From contig NZ_JAUUDS010000002.1 in assembly GCF_030678875.1 (NCBI RefSeq), positions 186,001-250,000 of the forward strand: 64,000 nt of DNA, in the 5' to 3' direction. The translations under genes were made by a program, and so were the position numbers. Positions 1 through 64,000 of the stretch are shown piece after piece; position 1 is the stretch's first letter, and every line of letters starts with the position of its first letter. The notes under the pieces are model-generated. The model saw only the letters and a list, made by a program, of their open reading frames with translations. It ran no database searches and was not told the origin of the DNA. Source of the DNA: Sphingomonas aurea. GTDB lineage: Bacteria > Pseudomonadota > Alphaproteobacteria > Sphingomonadales > Sphingomonadaceae.

Positions 1-1416
1 GGCGCCTACGAGTTCAACGGCGGTACCAACGACACCGCCCACCTGAACGGCCGCCTGTCGCTCGATCGCACGGCACTGACGCAGAGCAACACCGTCACCC
101 CCGCCACCGGCCCCGTCCGCGACGACCGCCTGACCCAGCGCTACAAACTGACCGGGTACGAGCTGGGCGGCGACTATACCCGCCCGTTCCTGGGTGGCGG
201 GCTGAAGCTGATTGGCCTCGTCACCCGCAAGGCGCGCGACGACCGCGACCTGTCGCTGCTGCGTGTCGAGAGCGACGTCGTCGGCGGCTTCGCCCAGTCG
301 GTGGACGATCACCGCGACGAGACGGTGATCCGCACCGTCTGGAACCGCTCCGACCTCGCCGGGTGGAGCGTCGAGCTGGGCGTCGAGGGCGCGCTCAACG
401 TGCTGCGCAGCGACGTCAACCTGTTCGAGATCGCCGAGGGCGGCGGCCGCACCCGCATCGACCTCCCGGTCGATCAGGCGACGGTGCGCGAGTATCGCGG
501 TGAGACCTTCGTCAATGTGGGGCGTCTGCTCTCCACACGCCTGCGCGTCGACATGGGCGTGACCTATGAGGCATCGCGCCTCACCGTGTCGGGCGATGCC
601 GCGGCGCGCCGGGTGCTGACGTTCCTGAAACCGCGGGTCACGCTCGACTGGCGGCCGGGCGGCAAGTGGCATGCCCAGGCGTCGGTCAAGCGCACCGTCG
701 CCCAGCTTCAGTTCGAGGATTTCATCAGCGTCGCCGAGCTGACCAACGAGCGCGTCAACGGCGGCAACGCCAACCTCCAGCCGCAGCGCGCGTGGGAGAC
801 GCTGGCCTTCGTCGAACGGCCGATCCTGGGCGATGGCCTCGTCCGGCTGGAGGCGGGATACAACCGCATCCAGCTGGTGCAGGACCGCGTACCGACGCCC
901 GAGGGGTTCGACGCGCCGGGCAACCTGGGTGATGGCGAGCTGTACCTGCTGCGCGGCCGGATCGACGCGCCGCTGACGCCGATCGGGGTAAAGGGCGGGC
1001 GGGCGACCATCTATGTCTCCTATGTCGGCACGCGGGTCGACGATCCCTATACCGGGCGCGGGCGGCCCTTCTCGGGCACCTCGCCGCTGCTGGCCACCGC
1101 CAGCCTGCGCCAGGACAGCCGCCGCTTCGCCTGGGGCGTCGATCTGGAGGCGGCGCTGCCGACCGCCTTCTATCGCCTGAACGAGATCGACCGCAGCTAC
1201 AGCCGTGCGCCCTACGTGACCGTCTTCGCCGAATATCGGCCGACGTCGCGCTCGACGATCACCATCGGGCTAGACAATGCCAGCGGCGCTCCCGCCTTTC
1301 GCCGCCGCACCTTCTACCTCCCCGACCGGCGCACCGAGGAGCCGTCACTGCTGGAGCTGCGCCAGCGCAACCGCCACATCGTGCCGTTCGTGAAGGTCAA
1401 GCACCAGTTCGGGTGA
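1..1416 (+). CDS. TonB-dependent receptor-like outer-membrane beta-barrel protein, C-terminal part
   Basis: The frame is open from the first base of the window to a TGA at 1414-1416, so the start, signal peptide and plug lie outside. The visible 471 residues alternate aromatic and polar residues in beta-strand style. They include barrel-like segments such as an N-x-NLQPQRAWE stretch, which resembles the NPNLKPE-type signature before late strands in TonB receptors, and end in KVKHQFG with a terminal aromatic residue near the C-terminus, as outer-membrane barrels do. The role would be uptake across the outer membrane, or an outer-membrane protein of that fold. The substrate cannot be inferred. 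A REP-like hairpin follows directly. The barrel call is fairly sure; the exact subfamily is not. Confidence 0.75.
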   Translation, partial: GAYEFNGGTNDTAHLNGRLSLDRTALTQSNTVTPATGPVRDDRLTQRYKLTGYELGGDYTRPFLGGGLKLIGLVTRKARDDRDLSLLRVESDVVGGFAQSVDDHRDETVIRTVWNRSDLAGWSVELGVEGALNVLRSDVNLFEIAEGGGRTRIDLPVDQATVREYRGETFVNVGRLLSTRLRVDMGVTYEASRLTVSGDAAARRVLTFLKPRVTLDWRPGGKWHAQASVKRTVAQLQFEDFISVAELTNERVNGGNANLQPQRAWETLAFVERPILGDGLVRLEAGYNRIQLVQDRVPTPEGFDAPGNLGDGELYLLRGRIDAPLTPIGVKGGRATIYVSYVGTRVDDPYTGRGRPFSGTSPLLATASLRQDSRRFAWGVDLEAALPTAFYRLNEIDRSYSRAPYVTVFAEYRPTSRSTITIGLDNASGAPAFRRRTFYLPDRRTEEPSLLELRQRNRHIVPFVKVKHQFG

Positions 1417-1438
1417 CGGCCCGCCCCTTACCCGTCAT

Positions 1439-1454
1439 TCCCGCGAAAGCGGGA
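1439..1454. repeat. REP-like palindromic hairpin
   Basis: Perfect 6-bp stem TCCCGC/GCGGGA with a GAAA tetraloop, inside a TCATTCCCGCGAAAGCGGGA context that is a common extragenic repeat in sphingomonads and other alphaproteobacteria. It sits between the stops of two convergent genes and could also protect or terminate transcripts. Confidence 0.6.
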
Positions 1455-1475
1455 TTACGGACATGAGGAGCGGCC

Positions 1476-2603
1476 CTACCGTGTCGGGTCGATCAGATAC
1501 TTCTCCCCCGTCGCCTTCCTCTCATACGCCCGCAGCACATCGGGGTTCAGCGCCTCGGCCAGCCCGATCGTCGCGGTGTAACGGCTGGCGAAGGTGGTCG
1601 TCAGTTCGGCCACCACGCGCGCGCGCATCGCCTTCACCGTCTCGCGCGGGGCGCGCTGCAGGAACGGGGTCAGCAGGAAGCCGCTGACGCTCCACTGGAA
1701 CCCGAACGCCAGCCGGTTGATCGTCGTCGGCGACAGGTCGAGCGCGCCATAGATATAGAGCTGCTTGAAGGTGTCCGAGCCGTAGCGGCTGTACGCCGCC
1801 GCCGATCGGCTGGCGGCCTGCTCCATCGCCTGCACGATGTCGCTGCCGAGCGTTCCGCCACCGATCGCGTCGAACGCGATGGTCGCCCCCGTTGCCGCGA
1901 TCGCCTCGACCAGTGCTTTCCGGAAATCGGGCGCGCTGCTGTCGAGCACATGGGTCGCGCCGATATCGGTCAGGATCTTCGCCTGCGCCGCAGATCGGAC
2001 GATGTTCACCAGCGGCACGCCATCGGCCAGGCAGATGCGCTGGAGCATCTGCCCCAGGTTCGACGCGGCGGCGGTGTGGACGATCGCCTTGTGCCCCTCC
2101 ATCCGCATCGTCTCGACAAAGGCGAGCGCGGTCAACGGGTTGACGAACATCGCCGCCCCGTCCGCGACGCTCGCCCCGTCGGGCAGCGGCACCACGTCGC
2201 GCAAGGGCAGCTTGCGGAGCTGCGCGTACATGCCGCCGCCCATCATCCCGACCTTGCGCCCGATCAGGTCGCGGCCGTTCTCGCCGGCGTCGATCACCGT
2301 GCCCGCACCCTCGTTGCCGACCGGCAGCGACTGGCCGACCCGTGCGCGCAGCGACCCCATCCGCCCCTGCGGCACCGCGAAGGTCGCGACCGGCCGCACC
2401 GCATCGCCGGACACCGCCATCGTCGAGACGTCGGCCGGACCGAGCAGCAGCCCCAGGTCGGAGGGATTGATCGGCGCCGCCTCGACCCGCACGATCACCT
2501 CGTCCGGTCCCGGTGCGCCCAGCGTCACCTCCTCCAGGCTCAACGTCAGCGTGCCGTCCTCGCCCACCGTGGAGCGCAGCTCCAGACCCGTCGCGTCAGC
2601 CAT
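1476..2603 (-). CDS. Zinc-type alcohol dehydrogenase/quinone oxidoreductase-like protein (MDR superfamily)
   Basis: A protein of 375 residues with the medium-chain dehydrogenase/reductase layout: an N-terminal GroES-like domain (VIVRVEAAPINPSDLGLL and VGNEGAGTV motifs) and a C-terminal Rossmann domain. Structural-zinc cysteines are absent, so it is closer to NADPH:quinone reductases than to zinc alcohol dehydrogenases. The start at 2603 is chosen because GGAGG lies 5 nt upstream of the ATG; the frame stays open further upstream but without a better site. It is divergent from the drug transporter at 2725 with a 121-bp shared promoter region. The likely reaction is NAD(P)H-dependent reduction of quinones or enones. 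The substrate is unknown. Confidence 0.85.
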   Translation of the reverse strand: MADATGLELRSTVGEDGTLTLSLEEVTLGAPGPDEVIVRVEAAPINPSDLGLLLGPADVSTMAVSGDAVRPVATFAVPQGRMGSLRARVGQSLPVGNEGAGTVIDAGENGRDLIGRKVGMMGGGMYAQLRKLPLRDVVPLPDGASVADGAAMFVNPLTALAFVETMRMEGHKAIVHTAAASNLGQMLQRICLADGVPLVNIVRSAAQAKILTDIGATHVLDSSAPDFRKALVEAIAATGATIAFDAIGGGTLGSDIVQAMEQAASRSAAAYSRYGSDTFKQLYIYGALDLSPTTINRLAFGFQWSVSGFLLTPFLQRAPRETVKAMRARVVAELTTTFASRYTATIGLAEALNPDVLRAYERKATGEKYLIDPTR

Positions 2604-2724
2604 CCTCACCTCCATCGTGTCCAGCCCGGCATGGCAATCCGCAACCCGGCCGTCAAATCCTCCCCTGAAAGGCGAGGATTTCAGGCGAAAGGTTCTTTTC
2701 CGTCGCAACTTTCGTTACCGGGCG

Positions 2725-3957
2725 ATGATGACCGCCACCCCCACCCCGCACCCTGGCGTCGGCCGGCGCGAGTTCGTCGCCTTCATCGCCGCGATCATGG
2801 CGGTGAACGCGCTGGGCGTCGACCTGATGCTCCCCGCTCTGCCGGCGATCGGGCACGAGCTGGCCATCGCGTCCGACAATGCGCGCCAGTGGATCGTCAC
2901 CGCCTATGTCTTCGGCTTCGGCATCGGCCAGCTGATCTATGGCCCCCTCGCCGATCGCTACGGGCGCAAGCCCGTGCTGCTCGTCACCCTGGCGGGCTTC
3001 GTCGCGGCCAGCATATTCGCGGCGAGTTCGGCGACCTTCGCCGCGCTGCTCGGCGCGCGCGTGCTCCAGGGGGTGATGTCGGCATCGACCCGCGTACTGG
3101 CGGTGGCGATGGTGCGCGACAGCTATGCCGGACGGCAGATGGCGCGGGTCATGTCGCTGGCGCAGATGATCTTCTTCATCGTGCCGATCCTCGCGCCCAG
3201 CATCGGCCAGCTGCTGCTGGCGATCGGGCCGTGGCGCTTCATCTTCTACGCATTGGGCGGCTTTGCGGCGGTGGTACTCGCCTGGTCGCTGGTCCGCCTG
3301 CCGGAAACGCTGCCGGCGGCGCGGCGTGCGCCGATCTCGCTTCGGTCGCTGCGCCAGTCCTACCGGCTGACCCTGACCAACCGCTACTCGGTCGGCTATG
3401 CCTTTGCCGCGTCGCTGACCTTTGGCGGGATCATCGCCTTCGTCTCGTCGGCGCAGCAGATCTTCGTCGACGAGTTCGGCGCGGGCGAGCGGTTCACCCT
3501 GCTGTTCGCCGCCTGCGCCTTCTCGATGGGTTGTGCCTCTTATCTCAACAGCCGGCTGGTCGAGCGGCTGGGCACGCGCCTGATCTCGCAGACCGGGCTG
3601 TTCGCGCTGATCGGGCTATCGGTCGTCCATCTCGGCGTGATCGGCGCGGGTGTGGAAAACCTGTGGAGCTACATGGTCTTCCAGGCACTCAGCATGACCT
3701 GCATCGGCCTGTGCGGCTCCAACTTCGGTGCGATGGCGATGGAGCCGGTCGGCCATGTCGCTGGCGTCGCCTCGTCGGTGCAGGGCTTCATCACCTCGAC
3801 CGTCGCGGTGCTGGTCGGCTCGGCGATCGGCCAGGCCTATGACGGCAGCACCTGGCCGCTGGCGATCGGCTATCTCGCGATCGGTGTCAGTGCGCTCGCG
3901 ATCGTGCTGCTGGTCGAGGGCGGGCGGCTATTTCAGGCGCGCATGCCGGCGCGCTGA
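2725..3957 (+). CDS. Bcr/CflA family multidrug MFS transporter
   Basis: A 410-residue inner-membrane protein with about 12 hydrophobic helices. The first helix carries the typical Bcr/CflA run with LMLPALPAIGHEL. The MFS loop 2-3 motif GPLADRYGRKPVLL follows, then the antiporter-type segment RVLQGVMSA. Family members export drugs or small metabolites by proton antiport. Two consecutive ATG codons (2725 and 2728) are possible starts. The frame is open far upstream, but that part is antisense to the divergent dehydrogenase gene and is not coding. Its last 30 bp overlap the convergent DsbA-like gene. A short inverted repeat (AAATCCTC / GAGGATTT) lies about 40 bp upstream and could be regulatory. 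Confidence 0.9.
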   Translation: MMTATPTPHPGVGRREFVAFIAAIMAVNALGVDLMLPALPAIGHELAIASDNARQWIVTAYVFGFGIGQLIYGPLADRYGRKPVLLVTLAGFVAASIFAASSATFAALLGARVLQGVMSASTRVLAVAMVRDSYAGRQMARVMSLAQMIFFIVPILAPSIGQLLLAIGPWRFIFYALGGFAAVVLAWSLVRLPETLPAARRAPISLRSLRQSYRLTLTNRYSVGYAFAASLTFGGIIAFVSSAQQIFVDEFGAGERFTLLFAACAFSMGCASYLNSRLVERLGTRLISQTGLFALIGLSVVHLGVIGAGVENLWSYMVFQALSMTCIGLCGSNFGAMAMEPVGHVAGVASSVQGFITSTVAVLVGSAIGQAYDGSTWPLAIGYLAIGVSALAIVLLVEGGRLFQARMPAR

Positions 3958-4569
3958 GGCAAAGGCACGCGCGAAGCCCGCCTCGTCCAGCGCGCCCACC
4001 ACCAGCACTCCGCCGATCAGCCAGGCCGGCGTTCCCGGCAGCCCCAGCGCCGCCGCCGCCCGCGCATTCGCGGCGAGGCGCGCGTCGATCGCCGCGCTGT
4101 TCCTTGCGATTACTGCCCGCACCCGCGCCGGATCGTCGCCCACCCGCGCCACCAGATCGAACAGCACGTCCGGCGTCAGCGGCCGGCGCTCGCGCATCAG
4201 CAGCCGGTGCAGCGCCCCGTAACGCGCCGGCTCGACCGCCAGTGCCACCCGCGCCGCTGCGACCGAAGCGTCACCGAAGATCGGCCAGTCGCGGTACGCC
4301 ACGGTAACCCGCCCGTCAGCCGCGACCGCCGCCTCCAGCGCCGGTGCCGAGGCGCGGCAGGCCGGGCAGCGATAGTCGGTGAACACCACCATGGTCAGGT
4401 CGGCATCGCGCGCCACCTCCCGCGGCTCGCCCGTGTCGGCCAGCACCGCCCGGGCCGCCACGTCGCCGGACACGTCGCGCCCGACCGGCATCGCCCACCG
4501 CACCACCTGCCCCACGCCCCAGCCCGCGACGACGAGCAGCAGCATCAGCCCGAGCACGCGACCCGTCAC
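3928..4569 (-). CDS. Membrane-anchored DsbA-family thioredoxin-fold protein
   Basis: A protein of 213 residues. Residues 5-22 form an uncleaved signal anchor, and the rest would lie in the periplasm. The thioredoxin-fold active site is C68-P-A-C71 in the strand VVFTDYRCPAC. The cis-proline loop is T180-P181 (GLPGTPAWLIGG), both as in DsbA/DsbG-like enzymes. An all-helical insertion lies between them. It probably catalyses periplasmic disulfide exchange. Whether it oxidises or isomerises cannot be told from sequence. It overlaps the 3' end of the transporter gene by 30 bp tail to tail. No DsbB-like partner is in the window. Confidence 0.85.
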   Translation of the reverse strand: MTGRVLGLMLLLVVAGWGVGQVVRWAMPVGRDVSGDVAARAVLADTGEPREVARDADLTMVVFTDYRCPACRASAPALEAAVAADGRVTVAYRDWPIFGDASVAAARVALAVEPARYGALHRLLMRERRPLTPDVLFDLVARVGDDPARVRAVIARNSAAIDARLAANARAAAALGLPGTPAWLIGGVLVVGALDEAGFARAFASARRHARLK

Positions 4570-4629
4570 GCGATGTCATCCATGACCGATGTTCGCACGT
4601 AACTGCATGGCAGGAGGCACTTTATTCCG

Positions 4630-5070
4630 ATGACCAACCCCGATGCCGTCGCCCGGGACATGGAGCGCATCTTCGGCCGCGCGGCCGCGCCGCGGCTCGC
4701 CACCGCCCGTCGCGGCAGCGCGCCGGCCTGGGTCGCCGCTGCCGCCGCGCTGGTCGCGACGGGCGTGCTGGTCGGCACGCCGGCACCCCGCACGGCACCA
4801 CCGCCGCCGCCCGCGCCGAGAGTGATCGTCCCGCCCCCGCTCCCCGCGCTGGTGACCGCCGTATCGCAACCAAAGCCGCCGCAACCGACGCCAGCGCCAC
4901 CGCCACCCGTTGGTCGCCGCAAGCCAGCGCCGCCGCCGCGCATCGGCGCGCAGGAAGCCCCGCACCTTACCGGAGAGGCCCTCCGCCGCGCCCTTGCAGA
5001 AGACGTCGTCATCACCCGCCGCCTGAACGAGGAAGCGCTCGCCCGCCAATCCGCCGACACTGCGCGGTGA
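4630..5070 (+). CDS. Hypothetical proline-rich single-pass membrane protein
   Basis: A protein of 146 residues that I do not recognise as a named family. It has a short charged N-terminus, one hydrophobic segment (about residues 31-48), then roughly 60 residues of Pro/Ala-rich linker (PPPPPAPR, PAPPPPVGRRKPAPPP). The last 35 residues are helical and charged. The layout recalls TonB-like or periplasm-spanning proteins, but no TonB C-terminal fold is visible. AGGAGG lies 12 nt upstream of the ATG, which is longer than usual. It ends facing the HhH protein gene with a hairpin in between. Confidence 0.6.
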   Translation: MTNPDAVARDMERIFGRAAAPRLATARRGSAPAWVAAAAALVATGVLVGTPAPRTAPPPPPAPRVIVPPPLPALVTAVSQPKPPQPTPAPPPPVGRRKPAPPPRIGAQEAPHLTGEALRRALAEDVVITRRLNEEALARQSADTAR

Positions 5071-5077
5071 ACACCTG

Positions 5078-5105
5078 CTCCCCTTCCCTGGACGAGGGAG
5101 GGGAG
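5078..5105. terminator. Bidirectional hairpin between convergent genes
   Basis: CTCCCCTTCCCT pairs with AGGGAGGGGAG (one bulged base) around a GGACG loop, in the 50-bp gap between two convergent stops. There is no long U-tract, so terminator function is inferred. The sequence also resembles short extragenic repeats common in sphingomonads. Confidence 0.5.
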
Positions 5106-5120
5106 AGGACCGGCCAAGAC

Positions 5121-5795
5121 TCAGAGCCGCCCGAACACCGCCTCGAACCCGGCTCGGTCGCCCGCCGCCAGGAAGCGCGACTGCTCGATCCAGCGATCGC
5201 GCGCGATGCGTCCGGCGAACGGCCCCAACTGCGCGTCGAGCACTGCCGCCTCGTCGTCGCTCAACGCCGCGAGCTGCCCCACCGTGGTGATGCCCAGTCC
5301 CGCCAACCGATCGGCCAGCTTGGGGCCGAGCCCCTTCAGCTGCGTCACCGGCCCGTCGGCCGGCCCCTCCGCCGAATGGCCCGATTCCGCGACGGGCGCC
5401 GCCGACACCGGCGCGACGGCGGCGGTGGCGACCGGAATATCCGCCGCGACCGAGGCCGGCGTCGCCTCCATCGGCGCGGCGGCAGCGATCGGCTCGTCGG
5501 CCAGCGGCGGCTCCGCGACGACTGGCTGCGGCTCCGGCTCCGGCTCGACCGCAGCGGGAGCGGCCGGTTCGGGCTCCGGCTCGACGGCGGGCGACGCGAC
5601 GCCCGCCTCCTCGGCGCGTGCCTCGACCTGCTGCTCGGCCCGGGCGCGGATCCGCTTGCGGCGGATGCCGGCGACGATGATAGCCACCGCAGCGATCGCA
5701 ACGATCGCCATCAGCACGAAATGGACCGCGGTGATCGCGCCGATGCCGTCGGGCAGCAGGCTGGAACCGGGGGCGGGGGCGGTGGTGTCGTTCAT
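5121..5795 (-). CDS. Membrane-anchored protein with C-terminal helix-hairpin-helix domain
   Basis: A protein of 224 residues. A hydrophobic segment at about residues 20-43 is followed by a basic RRKRIRAR stop-transfer stretch, then about 90 residues of Pro/Glu/Ala linker. The C-terminal helix-hairpin-helix unit has the motif LKGLGPKLADRLAGLGITTV, which resembles the DUF4332/flap-endonuclease-like HhH found in many alphaproteobacterial membrane proteins. The HhH would normally bind DNA without sequence specificity, so the protein may tether DNA or recruit a partner at the membrane. No nuclease residues are evident. It lies just upstream of purD on the same strand side, but no operon link is clear. 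Confidence 0.7.
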   Translation of the reverse strand: MNDTTAPAPGSSLLPDGIGAITAVHFVLMAIVAIAAVAIIVAGIRRKRIRARAEQQVEARAEEAGVASPAVEPEPEPAAPAAVEPEPEPQPVVAEPPLADEPIAAAAPMEATPASVAADIPVATAAVAPVSAAPVAESGHSAEGPADGPVTQLKGLGPKLADRLAGLGITTVGQLAALSDDEAAVLDAQLGPFAGRIARDRWIEQSRFLAAGDRAGFEAVFGRL

Positions 5796-5821
5796 ACGCC
5801 CACCCTAACGCGCGAGCGGGA

Positions 5822-7093
5822 TCATTGCACCTGTTCGCGCGCGATCTCGCGCCAGCCTATGTCGCGCCGGCAGAAACCGTCGGGGAAGTCGAGCGCGTCG
5901 ACCCCGCGATATGCCGCCGCCTGCGCCGCCGCTACGGTCGCGGCCGTGGCGGTCACCGCCAATACCCGCCCGCCGCTCGCCACCAAGCCATCACCGTCCG
6001 CGCGCGTGCCCGCCTGGAACACGGTCGTCCCCGCCGCCTCGGCTGCATCGACCCCGGCGATCCGCCCGCCCGCCGCCGGCGTTCCCGGATAGCCCCGCGC
6101 CGCCACCACCACGGTCAGCGCCGGGTCGGGCGAGAAGGCCGGCGCCGCCTCGCCCGCCAGCCGTCCCTCGGCCACCGCCAGCATCAGCTGCGCCAGGTCG
6201 CCCCGGTATCGCATCATCAGCACCTGCGCCTCGGGGTCGCCGAAGCGGGCGTTATACTCGATCAGCTTCGGCCCCTGCGCAGTCAGCATCAGCCCGGCAT
6301 AGAGCACGCCGACGAACGGCATCCCCTCCTCGCGCAGCGCCGCCACGGTCGGCCGCACGATCGTGTCGATCGCTTGGCGCTCCAATTCCGGGGTCAGCAC
6401 CCGCGCCGGACTGTACGCACCCATGCCGCCGGTGTTGGGACCGGTATCGCCGTCGCCCACCCGCTTGTGGTCCTGCGCCGATCCGAACGGCACCAGATGG
6501 ACGCCGTCGGTCAGGACGAACAGGCTCGCCTCCTCGCCGTCCATATATTCCTCGATCACCGCCGAGGCGCCGGGGACCGCGAACAGGTCGTCGACCGCCG
6601 TCAGCGCCTCCTCGCGGGTCATCGCCACGGTCACGCCCTTGCCCGCTGCGAGGCCATCCGCCTTGACGACGACCGGCAGCCCGAATGTTCCAGCCAACGC
6701 CGCCGCCGCCGTGTCGCGGTCGGTGACGCGCAGATAGCCCGCGGTCGGGATGCCGGCGCGCGCACACAGATCCTTGGTGAAGCCCTTCGACCCCTCCAGC
6801 TGCGCCGCCGCCGCCGAGGGGCCGAACACCGCCACCCCCGCCATCCGCAGCGAATCGCCCAACCCGTCGACCAGCGGCGCCTCCGGCCCGATCACCACCA
6901 GCCGCACGTTGCGCTCCGCACAGAAGGCCGCGACGCCCGCGTGATCCGTCGCGTCCAGCGCCACCACCGTCGCATGCTGCGCGATGCCGGGGTTGCCGGG
7001 CGCGGCGAAGAGCGTATCGAGGGTCGGCGACTGCGCCAGCTTCCACGCCAAGGCGTGCTCGCGGCCTCCGGAGCCGATCAACAGGACGTTCAT
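5822..7093 (-). CDS. purD: Phosphoribosylamine--glycine ligase
   Basis: A protein of 423 residues, normal for PurD. It starts with the nucleotide-binding motif [17 protein letters not shown], has the ATP-grasp core ([40 protein letters not shown]), and the metal-binding end of the active site [15 protein letters not shown]. It joins glycine to phosphoribosylamine in the second step of cytosolic purine synthesis. The start at 7093 has AAGGGG 7 nt upstream. The start codon overlaps the divergent xseA start by two bases, so each gene's ribosome binding site lies inside the other gene. Confidence 0.97.
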
Positions 7094-8462
7094 GCCAGAC
7101 CCCTTTTCAGAAACCTCGCGGCTGGTAGCGGAGGAGGTCCCCGGCGACAACGCGCTCGCGCTGTCGGTCGGCGAACTGTCGTCGCGACTGAAGCGGATGG
7201 TGGAGGGCGAGTTCGGCCATGTCCGCCTGCGCGGCGAGATTTCGGGCTACAAGCGTGCCACTTCCGGCCATGTCTACCTCTGCCTGAAGGACGATGCCGC
7301 AATCATCGACGGGGTCATGTGGAAGGGCGCCGCCGCCGCCCTCCCCTTCCAGCCGCAGGACGGGGTGGAGGTGGTCGCGACCGGTCGCCTGACCACCTAT
7401 CCCGGCCGCTCCAAATACCAGATCGTCATCGAGCGGATGGAGCTGGCCGGCGCCGGCGCGCTGATGGCGCTGTTCGAGAAATTGAAGGCCAAGCTCGCCG
7501 GCGAAGGGCTGTTCGATCCGCAGCGCAAGCGCCCGCTACCCTATCTGCCCCGCGTCATCGGCGTCGTCACCTCGCCGACCGGCGCGGTGATCCGCGACAT
7601 CCTGCACCGACTGGAGGATCGCTGCCCGACCCACGTCCTGGTCTGGCCGGTCAAGGTCCAGGGCCAGGGCGCCGCCGAGGAGGTCGCCGCCGCCGTCCGC
7701 GGCTTCGACGCGATTCAGCCGGGCGGCCCCGTTCCCCGCCCCGATCTCGTCATCGTCGCGCGCGGCGGCGGCTCGATCGAGGATCTCTGGGCCTTCAACG
7801 AGGAAGTGGTGGTCCGCGCGGTCGCCGCCTGCTCGATCCCGATCGTCTCCGCGGTCGGGCACGAAACCGATACGACGCTGTGCGACCATGCCGCCGACCG
7901 CCGTGCCCCCACGCCCACCGCCGCCGCCGAGATCGCGGTGCCGGTCCTCGCCGAACTGCGCCACACCGTCGCCAGCCACGCCGCCCGCACCGCGCGCTGC
8001 GCAAACCGCTACGTCGAGCGCGGGCGCGAGCGGCTGGACGCGTTCGCCCGCCTGCTGCCCAAGCGCGACGCGCTGCTCGGCCCGCAGCGCCAACGCGCCG
8101 ACGATGCCGGCCAGCGGCTCGACCGCGCGCTGTCCGCCCGCGTCACCACCGCGCGCGGAACACTCGCCCATGCCGCCGGGGCGCTCCGCCCGGCGGTGCT
8201 GTCGCGCCAGCTGGAGGCGGCGCGCGGCCGGCTCGACGCCACCTGGCGCCTCACCGTCTCGCTCAATCCCGACCGGGTGCTGGAACGCGGCTATGCCCGC
8301 GTTACCGCCCGGGTGGGGGGCGAAACCCTCGCCACCGTCGACGAGGCGCGTGCCGCCGGCGCGGTGACGCTCCACTTCCGCGACGGCGCGATCGACGCAA
8401 AGGTTGAGCGGCCGTCGCCCAGGACCTATGTCGCCAGGACCGAGCAGCCGACGCTCCTGTGA
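7092..8462 (+). CDS. xseA: Exodeoxyribonuclease VII large subunit
   Basis: A protein of 456 residues. The N-terminal OB-fold ([25 protein letters not shown], split here by family convention) is followed by the catalytic exonuclease VII domain with [14 protein letters not shown], the glycine-rich [17 protein letters not shown] and [27 protein letters not shown] motifs. A long coiled-coil arm and a short C-terminal segment complete the family pattern. With XseB (not in this window) it degrades single-stranded DNA. AGGA lies 5 nt upstream of the ATG at 7092, supporting the overlap with the divergent purD start. Confidence 0.96.
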
Positions 8463-8484
8463 CCCGTAACCGGAATCCGATGCC

Positions 8485-8685
8485 ATGCTGATGTCCAACA
8501 CCGATCGCCCCGCGCGCCTCCACTATATGGCGAACGGCTTCCGCGTGCTGGCGCCGGGCGACCATGTCGTGTGCGCCGCCTCCAACGCGCGCATCCCGCT
8601 CGACGAGCTGCGCTACTGGGACGTGGTCGGCCAGCGCCCCTACGCCACCGCCCAGCTCGCCAGCGAGGCGCTGGCGCCGCGATGA
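8485..8685 (+). CDS. DUF2093 domain-containing protein
   Basis: A small 66-residue protein matching the alphaproteobacterial DUF2093 pattern: RLHYMANGFRVLAPGDHVVCA followed by ARIPLDELRYWDV. The function is unknown. It sits 22 bp after xseA, and its stop overlaps the start of the M23 lipoprotein gene (ATGA), so xseA, this gene and the peptidase are probably co-transcribed. A second ATG at 8491 could be the true start. Confidence 0.85.
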   Translation: MLMSNTDRPARLHYMANGFRVLAPGDHVVCAASNARIPLDELRYWDVVGQRPYATAQLASEALAPR

Positions 8686-9554
8686 GGGCCGCGCTGGCCG
8701 GCGCGCTGCTGCTTGCGGGCTGCGTCGCCCCGCCGGCGCGCGAGCCCGCGCTTCCGGCAGCACCTGCCCCTGCGCCCATCGCGCAGCCACCCGCCGCCCC
8801 CGTCGTCCGGATCGAAGGTCCCGCCATCCAAGGCGGCCTGCTCCACGGTCAGGTCACCCCCGGCGCCACCCTGACCCTCGACGGCCGCCCGGTGCCGGTC
8901 GCCCCTGACGGCGCCTTCGTCATCGGCTTCGACCGCGACGCGCCGCCCGCCGCCGTCCTTGTCGCCACCCGCCCCGGCACGACGCTGCGCCAGGAAACCC
9001 GCCTGCCGGTCGCCCCGCGCGACTGGAAGATCGAGCGTGTCGACGCCCCCTACCGCGCCGGCCGCACGTCGGAGGAGTTCGCCGCGCTGCGCCCCGGCGA
9101 GCTGGCGCAGATCGTTGCCGCGCGCGCGATGCGGACCGACGCCACCGGCTGGCGCCAGCGCTTCGTCTGGCCCGCGCGCGGGCGCCAGTCCGGCTGGTTC
9201 GGCTCGCAGCGCGTCTATCAAGGCCAGCCCGGCAGCTATCACTCTGGCGCCGACGTCGCCGTGCCCACCGGCACCCCCGTGATCGCCCCCGCCGACGGCG
9301 TCGTCATCCTCGCCGCCGAGCGTCCGTTCACCCTCGAGGGCAACCTCCTGATGATCGATCACGGCATGGGCGTATCGACCGCGCTCCTCCATCTGTCGCG
9401 CATCGACGTCCGCGTCGGCGACCATGTCCGTCAGGGCCAGCCCGTCGCCCTGTCCGGCGCCACCGGCCGTGTGACGGGGCCGCATCTTCACTGGGGCCTG
9501 CAGTGGAGCGGCGCCAAGCTCGACCCGCTGCTGGTGGTGGGGGTGGGGCCTTGA
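8682..9554 (+). CDS. M23 family metallopeptidase lipoprotein
   Basis: A protein of 290 residues. The N-terminus is a lipoprotein signal with lipobox LLAGC (Cys14), so it should be anchored in an envelope membrane. A Pro/Ala linker and a domain of unknown function (about 40-150) precede the LytM/M23 domain. Its zinc ligands are visible as H187-x3-D191 and the H268-L-H270 motif, so it is likely an active peptidoglycan endopeptidase. The start overlaps the DUF2093 stop by 4 bp, and the stop overlaps the TTG start of the next gene, giving translational coupling. Confidence 0.9.
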   Translation: MRAALAGALLLAGCVAPPAREPALPAAPAPAPIAQPPAAPVVRIEGPAIQGGLLHGQVTPGATLTLDGRPVPVAPDGAFVIGFDRDAPPAAVLVATRPGTTLRQETRLPVAPRDWKIERVDAPYRAGRTSEEFAALRPGELAQIVAARAMRTDATGWRQRFVWPARGRQSGWFGSQRVYQGQPGSYHSGADVAVPTGTPVIAPADGVVILAAERPFTLEGNLLMIDHGMGVSTALLHLSRIDVRVGDHVRQGQPVALSGATGRVTGPHLHWGLQWSGAKLDPLLVVGVGP

Positions 9555-10186
9555 CCAGTGCTCGCCTCGCCACCCTGTTCCCGACCCCGGTCTATACGAT
9601 CGGCGTCCCGAACGCGGCCGACCTGAACGCGCAACTCGCCGGCGCGATCGAGGCTCAACGCCGCCGCGCGCAGGGGGTCAGCAAGTCGAACGTCGGCGGC
9701 TGGCAATCGACCGCCGACATGATCGAGTGGGGAGGGATCGGCGCGCGAACCCTTGCCGACGCGTGCATCGCTGCGGCGGCCCGCGTGACGGCGGACCCAC
9801 GCGGCAACCCCGCCGCGGTGCGGTGGCAGCCTGAAATGTGGGCCAACATCAATCGCAAGGGCGATTCCAACCAGAGCCACTGGCATCCGGGGTCCTACCT
9901 CTCCTTCGTCTATTATGTGGACGATGGATACAGGGGATCGGGCGATCGATCGCTTGGCGGCGAACTGGTCTTCATCGATCCGCGTATGCCGTTCCTGCGG
10001 ATGCGGACGCCCGATCTGCGGCACCGGACGCCGACCGGCACCATCGAGGAACAGGAAACCTGGATTCGTCCGTTCAGCGGCCTGCTGATCGCCTTTCCCT
10101 CCTTCCTGCCCCATTCCGTCAGGCCCTATGACGGCGATGGCACGCGTCTGTCGATCGCCATCAACCTGGTCGCACGGCCGGCATGA
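9551..10186 (+). CDS. Putative 2-oxoglutarate/Fe(II) oxygenase (TIGR02466-like)
   Basis: A protein of 211 residues. The start is taken as the TTG at 9551 overlapping the upstream TGA (TTGA); an ATG at 9503 would add 16 low-complexity residues. It follows the TIGR02466/2OG-FeII_Oxy_5 plan: an LFPTPVY start, the first metal-ligand region SHWHPGSYLSFVYYV with H110 and H112, the FIDPR segment, a distal histidine H188 (FLPHSVRPY) and the 2-oxoglutarate-binding arginine R199. Members are predicted hydroxylases of unknown substrate, often near TonB receptors in sphingomonads. The stop overlaps the next gene by 4 bp. Confidence 0.75.
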   Translation: MTSARLATLFPTPVYTIGVPNAADLNAQLAGAIEAQRRRAQGVSKSNVGGWQSTADMIEWGGIGARTLADACIAAAARVTADPRGNPAAVRWQPEMWANINRKGDSNQSHWHPGSYLSFVYYVDDGYRGSGDRSLGGELVFIDPRMPFLRMRTPDLRHRTPTGTIEEQETWIRPFSGLLIAFPSFLPHSVRPYDGDGTRLSIAINLVARPA

Positions 10187-10764
10187 TGGGCGACCCGCAA
10201 CCGATCCATGTCGAGCCGCTCTTCGCCACACCGCTGGTGATAGACTGGCCGGCGGAGTTGGCCGCCCGCCTTCCCAGCCTTGCCATGGCGATCGGCCGGC
10301 GTGGATCATCGCTCGCCTCGTCCGTCGACGTCCCGCCTCTCGTCACCTATGTCCGATCGCTGGCGTCGCGGATGACCGAGGATGTCGCGCGTGCCGGCCG
10401 CTCGATCGACTGGCGGATTTCGGTCACCTCCCGCACGGCCGAGGATCGCCACGCCGTGCCGATCGACCCGATCTACGACGCCTTCTGGCAGGCGCTGTAC
10501 ATCGTCGAGGACGGGGGAGCCGACGGGCGGATGATCCTGGCCGATCCGCGCCTGCCATCGCCGATGATGGAGATGCCCGATCTTCGCCTGCGCATGCAGC
10601 GCGGTCGCGACGTCAGCCTCTATGCCCCGGATATCGCGATCCCGGTTACGGCTGGAACGCTGCTGATGATGCCCGGCTGGATGCAGGGCCGCTGGCATCC
10701 GCCATCGGGGCCGGGCCAACGCTCGCTACTGACGATGGCGATCGTGGCACCGCTGGTCGGCTGA
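10183..10764 (+). CDS. Degenerate paralogue of the preceding 2OG oxygenase
   Basis: A protein of 193 residues whose pieces align in order with the upstream oxygenase: LFATPLVI with LFPTPVYT, ALYIVEDGG with FVYYVDDGY, ADPRLPSPMMEMPDLRLR with IDPRMPFLRMRTPDLRHR, and GTLLMMPGW...RSLLTMAIV with GLLIAFPSF...RLSIAINLV. The first histidine motif is replaced by a PIDPIYDAFW segment, and the distal His is shifted (GRWHPP). It may have lost iron binding, act as a non-catalytic partner, or use altered ligands. It overlaps the previous gene by ATGA, so the two are surely co-translated. This assignment rests on my manual alignment only. Confidence 0.65.
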   Translation: MMGDPQPIHVEPLFATPLVIDWPAELAARLPSLAMAIGRRGSSLASSVDVPPLVTYVRSLASRMTEDVARAGRSIDWRISVTSRTAEDRHAVPIDPIYDAFWQALYIVEDGGADGRMILADPRLPSPMMEMPDLRLRMQRGRDVSLYAPDIAIPVTAGTLLMMPGWMQGRWHPPSGPGQRSLLTMAIVAPLVG

Positions 10765-10839
10765 ACACCGGCAGCAGCCATCATCGGCCGAGCGGCCCTC
10801 TTGCGCTCTACCGGCGAAGCAGTCGATACATCCTCGGGC

Positions 10840-12099
10840 ATGACCTTTCCCACCGACATGACCGCCGAGCTGGAAGCCCTGTTCGATCAGGCGCAAACGG
10901 CCAGCCGCAACGGCCGCACTGCCGAAAGCACGGCGTTCTACCAGCAGATCCTGACACGCGCTCCAGAGCATCCGCGCGCGTTGAACGCGCTCGGCAACCA
11001 GGCGCTGTCCGCCCGCAATCTGACGGCCGCACGCGGCTATTTCGAGCGGGCCGTCGCACGCGACCCCGGCGCATCGCCGATCTGGCTGAACCTGTCCGGC
11101 GTGCTGCGCATGCTGGGCGACGACGCGGCAGAGCTTGCCGCGCTCGATCGTGCGCTGGTCGCCGATCCCTATTTTGTCGTGGCGCTCCTGCACAAGGCGC
11201 AGTGGCACGAGCGCCATGATCGCGCCGACGATGCGATCGCCGCCTATCGCTCGCTCCTCGATGCCGCACCGTCCCTCGAGACGCTGCAACCCGCCCTTCG
11301 ACAGGCGCTGGAACACGGCAAGGCGCTGGTCGACGCCCGCGACGCCAGGATCGAACAGGCGATCCGCGCGGAGCTGGCCGACACCCCGATGACCTCGCCG
11401 CGTTTCGATCACGCACTGGAAGTGCTTGGCGGCCGGAGGCGCATCTACCTGCCGAAACCCGCCGGGCTTCACTTCCCCTACCTGCCCGCGCCCCAATATT
11501 TTGACCGGGCGCTGTTCCCATGGTTCGAGACGCTGGAAGCGGGCACCCAGGTCATCCGCGACGAACTACTCGCGCTGGGGCGGGCGGGCGACAGCAATAC
11601 CCCCTATGTCCGCATCGCGCCCGGCACCCCGGTGAACCAGTGGCAGGCCCTGAACAACTCGCTGGACTGGGGCGCGATCTTCCTGATGAGGGATGGTGCG
11701 GAGGTTGCGGAGAATGCGACCCGCTGTCCCGGCACCATGGACATCCTGCGCCGGCTGCCCCTGCTCGATATCCCGGCGCGCGGACCGACGGTGATGTTCT
11801 CGACGCTGCGCCCTCATACGCGCATCCCACCCCATCACGGGGTCACCAACATCCGCGCGGTGGTGCACCTCCCGCTGATCGTGCCCGATCATTGCGGCTT
11901 CCGCGTCGGATCGGACACCAGATCCTGGCAGGAAGGCACAGCCTGGGCCTTCGACGACACGATCGAGCACGAGGCGTGGAACGACAGCGACCACACCCGC
12001 GTCATTCTCATCATCGACGCCTGGAACCCTTATCTCGACGACGAGGAGCGCGATCTGTTGCGCCGTGCCAACAAGGTGCTGGGTAAATTCGTCGGCTGA
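10840..12099 (+). CDS. TPR-containing aspartyl/asparaginyl beta-hydroxylase
   Basis: A protein of 419 residues from the ATG at 10840; a TTG at 10801 or ATG at 10858 are alternatives. Residues about 5-150 form tetratricopeptide repeats (for example RALNALGNQALSARNLTAAR and IWLNLSGVLRMLGDDAAEL). The C-terminal half is an aspartyl/asparaginyl hydroxylase jelly-roll: the iron-binding RIPPHHGVTNIR region near residue 332, HLPLIVPDHCGFRVG, then the FDDTIEHEAWN histidine near 376 and the VILIIDAWNP end. It would hydroxylate Asp or Asn side chains using 2-oxoglutarate. It follows two 2OG-oxygenase-type genes by 75 bp, making a three-gene oxygenase block. Confidence 0.85.
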   Translation: MTFPTDMTAELEALFDQAQTASRNGRTAESTAFYQQILTRAPEHPRALNALGNQALSARNLTAARGYFERAVARDPGASPIWLNLSGVLRMLGDDAAELAALDRALVADPYFVVALLHKAQWHERHDRADDAIAAYRSLLDAAPSLETLQPALRQALEHGKALVDARDARIEQAIRAELADTPMTSPRFDHALEVLGGRRRIYLPKPAGLHFPYLPAPQYFDRALFPWFETLEAGTQVIRDELLALGRAGDSNTPYVRIAPGTPVNQWQALNNSLDWGAIFLMRDGAEVAENATRCPGTMDILRRLPLLDIPARGPTVMFSTLRPHTRIPPHHGVTNIRAVVHLPLIVPDHCGFRVGSDTRSWQEGTAWAFDDTIEHEAWNDSDHTRVILIIDAWNPYLDDEERDLLRRANKVLGKFVG

Positions 12100-12105
12100 C
12101 TCCGG

Positions 12106-12612
12106 CTATTGCGTGCGGACGACCCGGACCGTCCCCGACGGCAGTTTCAGGAAATAACTGCCCATCGCCGCAGTCTTGACGATGACTGGCTGACCCGCCT
12201 TGGGAAAGATCTCGACATCGTCGGTCTGCCGCCAGTGCATTCCGTTATCGAGCGTGAACTCCCACTTCTTGTACCCAACATTCCGGAGCGAAACCAGCTT
12301 GGCTTCGATCTGCTTGGGCGTGTCGCGATCGTCGCTGCCCAGGATCGGCAGTCGGACTGTGCCGAAGCCGAACAGCGCCTTCTTCGACTGGCGGATCTGC
12401 GCTTCGTCCGCCACCACGACCTTGCCGGCCTGCTCGGCGTCCGCGAGCACGGCGACCTTGTCGTCATAACATGCCAACCGGGCCTGCGGATCGGCCACGC
12501 CGCGGCACTCGACCAGCGCACGCAACACCGGCGCCTGCCCGCCAGGCCGATCGGCGGCCATGCCGGCGCTCGGCATCAGGGCCGGCACGATGACTAGTAT
12601 CAGGTATTTCAT
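12106..12612 (-). CDS. Secreted hypothetical protein with CR...CYD motif
   Basis: A protein of 168 residues with a signal peptide ending near residue 22 (PSAGMAA). Just after it comes LVECRGVADPQARLACYD, a two-cysteine motif seen at the start of many small proteobacterial periplasmic proteins, including VasI-type ones. The rest is beta-rich with a DNGMHWRQTDD segment. No function is assigned. The start at 12612 has AAGGATGG upstream, part of a hairpin that could hide the ribosome binding site. It is convergent with the hydroxylase gene. Confidence 0.7.
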   Translation of the reverse strand: MKYLILVIVPALMPSAGMAADRPGGQAPVLRALVECRGVADPQARLACYDDKVAVLADAEQAGKVVVADEAQIRQSKKALFGFGTVRLPILGSDDRDTPKQIEAKLVSLRNVGYKKWEFTLDNGMHWRQTDDVEIFPKAGQPVIVKTAAMGSYFLKLPSGTVRVVRTQ

Positions 12613-12619
12613 CGATGGC

Positions 12620-12636
12620 CATCCTTGCGAAGGATG
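12620..12636 (-). promoter_or_regulatory. Possible RBS-sequestering hairpin
   Basis: Perfect 7-bp inverted repeat CATCCTT / AAGGATG with a 3-nt loop in the 5' leader of the minus-strand gene starting at 12612. The AAGGATG arm is that gene's apparent Shine-Dalgarno sequence, so pairing would block translation. This is inference from sequence only. Confidence 0.35.
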
Positions 12637-12880
12637 CTCGCTACACCTTCGGGAATGCGGCTTCAACCTGCCCGCCAGTGTTGCACCTTTGCGACACAAA
12701 GCTCCCAATAATAGCAAGAATGATCGGGACAGCTTTACAGAAGTTGCGCCGCTCATCACACCGTTGCCCCATCACACCGGGGTACGTTCGCATACGCCCG
12801 GATGATTGGGAGGCACAGACATCGCGTAAGCGGGCTGTCGCGTCTCGTTCGAGATGCCTCGAAATAAAGGGGACTTTTAA

Positions 12881-15800
12881 GTGATTGATCGCCGTCCATT
12901 GAATAGCGCGCTCCGGTGCAGCGCTGCCACGCTGGCCATCGGCCTGGCCACCCTCAGCGCACCCGTCTTCGCGCAAGCGGCTCCGCCGGCCGCTGCTATT
13001 CCCGCCGCGCAGGAAGATGCCGGCAACTCCGCCAACGACGGAGAGATCGTCGTTACCGGTTCGCGCATCGCGCGTCCTGATCTCGAGGCTACGAGCCCGA
13101 TCGCGATCGTCTCGTCGCAGGACATTGCCGTCAAGGCGGCGTCCGCCAACATCGAGAACGTGCTGAACGACCTGCCGCAGGTCACCGCGACCACGTCGTC
13201 GACCTCGAACAACCCGGGCGGCGGCGTCGCCACGGTCAACCTGCGCGGCCTCGGCTCGCAGCGCACCCTCGTGCTGGTCGATGGCCGGCGCTACATGTCC
13301 TACGACGTTAGCCAGGTGGTCGACCTCAACACCGTTCCGTCGTCGCTCATCAGCCGCGTCGACGTCGTGACCGGCGGCCAGTCGGCCGTCTACGGTTCGG
13401 ACGCGATCGCCGGCGTCGTCAACTTCGTCCTGAAGCGCGACTTCTCGGGCGTCGAGATGGGCAGCAGCTACCGCGTCACCGAGCGCGGCGACGCCCAGAT
13501 CTGGGACGTCAACGGCACGATCGGCGCCAACTTCGACGACAATCGCGGCAACGTGACCGTGTTCGTCGACTATCTGAAGCGCAAGCCGACCTTCGCCGGT
13601 CAGCGTGACTTCTCGCGCAACGCGCTCAGCGACAACCAGGACGGCTCGGCGCCTTTCGCTGCCGGTGGTTCGGGCTCGGTTCCGCAGGGCCGTATCCTGG
13701 TTCAGAACCAGACCGCGCAGGTCGGTGGCAGCACCACGTCCGTGATCCTCAATCCGGGCCTGAACGCCCGCCTGAACAATGGCTGCGCGGCATCGAACAC
13801 GATCTATCAGGTGTTCACCCCTGCTGGCGCATCGACCTGCTACACGGCGGCCGACGGCTACAACTTCAACCCGGTCAACTACCTCCAGGTCCCGCAGGAG
13901 CGTTTCCTGATCTCGACCATGGGCGAGTATGAGATCAACGAGCACTTCCGGCCGTATTTCGAGGCGCAGTTCGCCAACAACCGCGTCAATACGCAGCTCG
14001 CCGCTACCCCGATCAGCAACGGCACGCCGTTTGGTGCGGGCACGACAGGCCCGATCACGATCCAGACGGCATCGCCGTTCCTGTCGAGCGCGCTGCGCAC
14101 TGCGCTGACCGCCTATGACCAGAACGAGGTTACCTGCACCGGCACCGCGCCGAACCAGGTCTGTGCCCCGGCCGCGACCCGCGGCGATGGCTATGTCCGT
14201 GCGAACTTCAACTACCGCACGACTCAGCTGGGCGGCCGCGTCAACCAGGACGAGCGTAACGCGTTCCGTGTCGTCACCGGCATGAAGGGGGATATCGGCG
14301 CGGGCTTCAGCTACGACGGCTACTACATGTACGCCCGCACGAAGAATTCGCAGCGGCAGGACGGCAACGTCGCGATCGATCGGTTCCTGGCGGGTGTCCA
14401 GACCTCGTTCGACGCTGCAGGCAACCTGCAATGCTCCAGTGCCACGGCGCGGGCGGCGGGTTGCGTTCCGATCAACATCTTCGGCCTCAACAACCTGAGC
14501 CAGGCGGCGATCGACTATATCGGTATCGGCGCCACCAACCTCGAAGAGTACACGACCCAGGTCGCCAGCTTCGTCGTCACCAACCCCAGCCTGGTCGATT
14601 TCGGCGCCGGCGGCGTCGGTATCGCCGTGGGTACCGAGTGGCGCAACGAGGCCGGCTCGGTGACGCCGGACGAGTATCTCTCCTCGGGCAACGTTGCCGG
14701 TTTCAACCCCGGCCAGCCGACCTCGGGTAGCTACTCGGTTCGTGACTTCTTCGGCGAAATCCGCGTCCCGCTGCTCAGCAACACGATCGTCCACCGCCTC
14801 GAGCTGAACGGCGCGGCCCGCGCGTCGCACTATTCGAACGCCCCGGGCAACGTGTTCACCTGGTCGGCCGGCGCCCAGCTCGCGCCGATCCGCGATCTGA
14901 CCTTCCGTGGTCAGTATCAGAAGGCCATTCGTGGCCCGAGCGTCAACGAGCTGTTCCTGGGCAACACCGTCAGCTTCAACGGCAATGCCGACCAGTGCGG
15001 CACCGCCACTGCGCTGACCAACACGCAGCTGAACGCGATCTGCCGCGCTCAGTTCACCGCCGCCGGCGCACCGGTGTCGCTGATCGGCAATGCCGGCATT
15101 CAGGGTACGGACGTCAATCCGCTGACCTTCACCGGCGGCAATCGTAACCTGCGCGAAGAAGAGGCACGGACCTACACCCTGGGCGGCGTGTTCCAGCCGT
15201 CGTTCCTGCCGCGCTTCTCGGTCACCGTCGATTATTATAACATCAAGATCGACGGCTATATCGGGTCGGTTCCGACCGACACGATCGGGTCGCTCTGCTT
15301 CGGCAAGTTCAACGACACCTACTGCTCGCTCATCACGCGCAACTCGTCGGGCCAGATCGACAGTTTCGCGTCGACACTGCAGAACACCGGTGGTCTCAAG
15401 ACCTCGGGCATCGACGTCACGGCGGGCTACACCCAGCCGCTCGGCGCCCTGCTCGGCACGGACAATGCGCGTCTGGGCTTCAGCTTCTCGGGCTCGCGCC
15501 TGCTGAACCTGAAGCTGACCCCGGTCGTCGGTGAGGACACGGTCATCACCTGCACCGGTCGCTTCGGCGCGCAGTGCGGCGTTCCGACGCCGAAGTGGAA
15601 GCACACGCTGCGTACCACCCTGGGTCTCGGCGATGCCGCCTTCTCGCTGCAGTGGCGCTACATCGGCTCTGCGCGCGACGATGACGACACGACCACCTAT
15701 GGTTCGGAGCGGATCAAGGCGTACAACTACTTCGACCTGACCACCACGATCGATGCGACCGAGAACTTCCAGTTCAACATCGGTGTCAGCAACCTGTTCG

Positions 15801-15925
15801 ACAAGACGCCGCCGCTGTCGGCTTCGACTCAGCAGGGCGGCAATGGTGAGCAGTCGAACACCTTCCCGACGCTGTACGACGTGCTTGGCCGTTCGTTCTT
15901 CGTCAGCGGCCGCCTGCGCTTCTGA
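12881..15925 (+). CDS. TonB-dependent receptor
   Basis: A protein of 1014 residues. The GTG start at 12881 is supported by AAGGGGA 7 nt upstream. A signal peptide ends at about residue 31 (APVFAQA). The TonB box/plug begins at [16 protein letters not shown], followed by the plug motifs VNLRGLGSQRTLVLVDGRRY and [21 protein letters not shown]. The barrel ends with the classical C-terminal aromatic residue (VSGRLRF). This is the large sphingomonad receptor type with an NRNLREEEARTYTLGG signature. It moves an unknown ligand across the outer membrane using TonB energy. It is a single gene with its own terminator at 15948-15985. Confidence 0.93.
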   Translation: MIDRRPLNSALRCSAATLAIGLATLSAPVFAQAAPPAAAIPAAQEDAGNSANDGEIVVTGSRIARPDLEATSPIAIVSSQDIAVKAASANIENVLNDLPQVTATTSSTSNNPGGGVATVNLRGLGSQRTLVLVDGRRYMSYDVSQVVDLNTVPSSLISRVDVVTGGQSAVYGSDAIAGVVNFVLKRDFSGVEMGSSYRVTERGDAQIWDVNGTIGANFDDNRGNVTVFVDYLKRKPTFAGQRDFSRNALSDNQDGSAPFAAGGSGSVPQGRILVQNQTAQVGGSTTSVILNPGLNARLNNGCAASNTIYQVFTPAGASTCYTAADGYNFNPVNYLQVPQERFLISTMGEYEINEHFRPYFEAQFANNRVNTQLAATPISNGTPFGAGTTGPITIQTASPFLSSALRTALTAYDQNEVTCTGTAPNQVCAPAATRGDGYVRANFNYRTTQLGGRVNQDERNAFRVVTGMKGDIGAGFSYDGYYMYARTKNSQRQDGNVAIDRFLAGVQTSFDAAGNLQCSSATARAAGCVPINIFGLNNLSQAAIDYIGIGATNLEEYTTQVASFVVTNPSLVDFGAGGVGIAVGTEWRNEAGSVTPDEYLSSGNVAGFNPGQPTSGSYSVRDFFGEIRVPLLSNTIVHRLELNGAARASHYSNAPGNVFTWSAGAQLAPIRDLTFRGQYQKAIRGPSVNELFLGNTVSFNGNADQCGTATALTNTQLNAICRAQFTAAGAPVSLIGNAGIQGTDVNPLTFTGGNRNLREEEARTYTLGGVFQPSFLPRFSVTVDYYNIKIDGYIGSVPTDTIGSLCFGKFNDTYCSLITRNSSGQIDSFASTLQNTGGLKTSGIDVTAGYTQPLGALLGTDNARLGFSFSGSRLLNLKLTPVVGEDTVITCTGRFGAQCGVPTPKWKHTLRTTLGLGDAAFSLQWRYIGSARDDDDTTTYGSERIKAYNYFDLTTTIDATENFQFNIGVSNLFDKTPPLSASTQQGGNGEQSNTFPTLYDVLGRSFFVSGRLRF

Positions 15926-15947
15926 TCGTTTGAGCGAAGACTAAAAG

Positions 15948-15985
15948 AAGCGGCGGTGCCCGGTGGGCGCCGCCGCTTTCTTTTT
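15948..15985 (+). terminator. Rho-independent terminator of the receptor gene
   Basis: Stem aagcggcggtgcc / ggcgccgccgctt (13 bp with one G-U pair), 5-nt loop cggtg, followed by TTCTTTTT. It starts 22 bp after the stop at 15925. Confidence 0.92.
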
Positions 15986-16009
15986 GCCGTCAAGCTGCGG
16001 TGGGGAAAG

Positions 16010-16569
16010 CGCGCCGCTCGCGGTTCGGACCGCCAACGGCTTCATCAACGCGATTGATGGCACGCTGCAAAATCTCGATAGCATCCGCACCCCCAGGGTC
16101 GACCTGACCGCCGACTACCGCTCGCCAGAGAGGGGGATCGGCAGCTTCGGCGTCTCGCTGAACGCCATGCGACTGCTGAAATACGTGCTGTCGGCGTCGA
16201 ACGGCTTCGTCGTGATCGATCGCAAGAACACCGAGTGCGGCAGCCCCGACCAGGCATTCCCCAAGTACAATGGGAACGCGGCGCTCGACTGACAGTCGAG
16301 ATCGCTGGGCGCGTCGTTTACCGGTCGGGATCGACGGTGCCGTGGAGAACGGTGCCGACAACCGCCTGACCAGCCGCTTCTACGGCGACGTCCAGCTCCG
16401 CCTGACGCCGCTGGTGATGGGCAAGCGGATCGGCGTCGCCATCGGCGTGAACACCGTGTTCGTCTCCGACCCGCCCGCCTGCTTCAGCTGCAGCCTGAAC
16501 GATTTCGACCCGACCACCTACGACGTCCCCGGCTAGTTGGGCTATCTGAAGCTCAGCGTCGGATTGTAA
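16010..16569 (+). pseudogene. TonB-dependent receptor C-terminal remnant
   Basis: Receptor barrel sequence survives in two frames. The first frame reads NGFINAIDGTLQNLDS and then RTPRVDLTADYRSPERG, and is closed by a TGA at 16290-16292. The second frame carries GVAIGVNTVFVSDPPACFSC and then FDPTTYDVPG. It is interrupted by TAG at 16534-16536, where the intact receptor ending at 42677 has Gln ([14 protein letters not shown]). It continues LGYLKLSVGL to a TAA at 16567-16569. There is no start, plug or signal peptide. At least one frameshift and one nonsense change make this a decaying copy of a different receptor from the intact one upstream. Confidence 0.85.
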
Positions 16570-16587
16570 CAGCAGGCAGGCTGGCGC

Positions 16588-17586
16588 TCAGCGAGCGAAG
16601 GTGGGCATCGCCGGCGCATCGCCGCCGCGGACCACGAAGGCGACCAGATCGACCGATGCGGTGTTGCGGAACGCGTGCGACAGGCCGATCGGCACGCTCA
16701 GCGTGTCGCCGGCGCCCATCGTGATCGCGCCGCCGTCCCAGCTGACTTCCAGCGTGCCGGCATGGACGAAGATCACCTCGACCTCGTGTCGCGCGTGCTG
16801 CGGCACATAGGCGCCGGTCGCCAGCGTCAGGCGGCGCAGGTTGAAACCGTGCGGCCACCAGCCGGCGATCGGGCCCGCGGCGAAGCCGTCGCCGGTCGCG
16901 ACCGGGGTGATGACCGGCGCTTCGGAGACGCCCTCGGCCGCCAGCGGCGACCCCGGATTGCCGGCAATCGCGTCGGCGGACACCACGCACTCGCGCAGCT
17001 TGTCCATCGGCGGCGTCTTCAGCTCGGCGGCGGCATCAGCGCCGGTCGTCTCGGCCAGTTCGACATCCTGCAGCGTATACTCGCCCTGCGACGTGTCGAT
17101 CAGCCGCCCGCCCTTGGCCAGTTTCAGCCCATGGTCGGCCGCCGCCTCGAACACCGCGGGCGCCCAGGTCACCTTGCCGGGATCATCCTCACCCAGCACC
17201 GTCCAGAGGAATCCGACGCCCTCGTCCAGCTTTTCGAATCCGCGGAACATATGAATCGGCACCGAGGCGACGTCGCCCGGACCGATGTCGATTGACCCGT
17301 CTTCCTTGTTCGGTCCGAACGGCAGGCGCCAGTGGCCGGAATGGACCACGAACACTTCGGCGGTGTCATGGCTATGCTGCGAGTTCACGCAGCCGAACGG
17401 CTGGCGCGCGGCGCCGATGTTGAAGCCGTGCCGTTCGGTGATGTGGACGTGCTGGTCCGCGCTTTCCGACACACCGGCGCCGATGATGGTGAAGTTTTCC
17501 TTCTCCGTCGAACCCGGGGTACGGGTGTCGATGAACGCGGTGCGGCACGGTATCAGGTCCGCGTAGCGCACCAGGCGCGCCTTCAT
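16588..17586 (-). CDS. Bicupin domain-containing protein
   Basis: A protein of 332 residues with two cupin barrels. The first contains QHSHDTAEVFVVHSGHW followed by GDVASVPIHMFRGF. The second contains QHARHEVEVIFVHAGTLEV followed by GDTLSVPIGLSHAF. The His-x-His-x4-Glu of the first barrel suggests bound metal. It could be a dioxygenase, an isomerase or a sensor; sequence does not decide. The start at 17586 is preferred because GAGGAA is 5 nt upstream; an ATG at 17613 has poor spacing. It is divergent from the hydrolase fusion gene and shares with it a promoter holding two copies of the LacI-type operator, so it belongs to the catabolic regulon. Confidence 0.85.
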   Translation of the reverse strand: MKARLVRYADLIPCRTAFIDTRTPGSTEKENFTIIGAGVSESADQHVHITERHGFNIGAARQPFGCVNSQHSHDTAEVFVVHSGHWRLPFGPNKEDGSIDIGPGDVASVPIHMFRGFEKLDEGVGFLWTVLGEDDPGKVTWAPAVFEAAADHGLKLAKGGRLIDTSQGEYTLQDVELAETTGADAAAELKTPPMDKLRECVVSADAIAGNPGSPLAAEGVSEAPVITPVATGDGFAAGPIAGWWPHGFNLRRLTLATGAYVPQHARHEVEVIFVHAGTLEVSWDGGAITMGAGDTLSVPIGLSHAFRNTASVDLVAFVVRGGDAPAMPTFAR

Positions 17587-17635
17587 GGCTTCCTCAGTCC
17601 AGTTCACGTCCATCTCCGGGTCTCGGGAAACACTC

Positions 17636-17651
17636 TTGCATCCGAATGCAG
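17636..17651. promoter_or_regulatory. LacI-type operator, site 1a
   Basis: TTGCATCCGAATGCAG, 15 of 16 bases fitting the window consensus TTGCATNCGNATGCAA. It lies 49 bp upstream of the bicupin start and also upstream of the divergent hydrolase fusion gene. Confidence 0.75.
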
Positions 17652-17666
17652 AACAGCTAGACCAAC

Positions 17667-17682
17667 TGCGATCCGCATGCAA
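17667..17682. promoter_or_regulatory. LacI-type operator, degenerate site 1b
   Basis: TGCGATCCGCATGCAA: the right half (GCATGCAA) is perfect and the left half is degenerate. Its centre is 31 bp, about three helical turns, from site 1a, which would put both on one face of the DNA. Confidence 0.4.
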
Positions 17683-17702
17683 GGCGACAGGCGAAACGCT
17701 GA

Positions 17703-19565
17703 GTGACTTCCCCGATCCGGCCTCTTCCTGCAACACCGGGCGATATCGGCGCGGTCCCGCTGGTCCTGCTGCCGGGTACGCTGTGCGATGCACGGCTGTT
17801 CGCGCCGCTGCTCGACCGGCTCGCGCACCGGGACACACGGGTGCTCGCGATCGACGGCGATGATCCCGCGATATTGGTAGAGGCGCTGCTGAAACAGGCG
17901 CCACCGCGATTCGCGCTGCTCGGCTTCTCGCTCGGTGGGCTGGTCGCGCTGGAGCTTGCGCTGCGCGCCCCGGAGCGAGTCGTGGGACTGGCGCTGCTCG
18001 ACAGCAATGCGCGCGCGCGCGCCGCCGACGCGCCGCCCCATCCCGGCCCGCCGGCTGCCGCAGTCGCGGACACCTGGCCACGCTCGGTCGGATCGGCGCG
18101 GGCCGATGACGGCGACCTGCGCGGACTGCTGGACGCGATGGCGCAGGATGTCGGTGCTACCGCCCATGCCGCGCAGGAGCGGCTGGCGGTCGCCCGTGCC
18201 GACAAGCGCGAGCAACTCGCCCGTTTCGCCATGCCGGCACTGGTGCTGGCAGGCGCGGAGGACGCGCTCTGCCCGCCGGCATTCCAGCGGGAGCTGGCCG
18301 ACGGCCTGCCCGATGCCACACTCGCCCTGATTGACGGGGCCGGCCATTTCGCCCCGCTCGAGGCGCCCGACGCGGTCGCCGCGCATGTCGCCGCCTGGCT
18401 GGCGCGGGTCGACCATGCCGCTACACCTTCGACATCCCCGATCCGCACAGGAGACGACATGACCAAGACCACGCCGCCGGAAGAGACCGGCACCGTCCTG
18501 CAGGTCGAGCGCCGCGACTTCACCGAGCTGGTGCCGACCGATCGCGCGCGGGCGCAGGGGATGCGCGGCTTCGATCCGATCTATACCGACATCGTCGACT
18601 ATATCGTCCGCTGCACCCACCGCATCTGGGACGAGCGCGACGTCGGGCTGATCTACAGCCACTACACGCACAATTGCGTCGCCTATACGACCATGGGCAC
18701 GATGTACGATCGCGAGACGCATATCCGCGACACCATCCAGCGGCTGGTCGAGTTCCCCGATCGGCGCGGGCTGGCGCAGCAGGTGATCTGGCGGGGCGAC
18801 GACCAGGAAGGCTTCTACACCAGCCACATGACGCACGGCCAGGGCCGCCACAGCCAGTACGGCATGTACGGCAAGCCGACCGGCCGCACCTTCCTGACCC
18901 GCACCGTCGCCGACTGCATGATCGTTGAGAACAAGATCTACAAGGAGTGGATCGTCCGCGACAATATGGGTCCGGTGATCCAGCTGGGCCTCGACCCGCA
19001 CGCCTATGCGCAGGACATCGCGGTGCGCAAGTTCGAGGCGGGCGAGCCGATCATGGAGGTGGTCGAGAACCGCCGCCTGCTCGGCCAGTATCCGCCGGAG
19101 ACCGAGGCGGACGTCTCGATCGCGCACAATGACGGCGAGGCGCAGCTGCTGCGCGACCTGCACCACATCTACAACAAGCGGATGTTCGGCCGCATCCACG
19201 ACCTCTACGCGCCCAATTGCCAGTGGCATGGCCCGCTGATGCGCGAATATTATGGGGTCGCGGCAGTGTTGCAGCAGACGATGCGGCTGGTCGCCCTGAT
19301 CCCCGATGGCTATTTCGTGCCGCAGCACATCTGCTCGGTCGAGAGCGAAGAGGGCGGCACCAAATATGCCGTGCGCTGGACACTCGACGGGCATCATCTG
19401 GGTTATGGGCCGCTGGGCGCACCGACCGGGCATCCGCTGTTCGTCATGGGCGTGAACCACTATCATGTCCGTGACGGCAAGATCGTCGACGAATGGGCCG
19501 TCTATGACGAGCTGTCGATGCTGGCACAGGTGAAGCTGGCCGCGCTGCAACGCGCGGCGGGCTGA
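17703..19565 (+). CDS. Alpha/beta-hydrolase fused to double NTF2/SnoaL-like protein
   Basis: One uninterrupted frame of 620 residues from a GTG at 17703. Residues 18-245 are an alpha/beta-hydrolase with nucleophile elbow GFSLGG (Ser76), the acid region AGAEDALCPP and the histidine in DGAGHFAPLE. Residues 253-620 are two SnoaL/NTF2-like cone folds (HYTHNCVAYTTMG... and LYAPNCQWHGPLM...). At the junction is AGGAGA 4 nt before an in-frame ATG at 18459, exactly as expected for a separate gene, so the second part may also be made alone. The hydrolase would cleave an ester or similar bond; NTF2-like domains often act as dehydratases or isomerases. The amidase gene follows after 16 bp. Confidence 0.8.
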   Translation: MTSPIRPLPATPGDIGAVPLVLLPGTLCDARLFAPLLDRLAHRDTRVLAIDGDDPAILVEALLKQAPPRFALLGFSLGGLVALELALRAPERVVGLALLDSNARARAADAPPHPGPPAAAVADTWPRSVGSARADDGDLRGLLDAMAQDVGATAHAAQERLAVARADKREQLARFAMPALVLAGAEDALCPPAFQRELADGLPDATLALIDGAGHFAPLEAPDAVAAHVAAWLARVDHAATPSTSPIRTGDDMTKTTPPEETGTVLQVERRDFTELVPTDRARAQGMRGFDPIYTDIVDYIVRCTHRIWDERDVGLIYSHYTHNCVAYTTMGTMYDRETHIRDTIQRLVEFPDRRGLAQQVIWRGDDQEGFYTSHMTHGQGRHSQYGMYGKPTGRTFLTRTVADCMIVENKIYKEWIVRDNMGPVIQLGLDPHAYAQDIAVRKFEAGEPIMEVVENRRLLGQYPPETEADVSIAHNDGEAQLLRDLHHIYNKRMFGRIHDLYAPNCQWHGPLMREYYGVAAVLQQTMRLVALIPDGYFVPQHICSVESEEGGTKYAVRWTLDGHHLGYGPLGAPTGHPLFVMGVNHYHVRDGKIVDEWAVYDELSMLAQVKLAALQRAAG

Positions 19566-19581
19566 TCCGGCGACGCCGCCC

Positions 19582-20940
19582 ATGTCGGATATCCGGTCGT
19601 TCGTTGCCGCCTGCGATGCGGGCGCGGCGAGCGCGGGGGCGGCGGTGGACGCGTGCCTGTCGCGGATCGCCGCGCATGACGGCGCGCTGGCGGCGATGCT
19701 GCGCGTACTGCCAGACGCGGGTGATACGGCGCAGGCCCGCGATCGCGCCGCCGGCGCGGACGGACCCCTGCACGGTGTACCGATCGTCCTGAAGGACAAT
19801 ATCGACCTGCACGGCACCCCGACCACCTCGGGGTGCCGCGCACTCGCCGGGGCGATGCCGCGCCGGACCGCGCCGATCGTGAAAGCACTGGCGGCGGCAG
19901 GCAGCGTGATCGTCGGCAAGACCAACCTGTCCGAATTCTCGTTCGAGATCCGCTCGCGCAGCTCGCTGGGCGGCGACACCCGTAATCCGTTCGCGCCAGA
20001 CGTGACCTCAGGCGGGTCGAGTGGCGGCACCGCCGTCGCGGTGGCGGCGGGCTTCGCACTGGCGGGGATCGGCACCGACACCGGCGGATCGATCCGGGTG
20101 CCGGCCGCCTATAATGGCCTGGTCGGGCTGCGACCGACCTGGGGCGTCGTGTCGACCGCCGGCGTCGCTCCGCTCGCGCCGTCGACCGACACGGTCGGTG
20201 CGATCACGACCTGCGTCGACGATGCGGCATTGCTGTTCGCGATCCTCGCACCTGGCCGCTCGCTACGGTTCCGCTCGGTAGCCGGCATGCGGGTGGGTGT
20301 GCTGCGACAATTGGCGGGCGCGGTGCCGGACATCGCGCGCGGCATGGCGGCGGCGGCCGATGCGTTACGCGCGGCAGGGGTCGGGGTGGTGGATGCTCCT
20401 GCCCTGCCCGACGCCATGATCCCCGCCGGCGCGCATATCGTCGACGAGGAGTTCGGCCCCGCCTTCGATCGCTATCTGCGCGATAATTTCCAGCCCGGTA
20501 CGGCGCCAGCCTCGCTCACCACGCTGATCGACGGCGGACGGTTCCTTCCGGACTATGACGGGGTGCTGCGCAACCGGGCGCGTCCGCGCGATCCGGCGGT
20601 GCGCAGCGCCATTCTCGAGCGGCACGACCGGCTGCGCGAGGCGCTCGACCGGATGATGACGGAGCAGCGGTTCGACGCCCTGCTCTATCCGCCCTCCGTC
20701 GTCCTGCCGGTGTCGATGGACAATCCCAAAGGCGGCTGGGCGCCGGAACTGGCGGCGTGCAGCGGCTGGCCGGCGCTGGTGGTGCCGACCGGGCGCGCAG
20801 AGAACGGCCTGCCGCTGTCGATCGAACTGCTCGGCCGCAGTCATGCCGAACCGACCCTGTTCGCGCTCGGCCGCGCGATCGAGGCGGGCACGGGCCCGCG
20901 ACCGATCCCGCAACTCGGACAAGCCCGGCCGGTCGCATAA
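19582..20940 (+). CDS. Amidase signature family hydrolase
   Basis: A protein of 452 residues with the complete amidase triad: Lys71 (VLKDNID), cis-Ser146 in TSGGSSGGT and nucleophile Ser170 in GTDTGGSIR. The spacings of 75 and 24 residues equal those of fatty acid amide hydrolase. It hydrolyses a C-N amide bond. The absence of gatB/gatC neighbours argues against a role in tRNA amidation. It follows the hydrolase fusion in the same operon and ends facing receptor 1, with its stop codon inside a hairpin loop. By context it would release an amine or ammonia from the regulon's substrate. Confidence 0.9.
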   Translation: MSDIRSFVAACDAGAASAGAAVDACLSRIAAHDGALAAMLRVLPDAGDTAQARDRAAGADGPLHGVPIVLKDNIDLHGTPTTSGCRALAGAMPRRTAPIVKALAAAGSVIVGKTNLSEFSFEIRSRSSLGGDTRNPFAPDVTSGGSSGGTAVAVAAGFALAGIGTDTGGSIRVPAAYNGLVGLRPTWGVVSTAGVAPLAPSTDTVGAITTCVDDAALLFAILAPGRSLRFRSVAGMRVGVLRQLAGAVPDIARGMAAAADALRAAGVGVVDAPALPDAMIPAGAHIVDEEFGPAFDRYLRDNFQPGTAPASLTTLIDGGRFLPDYDGVLRNRARPRDPAVRSAILERHDRLREALDRMMTEQRFDALLYPPSVVLPVSMDNPKGGWAPELAACSGWPALVVPTGRAENGLPLSIELLGRSHAEPTLFALGRAIEAGTGPRPIPQLGQARPVA

Positions 20941-20951
20941 CCGGCCGGGCT
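20922..20951. terminator. Hairpin with stop codon in loop, between convergent genes
   Basis: Perfect 11-bp stem AGCCCGGCCGG / CCGGCCGGGCT with an 8-nt loop that contains the amidase TAA stop. It lies in the 17-bp gap to the convergent receptor gene. There is no U-tract; bidirectional termination is inferred. Confidence 0.6.
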
Positions 20952-20957
20952 CCCGGA

Positions 20958-23312
20958 TCAGAACTTCACGCCGGCGCGGATGCCATAGGTCGCGGGCGGG
21001 CCATAGGACACCTGCACGCGCTGCGCCCGGCCGATTACGGCACTCAGCAGCACCGCCTTGTCGGTGACGTTGTTGCCATAACCCTCGACGTAGAATTTGC
21101 CCTTCGCCTCGGTCCAGCGCAGCGACACGTCGAACTTGTCGTACGCGCGCTGGTAATCCAGCACCGTGTTATAGTCGGTGGTGAAATAGCTGCTCGAATG
21201 CAGCCAGTTGGCATAGGGGGCGAGCGTGCCGGCGCTGCCCAGGTCGATGTCGTAATAGACCGCCAACGTGGTCTTCAGCCGCGGCGACTGCGGCACCCGC
21301 TTGCCAGCAAGGTCGAGCGACACCGGGTCCGCCCCGTTCGACGCGCCGTAGAAGTTGTTGCCGCTGATGTAGCGGGTGTACTCGGCATTGAGATAGGCCA
21401 GCGTCGCGTCGACATGGAGGTTCTGAAGCGGCAGCGTCCGCAGCGTCACCTCGCCGCCATAGCTGCGCGCACGACCGGCGCTGCCGAAGTATGAGACGAG
21501 CGGCGTGTAGACGTTGATCTGCAGGTTCGAATAGCGGTTGTAATAGAGCGCCAGCTCCGTCTGCACGCGGCCGTTCAGGAACTGGTTCTTGATGCCCGCC
21601 TCGTACGCGTCGACCTTCTGCGGCGCGTAGGAATTGGGGATCACCGTGCTGCCGCCGGTGTCGTTGACCCCGCCCGAGGCGAAGCCGGTCGACGCCGTCG
21701 CATAGACCATCGTCGCGCGCGTCGGCGTGAATTGCAGGCCCGCCCGCCAAGTGACGCTGTCGAACGACGGCGCGCCCGACGTCACGCTGTACGGCGTGGT
21801 GAAGGTGTAGGTGTTGGGGATGCCGTCGGCGAAGTCGGCGAAGTCGAACGACTTCTTCTCGTGCGAGTAGCGGATGCCGGCGATGACGCGCAGCGTGTCG
21901 GGGATCACCGCATAGGTCCCCTGCGCATAGGCGGCATAGGCGTTCGTCACCAGTGCAGCATCGGCGCGGAAGCCGGGCACGGTCGAGCCCGGCGCATCGA
22001 TCTTCTGCTGGTACGTCTCGAAGATGTCGTCGTTCAGATAATAGCCGCCGACGATCCACTGGAACGGCGTGGTGCTGTTCGACACCAGCTGGAGTTCCTG
22101 GGTAAAGGTCTTGGCACGGGTGTTCGGCTCCTGCTGGCCCGAACCGAAGCCCAGGGCCGGCGCCTGGAAGACCACGCTGCTCTGGTCGTTGTCGGCGCTG
22201 CGATGCGCGCGGAAGAAGGTGTAGCCGGTGATCGAGCGGACCGTGGCCCCGCCCAGGTCGTAGCTGACCGTCCCCGACACGTAATTCTCGCGGATGCGCT
22301 CGAACGGCTGATAGTCCCAGTCGTTGGTATAGGCGCCCGGCGTCACCGCCACACCGATATCGACGCCGTTGACCAGCACCGTGCCGTTCTTGACCGACGG
22401 ATTGACGGCATAGGGCACGCCGTTGATCGACTGGTATCCGGTCTGCGGGTTGATGAGCGTGCCCGCCACCTTGTACCCGTACGACCCCGCACCGGCATCG
22501 TCACGGCGCCAGAAGCCGCCGTGCAGCTCGACCTCCAGCCGGCTGTCGGGCGTCCAGCGCAGCGAGGCGCGGCCGGCATATTCCTTCAGGTCGACCATCT
22601 CGACGCCCGACGTGCTGCGGACATAGCCGTCATGGTCCTGATAGACGCCGGCGACGCGCAGCGCGAGCGTGTCGGACAGCGGCGCGTTGACGAAGCCGTC
22701 GATCCGCTGCGAATTATAATTGCCGAAATCGACGTTCAGCCCGCCCTCGTAGCGGTTGGTCGGCGAAGCGGTGACGACGCTGAGGTTGCCGCCAAAGGTA
22801 TTGCGGCCATACAGCGTACCCTGCGGCCCGCGCTGCACCTCGACCCGGGCGATGTCGAACAGGGGAATGCTCTGCTGCTGGGTGCGGCTCTGGTAGACGC
22901 CATCGATGTAGAAGCCGATGACCGGATCGTTCTGCGCGCTGACCAGGCTGGTCCGCACGCCGCGGATCGCGGGGAACGAGTCCGACCCCTGACTGCCCCA
23001 GGTGAAGCCCGGTGCGATGAATTCCAGCCGGCTGACATTGTCGGCGTGGAGCCGCTGCAGATCGGCGCCGCTGGCCGCGGTGATCGAGATCGGCACGTCC
23101 TGCAGTCGCTCTGCCCGGCGCTGCGCGGTCACGACGATGTCGCCCGGCAACACGTCGCCGGTCTGGTCGGTCGAGGACGAGGATTGCTGCGTCGCGTCGG
23201 TGTTGCCCGAGGCGGGGATCGGCGCCTCCTGCGCCAGCGCGGGCGCGCCCGCCGCAGCGGTGAGCATGATCGCCAGAACCGATGCGTTTCGAAGCCACTG
23301 CGTGCCAACCAT
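20958..23312 (-). CDS. TonB-dependent receptor 1 of the LacI regulon
   Basis: A protein of 784 residues. The signal peptide ends near PALAQ at residue 28. The plug contains DIVVTAQRRAERLQDVPISI, IRGVRTSLVSAQNDPVIGFY and RGPQGTLYGRNTFGGNLSV; the barrel ends in GIRAGVKF. This is the FecA/BtuB-sized class (about 780 residues) with the QDVP motif used for small organic ligands. It is clearly paralogous to the receptor at 27530-29896; the stretch from SQGSDSFPAIRGVR through TLYGRNTFGG is nearly identical. GAGGGAGG is 6 nt before the ATG. A LacI-type operator lies 54 bp upstream. It presumably imports the regulon's substrate. Confidence 0.94.
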   Translation of the reverse strand: MVGTQWLRNASVLAIMLTAAAGAPALAQEAPIPASGNTDATQQSSSSTDQTGDVLPGDIVVTAQRRAERLQDVPISITAASGADLQRLHADNVSRLEFIAPGFTWGSQGSDSFPAIRGVRTSLVSAQNDPVIGFYIDGVYQSRTQQQSIPLFDIARVEVQRGPQGTLYGRNTFGGNLSVVTASPTNRYEGGLNVDFGNYNSQRIDGFVNAPLSDTLALRVAGVYQDHDGYVRSTSGVEMVDLKEYAGRASLRWTPDSRLEVELHGGFWRRDDAGAGSYGYKVAGTLINPQTGYQSINGVPYAVNPSVKNGTVLVNGVDIGVAVTPGAYTNDWDYQPFERIRENYVSGTVSYDLGGATVRSITGYTFFRAHRSADNDQSSVVFQAPALGFGSGQQEPNTRAKTFTQELQLVSNSTTPFQWIVGGYYLNDDIFETYQQKIDAPGSTVPGFRADAALVTNAYAAYAQGTYAVIPDTLRVIAGIRYSHEKKSFDFADFADGIPNTYTFTTPYSVTSGAPSFDSVTWRAGLQFTPTRATMVYATASTGFASGGVNDTGGSTVIPNSYAPQKVDAYEAGIKNQFLNGRVQTELALYYNRYSNLQINVYTPLVSYFGSAGRARSYGGEVTLRTLPLQNLHVDATLAYLNAEYTRYISGNNFYGASNGADPVSLDLAGKRVPQSPRLKTTLAVYYDIDLGSAGTLAPYANWLHSSSYFTTDYNTVLDYQRAYDKFDVSLRWTEAKGKFYVEGYGNNVTDKAVLLSAVIGRAQRVQVSYGPPATYGIRAGVKF

Positions 23313-23366
23313 TGCAACCTCCCTCTACGATCCGGGCGCGTTCACCCGATCTCAATGACGGCAAGT

Positions 23367-23382
23367 TTGCATGCGAATGCAT
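23367..23382. promoter_or_regulatory. LacI-type operator, site 2
   Basis: TTGCATGCGAATGCAT, 15 of 16 fitting the consensus, 54 bp upstream of TonB receptor 1. It is 151 bp centre to centre from site 3 in the same divergent promoter region. Confidence 0.78.
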
Positions 23383-23517
23383 GCTTTCACAAGTCACGGC
23401 TGTATGAAACTTACGTCATATCCCGCGAAACTCGCGACTTTGTGTCTCGAGAGCCACAGAGCGCGATCCACCATTGGACGATACAGACGGGAAAACCGGC
23501 CAGCCGAAGCTTTACAT

Positions 23518-23533
23518 CCGCATGCGAATGCAA
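23518..23533. promoter_or_regulatory. LacI-type operator, site 3
   Basis: CCGCATGCGAATGCAA: all bases but the first two match the consensus. It ends 26 bp before the MFS importer start at 23560, where it would block initiation. Confidence 0.75.
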
Positions 23534-23559
23534 TCTAACCGCAGAAAAGGAGCAGGGTC

Positions 23560-24837
23560 ATGGATGTCGACAGCGCAGGTCTATCGGGCAGTGCCGCTCT
23601 ACTGACGCGCTCGCGACGGCTGGCGATCTTCGCCGCGCTGATGATCGGCGAGTTCCTGTACGGCTGGGCATGGAACAGCGTCGACGTGCTGCGCCCGTTC
23701 CAGCGCAGCGCGCTGGGGCTCAGCCTGGTTCAGGCCGGTTCGACCTATTCCGCGCAAGGGGCGGGCGCGCTGACCGGGGCGGTGCTGATCGGCCAGCTCG
23801 CCGACCGGTTCGGGCGGCGGCGGGTCTGGGCGACGATCATCGTCGGCTTCGGCCTGGCGCTGCTGGCGGGGCTGCTGGTGACCAGCTACACGCAGCTGCT
23901 GGCGCAGCGCTTCGTGCTGGGCGTCTTCACCGGCGGCGTCTTCCCGGTCGGCGTCAGCATCTATGTCAACCTGTTCGAGGAGCAAGTGCGCGGCCGCATA
24001 GCCGGCACCCTGAACGCCTGTTTCAGCTTCTCGATCGTCGCGCTCGGGCTGGCGCTGGGGCAGCTGGGCGGACACGACTGGCACCTTCTGCTGTGGCTGG
24101 GCGGCATCCCGCCACTGCTGCTGGCGGGCGTCGTGCTGGCGCTGATCCCGGCAGGGTCGAGCGTCGACCGCCATCATGTCCGCGGAGAGAAGCTGCCGGT
24201 GCGCGAGCTGTTCCACCCGACGGTACGCCGCCAGACGCTGTTGCTGGCAACGATGACCGGCCTGAACTTCTTCGGATACCAGGCCTATAGCGGCTGGCTG
24301 ACCACCTACCTGACCGAGACGCGCGGCCTGTCGGCGGCGGTCGCGGGTGAGATGGTGGCATGGCAGTTCGCCGGCAACATCGCGGGCGGCTTCGTCTGGG
24401 GCTGGGCAGCCGATCGGTTCGGGCGGCGGTTCAACGCGGTCGGCTTCCTGATCGCCTCCGCTGCCATCCTGACCTATCTGGCGATGCCGGGAAGCCCGAT
24501 GCTGTTCCGGGTCGTTGGCCTGATCTATGGCGCAACGCTGTGTTCCAGCGTGATCTGGGGCCCGTGGCTGGCCGAACTCTATCCGCCGCATCTGCGCTCG
24601 ACCGCGGCATCAATCTTCAACTGGGGCCGGATCATCAGCTTCTTCGCGCCGCTGATTACCGGCTTCCTGGCGGAGCAGTACGGCCTGACGGTCGCGATGG
24701 CGTCGGCCGCGGTGGCGTTCACGCTGGCGGCGGTGATCTGGCTCAGTCAGCGCGAGACGCTGCCGGGCCGGTCGACCGAGGCGATCCCCACGCCTGCGCA
24801 GATCGACCCATCGTTCGTGACCTCGTCCGACCGATAG
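23560..24837 (+). CDS. MFS transporter 1 (aromatic acid/metabolite:H+ symporter type)
   Basis: A 425-residue inner-membrane protein with about 12 helices and two copies of the MFS loop motif, GQLADRFGRRRVW after helix 2 and WAADRFGRRFNAVG in the second half. The segments SAQGAGALTGAV and GPWLAELYPPHLRSTAASIFNWGR resemble acid:proton symporters of the AAHS/sugar-acid type. By context it imports the regulon substrate from the periplasm after receptor 1. It is paralogous to the transporter at 29902-31182 over its whole length. AAGGAG is about 8 nt upstream of the ATG. It is convergent with the dehydrogenase gene at 24878. Confidence 0.9.
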   Translation: MDVDSAGLSGSAALLTRSRRLAIFAALMIGEFLYGWAWNSVDVLRPFQRSALGLSLVQAGSTYSAQGAGALTGAVLIGQLADRFGRRRVWATIIVGFGLALLAGLLVTSYTQLLAQRFVLGVFTGGVFPVGVSIYVNLFEEQVRGRIAGTLNACFSFSIVALGLALGQLGGHDWHLLLWLGGIPPLLLAGVVLALIPAGSSVDRHHVRGEKLPVRELFHPTVRRQTLLLATMTGLNFFGYQAYSGWLTTYLTETRGLSAAVAGEMVAWQFAGNIAGGFVWGWAADRFGRRFNAVGFLIASAAILTYLAMPGSPMLFRVVGLIYGATLCSSVIWGPWLAELYPPHLRSTAASIFNWGRIISFFAPLITGFLAEQYGLTVAMASAAVAFTLAAVIWLSQRETLPGRSTEAIPTPAQIDPSFVTSSDR

Positions 24838-24839
24838 GC

Positions 24840-24871
24840 GGCAGGGGTGATCCGGTCGGATCGCCCCTGCC
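24840..24871. terminator. Bidirectional hairpin terminator
   Basis: 14-bp stem GGCAGGGGTGATCC / GGATCGCCCCTGCC (one G-U pair) with loop GGTC, filling the 40-bp gap between the convergent MFS and dehydrogenase stops. Confidence 0.7.
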
Positions 24872-24877
24872 CTTCCC

Positions 24878-26182
24878 TCAGGCGGTAGCGGCCTGATGCA
24901 GTCGGTCGACGCGGACCTGTGCTGCCTTCATGTGCCCGTCGAGCCCTTCGCTGGCGCTCTGGCGCGAGGCGGGCGGCCCGACCTTCAGCACCGCCTCGTC
25001 GTCGAGCCACTGGTGGGTCGCGATCTTCACATAGCTGCCGACCCACAGCCCGCCGGTATAGCGGCCTGCGCCCATCGTCGGCAGGGTGTGGTTGGTGCCG
25101 ACCGTCTTGTCGGAATAGACCACGCTCGCATTCTCGCCGATGAACAGCGAGCCGTAGTTGCGCAGCCTGGCGGCCAGCCCGTGCGCGTCGCGGGTATGGA
25201 CCTGGAGATGCTCGGCCGCGACATGATCCGAATAGGCGATCATCGCCGCCTCGTCCGCGCACAGCACGATCTCGCCGTAATCGGCCCAGCTCTGCCCGGC
25301 GATGCCGGCGGTTTCCAGCGTCTCGAGCTGGCGCGTCACCTCGGCCGCGGTCTGCTCGGCGACGGCGCGGTCGGTGGTGATGAGGCCGACGCGGGTGCGC
25401 ACGTCATGCTCGGCCTGCGCCAGCAAATCGGTCGCGATCAGGCGCGGGTCGCCGCTGGCGTCGGCCAGCACGAAGATCTCCGACGGACCGGCCAGCTGGT
25501 CGATGCCGACCGGCCCGAACACCTGGCGCTTGGCCTCGTTGACGAAGGCGTTGCCGGGGCCGACGATCTTGTTGACCTGCGGCACGCTCTCGGTGCCGAA
25601 CGCCATCGCCGCGATCGCCTGCGCGCCGCCGATGCGAAAGATGCGGTCGGCACCCGACAGATGACAGCCGGCGATCATCGCGCGGTGCGCGTTGGGCGGC
25701 AGGCAGGCGACGACCTCACGACAGCCGGCGACCTTGCCCGGCACGATCGTCATGATCGGCGCGGAGAGCAGCGGAAAGCGCCCGCCCGGCACGTAGCAGC
25801 CGACCCGGTCGATCGGGATGACGCGGTGGCCCAGATGCAGGCCGGGCAGCGGCTCGACCTCCAGCGGTAGGATGGTGGCCAGCTGCGCCTCGGCGAAGCG
25901 GCGGACATTGTCGATCGCGAACTCGGTATCGGCGCGGGTCTGCGGATCCAGCTCGGCGACCGCGGCCTCGCGATCGGCCATGGATACCTCGAACACATCG
26001 ACATCGGCGCGGTCGAATTTCACCGAGTAATCGCGCACCGCCGCGTCGCCGCGGGCGCGGACATCGGCGAGAATATTCTCGACCAGCCCGGCGACGTCCT
26101 GCTGATCGCCGATCGAGTCGCGGGCCGGCGCCTTGACATAGGCGGTGGTCTGCTCGAACCCCTTCGGTGCCGCGTCGGTCAT
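24878..26182 (-). CDS. Histidinol dehydrogenase-family enzyme 1
   Basis: A protein of 434 residues with the HisD fold. The zinc ligands of HisD are matched by Gln256 and His259 (LLAQAEHD), Asp358 (VVYSDKTVGTNH) and His417 (EGLDGH). The catalytic Glu-His pair is E324-H325. The NAD region GGAQAIAAMAFGTE and [15 protein letters not shown] are intact. So an NAD-dependent, zinc-requiring alcohol-to-acid oxidation is likely. No other his gene is nearby, and the gene lies in an inducible transport cluster, so histidine synthesis is unlikely. A LacI-type operator stands 47 bp upstream. It shares fold and motifs with, but differs clearly from, the second copy at 33863-35188. Confidence 0.85.
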   Translation of the reverse strand: MTDAAPKGFEQTTAYVKAPARDSIGDQQDVAGLVENILADVRARGDAAVRDYSVKFDRADVDVFEVSMADREAAVAELDPQTRADTEFAIDNVRRFAEAQLATILPLEVEPLPGLHLGHRVIPIDRVGCYVPGGRFPLLSAPIMTIVPGKVAGCREVVACLPPNAHRAMIAGCHLSGADRIFRIGGAQAIAAMAFGTESVPQVNKIVGPGNAFVNEAKRQVFGPVGIDQLAGPSEIFVLADASGDPRLIATDLLAQAEHDVRTRVGLITTDRAVAEQTAAEVTRQLETLETAGIAGQSWADYGEIVLCADEAAMIAYSDHVAAEHLQVHTRDAHGLAARLRNYGSLFIGENASVVYSDKTVGTNHTLPTMGAGRYTGGLWVGSYVKIATHQWLDDEAVLKVGPPASRQSASEGLDGHMKAAQVRVDRLHQAATA

Positions 26183-26229
26183 TCAAATCCTCCTTTGCGA
26201 TGCCACGACGTGGCGTCGGCCGACGCATA

Positions 26230-26245
26230 TTGAATGCGAATGCAA
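26230..26245. promoter_or_regulatory. LacI-type operator, site 4 (autoregulatory)
   Basis: TTGAATGCGAATGCAA, one base off the consensus. It lies in the divergent promoter between dehydrogenase 1 and the LacI regulator gene, ending 16 bp before the regulator's start, so the regulator probably represses itself. Confidence 0.78.
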
Positions 26246-26261
26246 ATGTCACGGGGGCGAA

Positions 26262-27320
26262 GTGGCGAAGTCTGGCAAGAAGAGCGACGCGGGCAAGGGT
26301 GCCGCTGCGCCCCGCCCGTTCGGCGGCGTCCGGCGGGCGACGTCTTACGACGTGGCGAAGCTGGCGGGGGTGTCCCAGTCCGCGGTGTCCCGCTGCTTCG
26401 CGCCGGGCGGTAGCATCGCGCCGGCCACCCGCGAGAAGGTGATGAAGGCGGCGACCGAGCTGGGCTACAGGCCCAACGCGCTCGCCCAGGCGCTGATTAC
26501 CCGGCGGACCAACCTGGTCGCGGTATTCATCTCACGCCTCACCAACCTCCATTATCCCGAGGTGCTGGCAGAGCTGAGTCGCCAGCTGACCGATCGCGAC
26601 ATTCGGGTGCTGCTCTTCGCGCTGACCGCCGAGAGCGAGATCGATCTGCTGCTGGAACAGGTGTGGCGCCACGACGTCGACGGCATCATCTCGGCCGCCC
26701 GGCTGGACGACGAGCAGATCGCCGGCATCCGGCGGCACGGCATTCCGATCGTCCTCTACAACCGCACGGCCGGCGAGCATCTGACCCCCAGCGTGTGGTG
26801 CGATTCGGCGGCGGGCGAACGCGACCTGGTCGACCGGCTGCTCGCGGCCGGGCATCGCCGTTTCGCCGTGGTCGCCGGGCCGCAGGACAGCGCCGTGGGT
26901 GAGGAGCGTCGCCTGGCCACGCTCGCCCGGCTGGCCGAAGCGGGCATCCACGACGTGCCGGTGACCCGCGGCGACTTCAGCTATGCCAGCGGGCGCGAGG
27001 CCGTGGCGACGCTGGCCGGCGCCGCGACGCCGCCGGACGCGGTGGTCTGCGTCAGCGACGTAATGGCGATCGGGGCGATCGACGGCTGCCGCTTCGATCT
27101 GGGGCTCAAGGTGCCGGAGGATGTCTCCGTGGTCGGCTTCGACGGATCGGAACCGGCCGGGTGGATGAGCTATCAGGTCACCTCGATCCGCCAGCCGGTC
27201 CGCCGGATGACCGCCGCGGCGGTGGAAATGTTGCTGGAACGGATCGAGGACCCGACCCTGCCCGCCGAACGACGCTCGTTCGTCGGCGCCTTCGTCCCCG
27301 GTCAGTCGGCGCGCCTTTGA
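26262..27320 (+). CDS. LacI family transcriptional regulator
   Basis: A protein of 352 residues from the GTG at 26262 (GGGG 6 nt upstream). Residues 28-48 are the helix-turn-helix (SYDVAKLAGVSQSAVSRCF). The LacI hinge region follows at about 70-84 (RPNALAQALITRR). The rest is a periplasmic-binding-like effector domain with VCVSDVMAIGAIDGC and the VSVVGFDGSEPAGW motif near the end. It should bind a palindromic operator as a dimer and release it when it binds a small sugar-like or related effector. Seven matching palindromes lie around it, one just before its own start. It is the evident regulator of the 16.6-35.2 kb regulon. Confidence 0.92.
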   Translation: MAKSGKKSDAGKGAAAPRPFGGVRRATSYDVAKLAGVSQSAVSRCFAPGGSIAPATREKVMKAATELGYRPNALAQALITRRTNLVAVFISRLTNLHYPEVLAELSRQLTDRDIRVLLFALTAESEIDLLLEQVWRHDVDGIISAARLDDEQIAGIRRHGIPIVLYNRTAGEHLTPSVWCDSAAGERDLVDRLLAAGHRRFAVVAGPQDSAVGEERRLATLARLAEAGIHDVPVTRGDFSYASGREAVATLAGAATPPDAVVCVSDVMAIGAIDGCRFDLGLKVPEDVSVVGFDGSEPAGWMSYQVTSIRQPVRRMTAAAVEMLLERIEDPTLPAERRSFVGAFVPGQSARL

Positions 27321-27431
27321 TCCGACTGCGCAACCAGTCCACGCGCAGGCGCATCGCCAATAAGTTCGCCTTGAGTGCCGTTATCCCTCTCCAGGAAAAC
27401 CAAAATTCCCTACTAGTTCGCCTCATGTGAG

Positions 27432-27447
27432 GTGCATTCGGATGCAA
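27432..27447. promoter_or_regulatory. LacI-type operator, site 5
   Basis: GTGCATTCGGATGCAA, one base off the consensus, 82 bp upstream of TonB receptor 2. Confidence 0.75.
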
Positions 27448-27529
27448 TTAATGCTGGACAGTGTGGCGGGCCGCCGATAGCTCTTGGTGTTTGAGGGGCG
27501 AAACAGCCTCGAACGATAAGGGGTCGGGC

Positions 27530-29896
27530 ATGAACAAGCGGGTTTCGGTCGGCGTTTCCACGGCCATTCTGGCAGCGATGCTCGCGGCACCTGCCATGGC
27601 GCAGACGGCGCCGATCGATGCGTCGGCAGGATCGGCCGAACAGTCCCCCGCCGCGGCCGACAAGGTGGCGAGCGCCCCGACCGAGAGCGACACCGGCGGG
27701 CTTGGCGACATCGTCGTCACCGCGCAGCGCCGGACCGAGCGGCTGCAGGACGTGCCCCTGTCGGTCACCGCGGTCAGTGCCGAGGATCTGAACCGCGTCC
27801 GCATCACCGACGCCAGCCGGCTCCAGCTGCTGGCGCCCGGCCTGACCTGGGGCCAGCAGGGGTCGGACTCGTTCCCGGCGATCCGCGGCGTCCGTACCCA
27901 GCTGGTCAGCGCGCAAAGCGATCCCGTCATCGGCTTCTACCTCGATGGCATCTACCAGAGCCGCACCCAGCAGCAGAGCATTCCGCTGTTCGATGTCGCC
28001 CGGGTCGAGGTGCAGCGCGGGCCGCAGGGCACGCTCTATGGCCGCAACACCTTTGGCGGCAACCTGAGCGTCACCACCAACGCGCCGTCTAAGCGGTTCG
28101 AGGCGGGGGCGAACGGCACGCTCGGCAATTACGACCTGCGCCAGTTCGACGGCTTTCTGAACGTGCCGGTCAGCGACGCGGTGCAGTTGCGCGTCGCCGC
28201 CTATCACAGCGAGCATGACGGCTATGTCCGCTCGACCAGCGGTTTCCGCCTGCTCGACGAGGATCAGACCGCGGTACGCGGCGCGATCGCGATCACGCTG
28301 ACGCCGCAGATCCAGATCGATGCGCGCGGCGGATACTGGAAGCGGGACAACACCGGCGGCGGCGCCTATGGCTACCGCGTCGGCGGCACGCTGATCGATC
28401 CGGCGACCGGGCTGCGCTCGATCACCGGCCAGCCCTATGCGGTCAATCCCAGCGCGCGCAACGGCACCAACTTCGTCAACGGCGTCGATATCGGCGTGTC
28501 GGTGACCGACGATCCCTATACCAACTCGTGGGACTACAAGCCGTTCGAGCGGCTGAAGCAGGCCTATGGCAGCGGCTCGATCGCGTTCGACCTGGGCTTT
28601 GCGACGCTGCGCTCGATCACCGGCTACACCGATTTCCAGGCCTATCGCAGCGCCGACCTCGACCAGACCAGCGTCGTCTTCCCGGCCACCGGCACCGCGG
28701 GCGGGTTCGCCGCGTCGGGGCTGCAGGCAGCGCACACCTACACTACCTCGGTCACGCAGGAGGTGCAGCTCGCCTCGGCCGGATCGTCGCCGTTCGAGTG
28801 GATCGTCGGGGGCTATTACTTCCACGACAAGATCACCGAATATTATCAGCAGGTCTACACCACCGGCACGACGCGCGGCACGGAGTCGCGGACCGACATC
28901 AATACCAAGGCCTATGCCGCCTATGGCCAGGCCAGCCTGGCGATCGTGCCCGACACGCTGAAGATCATCGGCGGCGTCCGCTACTCGGACGAGAGCAAGG
29001 GCTATCTCATCACCAACTACACCGCGCCCGCCGGCACGTTCAACTTCAACACCCAGACCGCAGCGCGCGCGACCGGCGAGCCGAGCTTCAACAAGGTGAC
29101 GTGGAAGGGCGGCGTCGAGTTCACGCCGACCCGCCGGATGATGCTCTATGGCACCGTATCGACCGGCTTCTCGTCGGGCGGCATCAACAACAACTCGTCG
29201 AACGCCGCCATCCCGTTCAGCTATGCGCCGCAGACGGTCACCGCTTACGAAGTCGGCAGCAAGAACACGCTGATGGGCGGTCGCATGATCCTGAACCTGT
29301 CGGCCTTCTACAACGACTACAAGGATCTGCAGATCACGATCCTCGATCAGCGGACCAACCTGTCCTATTATGCCAGTGCCGGTGCGGCACGCAGCTACGG
29401 CGCGGAGGTCGAGCTGCGCACCCTGCCGTTCGAGGGGCTGCACGTCGACCTGACCGGCGCGCTGCTGGACGCGCAGTTCACCGCCTATACCCGGCCCAAC
29501 CCCTTCTACACAGCGGCGAACGGCAATGCGCTGACCGTCGATCTGGCGGGCAAGGACGTGCCGATGTCGCCGACGTTCAAGGGCACGGCCAGCGTCTATT
29601 ACGACCTGGAACTGGCCGGTGGCGCCCGGATCACGCCGGCGGCGAACGTGCTGTATTCGACGTCCTATTATTCGACCGACTATAACACCCGGATCGACAA
29701 GCAGGACGCCTATGCGCTGCTCGACGCGAACCTGCGCTGGACCTCGGCCTCGTCCAATCTCTATGTCGAGGCGTTCGGCACCAACCTGACCAAGAAGGCG
29801 GTGCTCTACAGCTCGACGGTCGGCAACAACCAGCGCATCCAGCAATCCTATGGCCCGCCGCGCGTCTATGGCCTGCGGGTCGGCGTGCGGTACTGA
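27530..29896 (+). CDS. TonB-dependent receptor 2 of the LacI regulon
   Basis: A protein of 788 residues from the ATG at 27530 (AAGGGG 7 nt upstream). The signal peptide ends at about PAMAQ (residue 24). The plug has DIVVTAQRRTERLQDVPLSV, the conserved IRGVRTQLVSAQSDPVIGFY and RGPQGTLYGRNTFGGNLSV. The barrel ends GLRVGVRY. It is a close paralogue of receptor 1, with strong identity in the plug and diverged outer loops, which suggests related but different ligands or affinities. The MFS gene starts 5 bp after its stop, so both are one operon under operator site 5. Confidence 0.94.
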   Translation: MNKRVSVGVSTAILAAMLAAPAMAQTAPIDASAGSAEQSPAAADKVASAPTESDTGGLGDIVVTAQRRTERLQDVPLSVTAVSAEDLNRVRITDASRLQLLAPGLTWGQQGSDSFPAIRGVRTQLVSAQSDPVIGFYLDGIYQSRTQQQSIPLFDVARVEVQRGPQGTLYGRNTFGGNLSVTTNAPSKRFEAGANGTLGNYDLRQFDGFLNVPVSDAVQLRVAAYHSEHDGYVRSTSGFRLLDEDQTAVRGAIAITLTPQIQIDARGGYWKRDNTGGGAYGYRVGGTLIDPATGLRSITGQPYAVNPSARNGTNFVNGVDIGVSVTDDPYTNSWDYKPFERLKQAYGSGSIAFDLGFATLRSITGYTDFQAYRSADLDQTSVVFPATGTAGGFAASGLQAAHTYTTSVTQEVQLASAGSSPFEWIVGGYYFHDKITEYYQQVYTTGTTRGTESRTDINTKAYAAYGQASLAIVPDTLKIIGGVRYSDESKGYLITNYTAPAGTFNFNTQTAARATGEPSFNKVTWKGGVEFTPTRRMMLYGTVSTGFSSGGINNNSSNAAIPFSYAPQTVTAYEVGSKNTLMGGRMILNLSAFYNDYKDLQITILDQRTNLSYYASAGAARSYGAEVELRTLPFEGLHVDLTGALLDAQFTAYTRPNPFYTAANGNALTVDLAGKDVPMSPTFKGTASVYYDLELAGGARITPAANVLYSTSYYSTDYNTRIDKQDAYALLDANLRWTSASSNLYVEAFGTNLTKKAVLYSSTVGNNQRIQQSYGPPRVYGLRVGVRY

Positions 29897-29901
29897 GGTC
29901 G

Positions 29902-31182
29902 ATGTCGTCCGCCATCCCCCCGGTGGCGGACGCCGCCCGCGACACGCTGGCCGAACCGTCGGCGCTGCACGAGGACGCGACCGGGCGCCCGCCCTTCGCC
30001 CGTGCGGTGGTCGCCTTCGCCTTTCTGATGGTGGCGGAATTCTTCTACAGCTGGGCGTGGAACAGCGTCGACGTGCTGCGCCCCTTCATGCGCGACACGC
30101 TGGGGCTGACGCTGACCCAGGCCGGCTCCGGCTATTCCGCGCAAGGCGCCGGCGCGCTGGTCGGCGCGGTGGTGATCGGGCAGCTGGCCGACCGGTTCGG
30201 CCGGCGCGCGATGCTGGCGCTGGTCATGGTCGGCTATGGCGCGACGCTGATCGCGGGCAGCTTCGTCAACGGCTATCCGGCCTATCTGGCGCAGCGGGTC
30301 GTGCTGGGCCTATTCATGGGCGGCATCTTCCCGATCGTCGTCGGCATCTATGTCGGGCTGTTCTCCGCGACGGTGCGCGGGCGGCTGGCCAGCCTCATCA
30401 ACGCGATCTTCTCCAGCGCGATCACCATGCTGGGGCTGGCGAGCGGCTGGGCGAACGGCGACTGGCGTGTGCTGCTACTGGCCGGCGGACTGCCGCCGAT
30501 CCTGCTCGCGGGGCTCGCCTTCGTCCTGATCCCGAAATCGGCGGATGTACGGGCGCGGGTGACCGAGAAGACCGCGCGGCTGCCGGTGCTGGAGCTGTTC
30601 GCGAGCGGCGTGCGCGCCCGCACGCTGCTGCTGGCGGCGCTGACCGGGCTGAATTTCTTCGGTTACCAGGCGTATAGCGGCTGGCTGTCGACCTATCTGC
30701 GCGACGTGCGCGGGCTCGATCCGACCGCGATGGGGCATCTGGTCGCGTGGCAGTTCGGCGCCAACATCGTCGGCGGTTTCGTCTGGGGCTGGGCGGGCGA
30801 CCGGTTCGGGCGGCGCTTCAACGCACTCGGCTTTTTGGCGGCGGCGGCGGCGATCCTGCTCTACCTGCATGTCGAAACCGACGCGGTGCTGCTCGGCACG
30901 ATCGGCGTCGCCTATGGCTTCATGCTGTCGGCCAGCGTCATCTGGGGCCCGTGGCTGACCGAGCTTTATCCCGCCCATCTGAAATCGACCGCGGCGTCGA
31001 TCTTCAACTGGGGGCGGCTGGTGTCGTTCTTCGCACCGCTCATCACCGGCGCGTTGGCGACGCGGTTCGGGCTGGGCGTGACGATGGGCACGGCGGCTGC
31101 CGCCTTCACCGCCGCCGCGCTGATCTGGCTATGGCTGCCCGAGACGCATACCGACCCGCTGCTGCCGGGCCGCCGCGTCTAG
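29902..31182 (+). CDS. MFS transporter 2, paralogue of transporter 1
   Basis: A 426-residue, about 12-helix transporter that aligns with transporter 1 along its length (FYSWAWNSVDVLRPF against LYGWAWNSVDVLRPF; FFGYQAYSGWLSTYL against FFGYQAYSGWLTTYL). MFS motifs GQLADRFGRRAML and WAGDRFGRRFNALG are intact. GAGGT precedes the ATG by 3 nt, and the gap to receptor 2 is 5 bp. Its TAG stop shares the palindrome CTAG with the stop of the convergent aldolase gene. It is the probable inner-membrane partner of receptor 2. Confidence 0.9.
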   Translation: MSSAIPPVADAARDTLAEPSALHEDATGRPPFARAVVAFAFLMVAEFFYSWAWNSVDVLRPFMRDTLGLTLTQAGSGYSAQGAGALVGAVVIGQLADRFGRRAMLALVMVGYGATLIAGSFVNGYPAYLAQRVVLGLFMGGIFPIVVGIYVGLFSATVRGRLASLINAIFSSAITMLGLASGWANGDWRVLLLAGGLPPILLAGLAFVLIPKSADVRARVTEKTARLPVLELFASGVRARTLLLAALTGLNFFGYQAYSGWLSTYLRDVRGLDPTAMGHLVAWQFGANIVGGFVWGWAGDRFGRRFNALGFLAAAAAILLYLHVETDAVLLGTIGVAYGFMLSASVIWGPWLTELYPAHLKSTAASIFNWGRLVSFFAPLITGALATRFGLGVTMGTAAAAFTAAALIWLWLPETHTDPLLPGRRV

Positions 31183-31934
31183 CCTTTCGCCGCCGCGACC
31201 AGCGCCGCTGCGCCGCTCAGCATGAAGCCGTGGTCCGAGCCGAGCAGGAACAGCGTCGCCCCCTTCTCGCGCCAGTGCGGGATGTCGGCGGCACGCGCCA
31301 GGAACATACCGACCGGTACGCCGTGGCGCTGCCCCGCCGCGCACACCGCCTCGACCGCAGCGACGACGCGCGGGTCATCCTGCGTATCGGCACCATAGGC
31401 GACGGTCAGGTCGACGCGGCCCACGAACAGCGCGTCGAGGCCGGGCACCGAAGCGATCGCGTCGATCGCGTCGATCGCCTCCGGATCCTCGATCTGCGCC
31501 ACGACCACCGTTCGCTCTGCCGAGCCGGCGAGGTGCGCCGCCATCGTCCGCGTCGTGTACCCGGCCGCGCGCGACGATCCGGCATAGCCTCGCCCGCCAT
31601 GGCCATAACGGCTCATCGCGACCAGTGCCGCCGCCTCTTCGCCTGAGCGGATATGCGGCGCGACGATCCCGGTCGCGCCGCAGTCCAGCGCGTTCAGCAC
31701 ATTGTCGGCGGTCACCGCCGGGATGCGGACCAGCACGTCCGTACCCCCCGCCCGCGCCGCCAGGATGCAGCCGTCGATCGCCAGCCGGTCGAACGGCGCA
31801 TGCTCGGCATCGAGGCACAGGCAGTCGAGTTCGGTCAGTGCCAGCACCTCGACCACGATCGGCGACGGCGTCTTCACGAAGGTGCCGACGATCGTCTCGC
31901 CGGCGGCGAGCCGCTGCTTCAACCCGCCGCTCAC
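31179..31934 (-). CDS. HpcH/HpaI-type aldolase
   Basis: A protein of 251 residues of the class II pyruvate-dependent aldolase family. The active-site pattern is complete: catalytic His in LDAEHAPFD, substrate-binding Arg in VLVRIPAV, and the metal ligands Glu in VAQIEDPEA and Asp in FVGRVDLTVAYG. Such enzymes split 4-hydroxy-2-oxo acids into pyruvate and an aldehyde. The GTG at 31934 overlaps the upstream TGA (GTGA), favouring coupling; a GTG at 31946 would add four residues. It is the last gene of the dehydrogenase 2 operon and probably performs the final carbon-carbon cleavage. Confidence 0.88.
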   Translation of the reverse strand: MSGGLKQRLAAGETIVGTFVKTPSPIVVEVLALTELDCLCLDAEHAPFDRLAIDGCILAARAGGTDVLVRIPAVTADNVLNALDCGATGIVAPHIRSGEEAAALVAMSRYGHGGRGYAGSSRAAGYTTRTMAAHLAGSAERTVVVAQIEDPEAIDAIDAIASVPGLDALFVGRVDLTVAYGADTQDDPRVVAAVEAVCAAGQRHGVPVGMFLARAADIPHWREKGATLFLLGSDHGFMLSGAAALVAAAKG

Positions 31935-33079
31935 GCCGCCCGCCACAGCCGCTCGCTGGCGCGCGCCGCGCCCTCGGCCAGCGTCGCGAGCTTGGCATAG
32001 ACGATCTCGGGATCGACCGCGCCGAAGCCGGCGAAGGTGGAGAAGCCGCAGTCGGTGCCGGCGATCACCCGCTCGCGGCCGACAATGGCGGCGAACTGCT
32101 CGATCCGCTGCGCCACGACCTCGGGATGCTCGACGAAGTTGGTGGTGGAATCGATGACGCCGGGGATCAGCACGCGATCGTCCGGGATCAGCGCGGCGAG
32201 ATCGCGGAACGCCTGCCAGTCATGCTGATGGCGTGGATTGGAGGTTTCGAACAGCAGACCCTGCGGCTTGGCGGTCATCAGCACCGGCAGGATGGTGCGC
32301 ATCTCGATGTCGCAGTGGTGCGGCCCTTCGTAATTGCCCCAGCAGACGTGCATGCGGACGCGCTCGGCCGGTACGTTGCGCAGCGCGTGGTTCAGCACCT
32401 CGACATGGCGCGCGATCAGGACCAGATAATCGTCGTCGCTGCGATCCTTGTACATCATGTGCCGGCCCAGCCCCAGGTCGGGGCTGTCGAGTTGCAGGAC
32501 ATGGCCCGCGGCGACGATCGCCTCGTACTCGGGGCGCATTGCCTCGGCCAGCGCCTCCAGATACGCGTCCTGCGAACCGTAGTGGCGATCGGGCTGGAAC
32601 AGCGCGATCACGCCGGGCGAGGCGGCGTTCATGAAGCTGCCCGCCGGGCGATGCGCCGCGATCGCGGCATCGAAGCGGGTCAGGTCCTCGTCCAGCGGCG
32701 CCAGCGTCTTGGGCGCGATCGGACCGACGCAGCAGGGCCGGCGATAGGTCGGCGTCCCGCCACTGCTCGCCTGCCGCTTCAGGAAGGAGGGAAACGCCTC
32801 CAGGTCGGCGGGCGGGGTGCGTTCGCTGTCGCCGTCGAAGCCGGTGATGCGGTCCTTGATGTAGGTGGCGTAGGAGATCTTGGCCATCTCGCCGTCGGAC
32901 ACCAGGTCGATGCCGCAGGCGACCTGCCGCGCGACGCAGGCGTCGACCGCCTCGGTCAGCACCGCGTCGAACCGCGCGGCATCGACCGGCTCGCCGCGTT
33001 CGTGCGCGAAAATCAGCTCGGTCACCTCGGCGCTGCGCGGGAGCGAGCCGACATGGGTGGTCTGGATGTGATCGGTCAT
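31931..33079 (-). CDS. MetE C-terminal-like zinc methyl/alkyltransferase
   Basis: A protein of 382 residues that corresponds only to the C-terminal catalytic half of cobalamin-independent methionine synthase. It begins with THVGSLPR, the usual start of that half. Likely zinc ligands are His244 and Cys246 (MHVCWGNYEGPH), Glu279 (LLFETSN) and Cys344 (AGTDCGFST). The folate-binding N-terminal half is missing. Stand-alone homologues include epoxyalkane:coenzyme M transferase and other poorly defined methyl- or alkyl-thiol transferases. In this operon it is more likely to process a methylated or thioether intermediate than to make methionine. The link to the neighbours is by position: 22 bp after the SDR gene, with a 4-bp overlap into the aldolase gene. 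Confidence 0.8.
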   Translation of the reverse strand: MTDHIQTTHVGSLPRSAEVTELIFAHERGEPVDAARFDAVLTEAVDACVARQVACGIDLVSDGEMAKISYATYIKDRITGFDGDSERTPPADLEAFPSFLKRQASSGGTPTYRRPCCVGPIAPKTLAPLDEDLTRFDAAIAAHRPAGSFMNAASPGVIALFQPDRHYGSQDAYLEALAEAMRPEYEAIVAAGHVLQLDSPDLGLGRHMMYKDRSDDDYLVLIARHVEVLNHALRNVPAERVRMHVCWGNYEGPHHCDIEMRTILPVLMTAKPQGLLFETSNPRHQHDWQAFRDLAALIPDDRVLIPGVIDSTTNFVEHPEVVAQRIEQFAAIVGRERVIAGTDCGFSTFAGFGAVDPEIVYAKLATLAEGAARASERLWRAA

Positions 33080-33101
33080 GGCGCGTCTCTCTGCAAAGGG
33101 G

Positions 33102-33866
33102 TCAATCGGCGGTCCAGCCGCCATCGACGATCAGGCTGGTGCCCGTCACCATCGCCGCGGCGTCGGAGGCGAGATAGACGGCGGCGCCCATCAGGTCCTC
33201 GACCTGCCCCAGCCGGCCCAGCTTGATCTTGGCAAGCACGCTCGCCTTGAACGCGGCATCCTCGAAAAAGGGGCGGGTCATCGGTGTCTCGATGAAGGTC
33301 GGCGCGATGGTGTTGGAGCGGATACCGTGCGGCGCCAGATCAAGCGCGAACGCCTTGCTCATCCCCTCCAGCGCCCATTTCGACGCGCAGTAGAGCGAGC
33401 GGTTCGGCCCGCCGACATGCCCCATCTGGCTACCGATGTGGATCAGCGAGCCGCCGATGCCCGCCGCCAGCATCGCCCGCACGCACGCCTGCGACACGAA
33501 GAAGGCGGCGCGGACGTTCAGGTCGAGCACCGCGTCGTAATCTGCGGCGGTCACGTCCTGCATCGGTTTGGGCCGATTGGTGCCGGCATTGTTGACCAAT
33601 ATGTCGAACGGCGCGGAGCCGGCGAAGAAAGCGGCGACCGCATCCGGGTCGCCGACGTCGAGTACCGCCGCCGCCGCACGGCCACCATCCGCGCGGATCG
33701 TCGCCGCGCCTGCCTCGATCTCGCCCTCCGAGCGCGCGGCGAGCACGACCTCGGCCCCCGCCTCCGCCAGCGCGGCGGCCAGGGCGAGGCCGATGCCGCG
33801 CCCTGCCCCGGTCACCAGCGCGCGCCGGCCGTCGAGGCGGAAAGAGGGTGTGCGCGGGAGGGTCAA
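33102..33866 (-). CDS. Short-chain dehydrogenase/reductase
   Basis: A classical SDR of 254 residues. It has the cofactor motif [12 protein letters not shown], the NNAG motif ([12 protein letters not shown]), the catalytic Ser in [13 protein letters not shown], and [14 protein letters not shown] supplying the Tyr-x3-Lys pair. It should oxidise a secondary alcohol or reduce a ketone with NAD(P). The TTG start at 33866 overlaps the dehydrogenase 2 stop (TTGA). No better start is seen in frame. Co-translation with the dehydrogenase suggests consecutive oxidation steps on the same molecule. Confidence 0.88.
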
Positions 33867-35188
33867 GCCGGTTCGACCACCGGCTCGGCGCGGCCGGCAT
33901 AGGGCACGTTGCGCCCGCCATAGCGGCGCACGCGGACATTGGCCTGCTCGCCATGGCCGGCAAACCCCTCGAGCGCGCACAGCCGGCTGCAATATTCGCC
34001 GATCATCGCCGAGGCCGCATCGCTGGTCACCCGCTGATAGGTACAGGTCTTCAGGAACTTGCCGACCCACAGCCCGCCGGTATAGCGCGCCGCCTTCTTG
34101 GTCGGCAGCGTGTGGTTGGTCCCGATCACCTTGTCGCCGTAAGCGACGTTGGTGCGCGGTCCCAGGAACAGCGCGCCATAGTTGGTCATGTTGGCGAGGA
34201 AATAATCGGGATCGCGGGTCATGACCTGAACATGCTCCGACGCGATCTCGTCGGCGATCTGCAGCATCTCCTCGTCGGAATCGGCGACGATCACCTCGCC
34301 GTACGTCTCCCACGCCTTGCGGGCATGGTCGGCGGTCGGCAGGATGGTCAGCAGCCGGTCGATCTCCGCCATCGTGTCGCGCGCCAGCTTCTCCGAGGTG
34401 GTCAGCAGGATCGCCGGGCTGTCCGGGCCATGTTCCGCCTGGCCGAGCAGGTCGGTGGCGCAGAGTTCGCCGTCCGCGCCGATCTCGTCGGCGATCACCA
34501 GCGTCTCGGTCGGGCCGGCGAACAGGTCGATGCCGACGCGCCCGAACAGCTGGCGCTTGGCCTCCGCGACGAACGCGTTGCCCGGGCCGACCAAGATGTC
34601 GACGGGCGCGATCGACTGGGTGCCCAGCCCAATCGCCGCCACCGCCTGAATGCCACCCAGGCAATAGATCTCGTCGGCGCCCGCCATCGCCTGCGCCGCG
34701 ACGATCGCCGGGGCGGGTGCGCCGTTGAACGGCGGCGCACACGTCGCGACCCGCTTCACCCCAGCCACCTTGGCGGTGATGACGCTCATGTGCGCGCTGG
34801 CGAGCAGCGGATACTTGCCGCCCGGAACGTAGCAGCCGGCGGCATTCAGCGGAATGTTCCGGTGGCCGAGCACGACGCCCGGCAAGGTCTCCACCTCGAC
34901 ATCGGTCATGCTGGCGCGCTGGATCTGCGCGAAGTTGCGCACCTGGGTCTGCGCGAACTCGATGTCGCGCAGGTCCTGCGGGTTCAGCTGGTCGATGCAG
35001 GCCTGGATCTCGGCATCGGTCAGGCGATAGCTGTCACGGTCCCAGCGATCGAAGCGGATCGAAAGCTCGCGCACCGCATCGTCGCCGCGCGCCTCGATAT
35101 CGGCAAGAATGCCTTCCACCGTGTCGCGCACCGTGCGGTTATGCTCGACCCGCGCGTCCTGGGCCAAGCCCCGTTTCAGATGGCGCAC
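33863..35188 (-). CDS. Histidinol dehydrogenase-family enzyme 2 (possible sulfopropanediol dehydrogenase-like)
   Basis: A protein of 441 residues with the HisD fold and all expected catalytic positions: zinc ligands Gln250, His253 (LLGQAEHG), Asp352 ([12 protein letters not shown]) and His412 (EGFAGH), and the catalytic pair Glu318-His319. The region [20 protein letters not shown] and the C-terminal [15 protein letters not shown] recall HpsN, the HisD-family enzyme that oxidises (R)-2,3-dihydroxypropane-1-sulfonate. That likeness is from memory and should be treated as a hint. It is the first gene of a four-gene operon with SDR, MetE-like protein and aldolase, 13 bp downstream of a perfect LacI-type operator. 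Confidence 0.85.
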
Positions 35189-35201
35189 CCTCGTCCTCCT
35201 T

Positions 35202-35217
35202 TTGCATCCGAATGCAA
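35202..35217. promoter_or_regulatory. LacI-type operator, site 6 (perfect match)
   Basis: TTGCATCCGAATGCAA fits the consensus at every base. It ends 13 bp before the start of dehydrogenase 2 and would control the whole four-gene minus-strand operon. Confidence 0.82.
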
Positions 35218-35428
35218 CATAGCCCGCGATTTCGCGCTTGGCAACGCGACGAGAAGCCGGCCGGTCGCAGCGGGCTTCGGTGCCGCGAAGCTATTTCGTG
35301 CCGCCACGGACAGCATCGTGATGGCGACCAATCCTGCGCGGCGGCAGCATCAGCTATTGCGCTTCCACAGATTAGGATAATCAGGCACTGTAGAAGATAA
35401 GAGCGACGACCAGAGAGGGAGATCTATC

Positions 35429-36145
35429 ATGAGAATGATCCTTCAAGCAGCAGCGTTTGCCATGCTCGCGGTCCCGATCACGGCGCAGGCCAGTGTCTTC
35501 GACTTCACTCTCAGCGGCCCGGGCGTGTCGGGTAATTTGAGCATCATCTATGAAGTAAACGCAAACGCGGGCACCCTTCCCGGCACCTCGCCGAACCCCG
35601 TCGACCCGGTGGGATCCTATGTGATTACCGGCATAACGGGCTCATTCTCGAACGCCCGTCTGAGCATAACGAATGCGGCGGTGACCGGCCTTGTACCCGT
35701 CAACTTCGCCACGCCTGACGAGGGCAACAAGCGCGCACCAAACAGCTTCAGCCGGCTCTTGATCGCGAACGGCGTACAAAGCGACGTTCCCGGCGCTCCG
35801 CCTGCACCGGGCCTCTCCTACGACAACCTGTTCTATCCGGACGGATCGCCGCAGACGTCGACAGACTATCCCTTTTCCGGAGGGTTGTTCGATATCTACG
35901 GTGTGACGTTCACCATCGCCAACGGGTACGCCGTAAACCTGTGGAGCAATGGCGTACAACCGGGAATCGGCCTGAACTATGGCGTTGCAGTGACCGATCG
36001 GATCGATCTTCTGAATTACACCAGCAGAGTGTCGGTCGCAGCGGTACCGGAACCCACGACCTGGATCCTTATGTTCGGCGGGTTTGCGCTGATCGCGGCG
36101 GCGATGCGGCGGCGGCAGGCTCCGGTGACATACCGATATTGCTGA
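35429..36145 (+). CDS. PEP-CTERM sorting domain protein
   Basis: A protein of 238 residues. A signal peptide (ends near TAQAS, residue 22) is followed by a beta-rich extracellular domain with no named family. The C-terminal tripartite sorting signal is VPEPTTW, a hydrophobic helix (ILMFGGFALIAAAM) and a basic tail RRRQ. Proteins like this are cut and anchored or released by exosortase (EpsH/XrtA type) and are linked to exopolysaccharide. No exosortase gene is in the window. GAGGGAG precedes the ATG by 9 nt. The gene stands alone, and its G+C looks a little lower than its neighbours. Confidence 0.85.
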   Translation: MRMILQAAAFAMLAVPITAQASVFDFTLSGPGVSGNLSIIYEVNANAGTLPGTSPNPVDPVGSYVITGITGSFSNARLSITNAAVTGLVPVNFATPDEGNKRAPNSFSRLLIANGVQSDVPGAPPAPGLSYDNLFYPDGSPQTSTDYPFSGGLFDIYGVTFTIANGYAVNLWSNGVQPGIGLNYGVAVTDRIDLLNYTSRVSVAAVPEPTTWILMFGGFALIAAAMRRRQAPVTYRYC

Positions 36146-36469
36146 GGTCGTCAGCGACCCGGCGCTTGGCGCGGCCCGTTCCTGAAGGCTGCCCCGGTTG
36201 CCAAGGTCGCTGACCCGCGACGGCGTGACGCCTGGTATTCACGCCGCCTTCGGCACGGCCGATCAAGCGTCGGGGTTCGTTCTGCCACGGGCACGATGCC
36301 TCGCGCCGCGCTCAGTTTGCTCGCTGCCGCGAGTCTTGGCCGACTGATCCGCGCGCTCGCCTGTTTGCCTCCACGGCGCATGCCGCGTCGCTGGTTTGTC
36401 GAACCAGTGATTGACAAACGTTAGCATCCCATATGTATACCGTATAAGCGGGGCGAGGGGGGACGTGCC
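36146..36469. other. Intergenic region with no gene found
   Basis: No convincing coding frame on either strand. The right end carries the candidate promoter described separately. The remainder shows only short inverted repeats of no clear meaning. Confidence 0.6.
36411..36448 (+). promoter_or_regulatory. Candidate sigma-70 promoter with TATACCGTATA palindrome
   Basis: A perfect -35 TTGACA at 36411-36416 is followed after 17 bp by TGTATA (36434-36439). Overlapping the -10 is the inverted repeat TATAC-C-GTATA (36436-36446), a possible operator for the nearby IclR regulator or another factor. It lies just upstream of the DUF885/GH35 gene pair. Confidence 0.45.
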
Positions 36470-38137
36470 ATGCAGTTTCGGGGGACGCTCGGCATCGTTG
36501 CTCTCGTCGTATCGGTGCCGCTTCCCGGCGCGATCGCCAGCTCTGAGGTGGTTGCCGCTTCGACCTCGCCGCTTTCACAGCTGTTTGCCCAGTGGCGCCA
36601 GTTCGCCGTTCCCCCTGACGCGACCGTGCCGGATTACGGTCCCGCCGCTGTCGGGCAGCGATTGTCGGCCCTGAAGCGATGGCAGAAGCGGCTCGCCGCG
36701 CTCGATCGCACCGGGTGGAGCAAAGCCGAGCGGATCGACGCGCAGCTGATCGCGGCGGAGATGGCCGGGATGGAGTTCGAGCTGCGGGTGCTCCGCCCAT
36801 GGGCGCGAGACCCCGGCTTCTACGCGAACATCTGGGCCGAGCAGAGCGACGTGCCCGGCCATGAAGGGCCGAATGCACCCGTCATCGACCTGTTCCGCTT
36901 CGACTATCCCCTGTCGCCCGCGGATGCCGGCCGGCTGGGCGCACTGTTGCGGACGGTGCCGCCGATGCTCGCCCAGGCGCGGCAGACGCTGAAGGACGGC
37001 AACGCGCGCGACCTGTGGGCCTATGCCGGTCGCGCGCTGCACGAGCAGAGCGATAACCTCGCCCAGCTGGAGGCGGGCACGCTGGCGATGCGGACGCTGG
37101 AGGGCACGAAGACCGGCACCCTCGCCGGCGCATCGGGCGCCACCCTGATCCCGGCGGTGCGCGCCGCGCGCGCGGCGACCGACGCCTTTGCCGCCTGGGT
37201 CGCCGCGGAAGCGCCGAGCAAGACGGGGCCGTCGGGTGTCGGCAAGGCGGACTATGACTGGGCGATGCGCAACGTCCATCTGCTGCCCTATGACTGGCAG
37301 GCGCAGGAGACGCTGTTGCAGCGCGAGCTGGACCGGGCACACGCCTCGCTGCGGCTGGAGGAGGTGCGCAACCGCGACCTGCCACCGCTGGACCCGGTCA
37401 ACGATCCCGCCGCCTATCGCCGGCTGTCCGTGGAGCGGGCGCGGCGCTTCTCGGACTTCCTGGTGCGGATCGGGATGGTGCCCGATCGCCCGTATAACCA
37501 TGCCGCGATCGCGGCGCAGACGGTGCCCTATACGCCGCCCGCGCAGCGCAACTTCTTCTCGCAGGTGACGGCACGCGATCCGTTGCCGCTGTACAGCCAT
37601 TTCTACCACTGGATCGACCTTGCGCGGCTGAAGCACGACCCCAATCCCGACCCGATCCGACAGGGCCCGCTGCTGTTCAACATCTGGATGGAACGGTCCG
37701 AAGGCTTCGCGACCGCGGTCGAGGAGATCGCGATGCAGGCCGGGCTGTACGACGATCTGCCCCGCGGCCGCGAGCTGGTGTGGATCATGCTGGCCAACCG
37801 CGCCGCCCGCGGACTCGCGTCGCTGCACGTCCAGGCCAACCAGATGACGCTGGCCGAGGCGGGGGCTTTTCACGAACGCTGGACGCCAAGGGGCTGGGCC
37901 GAGGCGAAAAGCGACTTGGTCGGCTTCGAACAGCTGCTCTACCTGCGCCAGCCGGGCTATGGCAGCAGCTACGTCACCGGCAAGCTGCAGTTCGACCATC
38001 TGCTGGCGCGCCTGTCCGACCGCGCGCAGGCAGAGGGCCGGCCGTTCGATGCGGCCGAGGCGCTGCAGGCGATGACCCGGCCGGGCATCATCCCGGTCGC
38101 GCTGATCGAGGACGAGATGCTGGCGGCGCCGCGATGA
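36470..38137 (+). CDS. DUF885 family protein, secreted
   Basis: A protein of 555 residues with a signal peptide ending near residue 23 (GAIAS). It is all-helical, with the conserved late helix of DUF885 proteins (ERSEGFATAVEEIAMQAGLYDD, counted as one helix here). The following segment GLASLHVQANQMTLAEAGAF corresponds to the family's GIHAKGWT-type stretch. DUF885 proteins are thought to be metallopeptidase-like, but no clear HExxH is seen here, so activity is uncertain. A GA-rich Shine-Dalgarno precedes the ATG. The stop overlaps the GH35 gene by ATGA, so the two act together, probably in the periplasm. Confidence 0.75.
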   Translation: MQFRGTLGIVALVVSVPLPGAIASSEVVAASTSPLSQLFAQWRQFAVPPDATVPDYGPAAVGQRLSALKRWQKRLAALDRTGWSKAERIDAQLIAAEMAGMEFELRVLRPWARDPGFYANIWAEQSDVPGHEGPNAPVIDLFRFDYPLSPADAGRLGALLRTVPPMLAQARQTLKDGNARDLWAYAGRALHEQSDNLAQLEAGTLAMRTLEGTKTGTLAGASGATLIPAVRAARAATDAFAAWVAAEAPSKTGPSGVGKADYDWAMRNVHLLPYDWQAQETLLQRELDRAHASLRLEEVRNRDLPPLDPVNDPAAYRRLSVERARRFSDFLVRIGMVPDRPYNHAAIAAQTVPYTPPAQRNFFSQVTARDPLPLYSHFYHWIDLARLKHDPNPDPIRQGPLLFNIWMERSEGFATAVEEIAMQAGLYDDLPRGRELVWIMLANRAARGLASLHVQANQMTLAEAGAFHERWTPRGWAEAKSDLVGFEQLLYLRQPGYGSSYVTGKLQFDHLLARLSDRAQAEGRPFDAAEALQAMTRPGIIPVALIEDEMLAAPR

Positions 38138-39711
38138 AGCGGGTGGCGTTGCTCGCCGCACTGCTGCTCGGCGCGCCGCTCCCGGCGATGGCCGAGGAGA
38201 TGCCCCGGCTGGAGCAGCACGACGGCCGCTACATGATGCGCGTGGACGGCAAGCCGTTCCTGATCCTGGCGGCGCAGCTGCACAATTCCAGTGCCTGGCC
38301 AGACGTCCTGCCCCGCGCCTGGCCGGCGGCGGAGGCGCTCGCGCCGAACACGATCGAGGCACCGGTCTATTGGGAGCAGTTCGAGCCTGCCCGCGGCCGG
38401 TTCGACACCCGCAACGTCGATGCGCTGATCGCGCGCGCGCGGGCCAGCGGCAAGCGGCTGATCCTGCTATGGTTCGGCACCTGGAAGAACGGCCAGATGC
38501 ATTACGTGCCGACCTGGATGAAGGCCGACACCGCCACCTTCCCCCGGATGATCGATGCGCGGGGCGAGCCGATCGACGTCATGTCGCCGCACGCGCCAGC
38601 CAACCTGGAGGCGGACCGGGACGCCTATCTGCGGCTGATGCGCCATCTGAAGGAGGTCGATGGCGATCGCCACACCGTCATCGCGGTGCAGGTGGAAAAC
38701 GAGCCGGGCGCGATCGGATCAATCCGCGATCACGGCGCGGCCGCGGAGCGGGCCTTTGCCGGGCCGGTGCCCGCCGCGATCGTCGCGAAGCTGGGCCGCC
38801 GGCCGGGCGACTGGCGCACGGTGTTCGGCCCCGATGCGGAGGAGGCGTTCGGCGCTTGGACGACCGCCAGCTATATCGAGGCGATCGCCGCGGCGGGCAA
38901 GGCGGTCAACCCGCTGCCCGTCTATGTGAACACCTGGCTGCGCTACAAGGACAAGAAATATCCCGGGATCGACTATCCCAGCGGCGGCGCGGTGTGGACG
39001 ATGTTCGACCTGTGGCGCGCGGCGTCGCCATCGGTCGATTTCATCGGCACCGACATCTACACCGACGATGCCGACGAATATGCCCGCGTACTCGACCGCT
39101 ATGCGCGGCCCGACAATCCGTCCTGGGTGTCGGAAACCGGGTTCGACGCGAAGACCGCGCCTTACCTGTTCTACGTGCTGGCACGCGGCGGCATCGGCTT
39201 TTCGGTATTCGGGATCGACGACGATCCGATGACGCCGGCGGGCGAAGCGGCGGTCGCGGCGCACCGCGCCAATTTCACGCTGCTCGATCCGATCCGCGAC
39301 ATCGTCGCGCAGGCCGCGTTCGACCGGCGGCTGTTCGCCGCGGCCGAGGCGCCGGGTCGCGCCAAGCAGGTGCTGGATCTGGGCGAGGGGTGGCAGGCGG
39401 CGCTGGCGTTCGGACCGCCGCCCTGGGGCGACACGCCCGCGATCCTGGCGAACTCGCCCAAACAGTCGGGCCGCGCCTTCGTCGTGCGGCTGGCGGCCAA
39501 TAGCTGGCTGGTCGGCGGGATCGATGCCCGGGTCGAGCTGAAACGGGTCGCGGCCGACGGTTCGCACGGCCAGCTACTGCGCGTGGAGGAGGGAGACTAT
39601 CGTGCCGGCGAATGGCACGCGACCCGTTGGCTGAACGGGGACGAGACGGATTACGGCTTCAATTTCGGCGCCGCGCCGCGGCTGCTGAAGGTCACTACCG
39701 GAACATACTGA
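38134..39711 (+). CDS. GH35/DUF5597 beta-galactosidase-like hydrolase
   Basis: A protein of 525 residues with a signal peptide (ends at about AMAEE, residue 18). It has the TIM-barrel start RVDGKPFLILAAQLHNSS, the acid/base Glu190 in VQVENEPG and the nucleophile Glu334 in WVSETGFD, as in GH35 and GH42 enzymes. The C-terminal part matches the DUF5597 add-on (YRAGEWHATRWLNGDETDYG). It is likely a periplasmic exo-beta-galactosidase or related enzyme. It overlaps the DUF885 gene by 4 bp and is 77 bp from the receptor that may feed it substrate. Confidence 0.85.
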   Translation: MKRVALLAALLLGAPLPAMAEEMPRLEQHDGRYMMRVDGKPFLILAAQLHNSSAWPDVLPRAWPAAEALAPNTIEAPVYWEQFEPARGRFDTRNVDALIARARASGKRLILLWFGTWKNGQMHYVPTWMKADTATFPRMIDARGEPIDVMSPHAPANLEADRDAYLRLMRHLKEVDGDRHTVIAVQVENEPGAIGSIRDHGAAAERAFAGPVPAAIVAKLGRRPGDWRTVFGPDAEEAFGAWTTASYIEAIAAAGKAVNPLPVYVNTWLRYKDKKYPGIDYPSGGAVWTMFDLWRAASPSVDFIGTDIYTDDADEYARVLDRYARPDNPSWVSETGFDAKTAPYLFYVLARGGIGFSVFGIDDDPMTPAGEAAVAAHRANFTLLDPIRDIVAQAAFDRRLFAAAEAPGRAKQVLDLGEGWQAALAFGPPPWGDTPAILANSPKQSGRAFVVRLAANSWLVGGIDARVELKRVAADGSHGQLLRVEEGDYRAGEWHATRWLNGDETDYGFNFGAAPRLLKVTTGTY

Positions 39712-39755
39712 CGGCGTCGCCACGATGCGGCGCTGCACCTGCAGGCGGAAAATCA

Positions 39756-39769
39756 GTGCGTTTACGCAC
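39756..39769. promoter_or_regulatory. GTGCGT-TT-ACGCAC palindrome before receptor gene
   Basis: Inverted repeat with 6-bp perfect arms and a 2-bp centre, ending 19 bp before the receptor ATG at 39789. It may be an operator or a small leader hairpin. No second copy was found. Confidence 0.3.
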
Positions 39770-39788
39770 CTTAGAAAAGGGGAATTCC

Positions 39789-42677
39789 ATGCGTTCATCG
39801 ATCACGGCACGTCGACGTCTACTGCATGCCGGCGTGGCCTTGCTGAGCCTTGCCTGTGCGACGCAGGCGACCGCGCAGACGGCCGACACGCCCGCCTCGC
39901 CCGCGGAGCAGGGTGGCGAGGCAAATGCGCCGGGCGACGACATCGTCGTGACCGGCTCGCGCATCCGTCGCGATCCGCTGGCTCAGGCCGCGCCGCTGAC
40001 GACGGTCGATGCCGCCGACATCGCGCGTACCGGCCTGTCCTCGGTGGCCGACGTGCTGCAGCGGCTGCCCGGCAGTGCCGGCGGCCTGAACTCCCGTTTT
40101 AACCGCAGCGGTAACAACGGCAACCCGCCCGACGGCGGCGGCGTCGGCGCGGGCTCGGCCGAGATCGACCTGCGCTACCTGGGCAGCCGCCGCACGCTGG
40201 TGCTGCTGGACGGGCAGCGCTTCATCAACGGCTCCTCCGCCAGCGGCGTCCCCGGTGCGGTCGACATCAACGCGATTCCCGACGCCATGGTCGAGCGGAT
40301 CGAGGTGCTGCGCGACGGCGCGTCGACCATCTACGGGTCCGACGCGATCGCCGGGGTCGTCAACATCATCACCAAGAAGCGGCAGAACGGGTTCGTCGGC
40401 AGCGCGCAGGTGGGTGCTTATGACAAGGGCGACGGCGTCACCCAGAACTACCAGCTGAGCTGGGGTCACCGCGATGACCGCGTCTCGTTCGTCGCGGGCG
40501 CGAACTACATCAAGCAGGGCAGCGTCTTCGCCGGCGACCGCGCGCACTATGCCTTCCCCGATCCGGGTGCGACGGCGTGTACCTCCAGCTGCAGCTCGAC
40601 CACGCCCAACGGCCGCTTCGTCCTCAACAATCCGCTGAACGGCCAGTCGCTGAATCTGACGCTGAAGAGCAACCCACTGACCCGGCCACGCTTCGATCCT
40701 GCCAATCCCACCGGCGCGAACAGCGACTTCAAGGATTTCACCGTCGCGGACCGGTTCAACTTCCGGCCCTATAACTACCTGCTGACGCCCAATGAGCGGA
40801 TCGGCGCGTTCATCACCTTCACCGGCGACCTAGGCAACAACGTCCATTTCAGCACCAAGATGATCTACAACCGCCGCACGTCGGACAACCAGGCGGCGCC
40901 GCTGCCGGTGGTGATCGGCCCCGACGCCGGTAACGGCAACCTGCTCGACACCATCTCGGTCGATGTGACGAACCCGTACAACCCGTTCGGCGTCACGCTG
41001 AATTCCGGCGCAAACGGCCAGCCGTCGAACTATGCGGTCGTGCGCCGCCGCTTCCTCGAAGACGGTCCCCGCCACTATTCGCAGCGCGTCGACACGATGT
41101 ACGTCAGCGGCACGCTGGACGGGCAGATCCCGATCGGCAAGGGCACCTGGTACTGGGACGCCAACGTCGTCCACGCCGAAACCGATGCCAAGCAGCAGGT
41201 ACAGGGCAACGTCAACGCCGCCAACCTGGCGCGGGCGCTGGGACCGGTGTCGGCCTGCACGGGATCGTGCGTGCCGATCAACCTCTTCGGCGGCCTCGGC
41301 TCGATCACCCCGGCGATGCTGGACTATGTCACGTTCGACCAGCGCGATCGCAGCGACCAGGTGCTGACCGACGCCACGTTCAACATCACCGGCAACCTGT
41401 TCACGCTGCCTGCCGGTCCGCTGGGCGTCGCGGTCGGGTACGAGTTCCGCCGCCAGGACGGATCGTTCACCCCTGACGCGATCGTCGCCGCCGGGCTGGG
41501 TTCGGACATTCCCGCCCAGCCCACGTCGGGCCGGATCAACGCGCACGAGGTCTACGGCGAGCTGAGCATCCCGGTGCTGAAGGACGTGCCGTTCTTCCGC
41601 CTGCTCGAAGGATCGTTCGCCGCGCGCTATTCCGACTATTCGACCAGCGGCAGCAAGACGACGATGAAGGGCGGCCTCAGCTGGAAGCCGGTCGAGGACC
41701 TGCGCCTGCGCGGCACCTGGGCGCAAGGGTTTCGGGCGCCCAGCATCGGCGAGCTGTTCGGCACGCCGTCGCGCTTCGACGGCGGCGTCATCGATCCCTG
41801 CTCGGACTTCAACAACAACGGCGCCTCCGCCACCGTGCGGCAGAACTGCGTCTCGCAGGGCGTGCCGGCGAACGGCAGCTATGTGCAGGCGAACCAGCAG
41901 CTGCCGATCCTGACCGGCGGCAATCGCAACCTGCGCGCTGAAACGTCGGAAAGCTGGATCCTGGGCGGCGTCTATAGCCCCTCCTGGGCACGCGGCGGCT
42001 TTGCCAGCAACCTGAGCCTGGAGGTCGACTACTACACCATCAAGGTCGACGACGCGATCTCATCGATCGGTGCCGACGTACTGCTGGCGAACTGCACCGG
42101 ACTGAACGACGCGGTCAGCTGCGGCACGATCACGCGGTCGGCCCGCGGCGAGATCACCCAGATTCGCGGCCTTCTGCAGAATATCGGCGGGATCAAGAGC
42201 GAGGGCATCGACGCGATCCTGACCTATCGCAGCCCGCCGGTCGGAGCGGGCACGATCGGGTTGAACGTGGCCGCCAACTACCTGCTGGAATATTCGACCA
42301 CGCTGCCGAGCGCCACGGGTTCGGTGAAGCTGGAGCGGCAGGGCACCGAGCGTGGTGACCAGGCCTATCCGCGGTTCAAGTCGACCGCCACGCTGGACTG
42401 GAGCAGCGAGAGCTTCCTGGCGTCGATCACCGGCCGCTATATCAGCAAGGTCACCGAGCCGGCCTATGACGACAACGAGCTGAAGCCGACCCTGTATCTG
42501 GACGCGCAGATCGGCTGGAACCTGCCCTTCGCCGCACGCGCCTTCACCCTGGCACTCGGCGTGAACAACATTCTGGGCAAGCGGGCACCCGACTGCCTGA
42601 GCTGTGGCGGGTTCGACCCGACCACCTACGACCTGCCGGGCCAGTTCGGCTATGTTCGCCTGGGCGCGAAGTTCTGA
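39789..42677 (+). CDS. TonB-dependent receptor
   Basis: A protein of 962 residues, start supported by AAGGGGA 6 nt upstream. The signal peptide ends near TAQT (residue 31). The plug starts at [15 protein letters not shown] and carries the [17 protein letters not shown] and [19 protein letters not shown] motifs. The barrel has the [18 protein letters not shown] strand signature and ends [10 protein letters not shown] with the terminal Phe. By position it is the outer-membrane entry point for the galactosidic substrate of the GH35 enzyme. A hairpin follows the stop, and an IclR regulator faces it. Confidence 0.93.
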
Positions 42678-42684
42678 TGCCGTC

Positions 42685-42714
42685 GGGGGCGGAGTGGCGA
42701 CACTCCGTCCCCCC
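42685..42714. terminator. Hairpin terminator between convergent genes
   Basis: GGGGGCGGAGTG pairs with CACTCCGTCCCCC (one bulged base) around GCGA, 8 bp after the receptor stop. A short GGTTTATG follows instead of a long U-tract. Confidence 0.6.
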
Positions 42715-42779
42715 GGTTTATGCCACCAGGCCGGATGCGACCGCCATCGGCCGCCGCCGCTGACTGCTGAACGGCGACG

Positions 42780-43577
42780 TCAGGTGGTCGTCGCCTCAGC
42801 CTCCAGATAGCCAAGCAGTTTCGAGATCCTCATGGTGGTCGCCGCCAGGACCGAACTCGCCTCGTCGATCTTCACCGACTGCGATCCATCGATCAGCTCG
42901 AGGAAGGGAATGGTCAGCGCCGCCATCAACTCGCCTCCGAAACCGAAGACGGGATAGCTGACGTCGGTAACCCCGCGTGTAATCGGACTTTCCAGCAGGT
43001 CGAAGCCTTGGCTGCGTACCCGCTCCAGTTCCGCAGTCAGGCGGGCGCGGCCGATCGGCGCTCCCATCGTAAGTTCGGCACGTCCCAGTACGCGGTCGAC
43101 TTCGGCGGCCGACGAGAAGGCGAGCAGCACCCGACCCGAACAACTCCGAAGTATGTCGATCGAAGCCCCCACGCGAAGTGCAAAACCGCGCGTGCCGGGG
43201 TTCTCCTCCCGTGCGATGACCAGCGCGGCTCCACCCTGGATGACGACGAGGTGGCAGGATTGGCCGATCGCCTGCGCCAACTGCTGCATCTCAGGGAGTG
43301 CCGCCGCCGTCAGGCGCTGTGCAGGCGTCGCGCGGTGCGCAATCTCGAGAAACTTGTACGTGACGCGATAGCGATCGTCGACCGGCGACTTCTCGAGATA
43401 TCTCGCCTCCTCCATCACGACGACGATCCGGAACAACTCGCCGAGCGAGCGGCCCAGCGCAGCCGCCATCTCGCTGATGAGCATGCCCTCGGGTCTGTCC
43501 GCCAGCAGTTCAATGATGCGGAACGCCTTGTCGAGCGCCGGCGCGGCATAGGTGCCTTTGCGCCCCTGTCGTTCCAT
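42780..43577 (-). CDS. IclR family transcriptional regulator
   Basis: A protein of 265 residues, start at 43577 with AGAGGGTGG upstream. The N-terminal winged helix (ALDKAFRIIELLADRP...SEMAAALGRSLGELFRIVVVME) and the C-terminal IclR effector domain (SCHLVVIQGGAALVIAREE, SGRVLLAFSS, SYPVFGFGGELMAALTIPF) are complete. It likely controls the DUF885-GH35-receptor group to its left or the receptor/halogenase genes to its right, binding a sugar or acid effector. No repeated operator was recognised. Confidence 0.9.
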   Translation of the reverse strand: MERQGRKGTYAAPALDKAFRIIELLADRPEGMLISEMAAALGRSLGELFRIVVVMEEARYLEKSPVDDRYRVTYKFLEIAHRATPAQRLTAAALPEMQQLAQAIGQSCHLVVIQGGAALVIAREENPGTRGFALRVGASIDILRSCSGRVLLAFSSAAEVDRVLGRAELTMGAPIGRARLTAELERVRSQGFDLLESPITRGVTDVSYPVFGFGGELMAALTIPFLELIDGSQSVKIDEASSVLAATTMRISKLLGYLEAEATTT

Positions 43578-44029
43578 TCCGAATCCACCCTCTCTTCGCG
43601 TGACAGTTCGGCTGCCCGGCTGGCGAATAGGTCCTGCACCCGCGCCGGGCAAGAGACGCCGCCGTCACACCCTGCCACGATTCAGAGAGAGCTTACCTGC
43701 GAGTGTGCAGGATCATGGGCGTAACCCAGCAATCCCGGTTCCGTCGACCGACCGAACCCAGGTGCAGCATGTCACGTAATGGCGACTACGGGCGCGCAGA
43801 GCACCTGCCGCCTCCTAAACGCCGGTCCGGCGCTACCAGATCTCTCGGATGCCAATGGGTAAGAGCGAAGCCCTGCCGTCGGAGCCGAGCCTTGGGACCT
43901 GTCCCATCCCCTCGGCACCAAACAGCAGCCCCGCCACCGCAGTTTCATATTTCATTTTTCACTTTCATGTGCGCGGTAACATGCTAAGACGAGGCAAGGC
44001 GCCTGAGAATGCGTCAAGGGGAGATGGAT
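43578..44029. other. Divergent promoter region, no gene found
   Basis: A 452-bp gap between the IclR gene and the next receptor. No credible coding frame. The AT-richer stretch at 43943-43969 carries heptamer repeats (separate entry) and is the likely promoter zone of the receptor. Confidence 0.55.
43943..43969. repeat. Tandem TTTCAWT heptamer repeats
   Basis: TTTCATA, TTTCATT, TTTCACT and a partial TTCATG in direct succession, about 60 bp before the receptor start, in an unusually AT-rich patch. It may be a regulator-binding array or promoter element. Confidence 0.4.
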
Positions 44030-47000
44030 GTGAGAAAGGAACGGACAGCATTACGGGGGGCATCGGCCCTGGCGCTCGCCATCGCGATGACGGCCACGCC
44101 TTCGCTGGCGCAGAACGGCGCAGCCTCGGCCGCCCCGGCGGCGACCAGCCAGACCGGCGATCCGCTCCAGTCGGATGTACCGGCGGGCACGCCGGCCACC
44201 GCAGGCGGACAGGTCGCGACACCGGGCACCGTGTTGGGCGCTACCGAGGGCGGCGACATTACGGCCAGCGCTGCCGGAGACGATATCGTCGTGACCGGCC
44301 TTCGCCAGTCCCTTGCATCCGCTCAGGCGATCAAGAGGAACTCGGAACAGCTTGTCGACTCGATCACCGCGACCGACATCGGCCGCCTGCCGGACACCAA
44401 CGTTTCGGAAGCGCTACAGCGCATCTCGGGCATCCAGATCCAGCGCAATCGCGGTGAAGGCAGCGCGATCGCGATCCGCGGTCTCACGCAGGTGCGAACG
44501 GAACTGAACGGACGCGACATCTTCTCGGCGAACGGTGGCCGCGGGCTCTCCTTTGAAGAGATCGGCCCCGACCTGCTGGCCGGTGTGGACGTCTACAAGA
44601 ATCCCTCCGCCGAGTTGATCGAGGGATCGCTGGGCGGTACGGTGAACCTGCGCACGCGCATGCCATTCGACGCGCCGGGGCAGATCATCTCGGTCACAGG
44701 ATCGGTCACCCGGTACGATTTCGCCGAAAAGAACCGCTTCGGTGCCTCGGGCCTCTACAGCAATCGCTGGGAAACCGGGATCGGAGATGTGGGCTTCCTG
44801 GTAAACGCCTCCTGGCAGCAGACCGCCTTTCGCGAAGACAAGATCCAGATCGAGCCCTATCATTTCCATGGCCCGACCCCGATCGAGGGCGCGACGGTCG
44901 AGAACACCCTGGTCCCCGGCTTCGAGAACCAGAACGTCCTGGTGCCGCACGGCGGCGGTTTCAACGATGCGGTGGGCAACCGGAAGCGCTTCAGCGCCGC
45001 GGCCGCCTTCCAGTGGAAACCCGCGGACAATCTCGAGATCTACGCACAGTTCCTCACCGCACATTACCGCTACCATGACTATGGATTGTCGTTCTTCGCA
45101 GCGGGCACGCCGATGACGCCGACGCCCGGCGCGACGTTCACGGTCGAGGACGGCGTGGCGACGTCCGGATCGCTCAGCAATCCGTCGAGCAGCAACGTGG
45201 TGTATCAAGGCAACCGGGCCACGATGACCAGCGACTACTCCGCCGGCGCGAAGTGGGCCGTCACCGATCGCCTCCATGCGAGCGTCGATTATCAGCACAT
45301 CCACTCGACGGCGAACAACCGCAGCCTGAACCTGACCATGAACGTCGTGAATCCGTCCACGTCGCTGCCGGGCCTGGGTTCCAACTTCAACGTCCTGTTC
45401 GATACCCGCGGCGACCTTCCGTCGATGGTGATCGACCGGCCTGGTTACCTGACGGATCCCCGCAACTTCGAGTTTACCGCGATTCAGCCCTTTCAGGAGC
45501 GCAATCGGGCGAACGGCGACGCCGTGCGCGGCGACCTGGAATGGGATTTCGATGACGATTCGTTCCTGCGCAAGTTGAGCGCGGGTGGCCGCTATTCGGT
45601 CAAGGAGGCGATCAACCGCAACTCCAGCACATGGTCGACGATCGGCTCGACCTGCGCGAACTGGTCGTCGCCAGCCGGCTGTTACCAGCCCAGTGCGTTC
45701 CCGCAGTTCACGGAACTCAACCCGCTCCAGGCGACCCTTCTGCGTGGGAGGGCGGCTGGTTTGTATTTTGGGCCGGTGTTGCAATGGCGTCTGAGTTCTG
45801 CCGCGAATCCCGACCAGGGCTTCGCGGATGTGAAGGCCATATCGGGGCAGAGGATCGGTTTCACGCCCTTCGACGACCCCAGCGCGTTCAACGGGACGGT
45901 CGACGAGAAGGACATCTCGGCATATTTCCGGGCCAGCTTCGGGTCGCGCATCCTGGGCATGGATTTGGACGGAAACACCGGCATCCGCTATGTCAGGACG
46001 GAAGAGGTGGGCATCGGATCGCGCGGGCTGACATACCGCGATCCAAACAGCGCACCCGTGACCAACCCGGACGGAACGGTGACGCCGCCGGCGAACGTCA
46101 CCACCCGCGAACCGTTCACCGGCGGCCGCAGCTATACGAAGTGGCTACCCAGCGTGAACCTGCGCCTGCACGTCACATCGAAGCTGCAGGCCCGGTTCGC
46201 ATTCTCGAAGAATATCTTCCGACCCGACTTCAACCAGCTCAATCCGAGCTTCAACCTCAGCCCGACCTATAACGGATCGAGCAACACTCCGCAGACGGTC
46301 AACCCGAACCTGCCGTACGACGCGACCTCGAACCCCTATGCGGGAACGGGCAACGTGTCCGGCAACCCGAACCTCCGTCCGCAGCAGGTGACGTCGTTCG
46401 ATGGCGCCCTGGAATGGTACTTCGCGCCGACCGGCTATGTCTTTGCGACTGTGTTCAAGAAGAACCTCGTCGATCTGCTCGACAACAGGACCTTCCCCGT
46501 CAACCAGACGATCCCCGGCGTCGGTGCCGTGCAGTTCAACGTCAGTTCGGTGGTGAACGTGTCGAAGGGCGGCGTCAAAGGCTTCGAAGTCGGCGGCCAG
46601 CGCTTCTTCGACTTCCTGCCGGGCGTCTTCTCGGGCCTCGGCGTGCAGGCCAATTTCACGCTGTCGGACAGCGACGCGGGCGTCGTGGCGCAGGGGACGG
46701 TAGGAAGCACCAACCTGGTGGCGGTGCCGTTGATCGGCCTGTCCAAGTACAGTTACAACCTGATCGGCCTATACGACAAATACGGCTTCAATCTTCGTGT
46801 AGCTTACAACTGGCGCAGTCGTTACCTTCTGACCACAACCGGTGTCGGCACCCAGACTTTGCCCGAATTCGTCAAGCCGTACGGCGTACTGGATGCTTCG
46901 ATCAGTTACGACTTCAGTCCCAATTTCTCATTGACTATCGATGGATCGAACCTTAACAATGCCCAATATCGCAGCTATTTGGGAACGCCGGCCACGCCGC

Positions 47001-47056
47001 GTGATTTCCAGGTGAACGACAGGCGGCTGTCGGCCCGCGTCAGGGTTCGCTTCTAG
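44030..47056 (+). CDS. TonB-dependent receptor (TIGR01782 type)
   Basis: A protein of 1008 residues from the GTG at 44030, which has AAGGGGA 7 nt upstream; ATG codons in frame at 44009 and 44024 are alternatives. The signal peptide ends near SLAQN. The plug motif DDIVVTGLRQSLASAQAIKRNS and DTNVSEALQRISGIQIQRN are the hallmarks of the Caulobacter/Xanthomonas-type receptors used for glycans. It continues with GLSFEEIGPDLLAGVDVYK and ends in SARVRVRF. A strong terminator follows, then a halogenase-like gene. The ligand is unknown; a plant oligosaccharide fits the surrounding glycosidases. Confidence 0.93.
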   Translation: MRKERTALRGASALALAIAMTATPSLAQNGAASAAPAATSQTGDPLQSDVPAGTPATAGGQVATPGTVLGATEGGDITASAAGDDIVVTGLRQSLASAQAIKRNSEQLVDSITATDIGRLPDTNVSEALQRISGIQIQRNRGEGSAIAIRGLTQVRTELNGRDIFSANGGRGLSFEEIGPDLLAGVDVYKNPSAELIEGSLGGTVNLRTRMPFDAPGQIISVTGSVTRYDFAEKNRFGASGLYSNRWETGIGDVGFLVNASWQQTAFREDKIQIEPYHFHGPTPIEGATVENTLVPGFENQNVLVPHGGGFNDAVGNRKRFSAAAAFQWKPADNLEIYAQFLTAHYRYHDYGLSFFAAGTPMTPTPGATFTVEDGVATSGSLSNPSSSNVVYQGNRATMTSDYSAGAKWAVTDRLHASVDYQHIHSTANNRSLNLTMNVVNPSTSLPGLGSNFNVLFDTRGDLPSMVIDRPGYLTDPRNFEFTAIQPFQERNRANGDAVRGDLEWDFDDDSFLRKLSAGGRYSVKEAINRNSSTWSTIGSTCANWSSPAGCYQPSAFPQFTELNPLQATLLRGRAAGLYFGPVLQWRLSSAANPDQGFADVKAISGQRIGFTPFDDPSAFNGTVDEKDISAYFRASFGSRILGMDLDGNTGIRYVRTEEVGIGSRGLTYRDPNSAPVTNPDGTVTPPANVTTREPFTGGRSYTKWLPSVNLRLHVTSKLQARFAFSKNIFRPDFNQLNPSFNLSPTYNGSSNTPQTVNPNLPYDATSNPYAGTGNVSGNPNLRPQQVTSFDGALEWYFAPTGYVFATVFKKNLVDLLDNRTFPVNQTIPGVGAVQFNVSSVVNVSKGGVKGFEVGGQRFFDFLPGVFSGLGVQANFTLSDSDAGVVAQGTVGSTNLVAVPLIGLSKYSYNLIGLYDKYGFNLRVAYNWRSRYLLTTTGVGTQTLPEFVKPYGVLDASISYDFSPNFSLTIDGSNLNNAQYRSYLGTPATPRDFQVNDRRLSARVRVRF

Positions 47057-47168
47057 ATCAGTTTTCCTCATGCCTTGTCTATCCGAGGATCGCATGAGCA
47101 CCGAAACGCCAGCAGCAACGGTCGAGAACCGTGATCCAAGTGGAACGCTGCTGTCACGATCCCCCTCT

Positions 47169-47197
47169 GTGGCCGCCGGTTGGCGGCCACCTTTTTT
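47169..47197 (+). terminator. Rho-independent terminator
   Basis: Perfect 9-bp stem GTGGCCGCC / GGCGGCCAC with loop GGTT and a CTTTTTT tail, 112 bp after the receptor stop. It separates the receptor from the halogenase-like gene. Confidence 0.92.
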
Positions 47198-47291
47198 CCA
47201 TCTTCGCCGGCCGGCCGGAATGTCCTGCACGGCATCGCGCCATTTGCGGCAGCACGAAGGGCCGCTCAGGTCGGTCCATCAAGGAAAGTCG

Positions 47292-47327
47292 ATGCCCCTC
47301 GCCGACAGCAACCGCCGTGCCCGGTAA
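47292..47327 (+). CDS. Possible 11-residue leader peptide before the halogenase gene
   Basis: ATG at 47292 with AGGAAAG closely upstream opens an 11-codon frame (MPLADSNRRAR) ending in TAA at 47325-47327. Its stop lies just past the GTG start (47317) of the halogenase-like gene in another frame. The good ribosome site and overlap suggest coupling by re-initiation. A frameshift in the true start of the larger gene is the alternative. Confidence 0.35.
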   Translation: MPLADSNRRAR

Positions 47328-48801
47328 GCCCGTCCGTCGCGTCGTCGTCGTCGGTGGCGGAACCGCGGGATGGATGGCGGCGGCGATGCTGGCGAGCCGC
47401 CTGCCCGCCGGCCGCGTCGGCATCGCCGTCGTGGAGTCGCCAGAGATCGGCATCGTCGGAGTGGGCGAAGCCACGATCCCGCCGATCCTCGACTTCAATC
47501 GCCTGCTCGGCATCGATGAGGACGAGCTGGTCCGGCGCACCGAGGGCACCTACAAGCTGGGCATCAAATTTCGCGACTGGCGCGAACCCGGCCACAGCTA
47601 TTTCCATCCCTTCGGCAGCTACGGCGCGCCGATCGGCGGCCTGTCCTTCCATCAGCATTGGCTGCGCACGCGCGAAGGGCGGCTGGGAGAGTATTCGCTT
47701 CCCCAGGTCGCTGCCTATGCAGGCAAGTTCAGTCGCCCTTCCGACGATCCGCGCAGCGTGCTGTCGAAGATGTCCTACGCGCTGCACTTCGACGCCAGCC
47801 TGTATGCCGGCTTCCTGCGGGAAAGGGCGATCGCGGATGGCGCCGTTCACGTCGAAGGACGCATCGTCGACGTACGGCGCGACGGGCAGAGCGGCGACGT
47901 CGACTCCCTCGTCCTCCAGGACGGACGCGTCATGGCCGGCGACCTCTTCCTCGACTGTTCGGGTTTTCGCGGCCTGCTGATCGAGCAGGCGCTCGGAACC
48001 GGTTATGAGGACTGGTCGCACTGGCTGCCGATGGATCGCGCCGTCGCGGTTCCGTGTGCGAAGACCGGGGAACCCACTCCGTTCACCCGCTCGACCGCCA
48101 CGGGCGCGGGGTGGCGCTGGCGCATTCCGTTGCAGCATCGGACGGGTAACGGTCACGTCTATTGCAGCAGCTTCCTCGACGACGACAGTGCGGAGCGGCA
48201 GCTGATCGAGGGGCTCGACGCCCCCGCGCTGGCGCAACCCCGGCGCCTGACCTTCACGACCGGGCGCAGGAAGCTGTCGTGGAACCACAATGTCATCGCG
48301 CTGGGCCTGGCGTCAGGGTTCATCGAACCGCTCGAGTCGACCTCCATCCACCTTGTCCAACAAGGTGTGCAGACATTGATGGCGCTTTTCCCCAGCGCCT
48401 CGATCGAGCCTGCGGAAGTCGCTCAATATAATCGGCTCATGCAGCAGGATTACGAACGAGTGCGGGATTTCGTGATCCTGCACTACAAGCACACCCTGCG
48501 CCGCGACACGCCCTTCTGGCGGGCGGTCGCCGCGATGGATGTGCCCGACAGCCTGGCCAGCCGACTGGAGGTCTTCCGCTCGCACGGGCGCATCATCCTG
48601 GAACCCGGGGAGCTGTTTACCGAGACGAGTTGGGCCGCTGTGCTGCTGGGGCAAGGCCCCGCCCCGCGCGGCCATGATCCACAGGCGGATGCCTTTCCCG
48701 AGGAGCTGATACGCCAGCAGTTGCAGCGGATGCGCGGCCTGATCCAGCGCGGGGCAGACGCGATGCCGAGCCACGCCTCGTTCCTGGCGAGAGGACGCTA
48801 G
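47317..48801 (+). CDS. Tryptophan halogenase-like flavoprotein 1
   Basis: A protein of 494 residues. It has the FAD motif VVVVGGGTAGWMAAAML, the VGVGEATIPP segment, the catalytic lysine (Lys80 in GTYKLGIKF, matching Lys79 of PrnA), and the WxWxIP motif as GWRWRIP. The late motif SGFIEPLESTSIHLVQQG is complete. So halogenating activity with reduced FAD is possible. In sphingomonads these genes commonly sit beside TonB receptors, and their substrate is not known. The GTG start has no clear Shine-Dalgarno and seems coupled to the short leader. It lies between a receptor and glycosidases, not in a natural-product cluster. Confidence 0.85.
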   Translation: MPGKPVRRVVVVGGGTAGWMAAAMLASRLPAGRVGIAVVESPEIGIVGVGEATIPPILDFNRLLGIDEDELVRRTEGTYKLGIKFRDWREPGHSYFHPFGSYGAPIGGLSFHQHWLRTREGRLGEYSLPQVAAYAGKFSRPSDDPRSVLSKMSYALHFDASLYAGFLRERAIADGAVHVEGRIVDVRRDGQSGDVDSLVLQDGRVMAGDLFLDCSGFRGLLIEQALGTGYEDWSHWLPMDRAVAVPCAKTGEPTPFTRSTATGAGWRWRIPLQHRTGNGHVYCSSFLDDDSAERQLIEGLDAPALAQPRRLTFTTGRRKLSWNHNVIALGLASGFIEPLESTSIHLVQQGVQTLMALFPSASIEPAEVAQYNRLMQQDYERVRDFVILHYKHTLRRDTPFWRAVAAMDVPDSLASRLEVFRSHGRIILEPGELFTETSWAAVLLGQGPAPRGHDPQADAFPEELIRQQLQRMRGLIQRGADAMPSHASFLARGR

Positions 48802-49029
48802 TCGTATGACTGTCCGGCACTCTCAGTCAGCTTCTTCAGTGGCTCTAATGAATATCATCTCTCGAGAGGAACGGACAATCCTTAGTTGGTAAGGAGCAAT
48901 CGGCACCTGCAGCGCTTCAACGCGTGCAGCACGCTTGCTCGATGATATCCAGTTGCAAATATGAATTCAACCCAGATCGGACGACGTTTGCCGAGCTGGT
49001 GCGAGGTCGTTACCAAGGAGAGGTTCGAC

Positions 49030-50595
49030 GTGAAGCTGACCAAACGCGACATTCTCGCCGCGCCGCTGATCGCCGCGCTCGGCCTTGGCAAGGGTGGCTA
49101 CGCCCATTCTCTCGCCAGCAGCGCCGCAGACGACACGGCAGCACTCCCGGCAGCATTCCCGACAGGGCCGTTCACCTCGACCGTCGAGTCCCTCAAGACC
49201 TACCGGACACCGGACTGGTTTCGCGACGCCAAGTTCGGCATCTGGTCGCACTGGGGCCCTCAGGCAGTGCCGCGACAAGGGGACTGGTACGCCCGGTTCA
49301 TGTACGTTCCCGGTCACCCGCACTACGACCATCATGTCAAGACGTACGGCCACCCGTCGGCCGTCGGGTACAAGGACCTCATCCCGCTCTGGACGGCCGA
49401 CAGGTTCGATCCCGACGCCCTGATGGAAAGATATGCGGCCGCGGGAGCGAAGTATTTCGTTTCCATGGGCGTCCACCACGATAATTTCGACCTCTGGAAA
49501 TCCCGGCATCAGCGCTGGAACGCCACGACGATGGGCCCGAAGCGCGACATCGTCGGTGCGTGGAAAAGCGCGGCGAAGCGGCGCGGACTTCGCTTCGGCG
49601 TCTCCGAACATCTCGCGGCAAGCTATACCTGGTGGCATCCCAGCCACCTGTACGACCAGTTCTGGCCCAAGCTGGGCGTCGCCTATGACGGCGCCGATCC
49701 CAAGCTGGCCGATCTATACCACGACAACGCGAACGAACCCTTCATCAACACGCCGCAATCCTGGTACACGCTCAACACCGCCTTTCACCAACATTGGCTC
49801 CGGCGGATCCGCGATCTGGTGGACGCATATCAGCCGGATCTCCTCTATTCGGATGGCGGACTGCCGTTCGGCGCGGTCGGGCGCAGCCTTGTCGCCCATC
49901 TCTACAATGCGAGCGCCGCGCGGACCGGGGGCAGGGTCGACGCCGTCTACACCTGCAAGGACTCCGGTTCGGGCGAGTTCCACCGCGAGGCCAGCGTGCA
50001 GGATGTCGAGCGCGGAGTCCTGCCAGGCATCAACGCCTATCCGTGGCAGACCTGCACGTCGAACGGCGACTGGTTCTTCAACGACAGACATCCCTACAAG
50101 ACCGTGGCGAACGTCATCACGATGCTGGCCGACATCGTCAGCAAGAACGGCAACCTGCTCCTCAACGTCGTCCAGCTTCCGGATGGCAGCCTGCCACCCC
50201 AGTCGGAGCAACTGCTCGCCGAACTGGCGCCGTGGATCAAGGTGAACGGCGAGGCGATCCACGGCACGCGGCCATGGGTGTCGTTCGGGGAAGGCCCGAC
50301 CGAGACGGCCGCCGGCATGTTCAAGGAAAGCGGCGACTATTCCGCCCGGGACATTCGGTTCACGACCAAGGGCGACACGCTCTACGCCCTCACGCTGGGC
50401 GAGCCGTCCGCGACGGTGGCGATCACCGCGCTGCGGCTCGACAATCCGCACGAACGACGCCGCGTCCGCAAGGTGAGGCTGCTGGGGCATCGTGGATCGG
50501 TGTCGTTCCGCCAGACCGACGCCGCTCTGGTGATCGACGTCCCGCCCACCCTGCCTACCCGCCACGCCAGCGCCTTCGCGATCGACTTCGCGTGA
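49030..50595 (+). CDS. Alpha-L-fucosidase, GH29
   Basis: A protein of 521 residues. The GTG at 49030 is chosen for its AAGGAGAGG site 7 nt upstream; an ATG at 48961 lacks one. A KRDILAAPLIAALGLG signal region suggests export. GH29 marks are FRDAKFGIWSHWGP, KYFVSMGVHHDNFDLW and the nucleophile Asp275 in DLLYSDGGLPFG. A C-terminal beta-sandwich follows. It removes terminal L-fucose from glycans. The GH42 gene starts 38 bp later, so the two are one operon. Confidence 0.9.
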   Translation: MKLTKRDILAAPLIAALGLGKGGYAHSLASSAADDTAALPAAFPTGPFTSTVESLKTYRTPDWFRDAKFGIWSHWGPQAVPRQGDWYARFMYVPGHPHYDHHVKTYGHPSAVGYKDLIPLWTADRFDPDALMERYAAAGAKYFVSMGVHHDNFDLWKSRHQRWNATTMGPKRDIVGAWKSAAKRRGLRFGVSEHLAASYTWWHPSHLYDQFWPKLGVAYDGADPKLADLYHDNANEPFINTPQSWYTLNTAFHQHWLRRIRDLVDAYQPDLLYSDGGLPFGAVGRSLVAHLYNASAARTGGRVDAVYTCKDSGSGEFHREASVQDVERGVLPGINAYPWQTCTSNGDWFFNDRHPYKTVANVITMLADIVSKNGNLLLNVVQLPDGSLPPQSEQLLAELAPWIKVNGEAIHGTRPWVSFGEGPTETAAGMFKESGDYSARDIRFTTKGDTLYALTLGEPSATVAITALRLDNPHERRRVRKVRLLGHRGSVSFRQTDAALVIDVPPTLPTRHASAFAIDFA

Positions 50596-50633
50596 TCGGC
50601 CGGCTCTTCCCGCCCCTTATCCGAGAGATATCT

Positions 50634-52709
50634 ATGCCTCGCCTCCTCCACCTGGGTGCCGTCGCGATCGCAACCGCGCTGGCTGCCGGACTTACGCCGA
50701 CATCCGGCCTGCCTGCCGCCGTGGCGCAGGGCGGCGGCGCCCATCCCGAGTGGCCGGGTCGCGGCGACCTGTTCGTCGGCGCCTGCTACCAGCCCATCGA
50801 CCGGTCGCCCGAGCAGATCAGCCAGGACATCGCGATCATGAAGGGGGCCGGCTTCACCATGGTCAGGATTGGCGACCTGTCCTGGGATTCCTTCGAGCCC
50901 GAGGAGGGACGCTTCACCTTCGAATGGTTCGACGACGTCATTCGCCAGATGCACGCCGCCGGCATCAAGGTGATCGTCGACATCCCGGGCCAGCCCGCGC
51001 CGATCTGGCTGCACAAGCGCTATCCCGGTGTCGACCTGGTCAACCAGGATGGGGTCAGGCTCAACGCCGCCACCCGCTATTGGGACAACATCAGTGATCC
51101 CGACTATCGGCGCCTGGCGAAGCGCCTGGCCGAGAAGATGATGCAGCGCTACGCCAGGAACCCGGCGGTGATCGCGCTCGGCTACACGAACGAGATCGGC
51201 AATGGCCAGATGTCCTATTCGGACGCCGATCGTGGCCGTTTCGTCGCTTGGCTGCGCAAGAAATACGGGTCCATCGACGCGCTGAACAAGGCCTGGGCGA
51301 CGCAGCGCTGGTCCCGCCGGATCAACGACTGGAGCCAGGTGGACCTGCCCTATGGCCGCGGCCCCGGACCGAACGAGCGGTATCTCGACCTGCGCCGATA
51401 CTGGTCCGACGACACCATCGGTGCGCTCGAGGATCTGGAGGCCGTCCGCCAGAAATGGGCGCCGAACCTGCCGACCGCATCGAACTTCTGGCCGGATGCA
51501 TGGACCAAGGGGTTCAATTATCCACGCTCGTGGGAGAAATTCTCCACCTATGGCGCGCAAGGCTTCTACCCCGGAGATCCGGTGAGTGCCGCGCTCGATG
51601 TCATGACCAACCGGTCCGGTCACGACACACCCGTCTGGTTCAACGAGTTCACCGCGGGCGGCGGCGGGAACTACGGCACGCCGGGGCGGTCACGCATGTG
51701 GGCCTATTTCGGCCTGCTCCATTATGCGCAGACCTTCCTTGCCTGGACCTTCAACTCGCACATCGGGGGAGAGGAACAGGCGCTGTTCGGCCTGGTCGAT
51801 CATGACGGCCGGCCATCTTGGAAGGTCGGCGAGTTCGGCCAGATCGCGCGCGAGTTCGCGACGTTGCGCAAACTGGGATTTCCCCGGTACCGGCCGCCGG
51901 AAGTCGCCATCCACTACTCCTTCGAGACGAGCTGGCTGACTAGTCCGCCGCCCGGACCCAACACCATGCAGGAGTATTTCAGGGGCAATTACCGCGAACA
52001 GGTGAAGGCCGCGTTTCAGCCCCTGTTCGAGGATAATGTCGACACCGCCGTGATCGACATCGGTCACGACCCGATCGACAGATACAAGCTCGTGGTGCTC
52101 TCGAGCGCCTACATCATGGACAAGGAGACGGCGGACGCCGTCCGATCCTATGTCGCCAGGGGTGGCACGGTCATCATGACAGGCTACTCGGCCAAGGTCG
52201 ACGAGACGGGCAAGTGGTTCGAGACGCCGCTTCCGGGGCGGCTGACCGATGTGTTCGGGGTGCGGACCAACGCCTTCTATCGGTCGGACCAGCCGCTGAA
52301 GGTCACCATCGGTGGCGTGAGCCGGACAGGCACCGACGGCTATTACGAGGTGCTGGAGCCGGGCACCGCCAGGGTGCTGGCGTCGTTCGAGAACACGCCG
52401 GCGAAAAGCCCGGCGGTGACCATCAACCGGTTCGGCAAGGGGCAGGCCGTCTACCTGGCGACGGCGGCTCAACCCGGCTTCACCGGTCCGTTGATCCGGT
52501 CGCTGTACCAGTCGCTGAACATCGAACGCGGACCGCAGACACCCAGGGGCGTCGTGGCGCGGATCGTCGACGGACGAACCCTGTACGTCAACACCACCGA
52601 CACACCGGTGACGGTGCAGATCGGCGGCGCCAGGCGCGCCGTGCTGTCGGGCAAGCGATACCAGGGTGAGATGACGCTGGCCGGCTACGGAGCCGAACTC
52701 CTGGAATAG
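50634..52709 (+). CDS. Beta-galactosidase, GH42
   Basis: A protein of 691 residues with a signal peptide ending near AAVAQ. The TIM barrel carries LFVGACYQPIDRS, the acid/base Glu187 in GYTNEIGNG and the nucleophile Glu338 in VWFNEFTAGGG. Residues about 430-530 form the GH42 trimerisation (glutamine-amidotransferase-like) domain with KLVVLSSAYIM and YVARGGTVIMTGYS. A beta-sandwich ends the protein. It should release galactose, or a related sugar such as L-arabinose, from oligosaccharides in the periplasm. It is paired with the fucosidase. Confidence 0.9.
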   Translation: MPRLLHLGAVAIATALAAGLTPTSGLPAAVAQGGGAHPEWPGRGDLFVGACYQPIDRSPEQISQDIAIMKGAGFTMVRIGDLSWDSFEPEEGRFTFEWFDDVIRQMHAAGIKVIVDIPGQPAPIWLHKRYPGVDLVNQDGVRLNAATRYWDNISDPDYRRLAKRLAEKMMQRYARNPAVIALGYTNEIGNGQMSYSDADRGRFVAWLRKKYGSIDALNKAWATQRWSRRINDWSQVDLPYGRGPGPNERYLDLRRYWSDDTIGALEDLEAVRQKWAPNLPTASNFWPDAWTKGFNYPRSWEKFSTYGAQGFYPGDPVSAALDVMTNRSGHDTPVWFNEFTAGGGGNYGTPGRSRMWAYFGLLHYAQTFLAWTFNSHIGGEEQALFGLVDHDGRPSWKVGEFGQIAREFATLRKLGFPRYRPPEVAIHYSFETSWLTSPPPGPNTMQEYFRGNYREQVKAAFQPLFEDNVDTAVIDIGHDPIDRYKLVVLSSAYIMDKETADAVRSYVARGGTVIMTGYSAKVDETGKWFETPLPGRLTDVFGVRTNAFYRSDQPLKVTIGGVSRTGTDGYYEVLEPGTARVLASFENTPAKSPAVTINRFGKGQAVYLATAAQPGFTGPLIRSLYQSLNIERGPQTPRGVVARIVDGRTLYVNTTDTPVTVQIGGARRAVLSGKRYQGEMTLAGYGAELLE

Positions 52710-53071
52710 GCTAGTGGCGAAAGCGACCAGGACTGCACGCATCGAGCGCCGCTCGCTTACATCATGGGTTGTCTGGACATGCGAGCGTGCAGCATGCGCC
52801 CCGATACATCGGGAACAGCCCCTCTGCGAGCAGGCTGGTCGCCGTCCGGTGCGCCGTGCGGGCAACCCTCTGCGGCTCTGACGGGGCCGGCCGGCCGGCC
52901 AGTCCTACACTGTTACGACTGGCGGGCGTTCGACAGGGCAGCGCCCGTTTCAGGTGGTGAGCCCGGTGGGATCCCGCTTCTCGGCGTGCCTGAATAGGCG
53001 GGATCCCGGGTCGAGCCTTGCGGTTGCGAGATGCTGGCAGCTGTTGCTGCCAGCATCTCTGCTGCGTCGCC
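52710..53071. other. Intergenic region with two strong hairpins, no gene found
   Basis: A 362-bp gap between two convergent genes. No coding frame looks real. It holds an inverted pair GGGATCCCGC / GCGGGATCCC (52968-52977 and 52998-53007) and the hairpin described separately. Confidence 0.6.
53028..53059. terminator. Perfect 13-bp hairpin downstream of receptor gene
   Basis: GAGATGCTGGCAG pairs perfectly with CTGCCAGCATCTC around CTGTTG, 12 bp past the stop of the minus-strand receptor. There is no U-tract, so it may act as an RNA end stabiliser or a rho-independent-like stop. Confidence 0.6.
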
Positions 53072-55960
53072 TTAGAACCGCAGGCGGAAGCCTGCGTTGA
53101 AGCGGGCGCCGTAATTCTCGAAGCTGCGCAGCTGGTTGTCGAAGCGCGCCACCGTGACGTACTTCGCGTTGAAGATGTTCGTGCCCTCGACGAACACCTG
53201 CGCGAACTTCGTCACATCATAGGACGCGCTGGCATCGAACTGGCCATAGTTGCGGACGAACAGCGGCTCGCTGCCGTAACCGTTGGCGATCGACTGCAGG
53301 AAGCGTTCACGCCGGTTGTAGGCGATGCGCGCCGAGATGCCGAACTTCTCGTAGAACAGGGTGAAGTTCTGCGAGTTGCCGATGCCGACGATCGCGAAAC
53401 GCTGCGTCGCGGTGATCTCGTCGAAGCCCCTGTTGGTGCTCACGAACGTCGCGTTCACCTGCGTACCGAAGCCGCTGAGAATGCCCGGCGCCCAGTCAAA
53501 GGTGTGGACGACGTTAAGCTCCAGGCCGCGCACGTCGGCTGCGTCGGCGTTGCGCGGGCGGGATGCGGTGAACGTCGCCTCGTTCGGCCCGGTGATGAAC
53601 CCGCCCACCGGCAGATTGCCGTTGTTGAGGATCGGCGTCGTCTCCGGCTCGAGGGTGGTGACGATGAAGTCCTTGATGTGCTTGTAGAACAAGGCAGCGG
53701 ACAAGGTGGTCGTCGGCGTCGGATACCATTCCAGCGATGCGTCGATGTTGGTCGAACGGTAGGGCTGGAGGTTCGGGTTACCGCCGCTCGACTGGAGCGC
53801 GGCCGGCCGCGTCACGTCATAGGAGGTGACCGGACGCAGGTCGCTGAGCGCCGGACGGGTCAGCGTTTCCGAACCGGCGAAGCGCAGGTTCACGCGCGGC
53901 GCCAGATTGATCTTCAGGTTGAAGTCCGGAAGGAACGCGTCGTAGCTGTTCTTCGCGGTGATCGGCGTGGTGCGATTGCCGTTCAGATAGACCGGGTTGT
54001 AGATCGACGCGTCGGTCGCGATCGGCAGCAGGTCGATGAGCTGGCGCGACTGCGACCGCGAGGCCAGCTCGGTATGGACGTAGCGGGCACCGACGTTGAG
54101 GAACCAGGGCAGGCCGCCCAGATCACCCTCGAGATCGGCCTCCACATAGCCGGCATAGACGCGCTCGCGGACGAAGTCGGGCGGATCGAGGACCGCGCGG
54201 AACCCGTTGCCTTCCGAATCGGCCTGGAGCTGAGCGGCGGACGTGCCGGCCGGCCGCTTCAGAGCCGTGTCCAGCGCGCTGAGCGCGGCCGGCGAGGCCA
54301 GGAAAGCGAGATAGGCGTCCGGATTATACTGCAGGAACGAGGTGGGGATGTTGCCGCTCGATCCGACCTTGCCGACGTTGTAGACGCTGAACAGCGACGG
54401 GTCGGCCAGCGTGTTGTACCCGCAATAGAGGCAGCTGACGTTCAGCGTGCCCGAACCCTGGTTCTGCCGCTTGCGATTGGTGTAGCTGGCGCCGAACCGA
54501 ACGGCGGACAGGGTGCCGTTCGCCTTCCACTCGGTGTCGAACTTCGACTCGACCACGTCTTCCTGCACGTTGTTGCCGCGGTTGCTGGCAAGGTGGGTGC
54601 GCGCCGCCGCCGCATCGGTGAGCGAGCCGGCCGTGAAGTTGGTTATCGATGGCAGCTCGCCGGGGCCACCGGCGGTGTAGGTGTAGGACGTCGGCACGCC
54701 CGCGACGGTGAAATAGCCGCGGCCGGCGCCGTCGTTCTTGGCGCGCGACTTGGTGACGTCGAAAACGATGCGGACATCGTCGGTCGGGTGGAAATCGGCA
54801 TTGGCGCCGATCTGGTAGGTGTCGGTATCGCGTACGCCCGACGCGTCGATCATGTCGGCGTTCGCAGTCGTGGTCAGCGAGGTGACGTTCCGGTTCGCGT
54901 CGATCTGCACGTCGCGGAGTGCGGACGGCTCGAACCACAGGCCCAGCGCCTTGCTGGTCTGGTCCGACTTGAACTTGTTGTAGAGACCATCGACGGTGAC
55001 GGTCAGCTGGTCGCTCGGCCGGTACTGGCCGACCAGCGTCATGCCGAGGCGGCTACGCCGGTCGGTCGTGCCGTTCACGTTGAGGTTGCGCGGCGCATAG
55101 ACGCGCTGGCCGTTCAGCAGCGGCGCGGAGGAGGGGCCGACCTGGATGTCGGGCAGATAGCCTTCCGAATAGACGCTGCGGATGTTGGCGATACGCTTCT
55201 GGTACGAGATCGAGCCCAGAATGCCGAGCTTGCCGTCGGCGAAGGTGTTGCTGATAAGACCGAAGAGCTGCGGCGTCGTCTTCTCGCTGTTCGGTTCGTA
55301 ATTGGCCTTGGCGGTTGCGATCGCGCGGAAGCCGTTCAGGTCGAGCGGCCGCGAGGTGCGCAGGTTGATCGTCGCGCCGATGCCACCGTCCTGCACCCGT
55401 GCCTGCGACGTCTTGTAGACGTCGGCGCCGCTGATGAGCTCGGCGGCCAGCAGGTCGAACGAGAAGGCGCGGCCATAATTGTCGGACGCGAAGCTGCGGC
55501 CGTTGAACAGCACCGTGTTGAACTGCGGGCCGAGGCCGCGAACGGTGACGAACTGGCCTTCGCCGTTGCTGCGGTCGATCGCGACGCCCGGGATGCGCTG
55601 CAGCGATTCGGCGACGTTGGCGTCGGGGAACTTGCCCAGATCTTCCTGGGTGATGCTGTCCTGCACGATCGCCGAGTCACGCTTGCGGCCCGCCGCCGAT
55701 TCGAGGCTGGCACGGATGCCGGTGACGACGATATCGCCATTGTCCTCCTGCTGCGCGATCGTCGCGTTGGGCGCGGCGGCGGCCTGATCGGTCGACGGGG
55801 TGGTCGTGTCGCTGGTCTGCGGAGCGGCGCCGGCCTGCCCGTCTACCATGACCGCGGCGAGTGCCGGACCGGAGAGCAGGGCGATGGCAAGTGCCGCCGC
55901 GCTGCTGGTGATACGGATCCCGGCGCGCGATGCGGCCAGGGGCTGAATGAACAGCTTCAT
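53072..55960 (-). CDS. TonB-dependent receptor (TIGR01782 type)
   Basis: A protein of 962 residues; AGGGGA lies about 5 nt before the ATG at 55960. A signal peptide ends near PALAA. The plug begins GDIVVTGIRASLESAAGRKRDS and has DANVAESLQRIPGVAIDRS, VRGLGPQFNTVLFNGR and GGIGATINLRTSRPLD. It ends FNAGFRLRF. It is the same broad class as the receptor at 44030, associated with oligosaccharide uptake. It is divergent from halogenase-like gene 2 with a 164-bp AT-rich promoter region. Confidence 0.94.
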   Translation of the reverse strand: MKLFIQPLAASRAGIRITSSAAALAIALLSGPALAAVMVDGQAGAAPQTSDTTTPSTDQAAAAPNATIAQQEDNGDIVVTGIRASLESAAGRKRDSAIVQDSITQEDLGKFPDANVAESLQRIPGVAIDRSNGEGQFVTVRGLGPQFNTVLFNGRSFASDNYGRAFSFDLLAAELISGADVYKTSQARVQDGGIGATINLRTSRPLDLNGFRAIATAKANYEPNSEKTTPQLFGLISNTFADGKLGILGSISYQKRIANIRSVYSEGYLPDIQVGPSSAPLLNGQRVYAPRNLNVNGTTDRRSRLGMTLVGQYRPSDQLTVTVDGLYNKFKSDQTSKALGLWFEPSALRDVQIDANRNVTSLTTTANADMIDASGVRDTDTYQIGANADFHPTDDVRIVFDVTKSRAKNDGAGRGYFTVAGVPTSYTYTAGGPGELPSITNFTAGSLTDAAAARTHLASNRGNNVQEDVVESKFDTEWKANGTLSAVRFGASYTNRKRQNQGSGTLNVSCLYCGYNTLADPSLFSVYNVGKVGSSGNIPTSFLQYNPDAYLAFLASPAALSALDTALKRPAGTSAAQLQADSEGNGFRAVLDPPDFVRERVYAGYVEADLEGDLGGLPWFLNVGARYVHTELASRSQSRQLIDLLPIATDASIYNPVYLNGNRTTPITAKNSYDAFLPDFNLKINLAPRVNLRFAGSETLTRPALSDLRPVTSYDVTRPAALQSSGGNPNLQPYRSTNIDASLEWYPTPTTTLSAALFYKHIKDFIVTTLEPETTPILNNGNLPVGGFITGPNEATFTASRPRNADAADVRGLELNVVHTFDWAPGILSGFGTQVNATFVSTNRGFDEITATQRFAIVGIGNSQNFTLFYEKFGISARIAYNRRERFLQSIANGYGSEPLFVRNYGQFDASASYDVTKFAQVFVEGTNIFNAKYVTVARFDNQLRSFENYGARFNAGFRLRF

Positions 55961-56124
55961 ACGTTTCCCCTCCTCTGAACCACCGACTATTGGTGGCGTG
56001 ACTTAATATCTGACATATTGCATATTGCAGCCCCCGAAGAACGACAAGAGGCGTTGCATTATTTATCAGATGTGTTGTTGTAACGAGAACACAGTCGCGG
56101 CTTACGGCCTGGAATGAGGGACGA

Positions 56125-57666
56125 ATGACGGAAGGGGTGGAGGACGGTCGCGGCTTTCGCGTCGTCGTGGTCGGCGGCGGCAGCGCGGGATGGATCGCCG
56201 CGTGCCGGATCGCCGCGGCGCACGAGGATGCGTCGGTAACGCTGATCGAATCGCCGACGACGCCGCCGATCGGGGTGGGCGAAGGCACCTGGCCGACGAT
56301 GCGCAACACACTGGCACGGATCGGGATCGCCGAGGCCGACTTCATCCGCGAGGCCGATGCCGCGCTGAAGCAGGGTGCCCGTTTCGTGGGTTGGACCCAT
56401 GGCGGCGAGGACGCCTATTACCATCCGCTCAACCCGCCGATCGGCGCGGGTGAGGTCGATCTGGCGAGCCGCTGGGTCGACGGGGGCGGCGGAAATACCA
56501 GTTTCGCGGACTGCGTCGACTTCCAGGCGTCGCTCTGCGACGCGGGCCTCGCGCCCAAGAAGATCACCAGCCCGCAGTTCAGCGGCATCGCCAACTATGC
56601 CTATCACCTCGACGCGGGCAAGTTCGCCGAGCTGCTGCGGCGTCACGGCACGGAGCGGCTGGGGGTGCGCCACATCCGGCAGGACGTGACGACGGTCGAC
56701 CAGGCGGAGAACGGTGACATCACCGCACTGCACCTCGCCGACGGATCGTTGCAGGCGGGCGACCTGTTCGTCGACTGTTCGGGGTTCAAGGGGCTGCTGA
56801 TCGGCGGCGTCTATGGCGTCGGATTGCGCGACCGCAGCGACGTGCTGTTCGCCGACCGGGCGCTGGCGTTGCAGGTCCCCTATGACACGCCCGACGCGCC
56901 GATTACCTGCCACACCGTTTCGACCGCCCAGTCGGCTGGCTGGATCTGGGACATCGGACTATGGTCACGGCGCGGCATCGGGCATGTCTATTCGAGTGCG
57001 CACATCAGCGATGACGAGGCGGAGCGCCAGTTGCGGGCCTATGTCGGGCCGCAGGCCGAGGGGCTGACGGCGCGGCGGCTGACCATCAATGCCGGGCAGC
57101 GGCGCATCTTCTGGCAGAACAATTGCGTCGCAGTCGGCCTGTCCGCCGGGTTCCTGGAGCCGCTGGAAGCCTCGTCGCTGATGCTGGTGGAGGTGGCGGT
57201 CGACGCGATCGCCGACCGCCTGCCGCGCACCCCGGCCGCGATGCGCGTCGCCGCGCGCCAGTTCAACGCGGCCTTCGACCATCATTGGGAACGGGTGGTC
57301 GAGTTCCTGAAGCTCCATTACGTCCTGACCCGGCGTACCGACAGCGACTTCTGGCGCGACAATGTCGCGGCGACGAGCGTGCCGGACGGCCTGGCGGATC
57401 GACTGGAGCTGTGGCGAGCGCATCCTCCCGGTCCGGCGGATTTCCCGCACGCGCCGGAGGTGTTCGGCTGGCCGAGCTATCAATATGTACTGCACGGCAT
57501 GGATTTCGAGACGCGATATGCCGAGTTCGCACCGCCTGCCCGGCACGCCAAGGCGGACCGGCTGATCGCCCGCGCCGCCGGGATGAAGGCAGAGGCGGCG
57601 CGCGCTCTGCCGCGGCATCGCGAGCTGCTCCGCGCGATCCGCGACCATGGGTTGCAGGCGGTATGA
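56125..57666 (+). CDS. Tryptophan halogenase-like flavoprotein 2, altered motif
   Basis: A protein of 513 residues. FAD motif VVVVGGGSAGWIAACRI, IGVGEGTWP, catalytic Lys82 (AALKQGARFVGW) and SGFKGLLI / SAGFLEPLEASSLML motifs are present. The usual WxWxIP reads WIWDIG at 273-278, so the proline is replaced by glycine. Activity may be retained with altered specificity or be lost. It overlaps the SapC gene by ATGA and is divergent from the TIGR01782 receptor. The trio receptor, halogenase-like protein and SapC recurs in sphingomonads and Caulobacter relatives. Confidence 0.85.
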   Translation: MTEGVEDGRGFRVVVVGGGSAGWIAACRIAAAHEDASVTLIESPTTPPIGVGEGTWPTMRNTLARIGIAEADFIREADAALKQGARFVGWTHGGEDAYYHPLNPPIGAGEVDLASRWVDGGGGNTSFADCVDFQASLCDAGLAPKKITSPQFSGIANYAYHLDAGKFAELLRRHGTERLGVRHIRQDVTTVDQAENGDITALHLADGSLQAGDLFVDCSGFKGLLIGGVYGVGLRDRSDVLFADRALALQVPYDTPDAPITCHTVSTAQSAGWIWDIGLWSRRGIGHVYSSAHISDDEAERQLRAYVGPQAEGLTARRLTINAGQRRIFWQNNCVAVGLSAGFLEPLEASSLMLVEVAVDAIADRLPRTPAAMRVAARQFNAAFDHHWERVVEFLKLHYVLTRRTDSDFWRDNVAATSVPDGLADRLELWRAHPPGPADFPHAPEVFGWPSYQYVLHGMDFETRYAEFAPPARHAKADRLIARAAGMKAEAARALPRHRELLRAIRDHGLQAV

Positions 57667-58376
57667 GCGCGGTGGTGCCCCTGTCGGTGCAGCGCCACGC
57701 CGGGCTGCGCCTGTCGCCGCGGCCTGGCGGCGGCGCGATGCGCTATGCGCTGCTCGGTCTGTCGGAGCTGCCGCTGGCGGTCGCCGACTTTCCCGTCTGC
57801 CTGGCAAAGGATGGCCAGACCGGACGGTTCGACCTGATCGCCCTTCTGTCGCTGACCGAACCGCGCAATCTGTTCCGTATCGAGGGGCATTGGCAGTCGA
57901 CCTACCTGCCCGAGGGAGCACGGCTGGCGCCGTTCCGCCTGTCTGCACACAGCGATCTGGGCCTTGCGGTGGACGAGGCCGGTGACGGCTGGGCGACCGA
58001 TGGCGAGCCGCTGTTCGCGGAGGGGCGGCCCTCCCCTGCGCTCGCCGCCGTGCGGCCGGCGCTCGAGGCACTGGTGGCGGATGTGGACGCCGCCCGCGCG
58101 ATGATCGCCCGCTTCGCCGCGCTCGACCTGATCCGGGCCATGACCGTCGTGCTGGGTCGCGGCGACGGCGAGGAGGCGCTGGAGGGTCTCTACACGCTCG
58201 ATCCCGAAGGGCTGGCGACGCTGGCCGATGCCGATGTGCTCGACCTGTATCGCTGCGGGTTTCTCTCTGCTGCCAGCCTGATGTCGGCGTCGCTGGCGCA
58301 GGTGGAGCGGCTGCGCCAGCTCCATAACGCGACGAGCAGCGTGCCATTCGACCGGGCGGAGGTCGACCTCCCCTGA
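57663..58376 (+). CDS. SapC family protein
   Basis: A protein of 237 residues matching the SapC pattern: HAGLRLSPRPGG, YALLGLSELPLAVADFPVCL and an LFRIEGHWQSTYLPEGARLAPFRL region (quoted in parts). The family was named after a Campylobacter surface-layer gene cluster, but its biochemical role in sphingomonads is unknown. The start overlaps the halogenase-like gene stop by 4 bp, so both products should be made in step. Confidence 0.85.
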   Translation: MSAVVPLSVQRHAGLRLSPRPGGGAMRYALLGLSELPLAVADFPVCLAKDGQTGRFDLIALLSLTEPRNLFRIEGHWQSTYLPEGARLAPFRLSAHSDLGLAVDEAGDGWATDGEPLFAEGRPSPALAAVRPALEALVADVDAARAMIARFAALDLIRAMTVVLGRGDGEEALEGLYTLDPEGLATLADADVLDLYRCGFLSAASLMSASLAQVERLRQLHNATSSVPFDRAEVDLP

Positions 58377-58659
58377 TCGGCCCGGCGGCGGCGGGGCGTT
58401 CGCGAATGTCCCGGACGCGCGAACAACGACCTTGCCCCTCGGCATGTCACCATGTCTCCGATCACCCGCCCGTCGAAGGCGCAGCGATGCTGTCCCAAGC
58501 TGGCTGACGATCGCCGGGTGTCGCGCTGTGTCGTGAATGCCGCGCTGTGACGACGCCGCCCCACGCGCGCGATCGGTGGCGAAATCGCTCGACGCCTTCT
58601 GAATTATGTCATATTTAATCCTAAGATCGTGACCGATTATCCGAAAAGGAATGCAGGCG

Positions 58660-61554
58660 ATGAGCGACCCCGACGGCTCGACCGTGGCGATCAGCAGGCG
58701 GCGTCTCGTCCAGTCAATGGGGGCGATTCCGGTCGCCGGCCTTGCCGCCGCCGTGCCGGCTGTGGCGCGCGCGGACGATGCCGGGGAGACGACCGACCTG
58801 ACCGCCGTCTGGCGCCGCGCGCTCGATGCCGACGACCGGGGCGAGGCGGCGGGCTGGTTCGCGCGCGACCTTTCCGACATGCTGCCGCTGCCCGGCAGCC
58901 TGGAGCGTGCAGGTATCGGCAATATGGTGACGCCGGACACGCCCTGGACCGGCGACATCAACGACCGGCGCTGGTTCACCGCGCCGGAGGATGCACCCTA
59001 TCGCGTGCCCGGGCAGGTCAAGGTGCCGTTCTTCCTCCAGCCCGACACCTGGTATCGCGGCCCGGTCTGGTACCAGCGCGACATCGAGGTGCCGGAGGAC
59101 TGGCGTGGCAAGCGGGTGGAGCTGTTCCTCGAGCGACCGCACTGGGAAACGCGCGTCTGGGTCGACGACCGGCCATTCGGGCGCAGCGACGCGCTCCACG
59201 TACCGCACCGCTACGATCTGCAGAGCCTGACGCCGGGTCGCCACCGGCTGACGATCCGCGTGGACAACCGGATGATCGTCCAGATCGGCGTCAACGGCCA
59301 CGGCATCACCGATCACACCCAGGGTAACTGGAACGGCATCGCCGGCCGCATCGAATTGCGCGCGAGCGAGCCGGCCTGGATCGACCAGGTCGATCTCCAC
59401 CCCCGCTTCGCCGACCGCACGCTGCTGGTGCGCGGGCAGGCGCGCCGCCTGGCGGGCGGCAGGGCGGCGAAGACGGCGGAAATCCGCTTCGCCGGGCGCA
59501 CGACGCGCGCACGCGTGACGTGGCAGGATGCCGAGGGCCGGTTCGAGGCGCGGGTCCAGGTGGCGCCGGACGATCCCGCGGCGCGACCCTGGGACGAGTT
59601 CAGCCCCGTGCTCCACGACGTCGCCGTGCGGCTGGCGGACGGCGAGGACTGGCACGGACGGTTCGGCTGGCGCGAACTGGCCGGCGGGCGGGAAGGCTTC
59701 ACGCTCAACGGACGCCCGATGATGTTCCGCGGCGCGCTCGATTGCAGCATCTATCCGCTGACCGGCCACCCGCCGACCGACCTTGCCAGCTGGCGCCGGG
59801 TGATGCGCCGGGCCAAGGATTACGGCCTGAACCACCTGCGCTTCCACAGCTACACGCCGCCCGAGGCCGCGTTCGACGCCGCCGACGAGGCGGGCATCTA
59901 TATGCAGGTGGAAACGGTATGGGCCAACCAGTCGGTGGCGATCGGCCAGGGCCTGCCGGTCGACGCCTGGGTCTATGCCGAGACCGACCGCATCCTTGCC
60001 GCGCACGGCAACCATCCCTCGTTCGTGCTGATGACCCATGGCAACGAACCGGGCGGCGGCGATACCAAGATCGGCAATGCGAAGCGCGACGCGTACCTCG
60101 CCAAATACGTCCTCGATTATGCCGCGCGCGATCCGCGGCGGCTGTGGACGTCGGGATCGGGCTGGCCCGAGCTGCCCGAGAACCAGTACCACGTCACCCC
60201 CGATCCGCGCATCCAGGCCTGGGGCGAGGGGCTGAAGTCGCGGATAAACGCCAGGCCGCCGGAGACGCGCACCGACTATCGCGACTTCATCGACAAGCGC
60301 GCGGTGCCGGTCATCAGTCACGAGATCGGGCAATGGTGCGTCTATCCCGACCTGGGCGAGCGGCGAAAATATACCGGCTATCTGAAGGCGAAGAACTTCG
60401 ACATCTTCGCCGACCGGATGCGCGAGAACGGGCTGCGCGACCTGGCGCCCGAATTTCTCTATGCCTCCGGCCGCCTCCAGCTGATGTGCTACAAGGAAGA
60501 GGTCGAGAGCGTGCTCCGCACCCCGCACATGGGCGGGTTCCAGCTGCTCGGCCTGCAGGATTTTCCGGGACAGGGGACCGCGCTGGTCGGCGTCGTCGAT
60601 CCCTTCTGGGACGACAAGGGCTATGTCACCGGTGAGGAATATCGCCGCTTCTGCGATGCCGTCGTCCCGCTGGCGCGGATGGATCGGCGGGTGCTGCGCT
60701 CGGGCGAGCGGCTCGACTTCACGGTCGACGTCGCCAATTTCTCGCCCGCGCCGATCGAGGGAGCCGAGATCGCCTGGCAGGTGACCGACGCCGGCGGCGC
60801 GCCGCTGGCCGAGGGCGGGTTCCCCGCGCGCACGATTCCCGTCGGCAACGCGCCGCTGTCGCTCGCCGCGGGGGCGGTGCTGCGGGCGGACAAGGCGACC
60901 GCGGCGCGGCTGATCGTGACGATCCTGCGCCGCGGTCAGGTGGTGGCGCGCAACGACTGGGACCTGTGGGTCTATCCCGCCGCTACGCCCGCCGCCGCGA
61001 AGCGGGTGACGCGCGCCGACCGGATCGACGCCGGAGTGCTGGCGCGGCTGGCGAAGGGCGAGGACGTGCTGATCGGCCTGCCTGCCGGGACGGTCGCGAA
61101 CTACGAGGACCGGCCGGTCAAGCTCGGCTTCTCGAGCATCTTCTGGAGCACGCTCTGGACCAACCGGCAGGCGCCGACGACGCTGGGCGTGCTGTGCGAT
61201 CCCGCGCACCCCGCGCTCGCCGACTTCCCGACCGAGGCGCACAGCAACTGGCAGTGGTGGTATCCGATGCACCGCGCCGGCGCGCTGCGGCTCGACCGGC
61301 TGCCGGCGGGCGTCGAGCCTATCGTGCGGGTGATCGACGACTGGTTCACCGCGCGCCCGCTGGGGCTGGTGATCGAGGTCGCGGTCGGCAAGGGCCGCGC
61401 CATCGTCTGCGGCTTCGCGCTCGACGGAGAGGGGGCGGACGATCCGGTCAGCAGGCAGCTGGTCGCGAGCCTGGAGCGCTACATGGCGAGCGAGGCGTTC
61501 CGCCCGGCGGTGCGCGTGTCGCCCGCGCAACTGCGGGCGCTGGCGACCAGCTGA
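58660..61554 (+). CDS. GH2 family glycoside hydrolase, Tat-exported
   Basis: A protein of 964 residues from the ATG at 58660 (AAAAGGA 9 nt upstream; an ATG at 58651 is too close to it). A twin-arginine signal (ISRRRLVQSMG) indicates folded export. Jelly-roll and immunoglobulin-like domains (WYQRDIEVPEDW..., IDQVDLHPRF) precede the TIM barrel with acid/base Glu463 in HGNEPGGG and nucleophile Glu555 in VISHEIGQW. A further C-terminal beta region follows. It is probably a beta-galactosidase, beta-glucuronidase or similar. It ends facing the sugar symporter gene across a hairpin. Confidence 0.9.
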   Translation: MSDPDGSTVAISRRRLVQSMGAIPVAGLAAAVPAVARADDAGETTDLTAVWRRALDADDRGEAAGWFARDLSDMLPLPGSLERAGIGNMVTPDTPWTGDINDRRWFTAPEDAPYRVPGQVKVPFFLQPDTWYRGPVWYQRDIEVPEDWRGKRVELFLERPHWETRVWVDDRPFGRSDALHVPHRYDLQSLTPGRHRLTIRVDNRMIVQIGVNGHGITDHTQGNWNGIAGRIELRASEPAWIDQVDLHPRFADRTLLVRGQARRLAGGRAAKTAEIRFAGRTTRARVTWQDAEGRFEARVQVAPDDPAARPWDEFSPVLHDVAVRLADGEDWHGRFGWRELAGGREGFTLNGRPMMFRGALDCSIYPLTGHPPTDLASWRRVMRRAKDYGLNHLRFHSYTPPEAAFDAADEAGIYMQVETVWANQSVAIGQGLPVDAWVYAETDRILAAHGNHPSFVLMTHGNEPGGGDTKIGNAKRDAYLAKYVLDYAARDPRRLWTSGSGWPELPENQYHVTPDPRIQAWGEGLKSRINARPPETRTDYRDFIDKRAVPVISHEIGQWCVYPDLGERRKYTGYLKAKNFDIFADRMRENGLRDLAPEFLYASGRLQLMCYKEEVESVLRTPHMGGFQLLGLQDFPGQGTALVGVVDPFWDDKGYVTGEEYRRFCDAVVPLARMDRRVLRSGERLDFTVDVANFSPAPIEGAEIAWQVTDAGGAPLAEGGFPARTIPVGNAPLSLAAGAVLRADKATAARLIVTILRRGQVVARNDWDLWVYPAATPAAAKRVTRADRIDAGVLARLAKGEDVLIGLPAGTVANYEDRPVKLGFSSIFWSTLWTNRQAPTTLGVLCDPAHPALADFPTEAHSNWQWWYPMHRAGALRLDRLPAGVEPIVRVIDDWFTARPLGLVIEVAVGKGRAIVCGFALDGEGADDPVSRQLVASLERYMASEAFRPAVRVSPAQLRALATS

Positions 61555-61566
61555 TCGGGCGAACGG

Positions 61567-61595
61567 GCGCGACTGGCGGTTACCGCCAGTCGCGC
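61567..61595. terminator. Perfect hairpin with stop codon in loop
   Basis: GCGCGACTGGCGG pairs perfectly with CCGCCAGTCGCGC around TTA, which is the complement of the symporter's TAA stop. It lies between convergent GH2 and symporter genes. Bidirectional terminator or transcript stabiliser is inferred. Confidence 0.6.
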
Positions 61596-63001
61596 TCGAT
61601 CTGCTCCAGCGTCTTGCCCTTGGTTTCGGGCAGGGTGCGATGGATGAACACGAACCCGGCCGCGCAGATGATGCCGTACAGCCAGAAGGTCATCCCCGTG
61701 CCGGCCGCGGCGTTGAGCAGCGGGAAGGTGTAGGTCAGCACGAAGCACGCCGCCCACAGCGCGGTGGTGGCCACCGCCATGCTGGCGCCGCGCACCTCGC
61801 CCGGAAAGATCTCGGCGAGCGCCACCCAGATCACGGGCGCCAGCGTCATCGCATAGACCGCGATCGCCGCGACCACGAGCAGCAGCAGCGGCCAGCCCTG
61901 CATCCCGACGAGATAGGCTCCGCCGAGCAGCAGGTAGATGCCCGCCAGTCCCGCGCAGCCGATCAGCAGCAGTCGCCGCCGGCCCCAGCGCTCCACCGTG
62001 CCGAGCGCGACGAAGGTGAAGACGCAGTTGACCACGCCGGTGATGACGATGTTGAACAGCGTGTCCGACACGGCATAGCCGGCGCCGGCGAAGATCTCCT
62101 GCGCGTAGTTGAAGATCACGTTGATCCCGCACCATTGCTGGAGCACCGCCAGCGCAATGCCGATCAGCAGGACGCGGCGGAAGCGCGGCTCGGCCAGCAC
62201 CGCGGACAGGCCGCGCCCTGGCCCCGCATCGAGCGCCTGGCGGATGTCGCGCACCGCGCTGTCGGCATAGGCGTCGCCGCCCAGCCGGCGCAGCACCCCC
62301 GCCGCCGTGTCCCAGCGACCGCGCAGCGCCAGCCAGCGCGGGCTTTCCGGGATCAGCAGACAGCCGAGCAGGAACGCCGCGGCCGGTATCGCGGCGGCGG
62401 CGAACATCCAGCGCCAGCCGGTGGTGCCGTTCCAGCTCGCAGCGATGGCGGACGTGGTCGCCCCCGGCGCGACCGGCTCGGCGATCAGCCAGTTGACGAT
62501 CTGCGCCGCGAGCAGCCCCACCACCAGCGCGATCTGGTTCAGCACGACCAGCCGGCCGCGATGCGCCGGCGGTGCGATCTCGGCGATGTAGAGCGGCGAC
62601 AGTCCCGAGGCGAGGCCGATCGCCACGCCGCCGGCGATCCGCCAGGCGACGAAGGCGTCGAACCCGCCCGCCAGCGCGGTGCCGATCGACGAGACGGCAA
62701 ACACCGCCGCGGCGAGCAGCAGCGCCGGTCGCCGGCCGAACCGGTCCGCGAGGGCGCCCGAGGTCATCGCGCCGGCAAGGCAGCCGATCAGTGCGCAACT
62801 GACCGCCCAGGCCTGGTCGGTCGGACGGACGAGACCGAAGGCGGCCTCGTAGAACGGCTTGGCGCCGCCGATCACCACCCAGTCATAGCCGAACAGCAGC
62901 CCGCCCAGCGCCGCCACCGATGCAGTCAGCCATACCACTGCCGAAGCCGGCGGCGGCACCGTCGCCGTGTCCGCCGGCCCGCCCGCGTCGATCACGTGCA
63001 T
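61580..63001 (-). CDS. Sugar:proton symporter (MFS sugar porter family)
   Basis: A 473-residue, 12-helix transporter. Sugar porter signatures are complete: GGLLFGYDWVVIGG in helix 1, ADRFGRRPALL, PESPRWLALRGR before the central loop, QQWCGINVIFNYA in helix 7 and PETKGKTLEQIE at the end. It imports a monosaccharide such as galactose, fucose or arabinose across the inner membrane. GGGGAGA is 7 nt before the ATG at 63001, and the start lies 1 bp after the SDR stop, so they are one operon. Confidence 0.92.
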   Translation of the reverse strand: MHVIDAGGPADTATVPPPASAVVWLTASVAALGGLLFGYDWVVIGGAKPFYEAAFGLVRPTDQAWAVSCALIGCLAGAMTSGALADRFGRRPALLLAAAVFAVSSIGTALAGGFDAFVAWRIAGGVAIGLASGLSPLYIAEIAPPAHRGRLVVLNQIALVVGLLAAQIVNWLIAEPVAPGATTSAIAASWNGTTGWRWMFAAAAIPAAAFLLGCLLIPESPRWLALRGRWDTAAGVLRRLGGDAYADSAVRDIRQALDAGPGRGLSAVLAEPRFRRVLLIGIALAVLQQWCGINVIFNYAQEIFAGAGYAVSDTLFNIVITGVVNCVFTFVALGTVERWGRRRLLLIGCAGLAGIYLLLGGAYLVGMQGWPLLLLVVAAIAVYAMTLAPVIWVALAEIFPGEVRGASMAVATTALWAACFVLTYTFPLLNAAAGTGMTFWLYGIICAAGFVFIHRTLPETKGKTLEQIERDWR

Positions 63002-63002
63002 G

Positions 63003-63737
63003 TCACAGTCTCCCCATCCGGCCGCCATCGGCCACCACGTCCTCGCCGGTGATGAAGCGCGCCGCGTCCGACGCGAGGAAGGCGACGACCGCCGCGATGT
63101 CCTCCGGCTGCCCCAGGTCTTCCGGATCGATCGTCTCCGCGCCCGACGCGATGTTCGGGCTGGCGTGCAACATCGGGGTGTCGATCGCGCCCGGCAGCAC
63201 GGCGTTGACGCGGATGCCGAGCGGCTTGCCCTCGATCGCCGCGGAGCGCGTCAGGCTGACCAGCCCGGCCTTAGCCGCCGCATAGGGCGCGACCAGTGGC
63301 GAGGTGCGCCGCGCGTGGACCGAGGCGATGTTGACCACGCATCCGCCCGGTCGCATCCGGCGCAAAGCATGGCCGGTGAACAGCGCCGCGCCGATGAGGT
63401 TGACGTCGAGCAGCCGCCGCCAGTCGCCCGCGTCCAGCTCCGCCAGCGGCTTGTAGATCATCATGCCGGCGACGTTGACGATCACGTCGAGCCGGCCGAA
63501 TGCCGCACACGCCTGGTCGACCGCGGCGGCGACCTGGTCGCCGTCGCCGATGTCGGCCGCGACGCTCTGCACTGCTGCGGCGCCCAGCCCGGTCAGCAAC
63601 GCCGCCGCCGCGCCGCCATCATCGTCGCGCGCATCGACGAGCAGGATCGAGGCCCCTTCCTCGGCGAACACACGGGCGCTGGCGAGGCCGATGCCGCCAA
63701 GGCCCCCCGTCACGATCACGCTGCGGCCGCTTACCAT
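63003..63737 (-). CDS. SDR family oxidoreductase
   Basis: A protein of 244 residues with TGGLGGIGLASARVF cofactor motif, NVAG (IVNVAGMMIYKP), catalytic Ser in NIASVHARR and YAAAKAGLVSLTR (Tyr-x3-Lys). The ATG at 63737 overlaps the end of the upstream dehydratase gene (ATGGTAA). Beside a galactonate-dehydratase-like gene and a sugar symporter, it is probably an aldose dehydrogenase (galactose or fucose to lactone) or a later oxidation step in the same route. Confidence 0.88.
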   Translation of the reverse strand: MVSGRSVIVTGGLGGIGLASARVFAEEGASILLVDARDDDGGAAAALLTGLGAAAVQSVAADIGDGDQVAAAVDQACAAFGRLDVIVNVAGMMIYKPLAELDAGDWRRLLDVNLIGAALFTGHALRRMRPGGCVVNIASVHARRTSPLVAPYAAAKAGLVSLTRSAAIEGKPLGIRVNAVLPGAIDTPMLHASPNIASGAETIDPEDLGQPEDIAAVVAFLASDAARFITGEDVVADGGRMGRL

Positions 63738-64000
63738 TCGCGCAGGTCTCCGTTCGGCCCGCGCCAGGCGGGGTTGCGCCATCGATGCGGCGTCTTCGCC
63801 ATGTCCCGCACCGCGGCTTCGTCGATCTCGACGCCAAGGCCAGGCAGCGACGGCACCGCCATCGTCCCGCCCTCGATCGCGAACATCTCGGGATTGCGGA
63901 CCAGCGTCGTCAGATCCTGCGATGGCGCGTTGTAATGAATGCCCATCGACACCTCCTGGATCGCGAAATTGGGTGTCGCGGCCCCGACATGCAGGCAGGC
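63731..64000 (-). CDS. Galactonate dehydratase-like enolase superfamily protein, C-terminal part
   Basis: The frame runs off the right end of the window; 89 residues are visible. They read LHVGAATPNFAIQEV, GIHYNAPSQDL, PGLGVEIDEAAVR and HRWRNPAWR, the typical C-terminus of mandelate racemase/muconate lactonising-type acid sugar dehydratases such as D-galactonate dehydratase. It removes water from an aldonate to give the 2-keto-3-deoxy acid. Its stop overlaps the SDR start, so dehydratase, SDR and symporter form one operon. Confidence 0.82.
   Translation of the reverse strand, partial: ACLHVGAATPNFAIQEVSMGIHYNAPSQDLTTLVRNPEMFAIEGGTMAVPSLPGLGVEIDEAAVRDMAKTPHRWRNPAWRGPNGDLREW

Follow-up and report, generated by a model that had tools for sequence, protein, structure and literature searches.

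Gene content of the halogenase locus

The window analyzed here is a 64,000-nt stretch of the Sphingomonas aurea genome (GCF_030678875.1; contig NZ_JAUUDS010000002.1, positions 186,001–250,000, forward strand). It contains two genes for halogenase-like flavoproteins, hal1 and hal2, each adjoining a gene for a TIGR01782 TonB-dependent receptor (TBDR), an arrangement that a preliminary description had recognized and that the profile scores bear out (Table 1). Both flavoproteins cover the PF04820 profile (cut-off 21 bits) over its length. The hal2 gene also overlaps a SapC-family gene, as previously noted, the overlap being the four nucleotides ATGA; no SapC gene lies beside hal1.

Table 1. Features of the receptor–halogenase locus, with positions counted within the window
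Feature	Position	Strand	Evidence
Receptor A, TIGR01782 TonB-dependent receptor adjoining hal1	44009..47056	+	TIGR01782 633.6 bits (cut-off 310); Plug and barrel
Terminator-like hairpin, receptor A/hal1 interval	47169..47190	+	9-bp stem followed by CTTTTTT; consensus match only
hal1, putative BrvH/Xcc4156-type flavin-dependent halogenase, 494 aa	47317..48801	+	PF04820 621 bits; ORF 47131–48801, GTG 47317 the likely start
GH29 alpha-L-fucosidase, 3' of hal1	48961..50595	+	PF01120 294.5 bits
GH42 beta-galactosidase	49794..52709	+	PF02449 210 bits, PF08532 116 bits; Pfam match from ORF residue 331, true start further downstream
Receptor B, TIGR01782, SapC-linked subfamily, divergent from hal2	53072..55960	-	TIGR01782 648.5 bits (cut-off 310); W342 signature; C510xxC513
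hal2, putative 2PYX-type flavin-dependent halogenase, WIWDIG	56125..57666	+	PF04820 410 bits; K82, E348
SapC-family protein	57663..58376	+	PF07277 131.8 bits (cut-off 28.9); ATG at 57663
GH2-type exo-beta-galactosidase-like protein, 3' of SapC	58651..61554	+	NF049890 913 bits, under the curated cut-off of 1500; PF02837 32 bits

Receptor A is separated from the likely hal1 start by a 260-bp gap, and the terminator-like hairpin in this gap makes co-transcription of the two genes doubtful. It should be noted that such hairpin motifs were found at 4 sites on both strands, against 7.9 expected in shuffles, and that local RNA folding favors a different pairing at this site. As a possible source of a small substrate peptide, an 85-aa ORF in the interval from receptor A to hal1 (47070–47327, + strand) was set aside, since it crosses the hairpin.

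A Pfam scan of 29 window proteins, which represent part of the window ORFs, found no NRPS, PKS or indole-pathway family. Together with a receptor linkage that recurs across genomes (see below), this agrees with the earlier view that the halogenases belong with receptors and not with a natural-product cluster. The nearest natural-product-like gene of the window is a SnoaL-like/hydrolase ORF (17703–19565), approximately 28 kb away.

Two halogenase subgroups

Numbered from the GTG at 47317, Hal1 retains Lys80 and the WxWxIP motif (WRWRIP), as first described, and Glu340. The FAD-binding GxGxxG motif reads GGGTAGW in Hal1 and GGGSAGW in Hal2, and in both proteins Ser replaces the usual Gly of the Fx.Px.Sx.G halide motif. 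The best PDB matches of Hal1 are, in order, 9luq, Xcc4156 (6y1w; 484 bits) and BrvH (6frl; 459 bits). The latter two align with it over the full length and share GxGxxG, the catalytic Lys, WxWxIP, the Glu and short substrate loops; across the two shortened loops of BrvH, whose positions we mapped ourselves, the alignment with Hal1 is gap-free. On these likenesses Hal1 is assigned to the BrvH/Xcc4156 subgroup. The tryptophan halogenases PrnA, RebH and PyrH, which serve natural-product pathways and hold tryptophan under a covering loop, share the family and the catalytic Lys and Glu with Hal1 and Hal2, but they are weaker matches (207–298 bits), and hal1 and hal2 sit at receptors.

Hal2 possesses Lys82 and Glu348, with WIWDIG in place of the canonical WxWxIP and Ala in place of Ser after the catalytic Glu. 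Its PDB matches, alike over the full length, are 9ltb (481 bits), 2pyx (454 bits) and 9lu2 (420 bits); 2pyx, a halogenase from structural genomics that is unpublished but cited in PMC7336383, also has WIWDIG, whereas 9ltb and 9lu2 have WxWDIA. Our literature search found no paper naming 9luq, 9ltb or 9lu2 among those listed. The best PDB matches and the WxWDI(G/A) motif assign Hal2 to the 2PYX subgroup. The Gly that the preliminary description had observed in place of Pro is indeed present; since it is common to hal2-type proteins (7 of 7 in one alignment and 28 of 35 with the column filled in another, clade membership being assigned by best seed) and to 2PYX, it is a clade feature, and the idea of hal2 as a damaged second copy was rejected.

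A role in vivo as flavin monooxygenases or redox partners, without halogenation, would be compatible with the missing Pro and the Ala after the catalytic Glu of Hal2, with the Ser at the usual Gly, and with paralogues in related arrays that lack the catalytic Lys, since such paralogues indicate that the scaffold can persist without halogenation. This seems improbable for the window pair, given that Lys and Glu are invariant in both clades among the proteins filling the column (95 of 95 hal1-type proteins for both residues; Lys in 35 of 35 and Glu in 36 of 36 hal2-type proteins) and that in vitro halogenation is on record for BrvH and for three Xanthomonas enzymes (PMC7336383). By comparison with the proteins of the BrvH and Xcc4156 papers, Hal1 is a putative halogenase.

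BrvH, which has the same Ser in the halide motif as Hal1, and Xcc4156 are bromide-preferring flavin-dependent halogenases whose native substrate is an open question (PMC5945002, PMC7336383); the available parts of both papers contain no mention of TonB. In view of the solvent-open pocket of BrvH and its slow indole turnover, larger substrates or peptides have been suggested (PMC5945002, PMC7336383). Halogenation of a free small molecule, whether indole-like or of another kind, to give a signal or antagonist, with the receptor used for uptake or sensing, appears quite unlikely. Such a role would agree with the in vitro conversion of indole to 3-bromoindole by BrvH (PMC5945002). Two further reports point the same way: a gene annotated as tryptophan halogenase and hit by one transposon insertion, listed in a colony-morphology gene table for a Sphingomonas isolate (PMC11340318), and rebH/prnA-annotated transcripts, some from Colwellia, elevated in deep-sea dispersant treatments, with antagonism or redox effects on virus–host receptor interactions put forward by the authors as possible roles (PMC11337851). 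Against it, the indole activity of BrvH is low and its authors doubt that indole is the natural substrate (PMC5945002), biosynthetic core genes were absent from the window proteins scanned, and as many as five halogenase-type genes, counting fragments, lie beside one receptor.

Linkage of halogenases to TonB-dependent receptors

All 11 halogenases of the S. aurea genome (8 clusters) lie beside a TBDR-type gene, directly or via a tandem halogenase. With 52 Plug matches over the cut-off in 3.4 Mb, the chance for a random gene to lie within 1.5 kb of a Plug match is estimated at most at about 12%. A halogenase accompanies 6 of 13 TIGR01782 receptors versus 2 of 39 other Plug proteins (Fisher p = 0.0018).

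The comparison was extended to 140 fetched regions, with genes called from ORFs and without a gene finder. A hand-picked set of 65 regions comprises regions of listed halogenases outside SapC regions, six regions of the S. aurea genome and the window, and includes two loci (L058 and L059) fetched for SapC; 40 control regions (L095–L134) came from the top of the TIGR01782 list and have no listed halogenase. The 65 regions hold 72 halogenase clusters, of which 57 have a TBDR-type gene no more than 1.5 kb away, at a median gap of 101 bp. The remaining 15 clusters have no receptor link, six of them being solitary halogenases of a related clade. An accidental neighborhood, for which one could cite the abundance of receptors and these 15 clusters, is extremely improbable and was rejected on the linkage counts, the Fisher test and the proximity of partner families described below.

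Phylogenetic distances of halogenases and their receptors are correlated. For hal1-type pairs, r is 0.75 (53 pairs; 0.69 for 43 dereplicated pairs), a value that none of 5000 shuffles reached, within genomes as well, and for hal2-type pairs it is 0.96 (27 pairs); one pair, with the second receptor of L025, was left out. Linked receptors also cluster on the receptor tree, requiring 7 changes where shuffles averaged 33. The concordant trees show co-inheritance and would be expected just as much of an enzyme that acts on the ligand of the receptor.

SapC and oxygenase-like partner families

Over 41 genomes, three families lie near halogenases 19 to 28 times as often as expected, among the matches listed. 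Within 6 kb of a listed halogenase are at least 28 of 66 SapC genes (1.5 expected; all 66 matches entered the count), at least 37 of 50 strong Cupin_8 genes (1.4 expected) and at least 21 of 25 strong DUF6445 genes (0.8 expected), where strong means above 150 bits and leaves out 13 of 63 Cupin_8 and 8 of 33 DUF6445 matches. These counts are lower bounds because they rest on the 150 halogenases listed and, in a second list, on the top matches, for which 17 candidates per genome were scored. Neither a halogenase nor Cupin_8 lies within 6 kb of 29 of the 66 SapC genes, among the matches listed. A count of SapC in 3 of the 65 hand-picked regions is a selection artifact without meaning, because L058 and L059 had been fetched for SapC and other SapC regions omitted.

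The HxD...H motif of Fe(II)/2-oxoglutarate oxygenases is present in all fetched members of DUF6445 (20 of 20) and Cupin_8 (45 of 45). Enzymes of these kinds beside receptors suggest, without proving it, that they modify the receptors or something that the receptors handle. Neither family occurs at the window locus; the three Cupin_8 matches and one DUF6445 match of the genome are on contig C7, and the window is on C8. Genes of the module type are said to have been described at the nix (GlcNAc) loci of Xanthomonas and the mal loci of Caulobacter. The CUT (carbohydrate utilization) loci of Xanthomonas and Caulobacter combine a TBDR with degradative enzymes, a regulator and an inner-membrane transporter, but, unlike the window locus, they are described without the terms 'halogen', 'SapC' or 'Pass1' in the available text (PMC1790865). 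In the literature available we found no description of a receptor–oxygenase–SapC module, which is absent from the available parts of PMC1790865, PMC7142613, PMC11340318, PMC8245568 and PMC11337851, and the available part of PMC8269204 mentions neither TonB nor SapC.

The receptor–hal2–SapC triad was found in 10 of 11 named loci from Sphingomonas, Stakelama, Novosphingobium and Colwellia, the eleventh being a 3.9-kb contig. The preliminary link of receptor, halogenase and SapC is real, but judging from the receptor sequences it belongs to one receptor subfamily, and hal1 is without it. A predicted SapC model is confident (pLDDT 92.5, pTM 0.87) but without a PDB match (Foldseek best E 0.83; no VIA-align match of Z 2 or more; best sequence match a designed propeller at E 0.034), so function was not read from the fold, and its role as a partner of Hal2 is a guess. 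Genes beside the triads vary, being GH35, or a symporter with a sugar-acid kinase and melibiase, or an aminopeptidase with PEP carboxylase. At one locus, L155, an arabinofuranosidase lies approximately 4.5 kb from SapC.

These neighborhoods bear on the substrate. The ligand that the receptor imports, or an inducer made from this ligand, e.g., an aromatic substituent of plant cell-wall material, might be modified in the cytoplasm for catabolism or signaling. Glycoside hydrolases, LacI/GntR regulators and MFS transporters in the window and at many linked loci point to such a ligand, with which the tree concordance is equally compatible. However, the triad neighbors scanned at L157, L158 and L164, part of the genes there, are an aminopeptidase, PEP carboxylase, GGDEF and DUF3644 proteins, with no glycoside hydrolase. 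Hydrolases flanking halogenase loci belong to many families, the commonest occurring in 3 of 113 proteins, and no aromatic-ring gene adjoins the window pair among the proteins scanned. Neighbor families were assigned by Pfam for 113 of 209 selected genes (set A3, ending at locus L088) and 44 of 60 (set A4); all-against-all clustering was swamped by antisense ORFs. Overall, we regard a modified ligand as unlikely.

Search for a target residue in the receptors

The W342 signature of receptor B is present in 42 of 46 SapC-linked receptors and in 0 of 82 others, under a 2.5-kb limit by which the second receptor of L159 counts as SapC-linked. It occurs also where no halogenase is near and may reflect plain ancestry. 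The receptor B model (pLDDT 66, plug poorly modeled) was given little weight, as all it shows is that W342 lies where a long strand ends. A single target residue was sought over 128 receptors and rejected: none of the W, Y, H, F, C or K columns distinguishes the 81 linked from the 38 unlinked receptors, the best separation being 46% versus 0%. A halogen or hydroxyl on a receptor residue is referred to here as putative.

Proposed function of the receptor-linked halogenases

Flavin-dependent halogenases as a class act on electron-rich aromatics. Among the glycan, surface protein and signaling molecule initially proposed as targets, a protein fits best and a signaling molecule is less likely; a glycan is without support, as the triad recurs beside quite different genes and the class works on aromatics. 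Our preferred reading, a tentative one that we would put short of an even chance, is that hal1 and hal2 encode active halogenases of a receptor-linked oxidative module with a peptidic substrate, perhaps the receptor. Both would be catalytically complete, cytoplasmic enzymes dependent on FADH2, O2 and halide, and their partners in such a module would be SapC, Cupin_8 and DUF6445 in related loci and SapC alone in the window. The reaction would probably be bromination of a peptide or protein at an aromatic side chain, with tryptophan the likeliest, for which the open pocket described for BrvH would leave room. The substrate would most likely be the partner receptor, or else a different exported protein encoded at the locus. 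It would be modified while still in the cytoplasm, and SapC would present the substrate to Hal2 or be its assembly partner. Such a modification might serve to adjust how the receptor binds its ligand or how stable it is. Points against the receptor as substrate are the lack of a common aromatic site, the solitary halogenases, the hairpin before hal1 and a co-inheritance that a ligand would explain equally well.

A broader and rather unlikely version is a receptor-maturation module, in which flavin halogenases, Cupin_8/DUF6445 oxygenases and SapC would jointly act, in varying combinations, on TBDR precursors, leading to the display of halogenated or hydroxylated receptors, and the Lys-less paralogues would be partner subunits.

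BrvH-type enzymes and the idea of a peptide substrate are already published. Genome context narrows the substrate question of BrvH and Xcc4156: no neighbor is as constant as the outer-membrane receptor, and in relatives SapC and two families of oxygenase type are also found with halogenases. We know of no halogenated outer-membrane protein. If the receptors are the substrate, outer-membrane proteins would be subject to a modification of a new kind, and halogenases that act on peptides could be drawn from this source.

Halogenases and receptors in the window and its genome

Both flavoproteins had been described in a preliminary account as lying beside receptors of the TIGR01782 family of TonB-dependent receptors (TBDRs), and this was borne out: receptors A and B passed the TIGR01782 cut-off in a profile search, and hal1 and hal2 matched the halogenase family PF04820 over its full length in a Pfam scan. 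The small gene after hal2 was matched to SapC by the same scan, and the previously noticed overlap is between the TGA end of hal2 and the ATG of sapC. The reported Lys80 of hal1 is found when the GTG at 47317 is taken as start. The best PDB matches are 9luq, Xcc4156 (6y1w) and BrvH (6frl) for hal1, and 9ltb, 2pyx and 9lu2 for hal2; both proteins are further members of known halogenase subgroups. The Gly for Pro described in hal2 (WIWDIG) is present, as a mark of the clade and not of this copy, since 2pyx also reads WIWDIG; Gly occupies this position in 7/7 hal2-type rows of the alignment.

Features of the window, in window positions
Feature	Position	Strand	Adjacent halogenase
Barrel fragment	301-1416		none
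Plug receptor	12881-15925		none
Plug receptor	20958-23312		none
Histidinol-dehydrogenase family gene	24878-26182		
Plug receptor	27461-29896		none
Histidinol-dehydrogenase family gene	33863-35188		
Plug receptor	39612-42677		none
Receptor A (TIGR01782)	44009-47056	+	hal1
hal1 (PF04820)	47317-48801	+	
Receptor B (TIGR01782)	53072-55960	-	hal2
hal2 (PF04820)	56125-57666	+	
sapC	57663-58376	+	

The Sphingomonas aurea genome (3.42 Mb, 15 contigs) contains 11 PF04820 genes, 13 TIGR01782 receptors and 52 Plug matches above cut-off, and 2 SapC genes. All 11 halogenases are in clusters adjoining a TBDR-type gene, which is a TIGR01782 receptor for nine, a Plug-barrel receptor for one (locus L012) and a CarboxypepD_reg/OMP_b-brl_4 receptor for one (L011). 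By hand count in this genome, 6/13 TIGR01782 receptors are halogenase-linked versus 2/39 other receptors (p 0.0018). No DUF6445 or Cupin_8 match was found in the window; the one DUF6445 and three Cupin_8 matches of the genome are on contig C7. The two histidinol-dehydrogenase family genes lie near TBDR, LacI and MFS genes, and perhaps encode catabolic dehydrogenases, not enzymes of histidine synthesis.

Linkage in related genomes

Receptor-halogenase linkage has been seen in genomes; a published description was not found in the literature searched, which misses most subscription journals. We searched 41 genomes for SapC, PF04820, TIGR01782, DUF6445 and Cupin_8, and fetched 140 regions, of which 44 surround SapC genes, 56 surround halogenases and 40 surround receptors lacking a listed halogenase. 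Within a hand-picked set of 65 regions, comprising the 56 halogenase regions, L058, L059, six regions of the same genome and the window, a TBDR-type gene lies within 1.5 kb of 57/72 halogenase clusters and 96/113 halogenase genes, with a median gap of 101 bp. Among the matches listed, a strong halogenase was present in 25/31 genomes with a TIGR01782 receptor above cut-off versus 1/10 without (p 0.0001, by hand count with lineage ignored). Six of the 15 unlinked clusters are single halogenases belonging to a related clade (L139, L140, L142, L144, L145, L146), which have WxWDIG, an ordinary S/A-T-G halide motif and no receptor within 1.5 kb; one adjoins an alpha-galactosidase gene, and another a polysaccharide deacetylase/glycosyltransferase gene.

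Across the 41 genomes, a halogenase occurs within 6 kb of at least 21/25 strong (>150 bits) DUF6445 genes, 37/50 strong Cupin_8 genes and 28/66 SapC genes, against expected counts of 0.75, 1.41 and 1.45, respectively. One of these partners is found within 6 kb of 74/150 halogenases listed, and the other half have none. The genes are often arranged as receptor, SapC, Cupin_8, halogenase. No Cupin_8, DUF6445 or SapC match was found in the 40 receptor regions that served as controls, which were chosen from the top of the TIGR01782 list. No description of the recurrent DUF6445 and Cupin_8 company was found in the literature searched.

In a sample of 80 genomes from the phylum, 5 have PF04820 matches above 200 bits, and three of these belong to other classes. 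SapC is present in every one of the 5 versus 31/80 overall, and in two of the three genomes from other classes a SapC gene lies within 1.3 kb of a halogenase. For the named hal2 relatives, receptor and SapC are adjacent in 10/11 loci, and the eleventh is on a contig of 3.9 kb that carries halogenase plus SapC. Other neighbours, scanned for part of each locus's genes, vary from locus to locus: GH35 (L156); a symporter, 2-keto-3-deoxygalactonokinase and melibiase (L160, L161); an aminopeptidase and PEP carboxylase (L157, L164); GGDEF and DUF3644 proteins (L158); and, in L155, a molybdopterin oxidoreductase with a tetrapyrrole methylase on one flank, and, 4.5 kb away on the opposite flank, an arabinofuranosidase.

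Partner families

DUF6445 (PF20043), named in Pfam as a family of unknown function, is concentrated at receptor-halogenase loci (L009:8066-8776 and 19 further loci). Its H116-x-D118, H208 and R226 are conserved in 20/20 fetched members, and H-x-D plus H in 45/45 fetched Cupin_8 members, a pattern characteristic of Fe(II)/2-oxoglutarate oxygenases. The conserved HxD...H...R suggests that DUF6445 is a candidate 2-oxoglutarate oxygenase. The confident AlphaFold model of SapC (pLDDT 92.5, pTM 0.87, from 12 sequences) gave no relative in the PDB by Foldseek or VIA-align, an absent match being no proof of a new fold. SapC may play a part alongside the halogenases. It also exists apart from them, because 29/66 SapC genes among the matches listed in the 41 genomes have neither halogenase nor Cupin_8 within 6 kb. 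High-scoring SapC genes with neither of the two nearby occur in many genomes (e.g., G000:C13:11990-12649), some of which have no strong halogenase, and SapC may therefore have a second role.

Co-inheritance of halogenase and receptor

Distances in FastTree trees were compared between each receptor and its nearest halogenase. They correlate for hal1-type proteins (r 0.75, 53 pairs; 0.69 for 43 dereplicated pairs, the largest within-genome shuffle giving 0.52) and for hal2-type proteins (r 0.96, 27 pairs; 0.92 for 16 dereplicated), and the pooled r of only 0.33 (81 pairs, before one was dropped) results from mixing the two clades. On a tree of 128 receptors, the linked or unlinked state changes 7 times versus a shuffle mean of 33. 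Halogenase and receptor thus have a long common inheritance, a concordance equally silent on whether the receptor or its ligand is the substrate. Trp at the W342 position of receptor B, found in 42/46 SapC-linked receptors versus 0/82 others, marks a subfamily; none of the aromatic columns is shared by the linked receptors of the two clades, which counts against a single target. C510 and C513 (CLYCGY) of receptor B are near-invariant across 10 aligned hal2-linked receptors, and residues 510-513 could form a disulphide or metal site.

Catalytic state and possible substrates

All 95 hal1-type proteins keep the catalytic Lys and Glu, and among hal2-type proteins with the column filled, Lys is present in 35/35 and Glu in 36/36; with both residues kept, the two clades look like working enzymes that presumably use halide. 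At 12 loci (L057, L060-L065, L068, L073, L079, L087, L089), an inner PF04820 paralogue of an array has R, A, S or C in place of the catalytic Lys, and in 9 of the 12 the Glu is also gone; the frame is open over about 450-560 aa. Judged by sequence, these paralogues look like pseudo-enzymes kept in the array, and no description of such paralogues was found in the literature searched. The L089 array also includes fragments, and no TBDR was recognised at L079.

BrvH slowly brominates indole and possesses a solvent-open pocket, and its authors drew a comparison with MibH, which requires a peptide (PMC5945002); the authors of the Xcc4156 study carry this idea further (PMC7336383). Given this published pocket and peptide comparison and the intact Lys and Glu, we tentatively regard a peptide or protein as the likeliest substrate of hal1 and hal2, for which the partner receptor would be the first candidate.
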